Origin: Tillus elongatus
Taxonomy: Eukaryota; Arthropoda; Insecta; Coleoptera; Cleridae
NCBI GenBank assembly: GCA_964006375.1
Contig: OZ023263.1
Location: forward strand, 139,274,673 to 139,338,672
DNA: 64,000 bases
Direction of reading: 5' to 3'
The notes beneath the pieces are model-generated. The model made no database searches. It saw only the letters and a program-made list of their open reading frames with translations, and was not told where the DNA came from. Each line of letters starts with the position of its first letter. The stretch's first letter is position 1. A program made the translations under genes and the position numbers. Positions 1 to 64,000 of the stretch are shown here, piece after piece.

Positions 1-1
1 T

Positions 2-1501
2 CATGACGAAATACCGGTAACTCTCTTGAAAAGAGCTGCATATATAATAGCGGAACCTCTTGCGCATATTATAAACTTAAGCATGTCGACAGGAGTATTT
101 CCTGACCAACTGAAGTTAGCTGAAGTAGTGGCTTTATATAAAAAAGGAGATAGCTCAGACCCTCTTAATTACAGACAGATAGCTTTGCTTTCAAACATAT
201 CAAAAATATTTGAGAAGATCATAAACAAGAGACTCATGGCATTTTTTGAGACGAATAAACTGTTAACTGACTCACAGAATGCATACCGGAAAGGAAGGAC
301 AATCTCCCGAGCAGTGTATCAACTAATCTGTGAAATCTTTGAAGCTTTTAATGAGAGACATGAAGTTGTGGGAGCTTTCTTGGATCTTAGTGAGGCTTTT
401 GATTCAGTTGATCACGACATGTTGCTTGAGAAGCTTCAAAAATATGGGGTGAGAGGTGTGACCTTATCATTGATAGCTTCCTACCTAAAAGGAAGAAGGC
501 AGCGTGTCTCATGCCCTAGCAGCCTGAGTGGAAAGTTTGTCAGGTCAGATTATAAAACAGTAATAAGAGGAGTTCCACAAGGCTCCATATTAGGGCCCAC
601 ACTTTTTATAATTTATACGAACGACCTGCCACAGTCATTAGTAAGCAGGGTAGGATTATATGCTGATGATACATGTGTAATATTTCGGGACGTAAAGCAA
701 CACAGGCTACTTGATATGATATATGGTGAGTTTTGTGAATTAGAGTCCTGGTTCTCAAACAACAATCTGAAATTAAGCATGGATAAAACCAACATGATAA
801 GATTTAGTTCGGTGGCCATGTTTACTGATACACTGGAAATAAGGCTCAACAATACTGCAGTAAGTACCAAGTACAACTTAAAATTTTTGGGTTTGCATTT
901 GGATGCGAGACTAGATTGGAAAGAGCATGCTTCTCAAGTAGTAAAAAAAATTTCTAAACTAACTTACATTCTGGGATTTGTAGCTTACTTGGTGACCAGG
1001 GAAGCAGCTCTAACAGCTTACTATGGGCTAGTGGAGTCTTGCATCCGATATGGTATAATTATATGGGGTGGTTCTGTGGAGGTAGGCAGTGTCTTCCGAG
1101 CACAAAAAAAATGTATCAGGAGAATTTTTGGTTTGAAACCAACCGAAAGCTGCAGAGGCTATTTTATGTCGAGAAATATTCTCACCTACTACTCGCTGTA
1201 TATCATTGAATGTGTCAAGTTTATGAAGGAAAATGGTGATCTGTTTGTTCATTATGAACAGCAGCATACTTACCCCTTGCGCAACAGAGATGACCTGATA
1301 CAACCCCACACACGCCTGACTAGGTTGCAGAGAAATGCAAGGTACAATATTATAAAAATATTTAATCAGCTGCCCGTTGAGGTAAGACAGTTGCCCATGC
1401 CAAAGCTGAAAGCAAAGTTGCACAAATACTTGTTGCAAAAAGCCATCTACGATATGGATGAGTATTTCAATGCTACCGATCTGCAGCATATTTTGGTTTA
1501 G
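2..1501 (+). CDS. Non-LTR retrotransposon ORF2, C-terminal part with reverse transcriptase; 5' end outside window
   Basis: The frame is open from the left edge (codon at position 2) to a TAG at 1499-1501, so the true start lies upstream of the window. RT motifs appear in order: fingers (LNYRQIALLSNISKIFEKII), motif A AFLDLSEAFDSVDHDMLL near nucleotides 375-430, motif B GVPQGSILGPTLF near 570-610, and the catalytic YADD at about 659-670. A C-terminal tail typical of the Jockey/CR1-like LINE groups follows. ORF2 proteins of these groups normally also carry an N-terminal endonuclease, which would be off-window. All catalytic residues I can see are present and there is no internal stop, so this is a fairly young copy. 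The clade is not settled: CR1/Kiri-like and Jockey-like are both possible. Confidence 0.85.
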   Translation, partial: HDEIPVTLLKRAAYIIAEPLAHIINLSMSTGVFPDQLKLAEVVALYKKGDSSDPLNYRQIALLSNISKIFEKIINKRLMAFFETNKLLTDSQNAYRKGRTISRAVYQLICEIFEAFNERHEVVGAFLDLSEAFDSVDHDMLLEKLQKYGVRGVTLSLIASYLKGRRQRVSCPSSLSGKFVRSDYKTVIRGVPQGSILGPTLFIIYTNDLPQSLVSRVGLYADDTCVIFRDVKQHRLLDMIYGEFCELESWFSNNNLKLSMDKTNMIRFSSVAMFTDTLEIRLNNTAVSTKYNLKFLGLHLDARLDWKEHASQVVKKISKLTYILGFVAYLVTREAALTAYYGLVESCIRYGIIIWGGSVEVGSVFRAQKKCIRRIFGLKPTESCRGYFMSRNILTYYSLYIIECVKFMKENGDLFVHYEQQHTYPLRNRDDLIQPHTRLTRLQRNARYNIIKIFNQLPVEVRQLPMPKLKAKLHKYLLQKAIYDMDEYFNATDLQHILV

Positions 1502-1857
1502 GCTCCCTCAAAACAAGGCCTTCTTATAATACAGTTTGTGTTTGGCGAGGTTTTTGTCTTTTTAGTTATTATAATTTCTTTATTATACATGTAATTTTAA
1601 TATGTTTAATGTTTGTATTTTATATTTTACACTTTTTGTATACTTAATTATTATGTTTTTATTTATACATAGTTATTATTTTTATATACCTATTTATATT
1701 TTATTTATACATAGTTTTTTTTTCTATACATACAATTTAAATGTGTTTTAAAGTTTTGTATTTGATATTTTACACTTTTTGTATGATTGTGTATATATTA
1801 GTGAAAACTGGCTCTACGCCCAAGTGGGCATTTGTATCATATTTGAGTCAATAAAGA

Positions 1858-1888
<31 letters not shown>

Positions 1889-1893
1889 TACTA
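1502..1893 (+). repeat. LINE 3' untranslated region ending in an (ATT)n tail
   Basis: The sequence is AT-rich and noncoding downstream of the ORF2 stop. It ends with a polyadenylation-like AATAAAG near 1850, followed directly by an ATT/ACT trinucleotide run to about 1893. Short repeat tails of this kind mark the 3' end of several LINE clades. This defines the 3' boundary of the element against the PLE that follows. Confidence 0.7.
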
Positions 1894-2648
1894 TTATATA
1901 TGCCAGGCAACGGGTGTTCTATGTATAGTACCATATCTTAATTGTGCAAAATGTTCATTTAACCTAATTTCAATAGCTCTTTTTGTTTGACCGACATATT
2001 TAAGATCACAATCTTTACAACTTATTTCATAAATTCCCAACATTCTAGCGGTACTAGCCTTGTCTTTTGGGTTATTTAGCAAGTTTTTTAAAGTATTATT
2101 TGTCGAAAATGTTAGTTGCAAATTGGCTTTTCTAAAAATGCTATCTAGACCCCTCGTGATTCGCGGTTCAAATGGTAAGCACACAAAGTTTTTCGGCTTT
2201 CTATGTTCTAAAAGTCGTTGATTCCGCTAACATTTTCTTTGTTTTCTGTTTGTTAATTAATTTCCCCACTAGGCAACCAGCGTATCTGTTATATTCCGCC
2301 ACGTTCTCAATATATCTTAATTGTTTGGTATATCTATTTTTATTTAAAGGAAAATTAATTAACTTGTTTACTAAAAAATTCAGGCTGGCCATTTTTTTTG
2401 TGCGTGCGTATGATGTGATTCGGAATGTAACTTAGAGTGGTGGTTTCCTTTCTATGGACATGGAATTCTACAGTGTTTTTATTTTTGATAACTAGTATAT
2501 CTAGAAAGGGTAATTTATTATTAGTTTCTAATTCATGGGTAAATTTTATAGAATCAAATTTATTGTCCAATTTGGCAATAAAATCGTCTATTTTGCAAAT
2601 GCTTGTGTTAAACTTTGCTGTAGATGTAACATATTTAGAATTATTCAT
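1894..2648 (-). pseudogene. Penelope-like element, 3' portion: end of RT plus GIY-YIG endonuclease
   Basis: Read on the minus strand, 2648-2355 encodes the region after the RT catalytic motif, with the PLE signature KLPFLDILVIKNKNTVEF near its middle. Frame 2392-2201 continues it (YIENVAEYNRYAGCLVGKLI). Frame 2184-1894 holds the GIY-YIG nuclease start: GIYEISCKDCDLKYVGQTKR followed by the conserved Arg/His/Glu region (EIRLNEHF). The catalytic RT motifs upstream are missing, so the copy is 5' truncated and split by at least one frame change. PLEs use RT plus GIY-YIG to retrotranspose. The upstream end meets an inverted terminal fragment at 2645-2765. Family assignment is firm; function is lost. 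Confidence 0.85.
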
Positions 2649-2765
2649 CCTCTGATGACGCTAACTTGGTTCGTGAAACGATCGTTAGGTTTTTTTTAAT
2701 GTGTCGTGGTGATTTGTGTTTTATAAGTGTACTTATCACTGCTCATCACAGGCTCCAATCTACAC
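2645..2765 (+). repeat. PLE terminal (pLTR-like) fragment, inverted relative to the PLE coding part
   Basis: This stretch matches, on the opposite strand, the sequence at about 43126-43250. Shared words include gtggtgatttg, aagtgtacttatca and tcatcacagg. It joins the truncated PLE reading frame at 2648 but runs in the opposite direction. PLE copies often carry an extra, usually incomplete, terminal piece in direct or inverted orientation, and this fits that pattern. It carries the hammerhead-like motif listed next. Confidence 0.6.
2650..2690 (+). ncRNA. Hammerhead ribozyme motif of PLE type, probably weakened
   Basis: The core CTGATGA lies at 2653-2659 and GAAA at 2676-2679. Stem I pairs CCT (2650-2652) with AGG (2688-2690). 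Stem II pairs GCTAAC (2661-2666) with GTTCGT (2670-2675), with one T-C mismatch and one G-T wobble. Stem III pairs ACG with CGT (2679-2686). The nucleotide before the predicted cut is T2687. An extra C2660 sits between core and stem II, as also happens in the better-preserved motif at 46692. Hammerhead motifs are known in PLE terminal repeats. Activity is uncertain because of the short stem I and the mismatch. Confidence 0.55.
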
Positions 2766-2984
2766 TTGTTAAAAAACAATGTTTCTACATTTCCTTTTTT
2801 TCAATATGTTACAGATTAGGTATATAATTTGAATTTGATGTATTTTTCGGCAAATTTTCGTCTTCCGTAGAAATCATTTTCTGTAATATTTTAATGAAAT
2901 TTTCGTAATCAATAATGAATGTTTAATAAGTTGTTGTAAAATAGTTTTTCCCGAAAAAAAAATTTAGTACATTTAAAAAAATAT
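2766..2984. other. AT-rich noncoding stretch, no recognised feature
   Basis: No coding frame, RNA gene or clear repeat edge was recognised between the PLE terminal fragment and the dispersed repeat that follows. Part of it may be the inner end of that repeat. Confidence 0.4.
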
Positions 2985-3685
<701 letters not shown>

Positions 3686-3687
3686 AA

Positions 3688-3700
3688 TCAGAAGTGGGAT
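3688..3700 (+). promoter_or_regulatory. Candidate primer-binding site, tRNA-Leu-like
   Basis: TCAGAAGTGGGAT lies two bases downstream of the 5' LTR. From memory it is complementary to the acceptor and T-arm end of insect tRNA-Leu, leaving out the terminal CCA-pairing bases. The tRNA identity is inferred and was not searched. Confidence 0.5.
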
Positions 3701-4654
3701 AAGTGCCCATTGTCCACTGAGTAAGTAAAAGAAAAAAAATGTGTAACAATATCTGATGTTTACTAAGTTGTATCATGTTTATTTGTTTGTTTTGTTTAGA
3801 AGCCGGTTGGCTAATTGTTATTTTCCACGGACTAATAATAATTATTTTAATAAGGTAGGTACCTACTCTTTGTCTTATTGAAATTGTACCGGCGTTTGTG
3901 TATATTTTGTTGAGACGGCGCTTGTCACCGTGATGGCACACGTGCGGTATTTTCGAGATGTGTCATTATTACTGTACCGTTATCTTATAACGTTGTTTTA
4001 GAGCGTTACTTAACTTGTAACGGAACGGTAGGTATGTGGCGTTGTGACCTCTCTACTTATCTACGATGTGCCATGTTTGACTATTTGTGAACCACTTCGT
4101 GTATGACTCAGCGCTGCAACGTGCCTCTAGTGAAAAGTGAGGAGAGTTGTTCTAGATTATCTGTTTACCACGTCATCATGTTAGTCATTTTAGGAAGACT
4201 AATTCCCGCTGTCCCACCGACGCGACGTCACGTCTGAAATATTTCGAGTTTATATAATCCAATTTTTTTTATTTTTTTTTTATTTGTTACTACATTATCT
4301 TTGCGCTTTAAAGAATCGAGATGCTTAAAGTTCTTTTTCTTATTTTAAAGTATCATTAATTGGCCTTTACTTTTGTTTCAATTTTTGGTAACTCTCTGTT
4401 TTGTCTTTGGTTTCTTTTAACATGCTGAATAGAATAACAGTATATAGGTACTGTCGCTCATATGACAACAGACAGTACACCTGCTTTTGTGTAGAGTTAG
4501 CAATGATTAATAATGCTGTTAATATTATTGTTTACTATTATTACCGAGGCATTATTTGTTTCTTCACGTAAGCATTTTATTCGCGCCTTGTGTTTTTTTT
4601 ATTAAAGCGGCGAGTGCAATTGAACTAAGCGAAATCTATATTTTTAGCCTTAAG
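3701..4654 (+). other. 5' leader of the 3449-10474 element
   Basis: About 0.95 kb lies between the primer site and the first Gag methionine. No long frame is present. It contains a poly-T block near 4260-4285. It probably carries packaging and leader functions, but nothing specific is visible. Confidence 0.6.
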
Positions 4655-5251
4655 ATGGAGGGATTAATATCAGAATTGGTGAAGGCCATAAAATCTTCAC
4701 GTACCGCACCTGAACAAATTGATTTGCCTTTCTTTCGCCCAGATTTGACAGATGCAAAGAAGTGGTTATCCGAAGTCACGAGTATTAAAAATGAATTCGA
4801 GTGGTCCGACCAACAGGTTTTAACCCGAATAGGTCGTTTTTTGTCGGGAATATCTAAAACTTGGTTTGATACGTGGACACCAGAAGTAAAAACATGGCAA
4901 ATATTTCAACGAGATTTTTCGGAAGCCTTTCCCCCAAAGAAAAACCTTGGCCGTTTGCTTTCGGAAGCTGCTAACTTTAACAGCAATTCATGCAATACGT
5001 ATGATGCTTACGTATTCGAAAAAGCGAGCCTACTTCGAAATCTTCGCGTTCAATGGGAAGAAGCAGATCTCGTAGAATTAGTGGTTCATGGAATCAAGGA
5101 GCGAGATATTTGCACAATAGCTGGTAATCAAAATTTCAAAAAATTATCTGAGCTCATTTCATTCCTGGGAACTGTTCCTAAGCGAAATGCTGACCAACAT
5201 GTCGAGAGAAAACCTACCGAATTAGGGGAGCCTCCTCGCAAACGTTTTTGA
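4655..5251 (+). CDS. Gag of the 3449-10474 element
   Basis: The ATG at 4655 was chosen because it opens a Gag-like protein (MEGLISELVKAIKSSR); the upstream in-frame extension has no ATG. The 198-residue product has the helical capsid pattern of Ty3/gypsy Gag (WLSEVTSIKNEF, RIGRFLSGISKTWFDTW, VHGIKERD). It assembles the particle that packages element RNA. The frame ends at a TGA (5249-5251), and the same frame then continues directly into the zinc knuckles and protease. So Gag and Pro-Pol form one frame broken by a single stop. This could be programmed readthrough or a point mutation. Confidence 0.85.
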   Translation: MEGLISELVKAIKSSRTAPEQIDLPFFRPDLTDAKKWLSEVTSIKNEFEWSDQQVLTRIGRFLSGISKTWFDTWTPEVKTWQIFQRDFSEAFPPKKNLGRLLSEAANFNSNSCNTYDAYVFEKASLLRNLRVQWEEADLVELVVHGIKERDICTIAGNQNFKKLSELISFLGTVPKRNADQHVERKPTELGEPPRKRF

Positions 5252-7120
5252 GATGATTCGTTTGTTACGGTTAGGCGCCGACGAACAACATGTTTCAAAT
5301 GTGGTAAGGAAGGACATATACAGAGAGACTGCAGGGAAAATGTGAACAATGAAACACGTTTAAACAATAAACCCAGTGCTCCAACCGCTTTTAATAACCA
5401 GGTGTGTTCTTTTTGTGCAAAAACTGGACATGATGCTGATCGATGTTTCCTTCGTCAAAATATTGAAAAGCGCAAAAATGTCAAGTTTTGTGGTAGTGGA
5501 AAATTTAGTAATCCAGCCAAAGTAAAAGTCGATGGTGTAAGTTTAACAGGCATAATTGATACAGGCGCAGATATATCATTAATCGCTCAAAGATATGCCA
5601 TACCGTTTCAACATAAAATTAAATTATGCTATACAACCATCACTGGTATACTTCCAGGGAAATTCGTATCTACTCGGGAGCTTGAAGCTGTCTTTGAGAT
5701 GTCCGACGTCACCACGAATTTGAAATTTGCCTTTGTGCCAGATAATTTCCTTGAATATGACGTTCTTGTTGGATGCAGCCTGTACGAGGAACCGGACATT
5801 GTTTGTATTACTGATCATACAGGGAGTAGAATTGTTCGTAATAAAATTGCCCAAATTTTATGCACTATGTCTGGTAACCTTGATACAAATATCGACGTTC
5901 CACAAATACGTAAACAGGATCTCATAGACTTGTTGACTCGCTTCAAAGGTATGTTAGCAACTGGAAATGCAATACCATGTGTGAACAATGCTGTCATGCA
6001 TATAAAATTACGTGATGAGTATATCGTCAGCCGGAATCCTTATCGGTTGTCTGCTGAAGAGAGAAAAATCGTTAGAGGCATTATAGATGATCTTCTGACG
6101 AATAACATAATCAAAGAAAGTGACTCGCCGTACGCTAGCCCAATTATACTTGTTAGAAAAAAGGAAGGATTTTACAGGATGTGCGTAGATTTCAGGGAAC
6201 TGAACTCCCATACCGTCAAGGACAGGTACCCCCTTCCGCTAATAGACGACGTACTAATCCCATCAGAAACTTATGAAGAAAATTTACATTCATTGGACGT
6301 CGTCCTGAAGGCACTACAAGCAGCAGGCTTCTCATTGAATCTGAATAAATGTCATTTTTTTCAAGAAAAGCTTGAATATTTGGGGAGAGAAATATCGGGA
6401 GAAGGTATTCGCCCCGGAATGCGGAGAATAGAGGCGCTTCACAAATCACCGGTACCAACGTCAGTTAAGCAGGTTCGACAACTTATGGGTTTAGCCGGAT
6501 ACTTTCGAAAATTCATTCCTGAGTTTGCCTCTCGTACTGCCTGTATCACTAAACTCACTAAAGGTAATGAACCCTTTGTCTGGATGGAAGAACAAGAACT
6601 TGCTAGAAAATACATCATTGATCACTTGACATCTAGACCCTTGCTCTGTGTATTTGACCCTGAACTGTCTACAGAATTACACACCGATGCTAGTAGTATT
6701 GGCTATGGTGGTGTTCTAATGCAGAAATCTGATGGAAATAACAGGGTTATAGGTTATTTCAGTAAAAGAACGACAAAATTTGAAGAAAAATATCACTCGT
6801 ACGAGTTAGAAACCCTTTCAGTGGTGAACTCTTTAAAACACTTTAGAGTATACTTACTGGGAATTCAATTTACACTTGTAACTGACTGCAATGCTAATAA
6901 GTCAACTGCAACAAAAAAAGATATTCTGCCTAGAGTAGCCCGGTGGTGGATATATATGCAAGACTTTAATTTTGACATTGTGTATCGCAAAGGAAGTTCC
7001 TTGCCTCACGTCGACTATTTAAGCAGGAATCCCGCTGCTATACGACATATCAGAACACATGAAAGTTGGCTTTATATCGAACAAAGAGGGAATGCTGAGG
7101 TTAGACAAATTAATAAATGA
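5252..7120 (+). pseudogene. Zinc knuckles, protease, deleted RT and RNase H (pro-pol part)
   Basis: This lies in the same frame as gag after the single TGA. Two CCHC knuckles come first (CFKCGKEGHIQRDC near 5290-5335, CSFCAKTGHDADRC near 5405-5450). Protease follows with active site IIDTGADISL near 5550-5580. RT fingers are present (SPIILVRKKEGFYRMCVDF) up to YPLPLIDD. The frame then jumps at about 6244-6254 to sequence that normally follows the catalytic motif (VLIPSETYEENL). The palm region is therefore missing, roughly 100 residues by family comparison. RNase H is intact by motif: TDASSIGYGGVL, YHSYELETLSV and VTDCNA. The frame ends at 7120, overlapping the IN frame. Confidence 0.88.
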
Positions 7121-8312
7121 CTGGAAGGAAGGGCGTCTTGATAAATCTCAATATACAGTGAAAAATGATATTTTATATCACATAGTGAAAACTGAAAATG
7201 AGACAAGCGCAAAAGCGTTTGTGCCTCGCCAAAGCCGACTAGGCTTATTAAGAATATTTCACGATGAGCAGTGCCATGTAGGAACAGACAAGACACTTGA
7301 ATCCATTAAAAAACACTTTTGGTTTCCACGATTACGCCAGTTTGTCAAGAATTACATAAGGCATTGTCTCGTTTGCGCTGTGAAGAAAACCCGTTCAGGA
7401 CCATTGCAGGGATTCATAACCAATGTGGAAAAACCAACAGAACCCATGAAGGTTTTACATGCGGATTGTCTGGGGCCATTAGAGACAACAAGTGATGGAC
7501 ATAAACACGTACTTGTACTAATTGACGCCTTCACAAAGTATTGTGTCCTTCAACCTTTAAGAACAGTGAAAGCTGATGAAACTAGGGTGGCCATTCAATT
7601 ATTCGTATCACTTTTTGGAACTCCTGGGAAGATAATAATGGATGCGGAATTTTTTTTTAAGAATTTTAGTTTACCTGAGTACTTGGATTCTTTGGGTATT
7701 GAATACCACTACACAACTCCAGACATACACCGGTCGAACGGTCAAGTAGAGCGATATATGAGAACTATTATGAATCTCATTCGAGTAGAAACAAAAATAC
7801 GGGCAGAATGGTCGAGCAGTTTGTGGAAAATTCAACTCGTATTGAATACAACCATTCAAAAAACAACTGGTGTCACTCCGCTAAGAGCTTTGATTGGTAT
7901 AGACGGCGCGACACCACTCATTCAATCTTTACTTCGAAATGTCACAAATGACTTGCAACCTATACGTAATATGCAATTAGACCGTAACAGAGTCAGAGAT
8001 AATCTTGAGGCTTCTGTTCACACCCGTCTTAGAGCCAATCAAGGGCGCCTCAACACTGTTAACTACAAGGTGGGCGATTTTGTTCTCATGCACCGGGATG
8101 AATGTATGCATCAGGGCAAATTAAAATACGAGTTTCAAGGGCCATACGAAATTATGAGCACAACCCCAGAGGGTCGCTTTGAAATCAGAAGAGTAGGAAA
8201 GTCATTGATAACTAAAGCAGCCAAGGAGCAGCTGAGGATGTGGCCGAATGATTGGTCACTTTCAATGGACATGACGGAACTTCTTGATTTAATGGAAAGT
8301 GAATTGAGGTAG
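7059..8312 (+). CDS. Integrase of the 3449-10474 element
   Basis: The frame is open for 417 codons and overlaps the end of the RNase H frame by 62 bp in another phase, so a small indel near 7080 separates them. The H-H-C-C zinc finger is visible (FHDEQCHVG ... RHCLVCAVKK, about 7257-7387). The DDE core reads HADCLGPL, then IIMDAEFFF, then HRSNGQVERYM, so all three acidic residues are present, although the usual SDxG context of the second is changed. A basic C-terminal domain follows, with YKVGDFVLMHRDE and YEFQGPYEI. Integrase inserts the cDNA. The real N-terminus probably lies in the upstream frame. Confidence 0.88.
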   Translation: MKVGFISNKEGMLRLDKLINDWKEGRLDKSQYTVKNDILYHIVKTENETSAKAFVPRQSRLGLLRIFHDEQCHVGTDKTLESIKKHFWFPRLRQFVKNYIRHCLVCAVKKTRSGPLQGFITNVEKPTEPMKVLHADCLGPLETTSDGHKHVLVLIDAFTKYCVLQPLRTVKADETRVAIQLFVSLFGTPGKIIMDAEFFFKNFSLPEYLDSLGIEYHYTTPDIHRSNGQVERYMRTIMNLIRVETKIRAEWSSSLWKIQLVLNTTIQKTTGVTPLRALIGIDGATPLIQSLLRNVTNDLQPIRNMQLDRNRVRDNLEASVHTRLRANQGRLNTVNYKVGDFVLMHRDECMHQGKLKYEFQGPYEIMSTTPEGRFEIRRVGKSLITKAAKEQLRMWPNDWSLSMDMTELLDLMESELR

Positions 8313-8396
8313 GTCTTATGGCAAATAGCCGTGTTAGAATATTTTTATTTTTATAATATTTTTATTTAGAATATACTTACTCGTATTTATGTTTGG

Positions 8397-9810
8397 TTAA
8401 TGTTTAAAGCTTGTTACGCTTTGCATTAAATTTGATTGGATGTTTTAAAGCTTGTTACGCTTTGCATCATGTTTGCTTAATGTTTAAAGCTTGTTACGCT
8501 TTGCATTAAATTTAATTGGATGTTAGAATATTTTTATTTTTAGAATATTTTTATTTAGAATATACTTACTCGTATTTATGTTTGGTTAATGTTTAAAGCT
8601 TGTTACGCTTTGCATTAAATTTGATTGGATGTTTTAAAGCTTGTTACGCTTTGCATCATGTTTGCTTAATGTTTAAAGCTTGTTACGCTTTGCATTAGAT
8701 TTGATTGGATGTTTTAAAGCTTGTTACGCTTTGCATCATGTTTGCTTAATGTTTAAAGCTTGTTACGCTTTGCATTAAATTTAATTGGATGTTAGAATAT
8801 TTTTATTTTTAGAATATTTGTATTTAGAATATACTTACTCGTATTTATGTTTGGTTAATGTTTAAAGCTTGTTACGCTTTGCATTAAATTTGATTGGATG
8901 TTTTAAAGCTTGTTACGCTTTGCATCATGTTTGCTTAATGTTTAAAGCTTGTTACGCTTTGCATTAGATTTGATTGGATGTTTTAAAGCTTGTTACGCTT
9001 TGCATCATGTTTGCTTAATGTTTAAAGCTTGTTACGCTTTGCATTAGATTTGATTGGATGTTTTAAAGCTTGTTACGCTTTGCATCATGTTTGATTAATG
9101 TTTAAAGCTTGTTACGCTTTGCATTAGATTTGATTGGATGTTTTAAAGCTTGTTACGCTTTGCATCATGTTTGCTTAATGTTTAAAGCTTGTTACGCTTT
9201 GCATTAGATTTGATTGGATGTTTTAAAGCTTGTTACGCTTTGCATCATGTTTGCTTAATGTTTAAAGCTTGTTACGCTTTGCATTAAATTTAATTGGATG
9301 TTAGAATATTTTTATTTTTAGAATATTTGTATTTAGAATATACTTACTCGTATTTATGTTTGGTTAATGTTTAAAGCTTGTTACGCTTTGCATTAAATTT
9401 GATTGGATGTTTTAAAGCTTGTTACGCTTTGCATCATGTTTGCTTAATGTTTAAAGCTTGTTACGCTTTGCATTAGATTTGATTGGATGTTTTAAAGCTT
9501 GTTACGCTTTGCATCATGTTTGCTTAATGTTTAAAGCTTGTTACGCTTTGCATTAGATTTGATTGGATGTTTTAAAGCTTGTTACGCTTTGCATTAAATT
9601 TAATTGGATGTTTAAAGCTTGTTACGCTTTGCATCAAGCTTTGTTAATGTTTAAAGCTTGTTACGCTTTGCATTGAGTTTGATTGGATGTTTAAAGCTTG
9701 TTACGCTTTGCATTATGTTTGTTTAATGTTTAAAGCTGGTTACGCTTTGCATTAAGTTTGATTGAATGTTTAAAGCCTGTTTAGTTGTGCTTTCTGCTTG
9801 GTTAATGTTT
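8397..9810 (+). repeat. Minisatellite of AAAGC-N7-GCTTT hairpin units inside the retrotransposon
   Basis: I counted about 28 exact copies of the word GCTTGTTACGC plus one variant, spaced about 33-36 bp. Each lies within AAAGCTTGTTACGCTTTGCAT, whose ends can pair (AAAGC with GCTTT). Units alternate in their linkers (AAATTTGATTGGATG versus CATGTTTGCTTAATG). A longer AT-rich spacer recurs four times (near 8333, 8523, 8791 and 9300), giving a higher-order repeat. The array starts after the integrase stop and ends before the 3' LTR, so it belongs to the element's 3' internal region. Confidence 0.92.
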
Positions 9811-10237
9811 GAATTCTTTGCATTAAATTTGGTTGAAAGTGTGAAGTTTATTATGTTTCGCTTTACATGGTGTTTTAGCAAATGTTTAGGCTCTCCATAG
9901 CCTTTAATTTAATTTTAAGAAATGATGTCCCCTAGTGTGCTTAATTACTGATACAGTGATGTTATTTTTAGGATTTCTTTCGATTTGAGTTTGTATTAAG
10001 AATTGATTTGATTGTATTTAGTAAAGTAAACTCAATGCCTTGTACAACTAAGAAAGCACTACTGTAGCAATTTGTATGCAATGATTCTTTTGTTCATTAC
10101 ATTTCAAAGTGACATATAAAGCTGTGATAATCTTACTTTCAGCGAGGGAGAGGAACAAGGCGATCAACTTAACCCGGAGGTGGTTGATGACATTTAGATA
10201 AAACATCGAGAGCGATGTTTTGGTTAGGATTGGCCGT
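9811..10237 (+). other. 3' internal region with hairpin and candidate polypurine tract
   Basis: This noncoding stretch lies between the minisatellite and the 3' LTR. A purine-rich run GCGAGGGAGAGGAACAAGG lies at 10142-10160. A perfect 9-bp stem (AAAACATCG / CGATGTTTT, loop AGAG) lies at about 10201-10222, some 16 bp before the LTR. The short run GGTTAGGATTGGCCG directly precedes the LTR. Which part serves as the plus-strand primer is uncertain. Confidence 0.5.
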
Positions 10238-11524
<1,287 letters not shown>

Positions 11525-12297
11525 ACAACTCTGAGAAAAACTGCATTAGGAGAAAAGTGACCAAGAGAAATCGCCGGAAATTATTTGAAAGTTTATGGGA
11601 TCACCACAAGAGCGACTTCAAAACGGAAAAACATTTTCCCAAAAAAGTACCAAGTAATGCATCTCCACAAATATCACTGTTTTAATTTTCACTGCTTGCT
11701 GAACAAAAAAGGATCCGGTGTCATCTTTGTCATTTGTCAAATGAAGTGGTGAGGGGAGGTAGAATTTTCTTTTGAAAAAAAAAGCTCATAACTACGGTTT
11801 GGTTTGACCGAATTTGCTGAACTTCGTCTCGTTCGGCATTGCCTTTCATGATTTATTTTCATTGATGTAAATTGTAGGTATACATTTCTTTCAATCGCAG
11901 CTAGAGGGCGGTATGCTAAAAACTGTATGTTTTACGGTATTTCTCAAAAAAATTAAATACAACAATATATACGCTTTTACATAGTTGGGGGAAGCAAAGA
12001 AGGCTCAACAATGAAGCGAAAACCGCAGTCCAATATCTTTCTTTATGTCAGAAATGTTAACGAAAATGTGATTAAAACATAGAGACGTAACGCAATAAAC
12101 GATGCGTCATTTTCTACTAGGCCTATTGTGTTACTCTAACTGAGATTTATAAATGTCGGCAAATTTTAACGCGCAATTTCATGATTTTCTCCTATTTTAA
12201 CTAATAATTCAAATATATTAGAAGAATTCATTATTAACTCTTTTATTAAAATCCATTAAATCTATATATTTAAAAGTCAAGTAAGTTTTGGAAACAT
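11525..12297 (+). repeat. Left long inverted repeat of the 11.5-16.9 kb transposon
   Basis: It pairs with 16141-16912 on the other strand along its whole length, with scattered substitutions and small indels. The inner edge is near ttttggaaacat (about 12297). Confidence 0.7.
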
Positions 12298-12339
12298 ACC
12301 AGCAAAAATACCTAATAACAAATAATATTGCAGACGATC

Positions 12340-13105
12340 TGATGATCAAACGCCCCAAATGTTCAAAATGACGCCCATCATTTTGAACCCACAGTTACTT
12401 TTTCTGGTTCACAAGGCAGCCGTTTCCACTTCTACTTTAGTTATGCTTGGAATAGCGTCCGTAATTCGCTGAATAATATTCTCTCTTGCCGTAGGTCCCG
12501 TGGTAAAAACGAGGTCTTTCAAATCTGCCGCAGTGGTATAAATCAAGACAGGTTAAATCGGGTGACCTGCAACAAACATGCATAAAACATATTGTTCCTA
12601 AACTTATGGATATAAACAGTAGATACCTCGCGGGTCATGGAAATAGGCTACCTCTTCCAATCTACCTATCAGGAAATGCCTGATCAATGAGTTTAGGCAC
12701 AATTATAGTGTAATGGGCCGGACATCCATCATGTTGGGAAAATTATTCTGGATTCCAACGCCACATTTTGCAAAAAGACTAGTAAATAATTGTCCAAAAA
12801 ATTTAAGCCCATTTTAGAGGTTCATCAAATATAATTGAACATAGGATTTCAGTGCCTAGAATGCTACACCAAACATTCAGGCTCCCCTTCCTTGATACTG
12901 CACCTCCTGCATTCAATTGGGATTACTTGCTGACCAATAATGCATATGTTGCGTATTGACTCCTCTGTTACTATGGAGTGTTGCTTCGTAGGTTCACAAA
13001 ATTCGGGAGAGCAGGTTTCTGTCTTCTGCTATCATCTTAAATAACCAACGGCAGTAGTGAAACCTTCTGTCATAGTCGTCGATGGTCAAAGTTTGGTGTA
13101 GCACA
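12340..13105 (-). pseudogene. Transposase, C-terminal DDE part (Tc1/mariner-superfamily-like insect family)
   Basis: Reading the minus strand across frames gives pieces typical of an IS630/Tc1-type insect transposase: a second-Asp region with DGCPAHY near 12740-12700, a RWIGRG motif followed by the proline-rich block before the third catalytic residue (near 12680-12600), and a C-terminal tail ending near 12340 (IIQRITDAIPSI). Several stops and frame changes separate the pieces, so no functional protein is made. The N-terminal half is displaced to 15.7-16.1 kb. Superfamily assignment is good; the exact family is less certain. Confidence 0.6.
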
Positions 13106-15715
13106 ATATGATATGAATATAACCTAAGACAAAAATTTCAAAAATAAAAAAAATCACTGTGCTTTTATGACCACGCGATAGAAGTAAAAACATATACGAT
13201 TTTCTAATTCTAAAATATATACTTAAATAATAATAATTTGATGTTATATGTTGTTTCTCCGAATCAGGAATAATGGGAGATTTAAATTTTAAAATACCTT
13301 TTTACATTTTAATATTCAGAAAGTAAAATAAGTTACAATCTATATAAATATATTTGTGAATTACTCATAATACGATGAAGTTTCGCTCCAACTAGACTTC
13401 TTCACTGCCCACAACAAGTTGTTTTAATTTTAAAAGGTTTCAAATGGATATAAATCCTGACCATAGAGGGTAACAGTAATATTCACTCAACCAGACCTTA
13501 GCTTATAGTTTATCTCACAAATTTATTAATTGACAAAGGTAATATATAAAGTGTCTCAGGTCAGTTGATAAAGATATGTAATGAATACTTACTGTACGTT
13601 TGGTTCATATTATCCAAGGTCTCGTATTTATAAGTCCCCCGGCTTAAGACGCTGGAACTGCATACATTGGATATTTCGAAATCTGGATAAAAGTCCAGTA
13701 ATAAAGTTCATATTGTTAGGAGAACTTGAGTGGGGAACTAGTTATTCAATAAAAATGCAGGAGTAAAACGCAAATGTTAGCTTTTCTTAACATAACAAAT
13801 ATAGTGGAAAACATGATGTTACATTTCTTTGCAGAAATAAGGCGAAAATAGCGAAAGTAAAATGTCATCAACAAATTCAAATAATATGATTAAATTTAAT
13901 GAAGATCTTAAGTTGTATTATCACAGTATTTTAATTATTTTCTGGTCAGATGTGTTTAGAGAAAATTATTGAAATCTGCTTGCTTGCTTAAGTATTAATT
14001 CTTATTTCAGCTGAAGGTTCATGTCTATTATTTACTTATTTCTGATAATACGTAAAAAATAAAAAATAAAAATCCTAATGAAAGTTCAATAGCAGCAGCA
14101 GCAACACCTTGATCATCATTATTGTTAAAAAATAACACAAGGTGGATAATAAGATTTTCAATTAATTAATAAAGAAACTACTGTAATTTACAAATTTAAA
14201 ATTTGCATACGGAAGTTGCTTTTATTATTCAAACTCACTGCTTAAAGTGTGTAAACACTGAATGATTTAATTTAATTTGAATTTCGTCAACAGTCTTCAG
14301 ATAAAAAGACAATTTATTTCGACTCAAATTTTTATGATACACTCAACAGGCTAAAAGAAACTTCACTTGTGCGACGAAAGGAATCTCCAGCTGGTCAAAG
14401 AGGTGAGGTCGGGCCTTTGATTCGGCCCTGCGGTGAACGAGGCCTCTGCGACAGCAATTAAAAGAACTGTGGGTTGATTGGAAACTGCTTAAGCCGCTCT
14501 AGGAATGCGACGGGATTGCTAGCAATAGGTGTCTGGTCACGAAGATCAGTATCAGCTCACCGAGGGCATATAGGACGTACGCTCACGCTGCTAGCAACAG
14601 CTTAAGTCCCTCAGAGCAGTATTGGCTCTCAAGAAACAATGAAAGCAGTGGAAAAGTAGACATGAGAAAACGACGGGAAGAATAAAGGAAAGACCAAAAA
14701 GGGAAAACCCCTGCAATTGCAATTAAAAAATGCTTAGAAAAACTCGCGCTGTATATTAAAGAAAGCTTGCAGACTTACCGCTTTCCTAAAGAAAGAAGCG
14801 TGGTCAAAACTATTAATTTACACAGACCACTAGTATTATACCACCCATGAATAGGTACACTAGGTAACTTCGGAAGCCCTATCGTTAGATCGCCTGTCGA
14901 GTCAATTTTCCTCTATTTACGTTCGGCTGACTGCTTCTAATAAAGCACATACCCCTCAAATGGAAGATTCTGTACTTGCAGGAATAAGTCGTCTCCCATT
15001 GGTCAAGACGAAAAGTTTCGGTTACATTTGTACGAGAGGGGATAAGCGAATGCGTAGAAGAAGCTACAGACTTGAATATCAATCGGTTAAAGTGCCCTTG
15101 AGGCGCTAAACAAATCGAAGTTATTTGTTCTTGCCCTAACGTTGATAGTCAATTGTTTACATTAAGAGAGCTGAAACGGAATCGTCCAAGATTGAGAATA
15201 CAACAGTGTTTACTGCGCTCCATGCTCTTGTTATTCTAGAAACTTCTCGTTTTTTATATGATGTATTTACCAGGAAATTTAAATAACGATACTTTTAGAC
15301 CTTCAAGGAAGACTTTATTATTTGCGTTCTTTAACACGACAAATATTTTACCATATATTTAGATATTCAGCGACGCTAATATGGAATTACGGAGGTGAAT
15401 AAAATCAATTCTTCATAAAACAACTCAATCCAATGTTTAATGATGGCTTATTATTTAATTAAGCACGTTGTGCTACTGAGCTTTCTCAGATGTTATTTTT
15501 AAATCAGTAAGAGCGTTACGGAAGCGGAAAAAGTGACCGTAACAAAGTGTGCATTAATATATAATATAATAATAATTCTGATAGGTACCTAATCTTAAAC
15601 CACAGAACAGAGATATGTCAATTTGGCATATACCTAAGAATAGAATATAAGCATGGTGCGCCGCAAGGAGTTTTCACTTCACAAATATGCATCAATTTCG
15701 TATGTTACTAAAGAT
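13106..15715. other. Interior of the long-TIR transposon, no recognised coding sequence
   Basis: This lies between the two transposase parts. 13.1-14.3 kb is AT-rich and featureless. 14350-15100 is more complex and less AT-rich (for example tcgggcctttgattcggccctgcgg near 14408), which suggests a separate inserted repeat that I could not identify. No frame here resembles a known protein. Confidence 0.4.
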
Positions 15716-16140
15716 AATTATTTACCTGTGTTCTTTCAATATTCGATGCACAGTAGTTTGAGGAATACCTAGGTATCCAGATATTATCCGAACACTCAGG
15801 TTGGGATTGAACTCTACGTACGCTAAAGTGTTTATAACATTTTCCTCCATTCTTCGGGTGCGCCGTTTGCGGTATACGGGGCGGAGGAAACTTCCTGCGA
15901 CACAAAAGTGATTAGCTAAACATGTAAACATTATGGCATCGTACCAGCGTCTTTGAGGATTTTGAAATGCATATATTCTTGCAGCTATAGTCGCATTTTC
16001 TGACACTCAAAATAAATAGTAATAATATCAACCACTTCCTGAGGCGACAAAGACATAAAAAAATACCGTAACGCTGCGAATACGGCAAAATAATATTTTG
16101 ACACGAAAATTGTTTAATTTTTGACATGATCACCTTTTTG
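15716..16140 (-). pseudogene. Transposase, N-terminal helix-turn-helix part
   Basis: The minus frame from about 16006 to 15722 encodes a helix-turn-helix segment seen at the N-terminus of insect Tc1-like transposases. Its parts are a start region around ENATIAARIYAFQNPQRRW, a middle GSFLRPVYRKRRTRRMEENV, and a recognition-helix region LSVRIISGYLGIPQTTVHRI. The catalytic part that should follow is about 2.6 kb away, so the gene is interrupted. It lies just inside the right inverted repeat, as expected for the gene start. Confidence 0.6.
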
Positions 16141-16912
16141 TTTCCAAAGCTTGCTTGACTTTTAAATATATCGACTTAATGGATTGTAATAAAAGTGTCA
16201 ATAATGAATTCTTCTACAATCTTTGAATTATTGTTTAAAATAGGAGAAAATCATGTATGGGCATTTGCAGACATTTATAAATCTGAGTTAGAGCTTACAG
16301 AATCGGCCTAGTAGAAAATGACGCGTCGTTTAATGCGTTACACCTCTATGTTTTAAGCACATTTTTGATAACATTTCCGATAAAAAGAAAGATATCGAAC
16401 TGCAGTTTTTGCCGCATTGTTGAACCTTCTTTGCTTTCTCCAACTAAGTAAAAAAAATATATAACATTGTATTTAAAATTTTTGAAAAATACCCTAAAAC
16501 ATGCCAGTTTTTAACATAGTGTCCTCTAAGTGAGATTTAAAGAAGTAGGTACCTATAGTTTATATCACTGAAAAGAAGGCAGGAAAGGCTCCTCCAAACG
16601 AGATCAAGTTCAAATTCGGTTAAGCCAAACCGTAGTTATGAGCTATTCTTCAAAAGAAAATTCTACTTCCCCCTACCACTTTTTTAAAAATGACAAAGAT
16701 GACACCGCAAACTTTTTTGTTCAGCAAACAGTGAAGATTAAAACAGTGATATTTGTCGATATGCCTTACTTGGTACTTTTTTTTTTGAGAAAATGTTTTT
16801 CCGTTTCGATATCACAATTAGGCCCTCTAGCGGTCATCCTATAAACTTGCAAATAATTTTCAGTAACTTCTCTTGGTCACTTTTATTATCATTATTTTTT
16901 TGTCAAAGAGTT
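16141..16912 (-). repeat. Right long inverted repeat of the 11.5-16.9 kb transposon
   Basis: The inverted partner of 11525-12297. The outer edge is near tcttggtcactttta (about 16880) and runs to about 16912. Confidence 0.7.
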
Positions 16913-17304
16913 AGATCTATCATTAACGAGTGTTATTAGACACCAGATCTTCGTTTTGTGATCGTGTATATGTGTATACTACACATATGGTTACGTTGTG
17001 TATGTACAAGTCACTCAAATTTGCCCTGTAGATATGTTAATTTCTCGATATTCCAATGAAAACTGACTGTTTGTTAAGTGAGATTACCATAAAGGTTTAT
17101 TTACTTTAAGTTAAGAATGATAATTATATCTTAGGAATAATTAAGATGGATACGTTTCAAAAACACCTTTAATATAGCTGAAAGGAAAGTATAAAGTGCT
17201 AGAGGTTCAGCCTCAAGATTGATTTGAAAAGAACACTGAGGCATGGCTTTAACAATTATGTGTGTTTGTCATCTGTGTCAGTATACGAACCAGTATGCTC
17301 AAAA
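16913..17304. other. Noncoding stretch, nothing recognised
   Basis: AT-rich sequence with no supported feature. A short palindromic word (atatgtgtatactacacatat) lies near 16967-16988. Confidence 0.4.
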
Positions 17305-17690
17305 AAAGGCTGGATGCAGCAAGTGTGTCACGGTAGCGAATTTTTGTAAAAATGTTTTTAATGGCAAATATGTCTTGGTTCTAAAACAAGGACATTTGGT
17401 TGGCAGTATAAGTTATATAGTACTAACAATGCACCATATTTTATTAAAATAGCTTTGTTGTTTCAAAAAGTACAAACATTTTCCAAAAATAAACTCAAAA
17501 GTTCCAGAAAAAACTGTCCGATCTTCCTCGCCCACGAACCTCTTCAAGCCATTTACGCACCTGCCAACACAAACTGCTCAACGACAAAAGTGAATTTTTT
17601 TTAATGCGAACTTGCAAAAATTTCTTTTGCAAACATTCACCTTTTTTTTTACAGAAATTGCCTTAAGTAAATTTTTTTACAATAACTTAC
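17305..17690 (+). repeat. Dispersed noncoding repeat, family R1 of this window
   Basis: This copy starts with ATGCAGCAAGTGTGTCACGG near 17312 and continues through the family body (gcagtataagttatatagta, atgcaccatatttta) to CTTAAGTAAA near 17665. It is on the opposite strand to the copy at 2985-3329. Confidence 0.55.
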
Positions 17691-17712
17691 CAAATATTTA
17701 TTATTAATTACC

Positions 17713-17920
17713 AACATATAACAAAAAATTTACAAAAAATCATTTCTACGGAAACACTAAAAGCATTTCTGCAAAAACGTTTTAAATTTGGCCACTATTT
17801 GAGAGTGCCTGTTGTTAACATATAACAAAAAATTTACAAAAAATCATTTCTTCGGAAACACTAAAAGCATTTCTGCAAAAACGTTTTAAATTTGGCTACT
17901 ATTTGAGAGTGCCTGTTGTT
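17713..17920 (+). repeat. Tandem duplication of a 104-bp unit
   Basis: Two adjacent copies (17713-17816 and 17817-17920), starting aacatataac and ending gagtgcctgttgtt, differ at only a couple of positions. The duplication is local and recent. Confidence 0.9.
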
Positions 17921-18279
17921 AAGGTTAGCTTTTCAGCTTCCGTACCATTTTGCTAATTCTATAATATATCTAAGAGAGCTTTATTGGTTAGTACATCTTG
18001 TTAGCATTAAATAGCGAATAACTATCGAATTGAAAGATTTAATGAAACTTCGCTTTTATCCTTGTCACCGTAGAAACGGAAACAATAAAAGCATTTCTGC
18101 GAAACTATTTGAAAGCGCCTGTATAGGGTAGCCCGATTCTTTCAACGAGTAATAGAGACAAAAAGCTGCCTGAATGCGTCATTTCCATGGAGCTCCCCTA
18201 TCTATTGGTAATAAAAACGCCGTATCGCAATTTGTGATATGTGGCGAAAACGTGAAAAGTTGAAAAACACTTGAAATAA

Positions 18280-18935
18280 CTCAAAAACGATGAACGACAT
18301 CTTTTTTTACCTTACAAACATGCATTGTAATTCGATGGAAATAGAAAAATGCAATAACATAAGGGTGTTCTATTAAAAAAAAGTGTGTATCACCAGCAAC
18401 TTATGGTCCAGCCTACTTAATCGTTGTATGTAATATTCAATTGGTTTTGTCAACCATACAAAATATTTTGTTCTTGTGCTTTCCTCTGATCACCAGTGGC
18501 ACACATTTTTTTAAAATTTAAATGCCCATAATTTTTTCTCCTTTTAACTGACAGATCTGAATTTCGGCACCCGGGGTAAGTTTGATCGTACAAACGTAGT
18601 TGCCGAATTTCGTTGTCATAGCTCTGTTACTTTCGGAGATAAAAAAATTCCGAAAGAAAACCCTAAATTTTCCCGGAAAAACTGGCCCTATTTTCCTGTA
18701 TAACCAGCTTGTCCAAGCCACTCGCAAACGAAAGGTATGTGCCAAATTTCATTAAAATCGGTCCATTATGTTTTGAGTTTTCGGTACGATATGTAAATAT
18801 ATACGAACACAGTTCTCATCAGTGAATTTGTCGTTTTAGGGAAAATTCGCCAAAAAGCAAGGTGCAATATAGACATGTTTACCATTAAAAACTTTTTTAT
18901 AAAAATTCGCCACCATAAGGGACTTGCTGCATCAG
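18280..18935 (-). repeat. Dispersed noncoding repeat, longer copy, minus strand
   Basis: It reads on the minus strand from GCAGCAAGTCCCTTATGGTG near 18935. The stretch at 18290-18420 matches, inverted, 61690-61830 (for example ttatgttattgcattttt). The two loci therefore share a composite repeat larger than the short R1 copies. Confidence 0.5.
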
Positions 18936-21880
18936 AATTGAAAAGTGGTGCGCTCTTTTTGTCCAGGAGTTTATGCGGATTTTCTTCGTTAAAGATGTAC
19001 ATCGGTATTCGAAGCGTTTGAAATGTAGGGGTTTTTAAGTGAAGATGTGTATTGAGCATAGTAAAATTAACAAAAGTGAGATAGACACAAGGCATAAAAT
19101 GTTGAAAATAGCAAAAAAATGTCCGAAACAGTACTAATTGGGACCTGCTACCCCCGACGGGCCCAATATAGAACATTATACAGTATATGTTAAATATTTC
19201 ACTTTCAGCACTCTACAAATTTAAAATTAAATTTTTTGTTGCTAATGATGTAAACAACCGGGAGGTTGTGCCCCCCATCCCCCCCCACCGTTATACAAAA
19301 AATTCGCTACAATTATACAAAATGTGAACAAATTTCAAACATCGCTCTAAATCATACGTGACTACTTATTGCTATTACTCCACTGCGGAGTATTTGAATA
19401 ATGCCCGTGAGGCGCAGAGCTGAGAGGAACGAATATTTTATTATGTTTTTTTTTGGTGTTAACATTGTATAAATTTAAACAAAGATTTTGTAGAAGTTTT
19501 TTCTTGATGTTAATTTTGTTACTCAATCAGTTAAAACAGTGATGTTGACCAACTGAAAATATTAAAAGTTTAGTTAGAACAAATACTTACTTTTTCAGGG
19601 TTGATTTTAACCAAAAGCTTAAATTTTTCAGACCTTTAGTGCAAAATTGTGACAATTTAGATAGGCAACTGCACTTGGTCCATATATAGGTATTCACTAT
19701 AACATTTTTTTTACCTATACTGTTGATGAACTTAGCAAGGAGATTTATTGTAATCACAGCCAACAGTAAAACACAATAGTCTATCAATTGGTTAAAATAT
19801 AATATGGGATCGAAATGTCAGGTTATCAATTATTATAATTATTAATTGAGCTCCAAAATAACTCCTATGCTGAAAGTTTCTTAAATATATAATTTGGCCA
19901 GTAGTAGTAGGCCGTAATTGCATGCCCTGCTTAAGAAATAAATTTTAGCCTGATGCTCCTTGTTTTACATTTATAATTTATCATTTAGTTTTGGAAATAA
20001 AAGAGAAATACAAACTTTACTGAACAATTAATGGACAATTGGAGTGAAAGATTTAATTTATTATGGGCAGCACTTCTAAAATAATTAAAGTTAACTTGAA
20101 AATACTTTAGTTCCAGAAATTACGGCGAATTAATTCTAATTTCAGATCTATAAACTACATCACACCTTAAGTGAAAATATTATATTTTAGCAATGTCACT
20201 CCATAAAAAAAATCGTAAAAATTGTAACGGAGGGGTTTTTAACAGACCTTTCTCTTGATCCATTTGTCAAAATATTTTTGACCGGTGAAAATAATGAGGT
20301 GAGATTAATTCAGTTCAAAGAGAGACTCACTTGTTTCCAGCTGTTAGTTACCCATTTATTAGCAAATTTTTAAATTCGAAGCCAAACATCCAGGAATTGC
20401 ATTTTTATTTGGACTCAATACTAAAATTTCAAATTCAAAGCCAATAGCATCAAACATCCACAAATTTCAATATTTAAAATATTTTAAGACATACCAAACT
20501 ATTACAGAATATCTTATATTATTCCAGAAGCTATAAACCAGAAACCAGGATGCGAAAATTAGAATGCACAAATTAAAACCCACTACTTAGTGCTTAGCAC
20601 CAAGCAGCTATAAGCTAAGACCTAGCAGCTCTGTAAATTAAAGAAACAAAACACTGTAAAATTTTGTAATTAATAAAGAACCAACTCTTTTGAGTTGGTA
20701 AGAAGAGGTTGGTGTTATACAAAATTTGGCAACCCAGATTTATTTATCTTAATATTGCAACACTACAGCAAAATAATTGCTGCAACTATTAGGGAATTTG
20801 AAACAGCTGAACTCAGACCTATAAGTACCTTATCACTTTATTACCGACAGCCGTATGAAGAGTTTTTGATGCTTCTTTCCCAGCTCGAATTAGTGATGGG
20901 TTGTTATTTAACAATCTGTTATTTTTCACCTGTTGCCGAGCCGCAACAGTAACAACTTGTTATGGATATATGAAAATAACAGGTTACAGGAGGACCAGAA
21001 ACACAACAGCAGAAATCTATTTGCGTTTGCGCTTTACACTAGAGCTCGGACTCGTATCTGTTTCTGTTGCACTGCAACTAGCTACGATAAATCAACATCG
21101 GTTTTCATCCGCAACTGTTATAACAGGATGAATGGACAAGAGACTGGGAATGCTAAATATGTATGGGTATAGAGTATAGAGCGGACCTTACTTCATAACA
21201 TATTACTTAACACTTTATACTAGTGTGCTCACAGCTTTGGGAACGTAGGATCGTCGAACAATAAAACTGTTAAATTTTATCAGGTTGTTGATGGGGATAC
21301 GGCATACGGACACGGACACTACTACTACTAATCACTGAAACTTCAAAAATCTCAGGAACAGTACCAATTTTAATGAAATTATAAAAATATTCCCTGTACC
21401 CGGCATAGTTGAAACCAGACACACAGGTAGAGAGAAAACTATTAGTTTTAATTAAAAAAAAATATTTATTTTATTTTTTGCTTACAATAATTCATGTATT
21501 TCATATAACTCTCATTTTCAAGGAAAAGATGGCTATAGAGGTTTTCAAGCTCAATGCTTAACTAATACTTATAGTAAAGAAAATTCGAAAGAAAATTTTC
21601 ATTGTTGATTTTGTTTACCAAATTATTATTAGTGATAAATATCCAAAAAACCCCTTCAACATTTTTTTTATAAAAAATTTATTAATTGTTTTCAAAATAA
21701 AACAAAAATAATTTTTTATTTTAAACATTATATAGTTGCATAGTATAGTAAACAATTTAAATTATGTTTCAGAGAATTAGAGATATCTAAAGTTTTTGCT
21801 CTATCCACATTGTTTCATAATTATTTTTGTCTTTTTCTTCAAATTAATCACCTTCACCCCTCAGGCATGATCAACTGATA
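18936..21880. other. Noncoding stretch, no gene recognised
   Basis: AT-rich throughout. Short open frames near 18766-19176, 19587-19787 and 20695-21170 show no family signature and have no codon pattern I trust. The words tgttacag and taacag recur near 20900-21130 and 21960-22040, hinting at a diverged repeat pair. Nothing else is supported. Confidence 0.4.
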
Positions 21881-21885
21881 GTTAC

Positions 21886-21950
21886 ATCGCCCGGAGATTG
21901 AACCCGTGTAGCAGCGAATCTCCTTTACTACACCACCGGACGGGTTCAGC
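21886..21950 (-). repeat. tRNA-like sequence, candidate SINE head
   Basis: On the minus strand there is a box-A-like TGGTGTAGTAAAGG and a box-B-like GGGTTCAATCTCC spaced about 30 bp apart, ending in CCGGGC. The T-stem pairing is imperfect and no clean acceptor stem forms, so this is not a working tRNA gene. A tRNA-derived SINE or pseudogene is the likelier reading. Confidence 0.4.
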
Positions 21951-22968
21951 TACTGTTGCTACGTCTACGTGGAATTCTTCTAAATAACAGTAACTGTTGT
22001 CACCTGTTACAGCAATATAACAGTTTTTCCCATCACTAGCTCGAATACGTCCCACTGCCTGCTTTTTAAAATACTTAATTCTCATTGGCTGCGCAGAGCG
22101 AGATACCTAGTGAACGTTCTAAGGAACTTTATATTTCCTGGTACCATAAAAAACACCGTCTGAATCTACAGATGTCACGGCCACATAATAATATTTCTTT
22201 TGTTCGAAATTACGTATTATTTTAGAATTTCCAACAGTTGAACCTTTCTTTGTATTTTAACAAACAAAAATCAGAAAGTATTCCTTCATTGGAAAATATA
22301 TTGTAGAGAAATATATTTGGCTTATTTAACTTTTAAAGAATTTAAATGTTTTCCTTATGTGATATTTTATTTCACAATCAATGGTTCTTGTATTGAAATA
22401 GGTCGTAGTTAAAGACCCTTCGACAGGTAGTAATATTAATATTGCTCTCTAAAAAACTCCAACAAGGAATCAGAGCGGTGTCCACCACTAGCGAATTTTC
22501 ATACTTCTGTTTGACGATATTGCTCTCACATTTACAATAAAAAAAAGTAGGCATTAAAAATTTCCACAGTTGTAAAACATTTGCTTTGATTATCAGAATG
22601 TAAGCTGACTTAAAAAAGCCGAGCAGAACACCAGTTACTCCTATAACACGCTAGCGAACACTACTATTAACAACATCCAAAAGGAACGTTCTAGACAATT
22701 GCTTGGCGCCAATAAAACCACCGCCTATTGGTAAGGTTTTGTCCTTATTTTAGTACAGCGGAAGAAACATCGTGAAGGAATGGGACCACACTGGAAATAT
22801 TGAAAAACGTAAAAGTTGTCCAAAAGTTGTAACGTGAAAAGGGACTGACGCTTAAGGTAAGAATAGTAGCAGCGTGCATGCTAGGCGATAAGCCTCATCC
22901 ACTAGTAGTTAGTTCATCTAAAACTAGCTACGTCAAACCACAAAATGACCTAAAAGTGAATTGGTCAC
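21951..22968. other. Noncoding stretch, nothing recognised
   Basis: Mixed AT-rich sequence up to the left LTR of the next element. No coding frame or repeat edge was supported. Confidence 0.4.
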
Positions 22969-23185
22969 TGTGGTGCCCTAGCATTCGCAATAAACACACA
23001 ATGTCCTATAGTCACAAATAGTTTCATTAATGTATAAATATATCTCGATTACACAGTGAATTATTTTATATCTTAACTAGACCGCGTTACATTCAACAAT
23101 GAATCCATTCCCCCAACGTTCATGCTCCGACCTCCGTCTACGTTCCCTGTTGGTGAATCATCATGCTCCGTAACCGGTCGCCACA
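22969..23185 (-). repeat. 3' LTR (left) of the minus-strand gypsy element
   Basis: This 217-bp direct repeat of 28394-28610 has TG...CA ends. The internal side is purine-rich on the minus strand (AAAAAGGAGGGAT at 23186-23198), fitting a polypurine tract directly next to the LTR. Confidence 0.92.
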
Positions 23186-23518
23186 ATCCCTCCTTTTTCT
23201 ACAGCTTTAGTGGTGGTATCCTTGTAGGTGTGATGTCGTCCTCGTGCTCGATAACGAAGCGACCGGCTGGTGTGGAATGGTTGGAGGCGGCGTGATTCGT
23301 TGAAGAGCTGGTTGGGACAAAAGTTAAATGTTTAAAATATTATGGTGATTCTCCAGGTACTTTTTTATATGTGTCGTGTGGCGTTTAAATGTTTTACCAT
23401 CTTTCTTTAGCGTAACTTCGTTCCCTTTTCTTTCTATCACTTCATACTCTTCGCCGCGAAACCTACCCTCTAGTTTATTTGCCATCGCCATGTTCTGTAC
23501 AATTACTTTATCCCCTGG

Positions 23519-24290
23519 CTATATATCGCACTCTTTTGACCTTCTTACCGTATCTTCTCTACCCTTTCCTTTTTTGGCTTCTTGACCGCCCTCGCTCTTT
23601 ACAAGGTCGGAGATAGAAGGAATCTTGTCACGAATATTTCTACCCAATAGTAGCTGTGACGGGGACTTTCCTTTTGTTTCATGTGGTGTGACATTGTACA
23701 TAAAAATGAAGTTTCTTATTTCGGTTCGATAGTCTCTTTTATTAACATGCGCAATTTGAAGTCTCTTTAGTATTGACTTATTTGCATTTTCGACTTCGCC
23801 ATTAGCTTGGGGACAATATGGTGGAGTTCGTATTAACTCAATGTTGTGACTGTTATAAAAATCTACAAATTCTCGGCTCACAAATTGTCTCCCGTTATCT
23901 GGTCTGTTACGCCTTGGGAAACCCAGTCTTGAAAACATCTCTGTTGCATGGTCGTTGATTGTGGATGATGTTGTGGATTTTAGAAATTTGATCTCTTGGT
24001 ATCTGGAATAATAATCGATTATAACCCGTACCATATATCCGTTTGGTGGAGGCCCCATTAGGTCTATGGCCAGATATTGCCAAGGCTCTTCTGGAAACTT
24101 GTGGCGTGACATCGGAGGTGGTTTGTTAGGCTGTGATACCAAGAGACAGTCTCGGTATTTTTTTTACAAATTGTTCCGTATGTCGATCTAGCAATGGCCA
24201 CCAACCCTGTGCACGCAGACGCCTTTTCATGACTGTTTCCCCAGGGTGCCATTCATGTGCTAGTTCCAAGACTTAGTTTATTAACGATTG
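23519..24290 (-). pseudogene. Integrase of the minus-strand gypsy element
   Basis: Minus frame 24142-23519 carries the catalytic core. It shows AIDLMGPPPNGY with the first Asp, RPDNGRQFVSREF with the second Asp, and CPQANGEVENANKSIL with the Glu. A C-terminal part (MYNVTPHETKGKSPSQLLLG) follows. The zinc-binding start lies in a different frame (24252-24064: CTGLVAIARSTYGTICKKNTE and following), so one indel separates the halves. The retained D-D-E residues suggest recent inactivation. Confidence 0.85.
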
Positions 24291-24359
24291 GGGAATCACG
24301 AGACGATTACTTCCCAACAAGACTGAATCCATAGAAGATAGCTCTGATTTGAATGGGGA

Positions 24360-25664
24360 TTATATGTTTTTACCTGCAGTGGGCCAAAAGTTGTGATTGA
24401 GTTTGTTTATTGCTTCTGTTATTTCTTTATCTATCCTGCTTTCCGCAATAACTTGTGATATCTTTAATGCTTTGGGTGTGCCTCTTTCCATGACTGAGAA
24501 AATGTGTCTTTCTGTTCCTGCATCAAATAACTTTTCGTTTTCTAACTTGCAGAGCCTTGAAACTGAATCTGCCATATTAAGTTTACCTGGTTGATACTTA
24601 ACTTCAAATTTAAAGGCTTGTAGTCTAAGTAGCCATCCCTCGATGCGAGCCAGCGGTTTTGATGTTGGTCTAAATATAGTTTCAAGAGGTTTGTGGTCCG
24701 TTACGAGTTCGAAGTCTAGTCCTGCTAAGTATAAATGAAATCTTTCTACTCCCCATACCAAGGCTAAACTTTCTTTTTCTGTCTGTGAGTAGCGTCTTTC
24801 AAAATTTGACAGACTTTTACATGCGAATGGGATTACTTTAGGGTTATCCTGCGTGTCCAGCTGCAGCAAGACTGCTCCTAGACTTACGGGACTAGCATCC
24901 GCAATAAGCCAGGTACGTCGCTGGGGGTCAAAATATGCTAATGTTGGGAGCTCGGCTAAGTAACCCTTAAGCGTATTGAAGTGCTGTTGGTGAGTGTCCG
25001 TCCATATGAATTTTTCATTAATTTTCGTTAATTGGGGCAAAGGCACTGTTGTCGTTCCTAGATCGGGAATAAATTTTCCGAGGTATGTCACCAAGCCCAA
25101 ACAGCTACGTACTTCTTTATTTTCCGGTGGACGAAAATCTAAAATGGATTTTACTTTCCTCTCGTCGGCGTCTATAGCTCTGTTAGATATCTTGTGACCC
25201 AAAAACTCTAATTCTTGCACTTTTATTCGGCACTTCGTTTTGTTTAGTGCAACATTGTTTTCCTCAAGGATATTTAAAACCTCCCTAACACATGTGTCGT
25301 GTTCTAATTCAGAAGAGCCAAATATAATTATGTCATCTAAATAATTTAGGCAATTTTTACACGATGATAGCATCCCTTCAAATAATCGCTGCAATATTTC
25401 GGGTGCCGAATTGACTCCAAACATCAACCGTTTATATCGGAACATTCCTTTGTGAGTAACAAATGTTGTGATAGGACGGCTATCTGGGTGTAACTCAAGT
25501 TGGTGATAGGCGTTTAACAAATCGAGGCGTGAAAAATAGTTTGCATTTCTTAGCTTAGTTAAGAAGGACTCAAATGTCGGCAAAGGGTAGTTGTCTCTTT
25601 GGATAGCTTCGTTCGCTATACGCATATCGACGCAGATTCGTAAAACCCGTATGGGTCTATGCAT
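24360..25664 (-). pseudogene. Reverse transcriptase and RNase H of the minus-strand gypsy element, fingers missing
   Basis: About 434 codons are open. RT motifs are RICVDMRIANEAI, the palm SRLDLLNAYHQLEL, RLMFGVNSAPEILQR, and the catalytic NYLDDIIIF. Thumb and connection follow (EFLGHKIS, GLVTYLGKFIPDL). RNase H shows IADASPVSLGAVLLQ, SQTEKESLALVW and LVTDHKPL, so its acidic residues are intact. The upstream frame 25801-25616 (protease end and linker) overlaps this one, and the segment between them that should hold the N-terminal RT fingers is absent. Catalysis is therefore unlikely despite the intact YLDD. Confidence 0.88.
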
Positions 25665-25801
25665 AGTTTTACTACAACATCTTTTACTTTGGGAAACGGG
25701 GTTGTTTTATCTATTTTGTTTACATTAAGTCCTAACTTTAATATTTCCAATTCCTTGGCTGTATATTTGCCCACTTTGAAAATGTCTCCATTTGTTACCA
25801 C
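25616..25801 (-). pseudogene. Protease C-terminal end and RT linker, separated fragment
   Basis: This 61-codon minus frame carries the segment that follows the protease core in related elements (KYTAKELEILKLGLNVNKID). It is cut off from the protease active-site segment at 26.5 kb by about 660 bp of unrelated DNA. It also runs into the RT frame with loss of intervening sequence. Confidence 0.6.
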
Positions 25802-26462
25802 ATAATAGTTATTTATGCACCAAGGGTATAAATAGATGTTTATGCCCGACAGCGACGATTTTACAGATCAGAGTGCCTCTGGCCCGCGGGTTTGTAAGTC
25901 GCTCGAGGGAATACACCTCTATTTATACCAGCGGTGCATACAAAATTTTATGTCATACTAGTCATACCCAAACAATGAAACATGAATCACCGTTTGCTGA
26001 AGGCAACCTAACTATCACCTGATCTTTTCAGAACTGTCAATGTTATGTTAATTCGACTAAATAATGTTAATTAAATATTTACATATTACTGTTATTCCAT
26101 CATCTGTAATTTCATTAATAAAGGTTATTAAAGAAGTCAAACAAAAATTATTTGTTTTGATGTGCGCGCGGGCCATAAAGTGTACGTTTTGCCCGCGCGG
26201 GCCATAAATTACACTTTATGGCCCGTGGGCATAAAGTACACCATTATGTAGTTGGTAACTAAGCAATAAAAACACAATAATGAACTGGTATGACATAAAA
26301 AGTTGTAATGTGCTCACTTTCACCTGGGATGTTAATTGTTGTTGTGAATCTGTATTTAATTTCAAGTGAACTACTAGTGCCATATGGTTTTAGCGAATCC
26401 GTATTCTTTGTGGTAAGATCCCAAATAATTGCGTGATGTGAAGAAAGTGATTACCAGTCAGT
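25802..26462. repeat. Insertion interrupting the protease region, with inverted repeats
   Basis: This DNA separates the two protease pieces and does not encode Pol. Near one end, ATGCACCAAGGGTATAAATAG (about 25817-25837) pairs imperfectly with CTATTTATACCAGCGGTGCAT (about 25919-25939). Further in is a perfect 15-bp inverted pair, GGGCCATAAAGTGTA (26170-26184) with TACACTTTATGGCCC (26210-26224). These flank a GCCCGCGCGGGC palindrome. A small non-autonomous transposon is likely; no family was recognised. Confidence 0.5.
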
Positions 26463-27008
26463 TCATCTTATTTTGTTGGCTTTTGAACCCGAATCTATAA
26501 GCAATATTAATTCTACTCCACCTACTAAACATCTGACCAAGTCGCCGCACGAATTATCTTGGTTGGACTGCTTTGCTTTATGGACACTAAAACAGTCAAA
26601 ATTATTGCTGTCATTCCCTGTTGGGTTCGCTTCCGTTTCTTCGATATCCACAATATTTATACCCGATCTAAATCGTTTACCGCTTCGGGAAAACTTGGAC
26701 GGAAATGGTCTTTCAGGTGTTTCGCGCGTTCTACAACAGATAGCAAAATGATCTTTAAAGTCACACTTTCGACATTTGACGTCTTGGGCCGGGCATACTT
26801 TTATATTATTATTATTATTATGGTTAGTTTGCCCGCACCTCGAACATGGGTACACCTGTCTGTTGTGCTTTGTTCCAATTTTGTTTACTGTCAGAGATGA
26901 GGTGCTTTGGCCACTTGAACCTGCACTCATAACCGTTGATTGGTTTGTTATTTGTTCGTGCACCTGACAAAGCTCAATAATTTCGTTGAGACCGCGTTCC
27001 TTTTCCAA
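26463..27008 (-). pseudogene. Gag C-terminus with zinc knuckles and protease active site
   Basis: On the minus strand, a Gag tail (GLNEIIELCQVHEQITNQS) leads into two knuckle-like modules. The first, CSRCGQTNH followed by NNNNN, is stretched by an (AAT)n expansion at about 26805-26820. The second is CRKCDFKDHFAICC. The protease start follows with LLIDSGSKAN; the DSG triad is present but the frame ends directly after it at the insertion. The nearby gag body continues at 27114-27490. Confidence 0.8.
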
Positions 27009-27490
27009 AAGATTTCTTTTCTAATCTGGTGAAGCCCAACTATCAATAATTGTATCTTTCATGTTTATTTCACTAGCTTCCATAACAGTACTACCGAAAA
27101 AACAACGTTTCGCCTATTGTCTTATCTTCAACAAGGATTTATTAAAGTTTTCCCTTTCGTCTTTCTTGATACTTCGGAATACATGGCGTTCAAATGTAGA
27201 ATTTTGTTTGGGAGAAAAGTAGTCTGATAATTTATCCACTAGTGTTTTAAAAATGTCGTTATTTCCTTCCGTATTGACCGATTCAATAACTCCCGGTAAA
27301 CTGTAAGCCACCTCTTGTAACTGTGGACCGCCCAGGTGCAACAGTTTGTTTCTGTTCTTTACGACATCGGTGATATCTTCGGAGGCTAGGTATAGATCTA
27401 GCGCTCTGAGCCATTTCTCCTACTCCGCTCTAAAGCCTTGTCGAGGGTATCGCATAAGAATGGTCTGATTCCTGTCTCTGCCATAGTTGA
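27009..27490 (-). pseudogene. Gag N-terminal and capsid part of the minus-strand gypsy element
   Basis: An ATG at about 27485 opens MAETGIRPFL on the minus strand. A frame change then leads into a capsid segment (LLHLGGPQLQEVAYSLPG, FKTLVDKLSDYFSPKQN, HVFRSIKKDERENF) at 27341-27114. This is the usual retrotransposon Gag fold region of this group. At least two indels break the frame. Confidence 0.75.
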
Positions 27491-28138
27491 CTAGGAAATA
27501 AAAAGAAAGACAAAGGATAAAAGAATCAAAAGTGTGTTATATCAATCTCCATGTGCACGCGAGAAAAAAAAACCTATAAAGTTCTCAATCCAAAGTACGG
27601 TTTTTACTGTACCAATTTTTTTAATGACATATTATGTAATATTTAAAAGTCTAAATCGAACACTTTATGGGTTAAATGAGACCTAATATAAAGTTAAGAT
27701 AAACATTACCCGAAACAAGAATTTTCTCCGTTTAACATACGTCATCAGTTGGCAAAAACATCCGGTTAAATAGGTAGCGTCACACAATAAAGCAAAATAT
27801 AAACAATATAACATATAGTGTTGTAATGGTTAATATTTCGTTCAGACTTGCCGATATTGTTATTATGTACATACATACATAAATACAACTAAATGTATTT
27901 TTGAGTAATTTCATTCATCTGATTTTGTTTACAATATAATTCCCAATAAATTCACAATTTGACTCATTTCAATAAAACATGTTTATCCAGTCGCATTGTT
28001 CTTATCTCGATTTATCGTAGGAATATGTAGTCAATATTTTATTAAAATATAAGATCAGTTCTAAATATATATTTTTATTGGCGTGTGCATCCTTATTGTA
28101 AAAAAAGCAAACTCATGTTTCATACTCGTTGGTTCATA

Positions 28139-28225
<87 letters not shown>

Positions 28226-28393
28226 GCATCCTGTAGGCATCGGAATTCAGGTTAATAATCAGAGATGTAGCCACATGTTTAGCGTGGCAAAAAACATCTC
28301 ATAATTAAATTATTATCTATTTGCAGTCTGTACAGTTAAGAATTCTTACTTTTATAACTAGACGTATATAATCAAATAATCCTCGTCGCCACT
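27491..28393 (-). other. 5' leader of the minus-strand gypsy element, with (AT)n tract
   Basis: About 0.9 kb of noncoding DNA lies between gag and the 5' LTR. It contains an AT dinucleotide run at 28142-28222. It may include an extra insertion, but no edges are clear. Confidence 0.5.
28381..28393 (-). promoter_or_regulatory. Primer-binding site, tRNA-Ser(GCU)-like
   Basis: On the minus strand, TGGCGACGAGG begins two bases inside the 5' LTR (after CCACA-AG). From memory it is complementary to the 3' end of insect tRNA-Ser(GCU) including CCA. The position and the TGG start are as expected. Confidence 0.65.
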
Positions 28394-28610
28394 TGTGGTG
28401 CCCTAGAATTCGCAATAAAGACACAATGTTTTATAGTCGCACATAGTTTTATTAATGTATAAATATATCTCGATTACACAGTGAATTATTTTATATCTTA
28501 ACTAGGCCGCGTTTTATTCAACAATGAATCCATTCCCCCAACGTTCATGCTCCGACCTCCGTCTACGTTCCCTGTTGGTGAATCATCATGCTCCGTAACC
28601 GGTCGCCACA
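28394..28610 (-). repeat. 5' LTR (right) of the minus-strand gypsy element
   Basis: 217-bp direct repeat of 22969-23185 with a few substitutions by eye, so the insertion is older than the two errantivirus-like copies. Confidence 0.92.
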
Positions 28611-28719
28611 GTTACAATTGACTATCTAAGATAAGTGACGGTTAAAACGAGAGAAAAAAGAATAGATCTAAACAAGATTAAAGTTGTGTGTAAATTCGTA
28701 TTTCTTTAAAGTTGGCACA

Positions 28720-28935
28720 TTTCGTTCACAATGACCAATTACCGACGCGAGAAACCAGTGTCACCCACTAAACAACTCACAAATTTTGCCAAAATCTTGT
28801 CTCTTCTTAGCAGGACAGGGATGTTTTACCTGCCCAACATAGCATGGTACACAAAGCTGACAGCTTACCGCCTGGGCATAATGCCACGGCCCCAATAGTC
28901 GTTTTGACTAGACAACGCCTGGATATATAGAAATG
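28720..28935 (+). repeat. Diverged relic related to the 5' part of the R1-like LINE at 37.4 kb
   Basis: The stretch from atgaccaattaccgacgcg (near 28730) through ttttgccaaaatcttgtc, cctgcccaacatagcatgg and gcttaccgcctgg parallels 37430-37610 in the same order. It is a decayed copy with no usable frame. Confidence 0.5.
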
Positions 28936-29694
28936 ACAGATGCATGTAAACAATACGTAAGGAAGGACACGGATGAACCAGGGAAGCTCGGTTAAACGTT
29001 GTAGACAATAGAGAAAAAAAAAGAGTTATCGGATCTTGCCGAAATAGAAGGACGTGTATAGAGAAATGTTTGAACGAAGAAGAGAAAATAATGTGTCTGA
29101 ATAGAAATTGGAAGTGTATGAAGATATACTGTTAGGAAATAAACGCTTTATGGTTTGCCCACCTTCATTTGAAAATAAAGTGAGGGTAGTAGTAGTGGTA
29201 TATATTATTATTACCGCAACAAAAATTTTAATGAGCGTAGCTATTTTCTTACAGACTTTGTGATTTTTCGTCCAACTAGATACTTATAACACATGCTAAG
29301 CTAATATTCTGACAGTTTGTAGAATATCTACGAAATGACCACCAGTTACTAACAATGTTAATGTTTCAATTTGACTAAGGATCACCCAAACAATACATTG
29401 GTGCATACTAGTAGATACAAATACAGCTAAATATGTGTCAAGCAAGAGACTCGCAACAAGATATTATGTGCGTCAGTATAAATTAGATTTATTATGGCTT
29501 GTGTTCCAGACTTAATTAATATGGGGTAGTTTCGTATGTAAGGTGGAATTCATGATGCCATAATCTCTGGAAACGTAATTAGGATATAACGTTACATAAT
29601 TGATGAGGACAGTCAATCTTCTAAATTCTAGATCAAAACAAGCCACTTTGGTATATCATCATACCGGTTTAAACTAATTGTAATCAGTTCAACC

Positions 29695-29698
<4 letters not shown>
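28936..29698. other. Noncoding stretch, nothing recognised
   Basis: AT-rich sequence with a short ATT run near 29200. No feature is supported. Confidence 0.4.

Positions 29699-29759
<61 letters not shown>
29699..29759. repeat. (TA)n microsatellite
   Basis: About 60 bp of TA dinucleotides. Confidence 0.95.
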
Positions 29760-29764
<5 letters not shown>

Positions 29765-30299
29765 CGTTTACTTAAAGAAGACAGTCAGTGCCAGTTTCTC
29801 GGTAAGAGATGACAGCTAGAAGTCTTGAAACTGGAGTTACGAGGTATAAAAGCATGTATCTTTGGAATTTCAATTAGTATTTAATTGTGTGGTCAACATG
29901 ATATAAAACAATATTTTATAATAGTTGGTGGTTTGTATATTATTTTGTCTTATATAATCAGAGACGGTGTGTCCTAAACGTTTAATAATACCATAAATTG
30001 CTTCTATCTATGATCATAAAATTATGTTTGAGCCAAAGGGCTCAAAGAGTAAGTAACCTACTAAACTTTATTATACACGGTATCTATAAAGTAACGCACA
30101 AATTAAATACAATTAAATGTGACCATTATTAAGGAAAATTAAAAAACAGGTCGATTTTTATTGTCAAAAACTAACTTCTTGATAGAAAAATTTCACCCAT
30201 ATCGTCATATCTCTTTAAAGGGTAGCCACCCCTTCGAAATTTTGAATTTGGATGGTGGGTAGTGTTAGAGGAGGCTTTTCTATCAGACAGTACAATTTA
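29760..30299. other. Noncoding stretch, nothing recognised
   Basis: AT-rich DNA with no supported frame. It ends at the PLE terminal sequence. Confidence 0.4.
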
Positions 30300-30305
30300 A
30301 TTGAT

Positions 30306-30348
30306 AACCCCACGCGTTTCGGCCTTTATTCAGCCATCTTTAGGGGTT
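30306..30348 (-). ncRNA. Degenerate hammerhead-like motif in PLE terminal sequence
   Basis: On the minus strand, AACCCC and GGGGTT can pair as stem I. The core reads CTAAAGA in place of CTGATGA, so core position G5 is A. A GGCT/GGCC stem II is followed by GAAAC. The layout matches the other motifs, but the core change and an unfavourable base at the cut site suggest it is inactive. Confidence 0.4.
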
Positions 30349-31149
30349 AAGACCTCAAATGTAAAAAGTTGGTTGTCAGAAACTAAGTTTCTGGCAGGTC
30401 TTACATGCGTGCACTTACACTGCAACTACAGAAAGCATAAGGTCTACCAAAAGCTAACGTCAAACGTAGAAAACAAGCACCAACGATCATCCAAAGTTAA
30501 ACTAATAGAGTGTCAGAAGTTAAACAACACTTTTACAAACATATTTAAAACAGGACTGAAGTCCTACAAAGACAATACTCTGATAAACTCAAAATACAAA
30601 GTTAAAAAGTCAAATTAATCAACTAGTTTAAAGCAAAGAGACAAGCAGAACACAAAAGGCAAGCAGGCTCCACAGCTGAGGAGGACCCCCGAGAACATCT
30701 GAACAACTACATTCAGCAAAGAAAACGAAAATGAAGGCACCAGTCCGGCAATTAACACTAATTCCTGTTTTTTTAATTACAAAAAAAATGTGCTGTCAGG
30801 GATGTTGTCCAAGTTTTAGTTTTTCATCTATTGTCTTCAGATTTCCAGACGAAAGAGACGTTGAACGGGCGAACAGAAGCCTCACCAGACTGGAAGCAGC
30901 TAGATGACGGATATAGACGACGCTTATTAAAGCAGCAAAATGGAGTCTGTGCTCTTATAAAAACAAAACCTGAATGATTGAGAATGAAAACCATAAGTGA
31001 CAGAAGTCACAGAAGCGACAGATGGGCACAGACAAGTAAATAACTGTCAATGAAAAGGGACAGGGAGACCACATAACAACAAAACCAAGCTTTGCCTAGC
31101 TCCATGGTTGGAATCGATCGTCAATGAGCAGGAGCACTATTATGGAACA
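30349..31149 (-). other. 3' noncoding region of the PLE at 30.3-32.7 kb
   Basis: It lies between the nuclease stop and the terminal motif on the minus strand. It is richer in purines on the plus strand and less AT-rich than its surroundings. A plus-strand frame at 30301-30618 is not protein-like and was not called. Confidence 0.5.
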
Positions 31150-32660
31150 TTATTCTATCAGGTTTCTATATGTGAAAGGAAAGTTTGTAACAGTAGTGTT
31201 GGAAACGTTAAGAGCACTGCTGTTCGAGCCATTGATGTATTTGTAAATTTTCATTTTCTCCAGGACAAATTGTTCGGTGCCGAAACTGGACGGATGAAGG
31301 ATTCTGGCGTTGCTCTTCTTGTCAAAGGTGTGACCGCTCTCTCTTAGGTGGCAGCCGAAGGCTGAAGCGGTATTGTCAGCATTGTTTCTGATTTTCAGAT
31401 GCTCAGAGACTCTGGTACTCAGAGCTCTTCCCGTTCTTCCTATATAGACGGTGCTGGATTGGGGATCACCGCAGGTGAGACAGTATACCCCCGACTTCTT
31501 CGTTGTGAACTAACATTTTCTTTACACTTGTATGAGAATTTGATGTTTTCCCTCTTCAACACACGAGAGATTGCAGCAGTGATGGGGCCACAGTATGTGA
31601 GAGGAAAGTACGAGGGACTTTCAGATTGAGCGGACGAAAGGTTGGAGCTTGCTTCTCTCAAAAGCTGACGGCTCTTTTTTCTTATTAGTCTGTCTACTAA
31701 ACTACCAGGATAATCGTTGTTTACAGCTAGTAGTTTAATAACATTGAGCTCGCTATTAAACTTAGTCCCCGACAGTGGGAATCTAAACAGACTATCTATC
31801 AAATATCTAATAGACGCCAACCTGTGGGACATGTGGTGACAAGACCTATACGGGATTAGGTGGTCGGTTTGTGTCGGCTTCCTGTAGATGTCGAATTCAA
31901 TTCAGTTGTCTCTCCTTGTCAACTTCAGATCCAGAAAACTAATGGACCCGTTCTTTTCTAGCTCCATGGTGAAGTTAATATTAACATGTACATGCTGAAG
32001 TTGCTCTAACGTACCTGACCACACCACCAACACGTCATCAACATACCGTACACAGGACGAAATGAAGTCTTTAAATGGGTTATAGTCCCTAAAAACCAAT
32101 TCCTTCTCGAAAGAGGCCATAAAAACTTTCGCACACAAGGGAGACAGCGGATTGCCCATTGGAGGACCGTCTTTTTGGACATAAATTCTATCATTAAAGG
32201 AAAATAAATTCTGCGCTATAAATACCTTGACCAATGCATTGAGCGCCTCCTGAACATCGCGACTAAGTGAAGACGAAGAAATTTTCTTAAAAGTAGAAGT
32301 GTCTGATTGACCGAGACACTAGTAAACAGATTGGAAACATCGAAAGAAACCAAAATTGTACCAATATCAACCGGGACATGCCGAAGTCTCTCGACCAATG
32401 CAACTGAATTCTTTATCGAGTACGGGGATCCAATACTAACGTTAGACATCAGGTAAGACGAAAGGAAACTTATACGTGATACAACTCACGAACGAAACGA
32501 CTGGAAGAATAGGAAAACCTTCCTAGTGTATCTTAGGTAAGCCATAAAGACGAGGAACAATGCGGTTCATTGGGTATAAGTGTTTATGATTATCTAACAA
32601 GGTTAGTGCATATCGATTGAAAACTTTCTTAAATATTTAAACGAGAGAATCCTTTGTCTT
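31150..32660 (-). pseudogene. PLE polyprotein: reverse transcriptase plus GIY-YIG endonuclease
   Basis: Minus-strand pieces in order: LYGLPKIH-like start (about 32560), LVSFDVSNLFTSVSVNQTL (about 32350), QKDGPPMGNPLSPLCAKVFM (about 32170), the catalytic RYVDDVLVVWSGT (about 32040), SISFLDLKLTRR, then the linker SLTYCGPITAAI-like region (about 31600). The nuclease has VYCLTC and YIGRTGRALSTRVSEHL (about 31490-31400) and ends near 31150. These are all the PLE domains except the N-terminus. Stops and frame changes lie near 31850-31900, 32220, 32320 and 32510, so it is inactive. Confidence 0.85.
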
Positions 32661-32661
32661 C

Positions 32662-32784
32662 TGTGACGATAAATTTATTTTATATAAAGTATATTTAGAA
32701 AGGATACATTCCTGTTAATCAGAAGTATTTTTGTAACAGTTTTAGTTCTACCAGCTACAGTCTGTTGGTATAATCTCTTCAAGT
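32662..32784 (+). repeat. 5' LTR remnant of the decayed gypsy element
   Basis: It is homologous to 36220-36339 up to ...CTTCAAGT. Beyond that the 5' copy continues CTGAGCC (gag coding) and the 3' copy continues AAGTAAA. See the finding on the splice-like junction. Confidence 0.7.
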
Positions 32785-33260
32785 CTGAGCCTATCGGTAT
32801 TTATTTTGCTGTTGCGTCCAATTTATTTGCACGTCTCTCATGTAAAGTTTCTAAATCTACAAGACTTAGAATTATTGCTCAGAATATTTTTCCGACTTAC
32901 CAGATGCAATTAAGGCTCGTGGATTTCCACACTATAGAGGAACTCAAAAGGCTTTGTGCAAAATTGGAAACCAAACGTCAAGGGATAAAGAAATTTATAG
33001 CCCATTCGAGGCGTATGAATGAACTAGAGCCAGATCTTGCTTATTTGGATGCAGGACACCCTGAAGCTTCTGCTCACTTGAATCAATCTGCTGTATCTTT
33101 ACCCCTGCAGTGCTGGAATTGCGGTAAACGAGGACATCGTTGGATTCAATGCTCTGAGGAGAAAAGGAAGCATTGTTACAGATGTGGTTTGCCAAATTTA
33201 ACGTCAAAAACATGCACCACCTGCAACTCAAGTTCGGGAAACGACCAAGCGGGTCGCTAG
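32784..33260 (+). pseudogene. Gag C-terminal part with zinc knuckle
   Basis: Gag sequence is open from the LTR junction (SEPIGIYFAVASNLFARL) through LVDFHTIEELKRLCAKLETK to a CCHC knuckle CWNCGKRGHRWIQC at about 33110-33153. A second, irregular cysteine cluster follows (CYRCGLPNLTSKTCTTC). The N-terminal part of Gag is absent. Confidence 0.8.
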
Positions 33261-33823
33261 TTTGTCGTCTGGATAACTCACAGCTTGTGTTTAAATCGGC
33301 AACAATAAACGCAAGGGTAAATGAATCCACAGTTAAACAAAAAAATATTTTAGATTACATTCTGTCACACTCTGCATCTGATCAACGACCTTACTTGGTA
33401 GTTTCTGTTTTTGGCCATAGACTTTTAGGACATTTAGATTATGGAGCAACTAGAACAACTGGTTCTTATTTTTGTAATTTATTGCATGGATTTAACTTGG
33501 AATTGAATCAAGATGATCAACCTGTGTGTACTGTCGCTAATGGTGGAACTTGTAAGAGCATCGGTTCAGTCACTGTACCAGTACAACTGATGAATAAAGT
33601 AAAGCTCATTGATGTCTTGATAGTACCTGATCTGAAGCAAAGGTTGATATTGGGTCTCGATTTTTGGAAGTTGATGAGTATCGTCCCTGATTTGAGAAAC
33701 GATGTATGGAAGTTCGGTGTTGGGCTTGAAGACATCTCAGAGATTTTGTCGTTTCTAAGTCTGAATTGGCATCAGGAGAGCTTGAGCATCTCGAGTTATT
33801 TTTGGAGGCGAAATTTAAGCTGA
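33173..33823 (+). pseudogene. Protease region, active site altered
   Basis: The frame carries an aspartic protease segment with LLGHLDYGATRT (about 33425-33460), where the Ser or Thr of the usual D-S/T-G triad is Tyr. The flap and C-terminal parts follow (SIGSVTVPVQLM, RLILGLDFWKLM). The substitution would be expected to destroy activity. The frame overlaps the end of gag in another phase. Confidence 0.75.
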
Positions 33824-35281
33824 TGGCAAATTCGTTGGGATGCACAACTCTTGTGGAGCACGAAATTATTACGAAATCACAGCCAATTAAGCAGCGATAT
33901 TATCCTGTTTCGCCTACCGTTCAGAGATATATTGATGATGAATTGCAGTAGATGCTGAATCAGAAAATTATTGAGCCACCTTCTAGCTCTTAGTCTTCTC
34001 CCACAGTTCTTGTTGCAAAAAAAGAGGGAGGTTATGGCTTTTGCGTAAACTACAGGAGACTAAATAAGGTTACTAAGAAGGACGCATATCCATTACCATT
34101 TGTGTCAGCAATTTTAGATTCGTTGAAGGGAGCTAAGTACTTGAGTTTCATTGACATTGAGTTCGATTATTTTCAGATTCTTATGAAATAATCTATTAAA
34201 GAGTATACCGCATTTACAGTACCAAATAGAGGTATTTACAAGCAACGTAGAATGCCATATGGACTTTCTAATGGACCTGCAGTCTGGCAGAGATTAATGG
34301 AAAAGATAATTACCCCAGAATTGGAACCTTTTTCATTTGTGTATCTTGACGATGTAATAATTGTAACCTCAACGTTTGAAAAGCACATGGAAATATTGGA
34401 GATCATTTTCAATAGACTTTTATAAGCCGGATTGACAGTCAATAAAGACAAATGTAGATTTTGTAAATCTGATCTGAGATATTTAGGATATGTAGTTGAT
34501 AAAAGAGGCTTGAGAGTTGACCCAGACAAAGTTCAGGCTATTTGGAGGATACCGACGCCCGCAAATGTGAAAGCTGTTCGCAGTTTCATCGCAACTGCTC
34601 AATGGTACAAGAGTTTCATCCCGAACTTTTCTACATGTATCGCCCCATTGTGTGTTTTACTAAGGAAGAAGCAAAAGTGGTTATGGAATACAGATTGTGA
34701 CACTGCCTTCAAGACAGTTAAGGAATATTTACTCATTGCCCCAATCTTGAATTGTCCCGACTTCAGTCGTCCTTTTACGGTTCAGGTAGATGCGAGTTCT
34801 TTTGGACTACGAGCTGTATTGTCAATCGTTCGCAGATGGAGAACGAGCAATTTGTTATGCCAGCCGCTCGTTGTCAAAGAATGAAAGGAACTACAATACA
34901 ACAGAAAGGGAATGCCTTGGAGTAGTTTGGGCGTTAGAAAAGTTAAGGCCTTATATAGAAGAAAGTCATTTTACAGTTATTACAGACCACTATTCCTTAC
35001 TGTGGTTGTTGAATCTAAAAGATTCTGCGAAAGGGAGATTGTGTCGCTGGGCTATTCGATTACAGCAATATAACTTTGACATTATCCATAGAAAGGGAAA
35101 GGAACATGTTGTACCTGACCTTTTGTCTCGATCTGTCCCAGTTATTGATGATATCGCAGATGAATTGGAATTTTGTGAAAATTTTAACGCTAATGAAGTG
35201 AAAGATAATTGGTATTTAAGGCTAAAGGATAAAATTGAGAGTCAACCTATTCGATACTCGAAATGGCGTGTGCAAGACTGA
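33824..35281 (+). pseudogene. Reverse transcriptase and RNase H, multiple stops
   Basis: RT blocks run in order: KQRYYPVSPTVQRYIDDELQ, VLVAKKEGGYGFCVNYRRL, KYLSFIDIEF, RRMPYGLSNGPAVWQR, and catalytic FVYLDDVIIV (about 34336-34366). Thumb (YLGYVVDKRGLRVDP) and RNase H follow: VQVDASSFGLRAVL, YNTTERECLGVVWAL, ITDHYSLLWLL. Stops occur near 33950, 33990, 34190 and 34425, and a frame change occurs near 34800. The coding signal is clear but the copy is dead. Confidence 0.85.
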
Positions 35282-36180
35282 AAAATATTGAAGTACGTAA
35301 AGTGCAAAGTTCCTGAGTTGAGTCAGGACACCGATTATTGGAAGTTAGTAGTACCACGACAATTTTGTGATTAATGCACAAATTTTACAGCCTACCTCTG
35401 GTCATCCAGAAATATTCAAAACCTACCACAAAAGCGTTACTTTTGGCCAAAGATGAGATCAGATATCATTCGTTTTTATAAGGGTTGTTCTATTTGTGTA
35501 GCACACAAGGTTAAAAAGAAAAGACCTGCTGGACTTATGGGAAGTAGACCGACTATCAGTAGATGTGTTCAGATGTTGAGTACATATTTAATAGGACCTT
35601 TACCCCGATCGTCTAAAGGTTAATCCTACATTGCAGTCGTATGTGACTACTTTAGCAAGTTTGTGTTAACTTTCCCTTTGCGGACACCTTATGCAAAATC
35701 TATGTGTAAACATCTTGAGGAAGATGTCTTTTTGCTATTTTAGGTGCCACAATATATCATGTGACAATGGTGTTTAATACAGAAGTAGGGAATTCCAGCA
35801 GCTTTGTTCTAGGTATAATGTGGAAATTCTCTATAACGCCCTTGATTATGCACAAGATAACTCAATTGAACGGGTAAATCGGGTAATTAAAACTATGTTG
35901 ACGTCTTATGTTCGAGACAATCATCGGAATTGGGATTTGCATCTAGCGTCAGTAACTTGTGCAGTTCGTACCTTGGTACATGAAGTTAATTAAACAATGT
36001 GGAGATGGAATCATGCACAGTCAACCAAGGTAAATTATTTTGCAGTTAGGTTGAGCCCCAAGTGTCTAGGTCCATTCAAGGTCAAGAAAAAACTAGGCTC
36101 ATGGACATATGAACTAGCTGACCAAAATGGTCGCTCGAAAGGAATTTGGCACGTAAAAGACTTATGATCAGGACCGGATG
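35282..36180 (+). pseudogene. Integrase remnant of the decayed gypsy element
   Basis: Scattered integrase blocks are readable across frames: a zinc-finger region near 35400-35520 (YHSFL, STQG), a core region near 35570-35900, and a C-terminal domain near 36050-36160 (LSPKCLGPFKVKKKLGSWTYELADQNGRS). Stops are frequent. It is followed by the purine tract and 3' LTR. Confidence 0.65.
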
Positions 36181-36219
36181 AAAATTTGGAATACATTTTC
36201 ATTTTGTAAGGGGGAGAAT

Positions 36220-36339
36220 TGTGACGATAAATTAATTTTATAAGTCTATTTAGAAAGGATACGTTCCTGTTAATCATAAGTATTTTTGTAACAGTTTTAG
36301 TTCTATCAGCTACAGTCTGTTGGTATAATTTCTTCAAGT
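36220..36339 (+). repeat. 3' LTR (at least its first part) of the decayed gypsy element
   Basis: It starts TGTGACGATAAATT after the purine tract and matches 32662-32784 over about 120 bp. The 3' end of this LTR is not defined and may extend several hundred bases, since no full 5' partner exists. Confidence 0.7.
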
Positions 36340-37364
36340 AAGTAAAAATTCAATATGATGTTGTCGAGTCTCGTTTCAGATATCACCTGTAGTTGTTTAT
36401 TTTAGTTAAAGTTGAATTCATTATCCTTTAGGCAATTTGTCGTTGATTTTCCTGATACCTATATGTTTTGCTTTGTTTAATTTAATTCTGTAATATATTA
36501 TTATTATGTTATTATGAAGTGTTAGGTTAATATAAGGAAACATAACATTCAAAACCTACCTTGTTATGATAGAAACTGCGAGAAATGCTACATTATCTTT
36601 AGTTTTCTATTTAATTAGAATGTTTGCAATTTTACTGAAACTCAAGTGTTGTGATTTGTTCACATTCAAATGACAGGATATATTCAATGTAGGTCAAATG
36701 GCCAGTTGTCATGTCAAATCTCAACTTGTCAGTGCTGCCAGTCTGAGATTGAACTTCCCTCCGCCTACAAAAGTAGTACCTTGTTCTTTTAATTTTAATT
36801 TCTAAGAATTGTTTAGTATGGGGAATTGTTTTGTTCGTATGCAGGGTATTAGCAGTTATTTCTTGTTATACAGGATGCACTACATGTTTAAGTCTGCATT
36901 TATTTATCGGCCCTCATTTCTAGTGCACTATGATTGTCAGTTGGTATGGCGTAGGATTCTCGGGGATGAAAAAAACCGCGCATAAAATTCGGTTTGAAAA
37001 AACAAGAAAATAATCAGAAAGAAGTCTTTTTTTGCCCTGATAGTTAAGCAAGCCACGTGGGCCTTCTTTTACATGTTGGCTTTTCTTCTGGAAACCACGC
37101 TGAGTCGTTTAAGAGTTTTACTCTATCAAATTTTATTTGGACTTAGTATTCACGCGGTTTGAAATATATCACTGTCTTTTGACTTGAGTTTGATTAGTTG
37201 ATATCGTCTCAATATTGGTTGGTGACAGTAATATAGTCTCAAAATATTCAGGATAATCACAGAAGAAGACAAATAAGCTGCGGAATTAACATCTTTTGGT
37301 GAGGTTTATTATTCATACTCATCCTTTCTTTTGACTATTCCATATTTTATTGGAATTTATAGGC
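36340..37364. other. Noncoding stretch, possible remainder of the gypsy 3' LTR
   Basis: No frame or known repeat was identified. 36340-36800 could be the rest of a long LTR (it contains GCCTACAAAAGTAGTACC near 36760, resembling a weak core promoter), but nothing pairs with it in the window. Confidence 0.35.
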
Positions 37365-37370
37365 AAGTTG

Positions 37371-37393
37371 TGTGTGTGTGTGTGTGTGTGTGT
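37371..37393. repeat. Short (GT)n run
   Basis: About 23 bp of GT dinucleotides lie at the left edge of the GC-rich block. Confidence 0.9.
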
Positions 37394-37667
37394 TTTGTTT
37401 CTTTAACGTCGGCTTATTTCCGCGACTATGGCCAACCACCGACGCCAGGGAGCAGTTTCACCTCACTATCCTGGAAATTTTGCCGAAACCCTGCCTTTCT
37501 GTAAGGAGGGTAGGGATCTTTATCGTGCCCAACATCGCATGGACACGGGACCGGCGGCTTTACGCCTCCTCCGAAGAGCGGAACGTGCAGACATTCAACT
37601 TGCTCAAATACAATGCCAGAACCTCGGTTGATGTTAATGTTACAGTTTGTACTGAAAAAGTGAAAGG

Positions 37668-37735
37668 AGAACGCTGGGATCGAACCCAGCACCCTTCGGT
37701 TCAGAGGCACACGTTCTTACCCCTGAACCGAGGGG
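37668..37735 (-). repeat. tRNA-like sequence within the R1-like 5' region
   Basis: On the minus strand, GCTGGGTTCGATCCCAGC forms a perfect T-arm with a consensus box B. A box-A-like GGGGTAAGAACG lies upstream, and the middle loop contains CTCTGAACC, recalling a CUG anticodon. No clean acceptor stem was found. It may be a tRNA-derived head or internal promoter captured by the element. Confidence 0.5.
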
Positions 37736-38325
37736 TATGGTTACTTAGCCTGGTCGTGCGCTGGTCGTTCTCTCATGTGATCGACGTGTGACTTGGCTAC
37801 TGGACTCCTAGAGGCTGGCTCCACGTGCCACCCCTGGCGCGACTGTCGGCAATGGGAATAACGCCCAGGGCTGATGGTTTACTAAAGTCTCACTCCTTCT
37901 TACACACGCCACATACGCATACAGACACAGACACGACACACATAGATCGGGTTGGGGGCTTCTCGGGCTTCGGCGTGGACTCCGAGCGGAGCTTGCTCTG
38001 GACTGGCAGCGCTGTGCAAACCAGGTCCAGCACACTTGGCGCCGTTTGGACAGTACAGGGACCCACCCTTGCCTTGGCTGGCGTAGGGGGCTGCTCTATC
38101 ATCCACTCGAAAAATGCTCGATCGTGCCAGTAGCACTGGGTAGCTCCGGAACAGGGGGTTAGCTGCACGCTTCGCGTCGCCACGGCGTGGCCGCAAAGCC
38201 GCTCTTAACGGAATTAAGTCTCATCATGGAGGAAGCGCCGGCGCGCGGTGGGGTGATCTCCCGTATCTATACGCTCACCAAACCATAAGCATACCATCAC
38301 ACATAAAACCGAATTTTTAGCAACC
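37736..38325 (+). other. 5' noncoding region of the R1-like LINE
   Basis: GC-rich sequence with a CACA-rich run near 37904-37945. Frames are open on both strands because of composition, but none has a protein signature. Confidence 0.5.
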
Positions 38326-39036
38326 ATGAATAGTCGGCAAGAAGAAGATGGTAAGGTGCCAAAGACCAGTGAGGAGGCAGAAGATAGATATATCCCTGTA
38401 TCTCCAAGTAGCTCCAGCAGGGAACTGGAGGAAACGTCTTTGGCTCTCCCGTCGTGGTGTCCAGGGTGGAACCATACGGTTCCGCCGGGGACACTGCTGC
38501 CACTGGGAGCGACGAGGGGCGAACTTCGCTGGCTACGAGTCCGGCCGGGTCCATGGACGTGTCCATGGGAGGGGTAGAATACGAGGAGTCGCGAAGGAAG
38601 TGTAGGAGGGAAAGAAAAAGGAAGTGGAGAGCCCAGAAAAGGAGGCGAGAGAGGGAGGAGCTGAAGCAGCGGTGTCGTCGGGGTGCTGTTGGCCCTTAGA
38701 GGCGCAGGCTGCTACGGCAGCGGTGGCGTCGCAGGACGTGCAGCAGCCGCAAATCCCCTCTGCCTCTGCGGCCGGTCGGGTTGCTTTCGAGCCGGGGAAC
38801 CCTCAGGGATCGTCAAGGCGAGAGGCAAGGTAGTGAAAGAGATTGTCCTGCCGACGGGACCGGGCGAGGGTCGCAGAGAAGGGGAGGGGCTGAAAGGCCC
38901 TACCCCTAGAGCGCCCTCCGGGCGTTCGACAGAGAAGCAGAAACAAAAGAGGGATAAGAGGCATCAGCCCACGGGGACGAAAGCTGGACAGGCGGCCACC
39001 GGCACAGGGAGGACCAGGCTGGCGGCTGTATTTTGA
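38326..39036 (+). pseudogene. ORF1 (Gag-like) remnant of the R1-like LINE
   Basis: An ATG at 38326 opens MNSRQEEDGKVPKTSEEAED, after which the signal shifts between frames. A strongly basic stretch follows (RRKCRRERKRKWRAQKRRRE near 38585-38650), then another basic region near 38930-39000. The position before the endonuclease and the basic nature fit LINE ORF1. No zinc knuckle is readable. At least two frame changes occur. Confidence 0.55.
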
Positions 39037-39069
39037 GTTAGTGACTCTGAGTGTAACCAGAGTTCCGAC

Positions 39070-39998
39070 ATGAAGTGCAGTCGCCTTCGCCCGGCCCGCG
39101 AAGAACGCGCGAACGGGCTCTGGCCAGAGGAGGTCCCCGCCCGGGCGGCGTCGCGATTAAATTCTCGGGGCTACTGCGGGTGGCCCATATCAACCTACAG
39201 CATAGCCGGGATGCCACTGTGGAGCTGGCAAAGCTCGTCGCAGGCGCCAAGGCGGCGTTGTGTTGATACAAGAGCCTTATGTGTATAGGAAGCAAGTGAT
39301 AGGGCTTGGAGGAATCGGCTTCAACATCATAGTTGGTGGCGAAGCAGAGGAAGAACAACCTAGGACATGCATACTGGCGTCGAGGGATCTGGACGTGATG
39401 TTGCTGCCGCAGCTCGGGTCCAGGGACGCCACAGCAGCTGTCCTGGAGTATAAGGTGAATAATATTGGGCTTAAGGTTATGATGTGCAGCCTTTTTGTTC
39501 CCAACGATCGGCAGGGGGCTGCCTCAGTCAGAGGAATTTGTGCGTTTTGTCGTTTTTGCGAGGGAACATGGGTTACAACTGATAATAGGCTGCGATGCCA
39601 ATTCTCACCACATATTGTGGGGCAGCACAAATACCAACCCACGCGGTGAGGCTCTACTGGAGTATTTGGCTACAACGAACCTAGAGGTATTAAATAGAGG
39701 TACAGCTCCAACGTTTGTCAATCGCATCCGGCAGGAGGTGATCGACATCACGTTAGCGAGCAGAGGACTAACGGAGAATATATCTAACTGGAGGGTGACG
39801 GAACACATATCAATGTCTGATCATCGTATGATCAGCTTTGAATTGGATGTGGACCGTGATAGGACTCCCACCAGGAGAAATCCAAGGAAGACCGACTGGG
39901 ATGCCTACGTAACAGGCCTTGGAGGGTCGCCAAGGAGCCCAGAGGGGAGAAGACTCCCTATAGAGGCGTTAGATAGAGGTCGAGGTCCTAGAAGGTAG
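39070..39998 (+). pseudogene. Endonuclease domain (EEP fold) of the R1-like ORF2
   Basis: Domain motifs appear across frames: start INLQHSRDATVELAKL, catalytic Glu in LIQEPYVYRKQVIGLGGIGF (about 39260-39320), then IIGCDANSHHILWGS (about 39590-39635), VIDITLASRGL (about 39740) and SDHRMISFEL (about 39818-39845). These are the hallmark residues of the LINE endonuclease that nicks target DNA. Frames change near 39260 and 39540, so the protein is broken. Confidence 0.8.
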
Positions 39999-40002
39999 AA
40001 TA

Positions 40003-40545
40003 ATGCCAGCCTACGAGGCCGCGTCCCCACTTAAAGGGGAACCGTCCATCAAAGTCAGATGGTGGAACAGGGATCTGGCCGTACTACGCGGGCGGACTCG
40101 GAGGGCCTTAAACCGAGCCGTCCGAGAATCGAGTGTAGTGGCCTGTGACGAATTTAGGACTGCCAGAAGGGAGTTTAAGAAGGAACTGCGAAGGAGTAAA
40201 CGAGCTAGTTGGAGCGCGTACTGCGGGGAAGTCAACTCCCTGCAGGACGCAGCCAGACTGGTAAGGGTACTCGAACAGGAGGTAGGCAGTAATGTAGGAT
40301 CCTTAAGGAAACCAGACGGGATCTGGACAAGCACCGGTGAGGAGACCCTGCATCATCTCGCCGAAGTTCACCTCGTGGGCGGTGGAGCCGTCAAGGGGGC
40401 TGCCGACTTGGGACGGTGGACGGTCCTGAATGCGGAACGGCAGCTGGCAGAGGGGGTAGTTACGGATGGCTCTATAGCCTCGGCGGTGGGCGAGTTCGCT
40501 GGACAAGGCGTACAGGCTAATCAGCCTTACATCATTCCTGCTTAA
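40003..40545 (+). pseudogene. Endonuclease-RT linker of the R1-like ORF2
   Basis: This 180-codon frame has VRWWNRDLAVLRGRTRRALN and SKRASWSAYCGEVNSL, the typical stretch between endonuclease and RT in R1-type elements. It ends at a stop next to the RT frame. Part of the RT N-terminus between them appears deleted. Confidence 0.7.
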
Positions 40546-40985
40546 GGCATTAGAAAAGATAGTAAATAGGTTTATGTTGGGAGGGATCCTAAAGGATCAC
40601 CCCTTCCATAAAGGTCAGCACGCGTACCAGCGGGGGACGGCGACGGAAACGGCGCTCCATGCTGTGACACGGAAGGTGGAAAGGGCCCTATACTACGGGG
40701 AGAGCACATTAGCTGTGTTCTTCGATGTGGAGGGGGCCTTTTATAAGGCAAGGACGGATATAGTCTGTACCGCCCTACTGGATAGGGGAACGCTGAGGTC
40801 CCTAATAAGTTGGGTGGCGAGCATGCTGGAGGACAAGAGAGTTTCGCTGACCTTGAGGGGCCGGGGGTTGGACGTTTGGGGTGACGGGCGGCTGTCCTCA
40901 GGACAGCTGCCTTTCGCCCCATCTATGGTGTCTGGTCATGGACGGCCTCTTGGAGCGACTCTCCGAGAATGTCTTCTACGCTCAA
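40546..40985 (+). pseudogene. Reverse transcriptase N-terminal part of the R1-like ORF2, truncated
   Basis: It starts at LEKIVNRFM and continues GQHAYQRGTATETALHAV, motif A VFFDVEGAFYKA and motif B RGCPQDSCLSPHLWCL (the latter in another phase near 40885). The sequence ends at about 40985 before the YADD motif, where P-element transposase sequence begins. Confidence 0.8.
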
Positions 40986-42365
40986 ATGAAAAATGCAAGG
41001 CTCAAATGCAAAATGTTAAATTGGCAGCACAATTGTTTTCAAACACAACTGCTACAGCATTGAAGCATTACATCCCAGGGAAAGACCAAAAGGCAAGTGT
41101 TGCAGCTGGCGATATTTTCCAGCTGGTGAATAATTGGTTCGATATTAAGAATTGTTATTCACCATCGACCTCAATTCCAAAAAAAAAAAAACCATATGGC
41201 ACCAATTTAGTCTTGCAGTATGAATTTTTAAATAAAATGGTTTCTGTAATTAGTGGAATGACCTGTATAGGCAAAAAGAGCTTGCAAATGTTTCAGCGTG
41301 GAATAATAATGTCGGCAAAAGCTTTACAAGGCTTGTATGAAGATATAAAGGAAGAGTATGCTATTCAGTATATTTTAACCCATAGGTTAAACCAAGACTG
41401 TTTAGAAAATTTTTTTTGTCAGGTGAGTGTGAAAACCTAATTTGCACTTAAATAGTATGTATTTTTTAGTTGTTAATTGATTGTTGTTGCTCTTACTTAA
41501 TAAAACCATTTAATGCTAGATGCAGACGTAGAGACTTTTTCTCTGATTTCATAAGTGTGAAGCCAAAAAAAGTTTACATGTGTATTTTATTTAGTTTATT
41601 CAATTTTCAGGCCAGAACTCGTGGAAGACTTCATGACCATCCATCACCATTGAATTCTATGTATAAAGTAAGAATGATTCTTTTAGAAAAAAATCCTGGC
41701 CTGGTGACTGCTCATTCAAATGTGGAAATTTCTCCAGGTGCAGAAAATGTAGAATACTTACTATCTATTGATGTGAAACAAGCAAAGCTTGGTAATATGA
41801 AACTTGCAGAGGAAAATTTTGAAGATCAGCTCGATGACAGGATGGACTTTGCAAGTACCACATCATCCAGCAGTATACACTCAAAGGATAGCCTAAGGAG
41901 AGAATCAGAAAAAGATGGCTTAGCATACATTGCTGGCTATTTAGCCAAAAAAAGATAAAAAACATCATCCAGATTTGGGAGAATATACATCTAAAACAAA
42001 TGAAGGCATAAACCTTCATAGTTATAGCCATTTTCCTTCATGTATTCAAAACTTAACTTTTGGTGGTTTGATCCAACCATCGGGTTAATGGTTAGATCAT
42101 GTCACCAAAATAAATACATATTTTCAAAAACTGCATAGTGACAGTTTTAATTTAGGAAAAACGTTGTTAACAAAACCTATGACTATATACTTGGCAGAGT
42201 TAACGAAGTCCCAAAAGAACTTGTATCTTCATTTTGTAGACAAAGGATGTTTGTAAGAATTAGGTTCCCTATTATAAACAGAGAAGAAAAGCAAGCAGAA
42301 AAAAGAAAGACTTCTGCTGATATTTACCGAAAAAAATTATTAAAAAATGAAAAAGCTGTAATTTA
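40985..42365 (+). pseudogene. P-element/THAP9-like transposase, C-terminal half with intact intron
   Basis: Exon A (about 40985-41422) encodes a segment typical of P-type transposases: VKLAAQLFSNTTATALKHY, LQYEFLNKMVSVISGMTCIG, LEEN-type region RLNQDCLENFFCQ. A GTGAGT donor at 41423 and a TTTTCAG acceptor ending at 41610 join in phase to exon B (ARTRGRLHDHPSPLNSMYKVRM). Exon B continues to LAYIAGYLAKK, after which stops appear. Further matching blocks run to about 42365 (FCRQRMFVRIRF). The N-terminal THAP and GTP-binding parts are absent, replaced by the R1-like LINE. A domesticated THAP9 gene is less likely because of the stops. Confidence 0.8.
41423..41610 (+). other. Spliceosomal intron in the P-like transposase
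   Basis: This 188-nt intron has donor CAG/GTGAGT and acceptor AATTTTCAG/GCC after a pyrimidine-rich stretch. It falls between codons, and protein similarity continues across it. It contains stops in every frame. Confidence 0.75.
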
Positions 42366-43125
42366 AATATTTTCACATGTATTTTTACATTTTTGCAATA
42401 GTAAAATAATTTATTACATAACTAGTGTGAAAATTGTAGCAGTGACTGCAGAAACACAATGAATGCTAGAAATACACTTTCCAACAAGTTATGTACTAAT
42501 CATAAGCGATTTCACTTCATTAAATCAAGCCACTTTAGTCAATTTATAGCTCATTAGCTCATGGCTTGACTTCCAAGAGTTGTATTGAATCATAGTTTGT
42601 AGTTACTCTCAAATATTGAATCTTTAGGTGCAACATTAAGTAAGAGTCACCAGAATCCCACACAAACAATTTTTTTATAGATTTTATTCAAAACAAACAT
42701 GAAGAAAAATTTAATTTTTTTGATACAATCAAATGGAATTTAAAAAAACAAAAAAAGTCTTAAAGCAGCATGGTAGCTAATTTTCATAAAAATCTTTCAC
42801 AACCAAAAGATCCCAAAAAAGTCGATAATGCTGTTGTCACATACTAAAACTGAATTTCCTTGGTTGAAAGACAATAAAAGTTATTAAAATTTGAAACAAT
42901 GTATATGATAATGCGCTCTCATAATACAGAAAGTAAAAGTTATTAAAAATATTGATACAATATTTATGATAATGCGTTCTCATAACACACTTTCTGCGTC
43001 TAAACGTTTAACTATTGGTTGCCTGGTTGTATATAGTTAATCCATTTATCATTTTACTGGCCAAAGATAGTGATTTTTTCAAATTTCTTGAGTTAAAAAA
43101 TTATAACAAATTTAAATTAAACTAT
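42366..43125. other. Noncoding stretch, nothing recognised
   Basis: AT-rich DNA after the P-like fragment. Two words near 42900 and 42960 (gataatgcgytctcataa) repeat, a diverged local duplication of about 60 bp. No P-element inverted repeat was seen. Confidence 0.4.
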
Positions 43126-43610
43126 GTGAAAACTGGAACCTGTGATGAATACTGATAAGTACACTTGGAGAACCCAAATCACCACAACATATATTTTAAA
43201 GACCTTACGATCGTTTCGCCGACAAAGTCAGCGTCACCAGAGGATGAAAAAATCTAAAATTAAATCAACAGCGACAGGGTATTTATATCGCACCTAGGTA
43301 GGCAAACTAAAAAAAATTGTAGTCGGCGACCCATCGTTTCTCTATTGTGTCAATATTAAACGGACGAGGTCGAAGAAGTACTTTAATCTTCTGGTTGATA
43401 AATTTATGACCATTCATCTAATTTAAGGATAATGGGCTTAAAATAAAAGGTACCGAGATATTTAAGGAAGCTACACGTTCTTTTTGATCTAAAAATTTAC
43501 TATGTGAATATTGGAGCACTGTGAAGAACGCCGACAAGCACATCTGGCGAACAGACCAATACCAGCCGCTCATCTTTTTTAAAAACCCAAAACGACTGTT
43601 TGCCTCACAA
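43126..43610 (-). repeat. PLE terminal (pLTR-like) sequence
   Basis: The minus strand of 43126-43250 matches 2645-2765. A second, diverged copy of part of it occurs at about 43495-43600 (gtgaagaacgccgacaagcacatctgg against gtgatgaatactgataagtacacttgg), suggesting two terminal units in the same orientation. No PLE coding sequence is attached here. Confidence 0.6.
43203..43243 (-). ncRNA. Hammerhead ribozyme motif of PLE type, one core change
   Basis: On the minus strand, stem I is CCT/AGG and the core reads CTGGTGA (A6 changed to G). Stem II is a full six pairs, GCTGAC with GTCGGC around a TTT loop, including one G-T wobble. GAAA and stem III ACG/CGT follow, and the base at the cut site is A. 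The fold is better than at 2650, but the core substitution would be expected to reduce or abolish cleavage. Confidence 0.55.
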
Positions 43611-43809
43611 TGTTAACTTCAACAAAAGATAAATAATTGAACTAAAATTCTACATAAAAACAAGTATTTATATTGATTTCTTATTCTACAGAAATTGTCT
43701 TTTTCAAATACATTTTCTGTAATGTGTAATAGCAATGAATTATTTAGCACTTCTTTAGTAAGTAAAAAATAATACAAACAATAAATAAAAGGAACTAACA
43801 TGCTCCCTT

Positions 43810-43889
43810 GGTGTGCTCACCCAACTTAGCAACGTCGGGCACAATCATTACTTGAATGAGTGACCACCTAGGAACACAAACACGCACAA
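43810..43889 (+). repeat. 5S rRNA-derived repeat, 3' part
   Basis: It contains the 5S rRNA core order: cacccaacttagcaacgtcgggc, then attacttgaatgagtgacc, then acctaggaacac. This corresponds to the 3' two-thirds of eukaryotic 5S RNA, including the internal promoter region. It is preceded by aactaacatgctccctt and followed by (TA)n, exactly as at 46247-46356. The 5' third is deleted. It is not a functional 5S gene. Confidence 0.7.
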
Positions 43890-43891
43890 AC

Positions 43892-43895
<4 letters not shown>

Positions 43896-43970
<75 letters not shown>
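43896..43970. repeat. (TA)n microsatellite following the 5S-derived repeat
   Basis: About 75 bp of TA dinucleotides directly after the 5S-like segment. Confidence 0.95.
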
Positions 43971-43973
<3 letters not shown>

Positions 43974-45525
43974 CTGAAAAATTGCCCATTATAAACTATT
44001 AGTACATCAGAGTGTAGATAAGACAAATCGTAAATAAATTCCCTATAAATTTCACTATAAAACAAAAAAGAAAACCTTTACGGAAATCTAATTTAATGAC
44101 GTTAGACTCCGATTATTGGTTAAATTAGGTAAATGCTCAGATATAGGTATATTGGGGGCTTATCTTAGCAATAATTGTTGCAATAATTTGACCATAGGTT
44201 AGTAGTAAGTACAATACTTACAGTTTGCATGTGTTGTATATGGGCTCTTTGTAAATTGTGTATATATCCATATCGTTCGACATTTTTTTACACTAAAACA
44301 TAAAATAAAATAAATACATTAATATACAAGCATATTCTCTATTATTGTTAGTCAGTGTTAGTTGAATGAGCAATGATAGGCATAAAAAGCCATGGTTTAT
44401 TACAATAATCATTAATGAAAATTTTGAGATTTATAATAATTTTGGATATTATCTCAGTAAGAGGTTAGATGAGCCAAATATCTATATGCAAATAGATTAA
44501 ACTCTTAATCATGTCAGCTAAACCAAAGAATTATACTCTAAAACAATATTTACCTTGATATAAGTTAGCATAAGATGTGATAAAGACAACACTTTGTATA
44601 TATTATATAAGAAAGTGTTTTTATTTAAGCCAGGGACTAAAGTTTATCAAAGACAAAGTGTTTTATGTTGTGAGACTATCAAGAATTATAGCATTTAAAA
44701 GCGTTTTCGTTTGTAAATTTAGTGATATTTATGTCTAGAAGTAAGGTTATGCCAAATGTTATTTTTAATAATAGGCATCTAAATTATATGATTTGGACTT
44801 ACCGGGCTTTCTAAAGATGCACAGCTGTCAAAAAGGTATTAATTAATTCAAGATAGATTGCTTTGACAAAAGAGGAAACGAGATTCCAGATGAAATTGAA
44901 GACGATTTCCGGACTTCGAAGGTTGGTTGTTAATTATTAGGACGCCAAAACAAGCGTCATATTTTCCTTCGCAAAGAATTTGAATATTTTTTTAATATAT
45001 TGTGTGTAAAACCAGATTTATTGTGCCTGCAAGTAATAGAACAAGTAAGATTCATGTTCACAGTAAGACAATGACTACAGAAAACTATAATATATGAAGA
45101 TAATCACATCCAGGCTTACCTACAAATCCAGCACGGAAAAAAGGTATTTGAAAATTCATTTATTTATTCAAATCAGACCAAGGGAAGGGAATCTCAAGCA
45201 TTAAAGACAGGCAATACTGTCAACGTCTGTCTTTCTATGAGAAATAGATGAGAAAGTTGAAAATTTAACATATATAAAGAAATCAAATTTACATTCTCAC
45301 TATACTTAAAAGGTGTGAACAAGAGAGGGCGCGAGTAGTCTCCAATTCAAAGCATAAAAAGCCATTTTCAATCTTGTAAAACATAACGTCGAATTTCTGT
45401 CACGTAATTTTAATATACCAATTGTTCGTAAAATTTAAGATTTTTAGAGGATCCGATTTAAAACTGCATTTAAATTTCATAAAATAAAATTTTGTTAAAA
45501 TGAGTTATTTCTTTGGATAAATAAT

Positions 45526-45528
<3 letters not shown>
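43971..45528. other. Noncoding stretch, nothing recognised
   Basis: About 1.5 kb of AT-rich DNA with no coding frame, RNA gene or repeat that I could support. Confidence 0.4.

Positions 45529-45605
<77 letters not shown>
45529..45605. repeat. (AT)n microsatellite
   Basis: About 77 bp of AT dinucleotides. Confidence 0.95.
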
Positions 45606-45607
<2 letters not shown>

Positions 45608-46020
45608 ATTTAACTGCATATTAGCAGGCTATTTTTCTCCTAAATAATAGAAACCACTACTGAGAGGAGTTAGAAGAGGCAGAGCCAGGGCAGTAAAAAT
45701 TTTAAAAGGTAAGTTTATTGGTATTTAACTAATTAGGTCAATTACTATTATATTAACTGGCAAGTGAATAATGGGAATATGCAACCAACATTACACTGAA
45801 GTCATATTTTTTGTTACATAGGTATGAATACAAATAATTACAAATCACATTCATAAATATTTATTTAGATTGATAGAATTTGCAGGGTATACATAAACAT
45901 TGTGTGTGAACTGTTAATACAATATAAAAAAATCCTATATTTTAAAATGCAAAAAATAAATGTAAAATCATCATCAATCATACCCATTAAAGATTTAAGA
46001 TCAATTATACAAATTAAAAA

Positions 46021-46169
<149 letters not shown>

Positions 46170-46246
46170 CTCCACTGGCTCCATCCTGCTCAATCTATCT
46201 AAACTAACATGTTCCCTTAGTTTAACTTTTAAAAATGCTGTTGCAC

Positions 46247-46356
46247 GACAACAGCCACACTATGTTGAACACATTGGTGTGCTGACCGAACTTAGCAACG
46301 TCGGGCACAATCATTACTGGAATGAGCGACCACCTAGGAACACAATCACGCACAAA
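46247..46356 (+). repeat. 5S rRNA-derived repeat, near full length
   Basis: About 110 bp align in order with eukaryotic 5S rRNA: gacaacagccacac start, ttgaacacattgg, gctgaccgaacttagcaacg, tcgggcacaatcattact, aatgagcgaccacctagg and aacacaatcacgc. Many substitutions rule out a functional gene. It shares its left flank (aactaacatg-tccctt) and right (TA)n flank with 43810-43889. The two are therefore copies of one repeat, best explained as a 5S-derived SINE-like family or as 5S sequence captured by another element. Confidence 0.75.
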
Positions 46357-46357
46357 C

Positions 46358-46595
<238 letters not shown>

Positions 46596-46635
46596 TTTAT
46601 TTGTTTGCTGTACGTTTGTGATTTCTTATTGGTTT

Positions 46636-46680
46636 GCGTGGACTGCAGTTTCGAACCGTCCCGGTTCATCATCAGCACGC
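46636..46680 (-). ncRNA. Hammerhead ribozyme, minus-strand copy
   Basis: The exact mirror of the motif at 46692-46736, encoded by the left arm of the palindrome. Every core base and stem pair is the same, so the two are equally likely to be active when transcribed alone. Confidence 0.8.
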
Positions 46681-46691
46681 TACTCAGAGTA

Positions 46692-46736
46692 GCGTGCTGA
46701 TGATGAACCGGGACGGTTCGAAACTGCAGTCCACGC
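46692..46736 (+). ncRNA. Hammerhead ribozyme, canonical core, plus-strand copy
   Basis: Stem I pairs GCGTG (46692-46696) with CACGC (46732-46736), five perfect pairs. The core CTGATGA is at 46697-46703, followed by one T. Stem II pairs GAACC (46705-46709) with GGTTC (46715-46719) around GGGAC. GAAA is at 46720-46723. Stem III is AC/GT with a TGCA loop. The cut-site triplet reads GTC, so cleavage is predicted after C46731. Hammerheads with this very short stem III are known from Penelope-like elements and related retrozymes. No reading frame is attached. Confidence 0.8.
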
Positions 46737-46818
46737 AAACCAATAAGAAATCACAAACGTACAGCAAACAAATAAAGTGTATATTTAAAAGTGATTACAG
46801 TGTACTGCAATATTCCTA

Positions 46819-46821
<3 letters not shown>

Positions 46822-46904
<83 letters not shown>
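46822..46904. repeat. (TA)n microsatellite
   Basis: About 83 bp of TA dinucleotides, followed by agttctactggctccctactgctcaatct, related to 46166-46196. Confidence 0.95.
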
Positions 46905-46906
<2 letters not shown>

Positions 46907-47358
46907 TTCTACTGGCTCCCTACTGCTCAATCTGTAAGTGTAAGTAGTAAGTACGCAATAAAGAAACAAAAAGGGTCTTACCTATCAGCAAAAAATAATA
47001 ACTGGGTAGATTGTTATTCTATAAAAATCTGAATTATGTAAGTAATACAGAGAAAGAATTTTTAAATCAATGCTGCTATCAATTGTTAACTAAAATTGAA
47101 CATTAATTAAAATAAGAATGTACGAAGAATGTATAAAGAAGGCTTCTTAAAAAAGTCCCCTTTCTTACTGTGATTAAAGATTTTCGTATTTTATGAAATT
47201 TATAATTTTTCTAGCTATACAATGAATGTTGTTCTATTTAGACCAAATATGAACTCGTAATCATAAATTAGAGCTTTGGCAAACCCAAACAGGTAGCCTT
47301 TTTTAGGTGCCAACACGACTGTAGCATATACCATATTATCTCTACTTTGTAAAAGTCA
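46905..47358. other. Unique AT-rich flank of the first provirus
   Basis: No gene recognised. It ends at the CGCC target duplication (47359-47362). Confidence 0.5.
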
Positions 47359-47362
47359 CGCC

Positions 47363-47842
47363 AGTTATTATGTTACATGTCACCTCCCATTAAGAGTTCA
47401 CCTTATTAAACAGTTTCTCTATTATTTTCAAATGATTGTCTAGACTGTTTCCTCTAAATTTAAAAACAATAGTTAGGTTACCTAGGATACAGTCACCTTT
47501 ACTGTTTATTTGTCTATTGTATTATTATATAGGACCTACTCACCTTTTAATTATATTCATATGAGTATTTTCTAGACAATTCCCATAATGTTAAACATTA
47601 GATACATGACTTGTAAAACGTAGGCTAAAGTTATAAAAGCACACTGTTCACTAGAATAGTTATTCATTTAGTTCTTCGACTTCTACAGTGCAAGTACTCT
47701 GTGACCGCGGTCACAGCATATTATATTTGTATCACTAACGTTAGTTGTTGAGTTCTAAGTGTTTCAATTGTAACTACAAATTGTATTCTCTTTGCAAATA
47801 AAGTTCATAGCTATTAGAGTTTACAACTTTGAAGTTATTACT
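47363..47842 (+). repeat. 5' LTR of provirus A
   Basis: A 480-bp repeat. It contains a TATA-like TATAAAAG at about 47632-47639, an 18-bp perfect palindrome CTGTGACCGCGGTCACAG at 47699-47716, and a polyadenylation signal AATAAA at 47797-47802. Transcription start is therefore likely between about 47660 and 47700. Confidence 0.93.
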
Positions 47843-47853
47843 GGCGCAGTCGA
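47842..47853 (+). promoter_or_regulatory. Primer-binding site of provirus A, tRNA-Ser type
   Basis: TGGCGCAGTCGA begins at the last base of the LTR. It matches the tRNA-Ser primer site class used by the 17.6/297 group of errantiviruses, as recalled from the family. Confidence 0.8.
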
Positions 47854-48236
47854 TTCAGATATCAAAAGAAAACAAAGTTCCCGGGAGCGCAGTTAATGCT
47901 TTTGTTATCTAAAACGAACCTCAACTTTGGAGTTGCCACACAACAGCCAACTGGTCCAGAGTATAAGTCCAACGGCCATCTGTTCCAGCTCGCAGTGAAG
48001 ACTCCCTCAACCAGCCACGACAGTCAACTGGTCCAGATTATAAGTCCAACGGCCATCTGTTCCAGATCGCAGTGAATACTCCTGCAACCAACTTCTCGCT
48101 GCTTGGTCTGGATTGTAAGCCCAAGTGCCGTCCGTTCCAGCCAGCGAAGGAAAAGGAAACCGTAAGTTTTTAGTCACGAATTCCTTTTTCGAAATCCCAT
48201 ATATATGTGTATATATAACTTTTTAATTATCATTTT
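47854..48236 (+). other. Leader of provirus A with tandem duplication and splice donor
   Basis: Two related units of about 70 bp (words ccaactggtccag, taagtccaacggccatctgt, tcgcagtgaa) lie between about 47946 and 48090. A consensus donor ACC/GTAAGT lies at 48162, before the Gag ATG, suited to making a spliced env RNA. Confidence 0.65.
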
Positions 48237-50657
48237 ATGATTGAATCTAACATTGAAGAAGAATTAGTCAAAGGCTTTAATAATTTAAAATTAAATATAC
48301 CAGCTTCCAAATTAAATAGGAATATTAAAAGTAAAATGTCGACTCCTAGCACTGAACAATTAATCGCTTCTGCAAGAAATTATGTAGAAGTGTTACCAAA
48401 ATTTGACGGAGATTGTGATACCTTAGAATGTTTTATTTCCGCTATTGATAAATTTTATGCTAGATATGGTGTAACCGCAGATAATACTTTAAACTCATAT
48501 GCATTTTATGCCATTAAAAGTAGACTGATAGGAGATGCAAATCACTTTGCTACCTGCAGATCTGACATAGATACTTGGCCAACTTTAAAAGTAGCTCTAA
48601 AAAATAAATTTGGTGATCATGTTGATAGGTACACCTTAATGTATCAATTTAAATTTTTAAGAATTAAAGAAAATGAAAGTTTATTAGATTTTATTGGTAG
48701 AATTAGAAATTTACTAAATAAGTTAGATATAAAAACTGTTAATGACAATACTATTCCCAGTAACCAAAGAGATTTATTAAAAGAAATAAACAAACAGACA
48801 GCCCTAGAAGTGCTTTATAATAATTGTCCACACACTTTGCAAACTATTTTAGAAATTAAAGAGCCCGAAAATCTAGAAGTTACTACCAATACCGTCCTAA
48901 AATATCTAACAAAACATCCCTCTAGAGAAAAAACTTTAAAGACACCCCATTTACCAGCCCCCCATAGGAAAATTGTCCAAAACACACAATTCGATAATAC
49001 ACCCATTCGTCAATATCACCCACAAATCTTTCTAAAAACAGCATTTCCTTCAGGACCAAGATATAATTTAAATCCTAGGTTAGCTCATAGTAGTTTTTCA
49101 GGGTTAGACTCTCGTAAGGAATTTCATCCTAGAGAAAATGTCTTCCACCCTAAACACCCAGTAGCGTTGCGTAATGCTTCTACGAATAACCCCACTCCGA
49201 TGAGTATATCTACTAGTATCAATAATAGTCAGTCTAAATATGTTCCGAGACACGTAAATAATAGCAATTTTTACAAACCAAATTTCACGAACGGAGAAAT
49301 GTTTACCACTGAAACTACGGAAAATATTTCTACGTGTTATTACGAGGACGAGTCTACTCAAGATTTAAATTACGAGTTCGAACCTTCCCAACAACCTCTT
49401 GAGGAAGAATGCAATAACGGCGAAATTTGTATGCAATCAGGCATCGGACAATCAAAACTCCCCTATATCCAATTAGATCATCCTAATATAAAACTGTTAT
49501 TGGACACTGGTGCCACAAGTTCGCTTATCCATCCCGAAATAGCCTATAAATATACCAAAAACTACATCTATAATAGTCCCTGTTTCTTGCGAAATATGTT
49601 CAATATCTCAGAACATAAATTTGCAACCAAAATTGTTTTATTAGGTACTGAACTTGACTTTCATCTTATAAACTCTCACCCAAATTTCGACGGTCTATTA
49701 GGCTCGAATGAATTAAAACTTCTTAATGCTCAAATCGATTATGTCAACGATCTTATATATCTGAAAGGCCAACCCTGTGAAATATTTTGGTACATTCCGA
49801 AAAGTCCATCTATTTCACAATCTGAAATTCAGCAAGTTTTACCGAGCTTAAAATTTCATACCACCAATAAAGAGGACAAAGCAAGTACCAATACAGAATT
49901 TCTGTATCGTATTGAAGCCTTTCCTTCCGACGCTAATACCGAAAAAACCGAAGATCTCTTAAGTTTGCTTAATAATCCTGGTGACATCGCAGAAAGAGAA
50001 CACCTCGATCTAGAGGACATCGATACCATATTAAGCGACTTACATAATAAAGAACCGGCCCCTAATAACAAAATTAACATTATATCTGACATCCAAGTTA
50101 GACCCATACAGCCAGCTGCATCCCAATGCTTAAAAAATGACGCGTTTCCCAATCCAGCCGTTCTTGCAGGAAATCTACCTCCAGCAAGTCTTCTACCTCT
50201 AGTCACAAATGAACATCCCTTTTCTGGCTCTGCCGACACTGATGACGTCACAAAACATACTCAATCAGAAAATATATCCGCCACACTTCCCATTACCGAT
50301 GAGCCACTTAATTATTTCAAGACGCAAATTATATTTAAATTGAAGGACGAACCACGTCTGTCCCATAATATGTATTTTAATAAAAATATTTATACAATAT
50401 TTATCACTCGTGGCAATCTAATAAATGAAATAATTAATGCTCTTAAACAAGTAGCTGAGCCTTCACACAGAAACGCTATATACACAGACGACTTACACCT
50501 ATACGAAACCCTAGCCTTAATAATTAATTCAAATTTTACAAATGCTATTAATTTTGTGTTTTGCAAGAAACAATTAATAGATGTCGTAGAGACAGAAAAA
50601 CAAAAAGAAATAATTCAAAATTACACAACCAAAAACATTGCGAAGCTAAATAATTAG
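48237..50657 (+). CDS. Gag-protease fusion of provirus A, with RT/RNase H removed in frame
   Basis: The frame is open for 806 codons from the ATG at 48237. The first 300 residues are capsid-like (VLPKFDGDCDTLECFISAID, YQFKFLRIKENESLLDF), with no zinc knuckle, as usual in errantiviruses. The protease active site LLLDTGATSSLI lies near residues 420-432. After the protease end (about residue 535) there should be about 600 residues of RT and RNase H. Instead the frame goes into a 140-residue acidic, low-motif stretch and then a conserved segment that normally lies between RNase H and integrase (residues about 685-806). A stop at 50655 separates it from the integrase frame. The product would be a Gag-protease that cannot reverse transcribe. 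Confidence 0.88.
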   Translation: MIESNIEEELVKGFNNLKLNIPASKLNRNIKSKMSTPSTEQLIASARNYVEVLPKFDGDCDTLECFISAIDKFYARYGVTADNTLNSYAFYAIKSRLIGDANHFATCRSDIDTWPTLKVALKNKFGDHVDRYTLMYQFKFLRIKENESLLDFIGRIRNLLNKLDIKTVNDNTIPSNQRDLLKEINKQTALEVLYNNCPHTLQTILEIKEPENLEVTTNTVLKYLTKHPSREKTLKTPHLPAPHRKIVQNTQFDNTPIRQYHPQIFLKTAFPSGPRYNLNPRLAHSSFSGLDSRKEFHPRENVFHPKHPVALRNASTNNPTPMSISTSINNSQSKYVPRHVNNSNFYKPNFTNGEMFTTETTENISTCYYEDESTQDLNYEFEPSQQPLEEECNNGEICMQSGIGQSKLPYIQLDHPNIKLLLDTGATSSLIHPEIAYKYTKNYIYNSPCFLRNMFNISEHKFATKIVLLGTELDFHLINSHPNFDGLLGSNELKLLNAQIDYVNDLIYLKGQPCEIFWYIPKSPSISQSEIQQVLPSLKFHTTNKEDKASTNTEFLYRIEAFPSDANTEKTEDLLSLLNNPGDIAEREHLDLEDIDTILSDLHNKEPAPNNKINIISDIQVRPIQPAASQCLKNDAFPNPAVLAGNLPPASLLPLVTNEHPFSGSADTDDVTKHTQSENISATLPITDEPLNYFKTQIIFKLKDEPRLSHNMYFNKNIYTIFITRGNLINEIINALKQVAEPSHRNAIYTDDLHLYETLALIINSNFTNAINFVFCKKQLIDVVETEKQKEIIQNYTTKNIAKLNN

Positions 50658-51713
50658 AAATTGAAATCAGGCGTTCTTATTACTGGCTCTCTATTGCAAA
50701 AGATTGTCAGCTTCACGTAGACTTGTGTGATATTTGCCAAGAATGTAAATACGAAAGGCACCCCATCCAATTTAACTTACAGGCTACCCCTATACCGTCA
50801 CGACCATTCGAAACATTGCACATGGATACCTTTTTAATTAATAATTTAAAAAAAATACCTTACACTGATAGACAGCTTTAGTAAATTTCTCGTCGTTAAA
50901 GAAATAAACACTTTAAATTTTCCGGACGTTATACCAAAGGTTCTAGAAATCTTTATGACGTATAAACCGCCACTAGTGCTAATTAGTGACAATGCAACCA
51001 AATTTTCAAATCAACAATTTAAAGGACTAATAGATTTGTATAATATCGACCACCACTTTATAACAAGCAAACATCCTAATAGTAATGGCATTATTGAAAG
51101 GATTCATAGCACAATCATAGAAATAATCCGCATAATTAAATCGAGCGATACTAATTTCCAAAAACTAGATTTGATGAGTAGCGCTGTAATTATTTACAAT
51201 AACACAATTCATTCTAGTACAAAACATAAACCATTAGAAATTTTATTCGGTCATTTAGAAAATCGTGAAATTTTACCATCTCCAGCGAATGAGAAAATTT
51301 ACACAGATTACATAAACAAAATTAGATCTGACACTAAAGCTCTTTACGAAGTAATTAAATTGCAGAATGAAAAAATTCACACATCGATTCTAAACAGAGA
51401 AAATGCCAAAAGAGAACCTTTTCCCGATCTGAAAGAGGAAAGTAAAGTATATCTTAAACAAAACCCGAGAAATAAAATTGCTTGTCGTTATAAAACAGAA
51501 ACCGTAGCTCAAAATGAACCAATTAAGTTTACAACGATAAAAAATAGAAAATATCACAAACAAGAAATCAAACCCATACGAAAATCACAAAAGTCAAACT
51601 TTGTTTCAGATGATACACCCGGCGTTTCTTCTGGTCATCTACCTCCATCTCTCACAGACCCAGAGAGTGGAAATAAAATCTCTAACAGACAATCCGGGAA
51701 TCCTCCCCATTAA
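50658..51713 (+). pseudogene. Integrase of provirus A, frame broken twice
   Basis: The zinc-finger Cys pair (LCDICQECKYERHP, about 50725-50767) and first catalytic Asp (HMDTF, about 50820) are in one frame. The core from about 50845 is in another, with the break at an A-rich run near 50850. The second Asp lies in LVLISDNATKFS (about 50980-51010), the Glu in NSNGIIERIHSTI (about 51080-51115), and the tail runs to the stop at 51713. The gag-protease frame also ends in the wrong phase for integrase. Both breaks are shared with provirus B, so they predate the two insertions. Confidence 0.85.
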
Positions 51714-53232
51714 ACTAGGCACCGCGAAATTACAAACAGGACAACATACTTTTATCCATACCATACCCTTAGACAAAATCCAAACGGAAATAAATAATAT
51801 TGACAAACACGTAGATTCACTCAAAGCAGCAGCTAATATATACCCTGTATTTCAGCAAGCCGAAATACGTTTAACGTCATTACTGGCACAACAAACCAAA
51901 GAGAAATTTTTATTATTGCAACCATTTCAAAATCGTCTTAATAAAAGGGGCCTAATAAACGGAATAGGGCATGTTTTTAAATTTATCTCGGGGACCCTCG
52001 ACTCAGACGACGGAGAACGTTATGATAGGTCAATCGAGATATTACGCAGGAATGAGGAAAATATAGTTAAGCAGTATAATAATCAACTGTCTTTAAACCA
52101 CGAATTTATTAATAATCTAGAAATGTCTATTAAAAATATCTCTTATGATTTTAAATCTCTGCAGGAGGCAACATTGGTTCTCCAACATAAATACATAGAA
52201 GAACTTTTAAAGGTCACATTAAATGAATTTAGAACAAAAATTTTATTACTGGATCAAATCATTGAGAACATGCAGGTATCAGTAACATTTGCATCTCTAG
52301 GAATGTTACACCCTTCTTTATTAACTAATTCGGCAGCTCAATATTTATTTAAACAACTGCTTAAACACCATAGTCCTGCACAATTTTACAGTAGAGACTC
52401 TATACTTTTCTTACATACTATGGAAATCGAATACTACATTACTAGGAATCAACTTACTTTTCTATTACATATACCATTGTTAGATTCAGAAACCTATAAC
52501 CTATATCACCTCTACTCTATACCTACCCCCGCCTTTAACACTATTATACCCCCAAATACCTTTGTGACTATAAACGAAAAGAAGAGTACATACGTAAGAA
52601 GTCACTGCAAGAAAATCCAAAATAATTTCTATTGTAGTCTAAAAGATCAAATACCCAACTATCAGCGAGAAGACTGTATCCATAATCTTTTGCAAGTAAA
52701 ATCATCACCTACTTGCCAAAGTGTTCCAGTACGGATTGAAGAACCACTGGTAGAAGCCGTTACGGAAGCAACCTACATAGTCATCGCCCCAAAAGAAATA
52801 ATCATTCACACAAAATGCAAAAGCGAGGAAGTTAAAGCAATAAAAGGTGTATATTTGGTCAATCTTCCACTGAACTGCAAGTTTATTAGTCAAAACTTTA
52901 CCTATGAAAATTGGCAACAAGAAACTCATGAAGACATCGTCTCACTACCTCATTTTGAGACCAACGAAATTCCAGCAAATCCAATCCATCTCAACCTCAA
53001 GTCTGTGGGCCTCGACAAGCTTCATCAGTTGACTATTCAGTACGCGAGTGACAGTGATAAGTTTAGTTCTTATAATTTAGTTAGCAGCTTCTTCTTTACA
53101 CTATTAATTTTACTAATGATAAGCATTTTAATATACATTAAACGTAAGGAAATTCATATGTATATAAAAAGATACAAATCTGCACCAACAGAAGAAAATA
53201 ATTTTGCTAACGAAACATTTCAGTTAACTTAG
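51610..53232 (+). CDS. env: Envelope glycoprotein of provirus A, complete frame
   Basis: The ATG at 51610 was chosen because a splice acceptor TTGTTTCAG ends exactly at 51609; pairing with the donor at 48162 would give a subgenomic env RNA. The 540-residue product begins with a hydrophobic signal-like segment (residues about 4-15). It has a dibasic NKR before a fusion-peptide-like GLINGIGHVFKFISG (about residue 114 on), heptad-like helical stretches, several cysteines in the second half, and one membrane span (about residues 489-510). A basic cytoplasmic tail follows. This is the layout of errantivirus Env, related to baculovirus F-type fusion proteins. The strict furin pattern is not met. 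The frame overlaps integrase by about 100 bp. Confidence 0.88.
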   Translation: MIHPAFLLVIYLHLSQTQRVEIKSLTDNPGILPIKLGTAKLQTGQHTFIHTIPLDKIQTEINNIDKHVDSLKAAANIYPVFQQAEIRLTSLLAQQTKEKFLLLQPFQNRLNKRGLINGIGHVFKFISGTLDSDDGERYDRSIEILRRNEENIVKQYNNQLSLNHEFINNLEMSIKNISYDFKSLQEATLVLQHKYIEELLKVTLNEFRTKILLLDQIIENMQVSVTFASLGMLHPSLLTNSAAQYLFKQLLKHHSPAQFYSRDSILFLHTMEIEYYITRNQLTFLLHIPLLDSETYNLYHLYSIPTPAFNTIIPPNTFVTINEKKSTYVRSHCKKIQNNFYCSLKDQIPNYQREDCIHNLLQVKSSPTCQSVPVRIEEPLVEAVTEATYIVIAPKEIIIHTKCKSEEVKAIKGVYLVNLPLNCKFISQNFTYENWQQETHEDIVSLPHFETNEIPANPIHLNLKSVGLDKLHQLTIQYASDSDKFSSYNLVSSFFFTLLILLMISILIYIKRKEIHMYIKRYKSAPTEENNFANETFQLT

Positions 53233-53260
53233 AATTCAAAGTACTCCGTAATTTTCATTC

Positions 53261-53274
53261 TTAAGGAAGGGAGG
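53261..53274 (+). promoter_or_regulatory. Polypurine tract of provirus A
   Basis: TTAAGGAAGGGAGG ends directly at the 3' LTR start (53275). It would prime plus-strand DNA synthesis. Confidence 0.8.
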
Positions 53275-53754
53275 AGTTATTATGTTACATGTCACCTCCC
53301 ATTAAGAGTTCACCTTATTAAACAGTTTCTCTATTATTTTCAAATGATTGTCTAGACTGTTTCCTCTAAATTTAAAAACAATAGTTAGGTTACCTAGGAT
53401 ACAGTCACCTTTACTGTTTATTTGTCTATTGTATTATTATATAGGACCTACTCACCTTTTAATTATATTCATATGAGTATTTTCTAGACAATTCCCATAA
53501 TGTTAAACATTAGATACATGACTTGTAAAACGTAGGCTAAAGTTATAAAAGCACACTGTTCACTAGAATAGTTATTCATTTAGTTCTTCGACTTCTACAG
53601 TGCAAGTACTCTGTGACCGCGGTCACAGCATATTATATTTGTATCACTAACGTTAGTTGTTGAGTTCTAAGTGTTTCAATTGTAACTACAAATTGTATTC
53701 TCTTTGCAAATAAAGTTCATAGCTATTAGAGTTTACAACTTTGAAGTTATTACT
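53275..53754 (+). repeat. 3' LTR of provirus A
   Basis: 480 bp, identical by eye to 47363-47842. The 18-bp palindrome recurs at 53611-53628. It is followed by the CGCC duplication. Confidence 0.93.
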
Positions 53755-53758
53755 CGCC

Positions 53759-53859
53759 TAAAATCCAGATCTATTCATTTCAAACGGCTCATAATTATAA
53801 AATGAACTGTGATGACAACTTAACCGACTCATGGTAAGATTAATTGGTTCACTGGGTGC
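53759..53859. other. Unique spacer between the two proviruses
   Basis: About 101 bp of non-repetitive DNA lies between the CGCC duplication of A and the CCAG duplication of B. It shows that the two elements do not share an LTR. Confidence 0.9.
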
Positions 53860-53863
53860 CCAG

Positions 53864-54343
53864 AGTTATTATGTTACATGTCACCTCCCATTAAGAGTTC
53901 ACCTTATTATACAGTTTCTCTATTATTTTCAAATGATTGTCTGGACTGTTTCCTCTAAATTTAAAAACAATAGTTAGGTTACGTAGGATATAGTCACCTT
54001 TACTGTTTATTTGTCTATTGTATTATTATATAGGACCTACTCACCTTTTAATTATATTCATATGAGTATTTTCTAGACAATTCCCATAATGTTAAACATT
54101 AAATACATGACTTGTAAAACGTAGGCTAAAGTTATAAAAGCACACTGTTCACTAGAATAGTTATTCATTTAGTTCTTCGACTTCTACAGTGCAAGTACTC
54201 TGTGACCGCGGTCACAGCATATTATATTTGTATCACTAACGTTAGTTGTTGAGTTCTAAGTGTTTCAATTGTAACTACAAATTGTATTCTCTTTGCAAAT
54301 AAAGTTCATAGCTATTAGAGTTTACAACTTTGAAGTTATTACT
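53864..54343 (+). repeat. 5' LTR of provirus B
   Basis: 480 bp with the same promoter-like features as A. The palindrome is at 54200-54217. The primer site TGGCGCAGTCGA starts at 54343. Confidence 0.93.
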
Positions 54344-54737
54344 GGCGCAGTCGATTCAGATATCAAAAGAAAACTAAGTTCCCGGGAGCGCAGTTAATGC
54401 TTTTGTTATCTAAAACGAACCTCAACTTTGGAGTTGCCACGCAACAGCCAACTGGTCCAGAGTATAAGTCCAACGGCCATCTGTTCCAGCTCGCAGTGCA
54501 GACTCCCTCAACCAGCTACGACAGTCAACTGGTCCAGATTATAAGTCCAACGGCCATCTGTTCCAGATCGCAGTGAATACTCCTGCAACCAACTTCTCGC
54601 TGCTTGGTCTGGATTGTAAGCCCAAGTGCCGTCCGTTCCAGCCAGCGAAGGAAAAGGAAACCGTAAGTTTTTAGTCACGAATTCCTTTTTCGAAATCCCA
54701 TATATATGTGTATATATAACTTTTTAATTATCATTTT
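54344..54737 (+). other. Leader of provirus B
   Basis: Same arrangement as in A: primer site, tandem duplication, and splice donor GTAAGT at 54663-54668 before the Gag ATG at 54738. Confidence 0.7.
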
Positions 54738-57157
54738 ATGATTGAATCTAACATTGAAGAAGAATTAGTCAAAGGCTTTAATAATTTAAAATTAAATATA
54801 CCAGCTTCCAAATTAAATAGGAATATTAAAAGTAAAATGTCGACTCCTAGCACTGAACAATTAATCGCTTCTGCAAGAAATTATGTAGAAGTGTTACCAA
54901 AATTTAACGGAGATTGTGATACCTTAGAATGTTTTATTTCCGCTATTGATAAATTTTATGCTAGATATGGTGTAACCGCAGATAATACTTTAAACTCATA
55001 TGCATTTTATGCCATTAAAAGTAGGCTGATATGAGATGCAAATCACTTTGCTACCTGCAGATCTGACATAGATACTTGGCCAACTTTAAAAGTAGCTCTA
55101 AAAATAAATTTGGTGATCATGTTGATAGGTACACCTTAATGTATCAATTTAAATTTTTAAGAATTAAAGAAAATGAAAGTTTATTAGATTTTATTGGTAG
55201 AATTAGAAATTTACTAAATAAGTTAGATATAAAAACTGTTAATGACAATACTATTCCCAGTAACCAAAAAGATTTATTAAAAGAAATAAACAAACAGACA
55301 GCCCTAGAAGTGCTTTATAATAATTGTCCACACACTTTGCAAACTATTTTAGAAATTAAAGAGCCCGAAAATCTAGAAGTTGCTACCAATACCGTCCTAA
55401 AATATCTAACAAAACATCCCTCTAGAGAAAAAACTTTAAAGATACCCCATTTACCAGCCCCCCATAGGAAAATTGTCCAAAACACTCAATTCAATAATAC
55501 ACCCATTCGTCAATATCACCCACAAATCTATCCAAAAACAGCATTTCCTTCAGGACCAAGATATAATTTAAATCCTAGGTTAGCTCATAGTAGTTTTTCA
55601 GGGTTAGAGTCTCGTAAGGAATTTCATCCTAGAGAAAATGTCTTCCACCCTAAACACCCAGTAGCGTTGCGTAATGCTTCTACGAATAACCCCACTCCGA
55701 TGAGTATATCTACTAGTATCAATAATAGTCAGTCTAAATATGTTCCGAGACACGTAAATAATAGCAATTTTTACAAACCAAATTTCACGAACGGAGAAAT
55801 GTTTACCACTGAAACTACGGAAAATATTTCTACGTGTTATTACGAGGACGAGTCTACTCAAGATTTAAATTACGAGTTCGAACCTTCCCAACAACCTCTT
55901 GAGGAAGAATGCAATAACGGCGAAATTTGTATGCAATCAGGCATCGGACAATCAAAACTCCCCTATATCCAATTAGATCATCCTAATATAAAACTGTTAT
56001 TGGACACTGGTGCCACAAGTTCGCTTATCCATCCCGAAATAGCCTATAAATATACCAAAAACTACATCTATAATAGTCCCTGTTTCTTGCGAAATATGTT
56101 CAATATCTCAGAACATAAATTTGCAACCAAAATTGTTTTATTAGGTACTGAACTTGACTTTCATCTTATAAACTCTCACCCAAATTTCGACGGTCTATTA
56201 GGCTCGAATGAATTAAAACTTCTTAATGCTCAAATCGATTATGTCAACGATCTTATATATCTGAAAGGCCAACCCTATGAAATATTTTGGTACATTCCGA
56301 AAAGTCCATCTATTTCACAATCTGAAATTCAGCAAGTTTTACCGAGCTTAAAATTTCATACCACCAATAAAGAGGACAAAGCAAGTACCAATACAGAATT
56401 TCTGTCTCGTATTGAAGCCTTTCCTTCCGACGCTAATACCGAAAAAACCGAAGATCTCTTAAGTTTGCTTAATAATCCTGGTGACATCGCAGAAAGAGAA
56501 CACCTCGATCTAGAGGACATCGATACCATATTAAGCGACTTACATAATAAAGAACCGGCCCCTAATAACAAAATTAACATTATATCTGACATCCAAGTTA
56601 GACCCATACAGCCAGCTGCATCCCAATGCTTAAAAAATGACGCGTTTCCCAATCCAGCCGTTCTTGCAGGAAATCTACCTCCAGCAAGTCTTCTACCTCT
56701 AGTCACAAATGAACATCCCTTTTCTGGCTCTGCCGACACTGATGACGTCACAAAACATAGTCAATCAGAAAATATATCCGCCACACTTCCCATTACCGAT
56801 GAGCCACTTAATTATTTCAAGACGCAAATTATATTTAAATTGAAGGACGAACCACGTCTGTCCCATAATATGTATTTTAATAAAAATATTTATACAATAT
56901 TTATCACTCGTGGCAATCTAATAAATGAAATAATTAATGCTCTTAAACAAGTAGCTGAGCCTTCACACAGAAACGCTATATACACAGACGACTTACACCT
57001 ATACGAAACCCTAGCCTTAATAATTAATTCAAATTTTACAAATGCTATTAATTTTGTGTTTTGCAAGAAACAATTAATAGATGTCGTAGAGACAGAAAAA
57101 CAAAAAGAAATAATTCAAAATTACACAACCAAAAACATTGCGAAGCTAAATAATTAG
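54738..57157 (+). pseudogene. Gag-protease of provirus B, with nonsense and frameshift
   Basis: It is collinear with A. A G-to-T change makes a TGA at 55032-55034, and one A is missing in an A-run near 55100, so Gag stops after 98 residues. The rest (55076-57157) is open in the original phase. It includes protease LLLDTGATSSLI and the same in-frame absence of RT and RNase H. At the residue corresponding to Tyr in A's FLYRIEAF it has Ser, giving FLSRIEAF, which resembles an RNase H C-terminal end. Confidence 0.88.
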
Positions 57158-58213
57158 AAATTGAAATCAGGCGTTCTTATTACTGGCTCTCTATTGCAAA
57201 AGATTGTCAGCTTCACGTAGACTTGTGTGATATTTGCCAAGAATGTAAATACGAAAGGCACCCCATCCAATTTAACTTACAGGCTACCCCTATACCGTCA
57301 CGACCATTCGAAACATTGCACATGGATACCTTTTCAATTAATAATAAAAAAAAAATACCTTACACTGATAGACAGCTTTAGTAAATTTCTCGTCGTTAAA
57401 GAAATAAACACTTTAAATTTTCCGGACGTTATACCAAAGGTTCTAGAAATCTTTATGACGTATAAACCGCCACTAGTGCTAATTAGTGACAATGCAACCA
57501 AATTTTCAGATCAACAATTTAAAGGACTAATAGATTTGTATAATATCGACCACCACTTTATAACAAGCAAACATCCTAATAGTAATGGCATTATTGAAAG
57601 GGCTCATAGCACAATCATAGAAATAATCCGCATAATTAAATCGAGCGATACTAATTTCCAAAAACTAGATTTGATGAGTAGCGCTGTAATTATTTACAAT
57701 AACACAATTCATTCTAGTACAAAACATAAACCATTAGAAATTTTATTCGGCCATTTAGAAAATCGTGAAATTTTACCATCTCCAGCGAATGAGAAAATTT
57801 ACACAGATTACATAAACAAAATTAGATCTGACACTAAAGCTCTTTACGAAGTAATTAAATTGCAGAATGAAAAAATTCACACATCGATTCTAAACAGAGA
57901 AAATGCCAAAAGAGAACCTTTTCCCGATCTGAAAGAGGAAAGTAAAGTATATCTTAAACAAAACCCGAGAAATAAAATTGCTTGTCGTTATAAAACAGAA
58001 ACCGTAGCTCAAAATGAACCAATTAAGTTTACAACGATAAAAAATAGAAAATATCACAAACAAGAAATCAAACCCATACGAAAATCACAAAAGTCAAACT
58101 TTGTTTCAGATGATACACCCGGCGTTTCTTCTGGTCATCTACCTCCATCTCTCACAGACCCAGAGAGTGGAAATAAAATCTCTAACAGACAATCCGGGAA
58201 TCCTCCCCATTAA
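57158..58213 (+). pseudogene. Integrase of provirus B, same frame breaks as A
   Basis: The zinc-finger and first-Asp segment are out of phase with the core, as in A, with the break at an A-run near 57350. The second Asp (SDNATKFSDQQF) and Glu (NGIIERAHST) are retained. The tail is open to 58213. Confidence 0.85.
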
Positions 58214-59732
58214 ACTAGGCACCGCGAAATTACAAACAGGACAACATACTTTTATCCATACCATACCCTTAGACAAAATCCAAACGGAAATAAATAATAT
58301 TGACAAACACGTAGATTCACTCAAAGCAGCAGCTAATATATACCCTGTATTTCAGCAAGCCGAAATACGTTTAACGTCATTACTGGCACAACAAACCAAA
58401 GAGAAATTTTTATTATTGCAACCATTTCAAAATCGTCTTAATAAAAGGGGCCTAATAAACGGAATAGGGCATGTTTTTAAATTTATCTCGGGGACCCTCG
58501 ACTCAGACGACGGAGAACGTTATGATAGGTCAATCGAGATATTACGCAGGAATGAGGAAAATATAGTTAAGCAGTATAATAATCAACTCTCTTTAAACCA
58601 CGAATTTATTAATAATCTAGAAATGTCTATTAAAAATATCTCTTATGATTTTAAATCTCTGCAGGAGGCAACATTGGTTCTCCAACATAAATACATAGAA
58701 GAACTTTTAAAGGTCACATTAAATGAATTTAGAACAAAAATTTTATTACCGGATCAAATCATTGAGAACATGCAGGTATCAGTAACATTTGCATCTCTAG
58801 GAATGTTACACCCTTCTTTATTAACTAATTCGGCAGCTCAATATTTATTTAAACAACTGCTTAAACACCATAGTCCTGCACAATTTTACAGTAGAGACTC
58901 TATACTTTTCTTACATACTATGGAAATCGAATACTACATAACTAGGAATCAACTTACTTTTCTATTACATATACCATTGTTAGATTCAGAAACCTATAAC
59001 CTATATCACCTCTACTCTATACCTACCCCCGCCTTTAACACTATTATACCCCCAAATACCTTTGTGACTATAAACGAAAAGAAGAGTACATACGTAAGAA
59101 GTCACTGCAAGAAAATCCAAAATAATTTCTATTGTAGTCTAAAAGATCAAATACCCAACTATCAGCGAGAAGACTGTATCCATAATCTTTTGCAAGTAAA
59201 ATCATCACCTACTTGCCAAAGTGTTCCAGTACGGATTGAAGAACCACTGGTAGAAGCCGTTACGGAAGCAACCTACATAGTCATCGCCCCAAAAGAAATA
59301 ATCATTCACACAAAATGCAAAAGCGAGGAAGTTAAAGCAATAAAAGGTGTATATTTGGTCAATCTTCCACTGAACTGCAAGTTTATTAGTCAAAACTTTA
59401 CCTATGAAAATTGGCAACAAGAAACTCATGAAGACATCGTCTCACTACCTCATTTTGAGACCAACGAAATTCCAGCAAATCCAATCCATCTCAACCTCAA
59501 GTCTGTGGGCCTCGACAAGCTTCATCAGTTGACTATTCAGTACGCGAGTGACAGTGATAAGTTTAGTTCTTATAATTTAGTTAGCAGCTTCTTCTTTACA
59601 CTATTAATTTTACTAATGATAAGCATTTTAATATACATGAAACGTAAGGAAATTCATATGTATATAAAAAGATACAAATCTGCACCAACAGAAGAAAATA
59701 ATTTTGCTAACGAAACATTTCAGTTAACTTAG
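58110..59732 (+). CDS. env: Envelope glycoprotein of provirus B, complete frame
   Basis: 540 residues from the ATG at 58110, directly after the acceptor TTGTTTCAG (ends 58109). It is nearly identical to A's Env. The substitutions I could see are LLPDQ for LLLDQ in the helical region and Met for Ile at the inner edge of the membrane span. The frame is fully open although gag of the same copy is broken, which may only reflect its recent age. Confidence 0.88.
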   Translation: MIHPAFLLVIYLHLSQTQRVEIKSLTDNPGILPIKLGTAKLQTGQHTFIHTIPLDKIQTEINNIDKHVDSLKAAANIYPVFQQAEIRLTSLLAQQTKEKFLLLQPFQNRLNKRGLINGIGHVFKFISGTLDSDDGERYDRSIEILRRNEENIVKQYNNQLSLNHEFINNLEMSIKNISYDFKSLQEATLVLQHKYIEELLKVTLNEFRTKILLPDQIIENMQVSVTFASLGMLHPSLLTNSAAQYLFKQLLKHHSPAQFYSRDSILFLHTMEIEYYITRNQLTFLLHIPLLDSETYNLYHLYSIPTPAFNTIIPPNTFVTINEKKSTYVRSHCKKIQNNFYCSLKDQIPNYQREDCIHNLLQVKSSPTCQSVPVRIEEPLVEAVTEATYIVIAPKEIIIHTKCKSEEVKAIKGVYLVNLPLNCKFISQNFTYENWQQETHEDIVSLPHFETNEIPANPIHLNLKSVGLDKLHQLTIQYASDSDKFSSYNLVSSFFFTLLILLMISILIYMKRKEIHMYIKRYKSAPTEENNFANETFQLT

Positions 59733-59760
59733 AATTCAAAGTACTCCGTAATTTTCATTC

Positions 59761-59774
59761 TTAAGGAAGGGAGG
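59761..59774 (+). promoter_or_regulatory. Polypurine tract of provirus B
   Basis: TTAAGGAAGGGAGG directly precedes the 3' LTR, as in A. Confidence 0.8.
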
Positions 59775-60254
59775 AGTTATTATGTTACATGTCACCTCCC
59801 ATTAAGAGTTCACCTTATTATACAGTTTCTCTATTATTTTCAAATGATTGTCTGGACTGTTTCCTCTAAATTTAAAAACAATAGTTAGGTTACGTAGGAT
59901 ATAGTCACCTTTACTGTTTATTTGTCTATTGTATTATTATATAGGACCTACTCACCTTTTAATTATATTCATATGAGTATTTTCTAGACAATTCCCATAA
60001 TGTTAAACATTAAATACATGACTTGTAAAACGTAGGCTAAAGTTATAAAAGCACACTGTTCACTAGAATAGTTATTCATTTAGTTCTTCGACTTCTACAG
60101 TGCAAGTACTCTGTGACCGCGGTCACAGCATATTATATTTGTATCACTAACGTTAGTTGTTGAGTTCTAAGTGTTTCAATTTTAACTACAAATTGTATTC
60201 TCTTTGCAAATAAAGTTCATAGCTATTAGAGTTTACAACTTTGAAGTTATTACT
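59775..60254 (+). repeat. 3' LTR of provirus B
   Basis: 480 bp carrying B-type diagnostic bases. The palindrome is at 60111-60128. It is followed by the CCAG duplication at 60255-60258. Confidence 0.93.
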
Positions 60255-60258
60255 CCAG

Positions 60259-60577
60259 TCAGAACAACAACATAGAACATAAATGCATATTTCAAGACTA
60301 AGCAATAAATCAGTTGTTCCTTATGATTTGATGATGGTAGTGACTGGTCTTTAAGTTACTGAGTCAACTTACTTGATTCATTGGTGTGGTGTGAACAAAC
60401 ACTGTTATGTACACTATTTTTTCTGCGAACTACATGTGCGTGATGCCTATTTTATACACACTTGTGTTCGCAACATTATCCTACTCATATCGCAAACTCA
60501 ACTCATGTTAAATAATCGGCGCCACACATACAATACAATACAATACTGCTATTTTAAATATAATATGTATTGACTTC
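60259..60577. other. Noncoding stretch, nothing recognised
   Basis: Short AT-rich flank of provirus B. A 66-codon frame here has no signature. Confidence 0.4.
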
Positions 60578-60738
60578 TTTTGCTTAGAAATTGATTGTAA
60601 AAAGTATAAACCTACGAATTTATATGTCTACAAATAGCATCCTACCTAAATATTATATACTAAAATAATTTACTGATTGCACTAGCACGTTTTAGTATTT
60701 TAATATAAAATATAACATGTATAAGTTTTTAGTGAATT
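60578..60738 (+). repeat. Isolated unit of the 62.2-62.7 kb tandem repeat
   Basis: It starts tttgcttagaaattgattgt and continues taaacctacgaattt, tacctaaatattatatacta and tgtataag, in the same order as units at 62152-62700. It is separated from them by the 1.4 kb block at 60739-62151. Confidence 0.7.
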
Positions 60739-60860
60739 TTCTTAAAAAAAAATTCACTAATGAGGAGATCCCGACTTTTGAATTTTGAAAAAATTTCTTC
60801 AAATGACCGCGAACTAAGCCCCCTAGAACACATATCCGGGGTCAGTTTCAATTTTTATAT

Positions 60861-61834
<974 letters not shown>

Positions 61835-62145
61835 GGACGCAGCAAGTGCGTTATGGTAGCGAATTTTCATTAAATGCTTCAAATTTGAATAGCTCAATTT
61901 GCTATTAACCTATAAGGTTGACCAAGAAACGAGTTTTTCCGGGAACACTTTAAGTTCACTTTCGGAAATTTTTGTACATTTTCAAACAATAAAGTTATTT
62001 TGATGAAACATGGCACATTGTTTCTACTATATAGGTTATACTGGTAACCAAAATTGATGCCTGCTTTCTTAAAAAGGAAACACACATATTTGCAATTAAA
62101 AACATTTTTATGAAAATTCACTACCATAACGCACTTGCTGCGTCC
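61835..62145. repeat. Foldback/MITE-like element with 36-bp inverted ends
   Basis: The left end at 61835-61870 (GGACGCAGCAAGTGCGTTAT...) is the reverse complement of 62110-62145 with one mismatch. The 311-bp unit has no coding capacity. The right half, read inward, matches the body of the dispersed R1 family (3.0, 17.3 and 63.4 kb). It may therefore be a head-to-head pair of R1 ends or a MITE. Confidence 0.65.
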
Positions 62146-62151
62146 AGAGTT

Positions 62152-62700
62152 TTATTTTTTGCTTACGAAGTGATTGCAAAACTTATAAAGCTACGATTTT
62201 TATGTGTACAAATAGATACCTACGTAAATATTATATACTAAAATTATTAACTTATTGTGCTAACCCAGTGTATTATTTTACTATGAGTTTTTTGCTTAGA
62301 AATTGATTGTAAAAATTATAAACCTACGACTTTGTACGTGTACAAATAAATATCTACCTGAATATTATGTAATAAAATTATTTACTTGTTATATATAGCG
62401 GCCCAATGTATTATTATTTTACAATCCATAACAAGATGTATAATTTTTTGCTTTGAAATTGATTGTAAAAATTATAAACCTATTATTTTGTATGTAAACA
62501 AATAAATACCTCCTTAAACATCATATACAGACATTATTTACTTATTATGCTAACTCAATGTACTATTTTACAACTCCAAAGATGTAGGAGTTTTGTGGTT
62601 GGAAATTGATTGCAAAAATTAAAAACCTACTATTTTGTATGTGTACAAATACATACCCACCTAAATATTATAAACTTAAAAAATTAACTTATTGTGAAAG
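62152..62700 (+). repeat. Diverged tandem repeat, about 4 units of 130-155 bp
   Basis: Units start near 62152, 62289, 62447 and 62593 with ttttgctt-gaaattgattg. They continue aaaaattataaacctac, tgtgtacaaata-atacctac, ttatttacttatt and aatgta-tattttac. They differ by perhaps 15-25 percent by eye. A further unit lies at 60578-60738. Confidence 0.8.
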
Positions 62701-63364
62701 TTGCATGTTATTAAATGAAGCTTATCAAGTAAAATAGGAAAACAATTAAGAAAAAGAAACCAAAAACCTAGAGTGCAGTTCAGAACAAGAAAGTTATGTC
62801 CAATTTGGGGCATTATGAATTTATAATTTCATAAATATATAATTTTCAATTCTTTTCAAGATAAACCAATTAATTGAATCCATCGAAATCGAATAATATC
62901 CAAAAACTTCAATACATTCTGTTACTATATGAAAAAAATCTTAATTTCAACTTCTTAAATGTTTAATCTTGTTATAAGTTCATAAAAAACATAACTTTGT
63001 AAAGACGCACATAAAATGCCAGCTGGTTTCTATATTCAATGCACCACTAGATTTTAATTCAGACTTCATGTGACATATTCCCGCGTCACTTTGTGATTGG
63101 TCGAAAGTTACCAGGCAACCTATCTAATCTATAAACCTTGATTAAAGCCAAGAACCAATAGAATGAATTTATATTTCATGGCATTATGTTGATTTGACAA
63201 AATAGAGGTTACAAACAACACCTTGACTGTAACCAACGAATTACTTATCTGGCGTTAAATAACAGTATTCGGGTACTAATGCATGTATTGTGATTCAATA
63301 ATCTAAGAATAAATAAGTTAAATAGTAATTGTTGGAAAAAATAAATGAACAAAAAAAAATCTCT
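62701..63364. other. Noncoding stretch, nothing recognised
   Basis: AT-rich DNA with no frame, RNA gene or repeat supported. Confidence 0.4.
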
Positions 63365-63780
63365 GTGAGCGTTATGTGCGGTATGGCACCAAGCGAATTT
63401 TCATAAAAATATTTTTTAATTTCAAATACCTGTCTTTTTTTAATGAAAGGAATCACATTTGGTTAACAGTATAACCTATATAGTGGAAACAGCGTACCAT
63501 ATTACATCAAATCACATGAAAATGATTATATTATTTGAAAATTTTCCGAAAATAAACCCAAAATGTTGCCGCAAAAACTGGTGTTTCCTAGTCAACGAAC
63601 ATTTTCAAGCTATTTACACACCTGCTAAGATATAATTGTATTCACAAAAAGCTTTTTAAGAAAAAAAAATACAGGAAAATTTTAAACAAGTTCCTTCACG
63701 AGAATTCGTGATTTTTTTTACAAAAATTGGCTTAAGTAATGTGACACGATAATTATAAGTTTTACGAAAATTTGCTAAAC
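63365..63780 (+). repeat. Dispersed noncoding repeat, family R1 of this window
   Basis: It starts near gtgcggtatggcaccaagcg and follows the family body (acagtataacctatatagt, accatattacatcaaa, tttttacaaaaattggcttaagtaatgt). Plus orientation, like 17305-17690 and opposite to 2985-3329. Confidence 0.5.
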
Positions 63781-64000
63781 AATATTTTTTTTTACGAATA
63801 TTTGAAAATATTTTTTTGCAGTAATTTATTAACATTAATTATTAAATAAGTACCAACATTTCATAAAAATTTAAAAAAAGATTTCTGCGAAAATTTCTAA
63901 ATATTTTTTACACAAACATTATTTGCTGAAAAAATATATATATATGAAGCATTCACAGGCCATTTAGGCCCATAGCTTGGTAATACATTTCCATTGCTTC
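63781..64000. other. AT-rich right edge, nothing recognised
   Basis: Poly-A and poly-T rich; no feature supported. Confidence 0.4.

What the first reader, a model, noticed from the sequence alone, without database searches (positions are those of the whole stretch)
47363..60254. Two independent proviruses of an RT-less but env-bearing errantivirus-like subfamily
Seen: both elements have complete LTRs, primer site, purine tract and private 4-bp target duplications (CGCC and CCAG). Both lack every RT and RNase H motif and share the same integrase frame breaks. The deletion is in frame, so gag-protease runs straight into the segment normally found before integrase. Inference: the deleted form was itself the template for both copies and was reverse transcribed and integrated by enzymes from another element. 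Non-autonomous LTR elements are known, but a family that drops only RT and RNase H while keeping gag, protease, integrase remnants and an open env is unusual.
Basis: partly seen in the sequence, partly recalled or inferred. Interest (0 to 1): 0.92.

Follow-up and report, generated by a model that had tools for sequence, protein, structure and literature searches.

The report
Ancient RT-less satellite of insect retrovirus
Two neighbouring provirus copies belong to an old, recently active family of insect-type retroviruses that lost its copying enzyme but seems to persist by borrowing that enzyme from a sister virus with which it keeps swapping genes.

Summary
In detail: both elements have 480-bp LTRs, private TSDs, PBS and PPT, and lack RT and RNase H through one in-frame 1,575-nt deletion. 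Genome searches found 11 young copies with this junction (95-100% identical), 6 older RT-less ones (83-97%), and 5 RT-containing copies, one a fragment.

New here: (1) the RT-less form is old. Synonymous divergence between young RT-less and RT+ copies is 0.34 in protease but 0.025 in gag and 0.012 in env. All 63 fixed differences lie within 49398-49968, around the deletion. Old RT-less copies group with young ones in protease; in gag and env RT+ copies group with young RT-less ones. (2) Reciprocal recombinants exist, best explained by co-packaging with the RT+ helper. (3) RT-less copies have gag and protease in one frame; RT+ copies have a -1 slippery site. (4) Four of 11 young RT-less copies carry an exact 18-nt tRNA-Ser primer-site copy, a footprint of tRNA-primed reverse transcription.

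Verdict: a helper-dependent errantivirus-like satellite lineage. Its kind is known (IAP I-delta-1, Athila, RT-less pararetroviruses); this combination is a new variant.

The parts
47359..47362 (.). TSD CGCC of element 1 (other copy 53755-53758)
47363..47842 (+). element 1 5' LTR, 480 bp
47842..47852 (+). element 1 primer site, 11 nt exact to the complement of a host tRNA-Ser(AGA) 3' end; 18 nt in 4 other RT-less copies
47939..48090 (+). tandem 75-nt repeat in the leader
48237..49441 (+). gag part of the fused ORF (ORF 48219-50657, 812 aa); its border with protease is approximate
49398..49968 (+). stretch that holds all 63 fixed differences between young RT-less and RT+ copies (gag end, protease, deletion junction, first ~100 nt of linker)
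49442..49866 (+). protease, in frame with gag; DTGA motif read from the translation; border approximate
49865..49882 (+). junction of the 1,575-nt in-frame RT+RNase H deletion (short imperfect direct repeat)
49883..50657 (+). linker that follows RNase H in RT+ copies; shared 1-nt frame break near its end
50654..51713 (+). integrase remnant in two frames (H2C2 75 aa; core 287 aa)
51610..53232 (+). env, open, Baculo_F family (first ATG of the 51541-53232 frame as read)
53263..53274 (+). polypurine tract
53275..53754 (+). element 1 3' LTR, identical to its 5' LTR
53860..53863 (.). TSD CCAG of element 2 (other copy 60255-60258)
53864..54343 (+). element 2 5' LTR
54720..57157 (+). element 2 gag-protease-linker, interrupted in gag (104 aa + 696 aa ORFs)
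56365..56382 (+). element 2 copy of the deletion junction
57154..58213 (+). element 2 integrase remnant
58110..59732 (+). element 2 env, open
59775..60254 (+). element 2 3' LTR, 1/480 from its 5' LTR

Best explanation
These are two members of an old, non-autonomous sub-lineage of an env-bearing Ty3/gypsy (errantivirus-like) endogenous retrovirus. Shown: one 1,575-nt in-frame deletion at short direct repeats removed RT and RNase H, and a 1-nt difference puts gag and protease in one frame; the RT-less copies that could be read there share both (junction 16 of 16, two with small further losses; frame 15 of 15). Shown: the young RT-less copies inserted separately with their own TSDs, and 4 of 11 bear an 18-nt copy of the tRNA-Ser primer. 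Inferred: RT-less RNA is packaged in the same particles as RNA of RT-containing sister copies, which supply RT/RNase H and, for most copies, integrase. Inferred from shown mosaics: template switching between the two packaged RNAs keeps LTR, leader, gag and env common to both forms, while the stretch around the deletion stays separate, so two haplotypes (RT- and RT+) persist in one recombining provirus population.
For: RT is absent at 17 loci counted by search (11 young, 6 older); of 16 read, 14 have exactly the same junction length, and L049 and L036 have small further losses. Young RT- versus RT+ dS is 0.336 in PR, 0.025 in gag, 0.012 in env. There are 63 fixed differences, 47 in PR and 16 in the linker, all within 49398-49968, and 0 in LTR, leader, gag, IN and env; nearest-neighbour clustering by RT status has p 0.0015 (PR) and 0.006 (linker), and 0.13-0.22 elsewhere. 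Four-gamete conflicts with RT status: PR 0 of 49 sites, against gag 8/15, leader 4/6, LTR 2/4, linker 23/59, IN 8/38, env 1/8. AU tests reject the grouping of the PR tree (young RT- with L036, L050, L051 apart from RT+, L038, L049; as far as these rows are in the segment) in gag (p 0.005), env (0.002) and LTR (0.003). Reciprocal mosaics L027 and L032. Own TSDs in 11 of 11 young RT-less copies, L031 counted with its extra LTR and L026 through an outer LTR and a duplicated flank. The 18-nt PBS equals the tRNA-Ser complement and ends there in L022, L023, L024, L026 and RT+ L032.
Against: The PR-tree grouping tested by AU has support 92/91, below the starred level, and the reverse AU test in PR does not reject young RT- plus RT+ against old copies (p 0.14). 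'RT+ copies one clade' is not rejected in gag (p 0.14) though it is in env (0.029). Only 3-4 RT+ copies were available per segment. Env has only 8 informative sites, of which 1 conflicts. No RNA, protein or particle data exist here; co-packaging is inferred. Protease in the RT-less clade shows few synonymous and relatively many amino-acid changes (young within: 0.4 versus 1.9; against L051 1.1 versus 10.5), so it may not be under selection.
Confidence: 0.85

Rival explanations
1. The RT-containing copies are the newcomers: an RT-less (or other-helper) backbone regained protease-RT-RNase H from a diverged relative by recombination, as reported for Athila Va-rec. (Not exclusive with dependence on a helper.)
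For: Six of the seven older copies located and typed are RT-less (one more partial match, C8:33.092M, was not typed); RT+ copies sit in the young clade in gag and env; PR of RT+ copies is 9-12% from all RT-less copies.
Against: An older RT+ fragment (L052, RT 95%) already has RT+-type protease (95.6% over 113 nt versus 88.5% over 104 nt to RT-less) and an LTR 96% like this family's.
Confidence: 0.25
2. RT-less copies arise again and again from RT+ copies by deletion at a repeat hotspot.
For: Short direct repeats flank the deletion.
Against: The RT-less copies read share one protease haplotype, 9-12% from RT+, and the same gag-protease frame difference.
Confidence: 0.03
3. Homogenisation comes from gene conversion among proviral DNA copies in the nucleus, not from co-packaged RNAs.
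For: Conversion among dispersed repeats is known in general (established knowledge).
Against: LTR pairs inside an element are identical (0/480 in 9 of 10 normal young RT-less pairs) while LTRs of different young elements differ by up to 1.2%, as expected of copying through one RNA.
Confidence: 0.08
4. The helper is a different family (the ones about 75% identical in RT), not the RT+ sister copies.
For: Several such copies exist in the genome.
Against: The mosaics seen are with RT+ sisters that share LTR, leader and PBS; recombination with the 75% family was not looked for.
Confidence: 0.06
5. Assembly collapse or segmental duplication.
For: One locus, L026, does look like an allelic or tandem duplication.
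Against: Young RT-less loci on six large contigs (C1, C2, C3, C4, C5, C7) with different flanks and own TSDs.
Confidence: 0.01

Closest known systems
Mouse IAP I-delta-1 proviruses (PMC6466679, passages seen)
   Same: Internal deletion in gag-pol, a fused ORF, non-autonomous, needs gag and pol in trans, and causes most new insertions.
   Different: The IAP deletion takes part of gag and pol (1.9 kb) and most IAPs lack env; here RT+RNase H is gone, gag-PR and env are kept, the clade is old, and gag and PR are in one frame where RT+ copies have a -1 slippery site.
Arabidopsis Athila non-autonomous families (PMC2410132, abstract and two sections read)
   Same: LTR elements with env; whole families without pol keep gag and env, multiply for up to about 2 My, and recombine with pol-bearing families; one lineage regained pol.
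   Different: Plant; RT and IN both absent; recombination reported between distant families rather than homogenisation around one deletion.
RT/RH-less endogenous pararetrovirus eRTBVL2 of rice (PMC5491270, abstract and two sections read)
   Same: RT/RH absent, protease and coat domains kept, partner virus shares regulatory sequence kept alike by region-specific recombination.
   Different: Plant pararetrovirus; RT/RH replaced by another domain, not simply deleted.
Drosophila insect endogenous retroviruses, e.g. rover variants (PMC12992720, passages seen)
   Same: gag-pol-env-F architecture; variants with and without one gene coexist.
   Different: There env is lost and pol kept; here RT is lost and env kept. 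The word 'non-autonomous' occurs 0 times in that main text.
TR-GAG / LARD elements of plants (search listing only; definition recalled)
   Same: LTR elements with partial coding, moved in trans.
   Different: TR-GAGs keep gag only.

Membership tests
Errantivirus / insect endogenous retrovirus | gag, pol (PR-RT-RH-IN) and F-type env between LTRs | tested here: met
   Met by RT+ sister copies and Baculo_F env; the window copies lack RT/RH
Errantivirus / insect endogenous retrovirus | tRNA-Ser primer site (used by part of the group; recalled) | tested here: met
   PBS matches a tRNA-Ser(AGA) gene of the same genome
Errantivirus / insect endogenous retrovirus | 4-bp target duplication | tested here: met
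   11 of 11 young RT-less copies (L031 and L026 with the caveats above), 3 of 3 RT+ copies with both ends seen
Errantivirus / insect endogenous retrovirus | RT falls in the errantivirus clade | not tested
   no named errantivirus RT set was fetched; membership rests on anatomy
Helper-dependent (non-autonomous) LTR element | lacks an essential enzyme in all members | tested here: met
   16 of 16 read copies with the junction have no room for RT/RH
Helper-dependent (non-autonomous) LTR element | deleted form itself transposes | tested here: met
   own TSDs, identical LTR pairs, same junction at many loci
Helper-dependent (non-autonomous) LTR element | a partner supplies the enzyme in trans | tested here: inconclusive
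   recombination with RT+ sisters implies co-packaging; trans supply not assayed
IAP I-delta-1-like element | gag-pol fusion by the deletion itself | tested here: not met
   the gag-PR fusion is a separate 1-nt difference about 0.4 kb upstream of the RT deletion
TR-GAG | gag the only coding region (recalled) | tested here: not met
   linker, IN remnants and open env present

The most novel reading that the evidence does not exclude
A long-lived two-haplotype retrovirus: one recombining population of proviral genomes has kept, since dS about 0.34 in protease, a short RT-less form with unregulated Gag-protease fusion and env and a long RT-bearing form with regulated frameshift. They behave like two segments with division of labour: the short form mainly makes structural protein and envelope, the long form the enzymes. 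It would be an animal counterpart of a multipartite or mutualistic satellite virus rather than a simple parasite.
Probability: 0.2. Interest if true: 0.82.

Novelty: new variant of a known kind. Interest (0 to 1): 0.64.

Why it matters
It gives an animal endogenous retrovirus in which a defective genome is an old lineage, not a dead end, and it leaves a readable record of co-packaging: divergence confined to the deletion and its flanks. It makes testable how long satellites coexist with helpers, whether they curb the helper (11 young RT-less copies found against 4 RT+ copies and one RT+ fragment), and whether losing the -1 frameshift helps a satellite.

Tried and rejected
Rejected: assembly collapse, repeated independent deletion, and segmental duplication (see rivals). 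The idea that the window copies lost the IN frame together with RT was rejected: the linker break is absent in older RT-less L038, L050 and L051. Purifying selection on RT-less protease could not be shown: pooled PR dN/dS RT- versus RT+ is 0.18, but within the RT-less clade counts are small and lean to amino-acid changes. Rfam on the window gave nothing and ARAGORN found no tRNA in the window. A 16-nt tRNA 3'-end pattern gave 155 sites (82+73), 2 in the reversed control; of 3 looked at, 1 is a tRNA-Ser(AGA) gene and 2 are copies of a repeat that looks like the primer site of another LTR element, so 155 is not a tRNA gene count. In one search I set the tRNA end one base too far out and got PBS matches of 4; one search corrects it. 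Genome searches with env, gag and protease did not complete, so family counts rest on the LTR, junction and RT searches; the tool calls its counts lower bounds. Host species not identified. Literature searches; none of the listed titles or abstract starts describes an RT-less env-bearing errantivirus, but only open-licence papers are held. The Troyka paper (PMC12440569, abstract and outline) proved beside the point.
Full report
CHECK OF THE OBSERVATION. The window lies at G000:C2:139274673-139338672 of a 1.72-Gb genome. LTRs are 480 bp, identical in element 1 and with one difference in element 2. Stop-to-stop frames are gag-protease-linker 812 aa (interrupted in gag in element 2: 104 + 696 aa), an integrase in two frames, and a 563-aa env frame. 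Pfam gives gag (weak), Integrase_H2C2, rve (weak) and Baculo_F env, and no RT or RNase H model, in the 8 frames scanned. Protease models are only marginal (E about 0.1, seen in element 2 alone); the DTGA motif is read from the translation.

HOW MANY COPIES. A search of the whole genome with the junction stretch (31 candidates, 31 scored) gave 11 copies at 95-100% over its full length, the window's two included. Six older copies also run from one side of the junction to the other without RT: three over the full length at 83-88% (L050, L038, L051), one over 4-911 at 87% (L049), one over 1-781 at 87% that was not fetched (C7:49.318M), and one with a second small deletion over the junction (L036, 94-97% in two pieces). 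A further partial match that does not reach the junction (C8:33.092M, 87%) was not typed. The RT stretch of copy L032 gave five matches at 95% or more, then a drop to 75% (40 of 1571 candidates scored). Four of the five were fetched with their surroundings (L025, L029, L032 with both LTRs; L034 read only to the integrase) and one is a fragment (L052). An RT+ copy with all three frames open exists in the assembly.

THE DELETION. Flank-to-flank distance at the junction is 110 nt in 14 of 16 RT-less copies read, 106 in L049 and 43 in L036; it is 1685 in three RT+ copies and 1683 in L034. The loss is thus 1575 nt, 525 codons. In RT+ copies short similar stretches (ATAAAAA(A)GGGCA) stand at both ends, and RT-less copies have one related stretch. 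That is the usual mark of a jump by reverse transcriptase or of a slip between repeats (inference).

THE SECOND CHANGE. In RT+ copies gag (418 aa in L029 and L032) and pol lie in two frames and overlap at T TTT TTA, a -1 slippery heptamer (naming it canonical is recalled). The 15 RT-less copies that can be read there (L051 lacks the region) have one more base at this place than the four RT+ copies, which puts gag and protease in one frame (older copies have other frame damage too). In young RT-less copies the T run itself is gone, while the old copies L038 and L049 still have a T run. This place is about 0.4 kb upstream of the RT deletion, so the deletion did not cause it.

TWO HAPLOTYPES IN ONE POPULATION. 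I cut 20 copies into seven segments and aligned each. A row was dropped from a segment if under half of it was found: L050 and L051 in LTR and leader, L051 in gag and env, L034 and L049 in IN and env. The solo LTRs L030, L035, L039, L040 and the far piece L037 were not used. Young RT-less (11) against RT+ (4, or 3 in IN and env) gave mean differences of 0.81% LTR, 0.96% leader, 1.04% gag, 9.91% protease, 5.71% linker, 2.58% integrase and 0.72% env; fixed differences were 0, 0, 0, 47, 16, 0 and 0, all within 49398-49968. Synonymous divergence is 0.336 in protease, 0.025 in gag and 0.012 in env, so selection on protein does not explain the island. RT status conflicts with none of 49 informative protease sites but with 8 of 15 in gag, 4 of 6 in the leader, 2 of 4 in the LTR, 23 of 59 in the linker, 8 of 38 in integrase and 1 of 8 in env. 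In protease, old and young RT-less copies stand together against RT+ (support 100/100); in gag and env, young RT-less and RT+ stand together against old RT-less (100/96 and 98/93). AU tests reject the grouping of the protease tree (young RT-less with L036, L050, L051, support 92/91 there) in gag (0.005), env (0.002) and LTR (0.003); the mirror test in protease is not significant (0.14). Holding RT+ as one clade is not rejected in gag (0.14) and is rejected in env (0.029).

RECOMBINANTS. L027 is RT-less with the RT-less protease but an integrase block within 0-1 differences per 150 nt of RT+ copies; its gag-PR-linker-IN frame is open over 1163 aa. L032 is RT+ with RT+ protease and RT, but a linker that is nearest to RT-less copies (0-2 differences against 2-11 to RT+ in three windows from 50167 to 50657), including their 1-nt break. 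Exchange has thus run both ways.

REVERSE TRANSCRIPTION FOOTPRINTS. Of 13 young RT-less and RT+ copies with a normal 5' LTR-PBS junction plus L034 and the inner fragment of L026 (15 in all), 9 have an 11-nt primer match, L031 has 13 and five have 18: L022, L023, L024, L026 (RT-less) and L032 (RT+). The 18 nt equal the complement of a host tRNA-Ser(AGA) 3' end and stop there. From general knowledge, plus-strand strong-stop DNA copies 18 nt of the primer up to methylated A58. L031 is flanked on one side by an extra LTR with exactly that 18-nt tail, joined head-to-head to the element; the whole unit has TSD CGCA. This is what an integrated strong-stop by-product would look like (inference). Counting that unit, and L026 through its outer LTR and duplicated flank, all 11 young RT-less copies have their own TSD.

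AGE. Young RT-less copies are very recent: one difference in 10 normal LTR pairs of 480 bp (L026 left out, because its inner 5' LTR is truncated). The deletion is much older: L038, which has the junction, has LTRs 9% apart, and L049 is at protease dS 0.18 from young copies. No calendar dates are given because the host's rate is unknown.

WHAT STILL WORKS. Gag-protease frames are open in 9 of 11 young RT-less copies (not W2, L026) and env in 8 of 11 (not L021, L023, L024). Gag dN/dS between young RT-less and four older copies is 0.22-0.31, env 0.28-0.55 against three; but both are shared with RT+ by recombination, so the constraint may come from the RT+ side. Integrase is broken in 10 of 11 young RT-less copies. 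So RT, RNase H and for most copies integrase must come from elsewhere.

NOVELTY. Non-autonomous proviruses that need helpers are known. IAP I-delta-1 has a gag-pol fusion and makes most new IAP insertion mutations (PMC6466679, passages). Athila has families with gag and env but no pol, and a recombinant that regained pol (PMC2410132, abstract and two sections). Rice has RT/RH-less pararetroviruses kept like their partner by recombination (PMC5491270, abstract and two sections). What I did not find in eight searches is an env-bearing insect-type retrovirus lineage that lost just RT and RNase H, has gag and protease fused, and stayed distinct from its helper only around the deletion. I rate it a new variant of a known kind.

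Noticed in passing
L031 352-848: An extra LTR with an 18-nt tRNA-derived tail joined head-to-head to a full element; one TSD (CGCA) flanks the whole unit, so both ends of the integrated DNA are U3 ends.
   Followed up: partly
L026 302-2040: LTR, then about 1 kb of flank (372 bases compared, 99.2% like the right flank), then a provirus with a truncated 5' LTR: allelic mis-join or tandem duplication.
   Followed up: partly
L021 1062-3988: A 2.9-kb non-LTR element (endonuclease + RT, 928-aa frame) sits inside env.
   Followed up: partly
L049: Older RT-less copy that also lost integrase: linker joined directly to env.
   Followed up: no
L052: Older RT+ fragment: protease end and RT, then an LTR 5 bases further on.
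   Followed up: partly
window 47939-48090 and 54440-54591: Tandem 75-nt repeat in the leader of both elements.
   Followed up: no
window 4556-8312: Another Ty3/gypsy element with gag, protease, RT, RNase H and integrase frames.
   Followed up: no
window 26-1501: ORF with a reverse transcriptase (RVT_1) hit, probably a non-LTR element.
   Followed up: no
window 38000-42000: GC-rich block (0.57 and 0.45 in two 2-kb windows) with an ORF (40574-41440) hitting TNP-like_GBD.
   Followed up: no
window from 46003 on: Array of short tandem repeats (copy spacing mostly 8-12 bp); its end was not determined.
   Followed up: no
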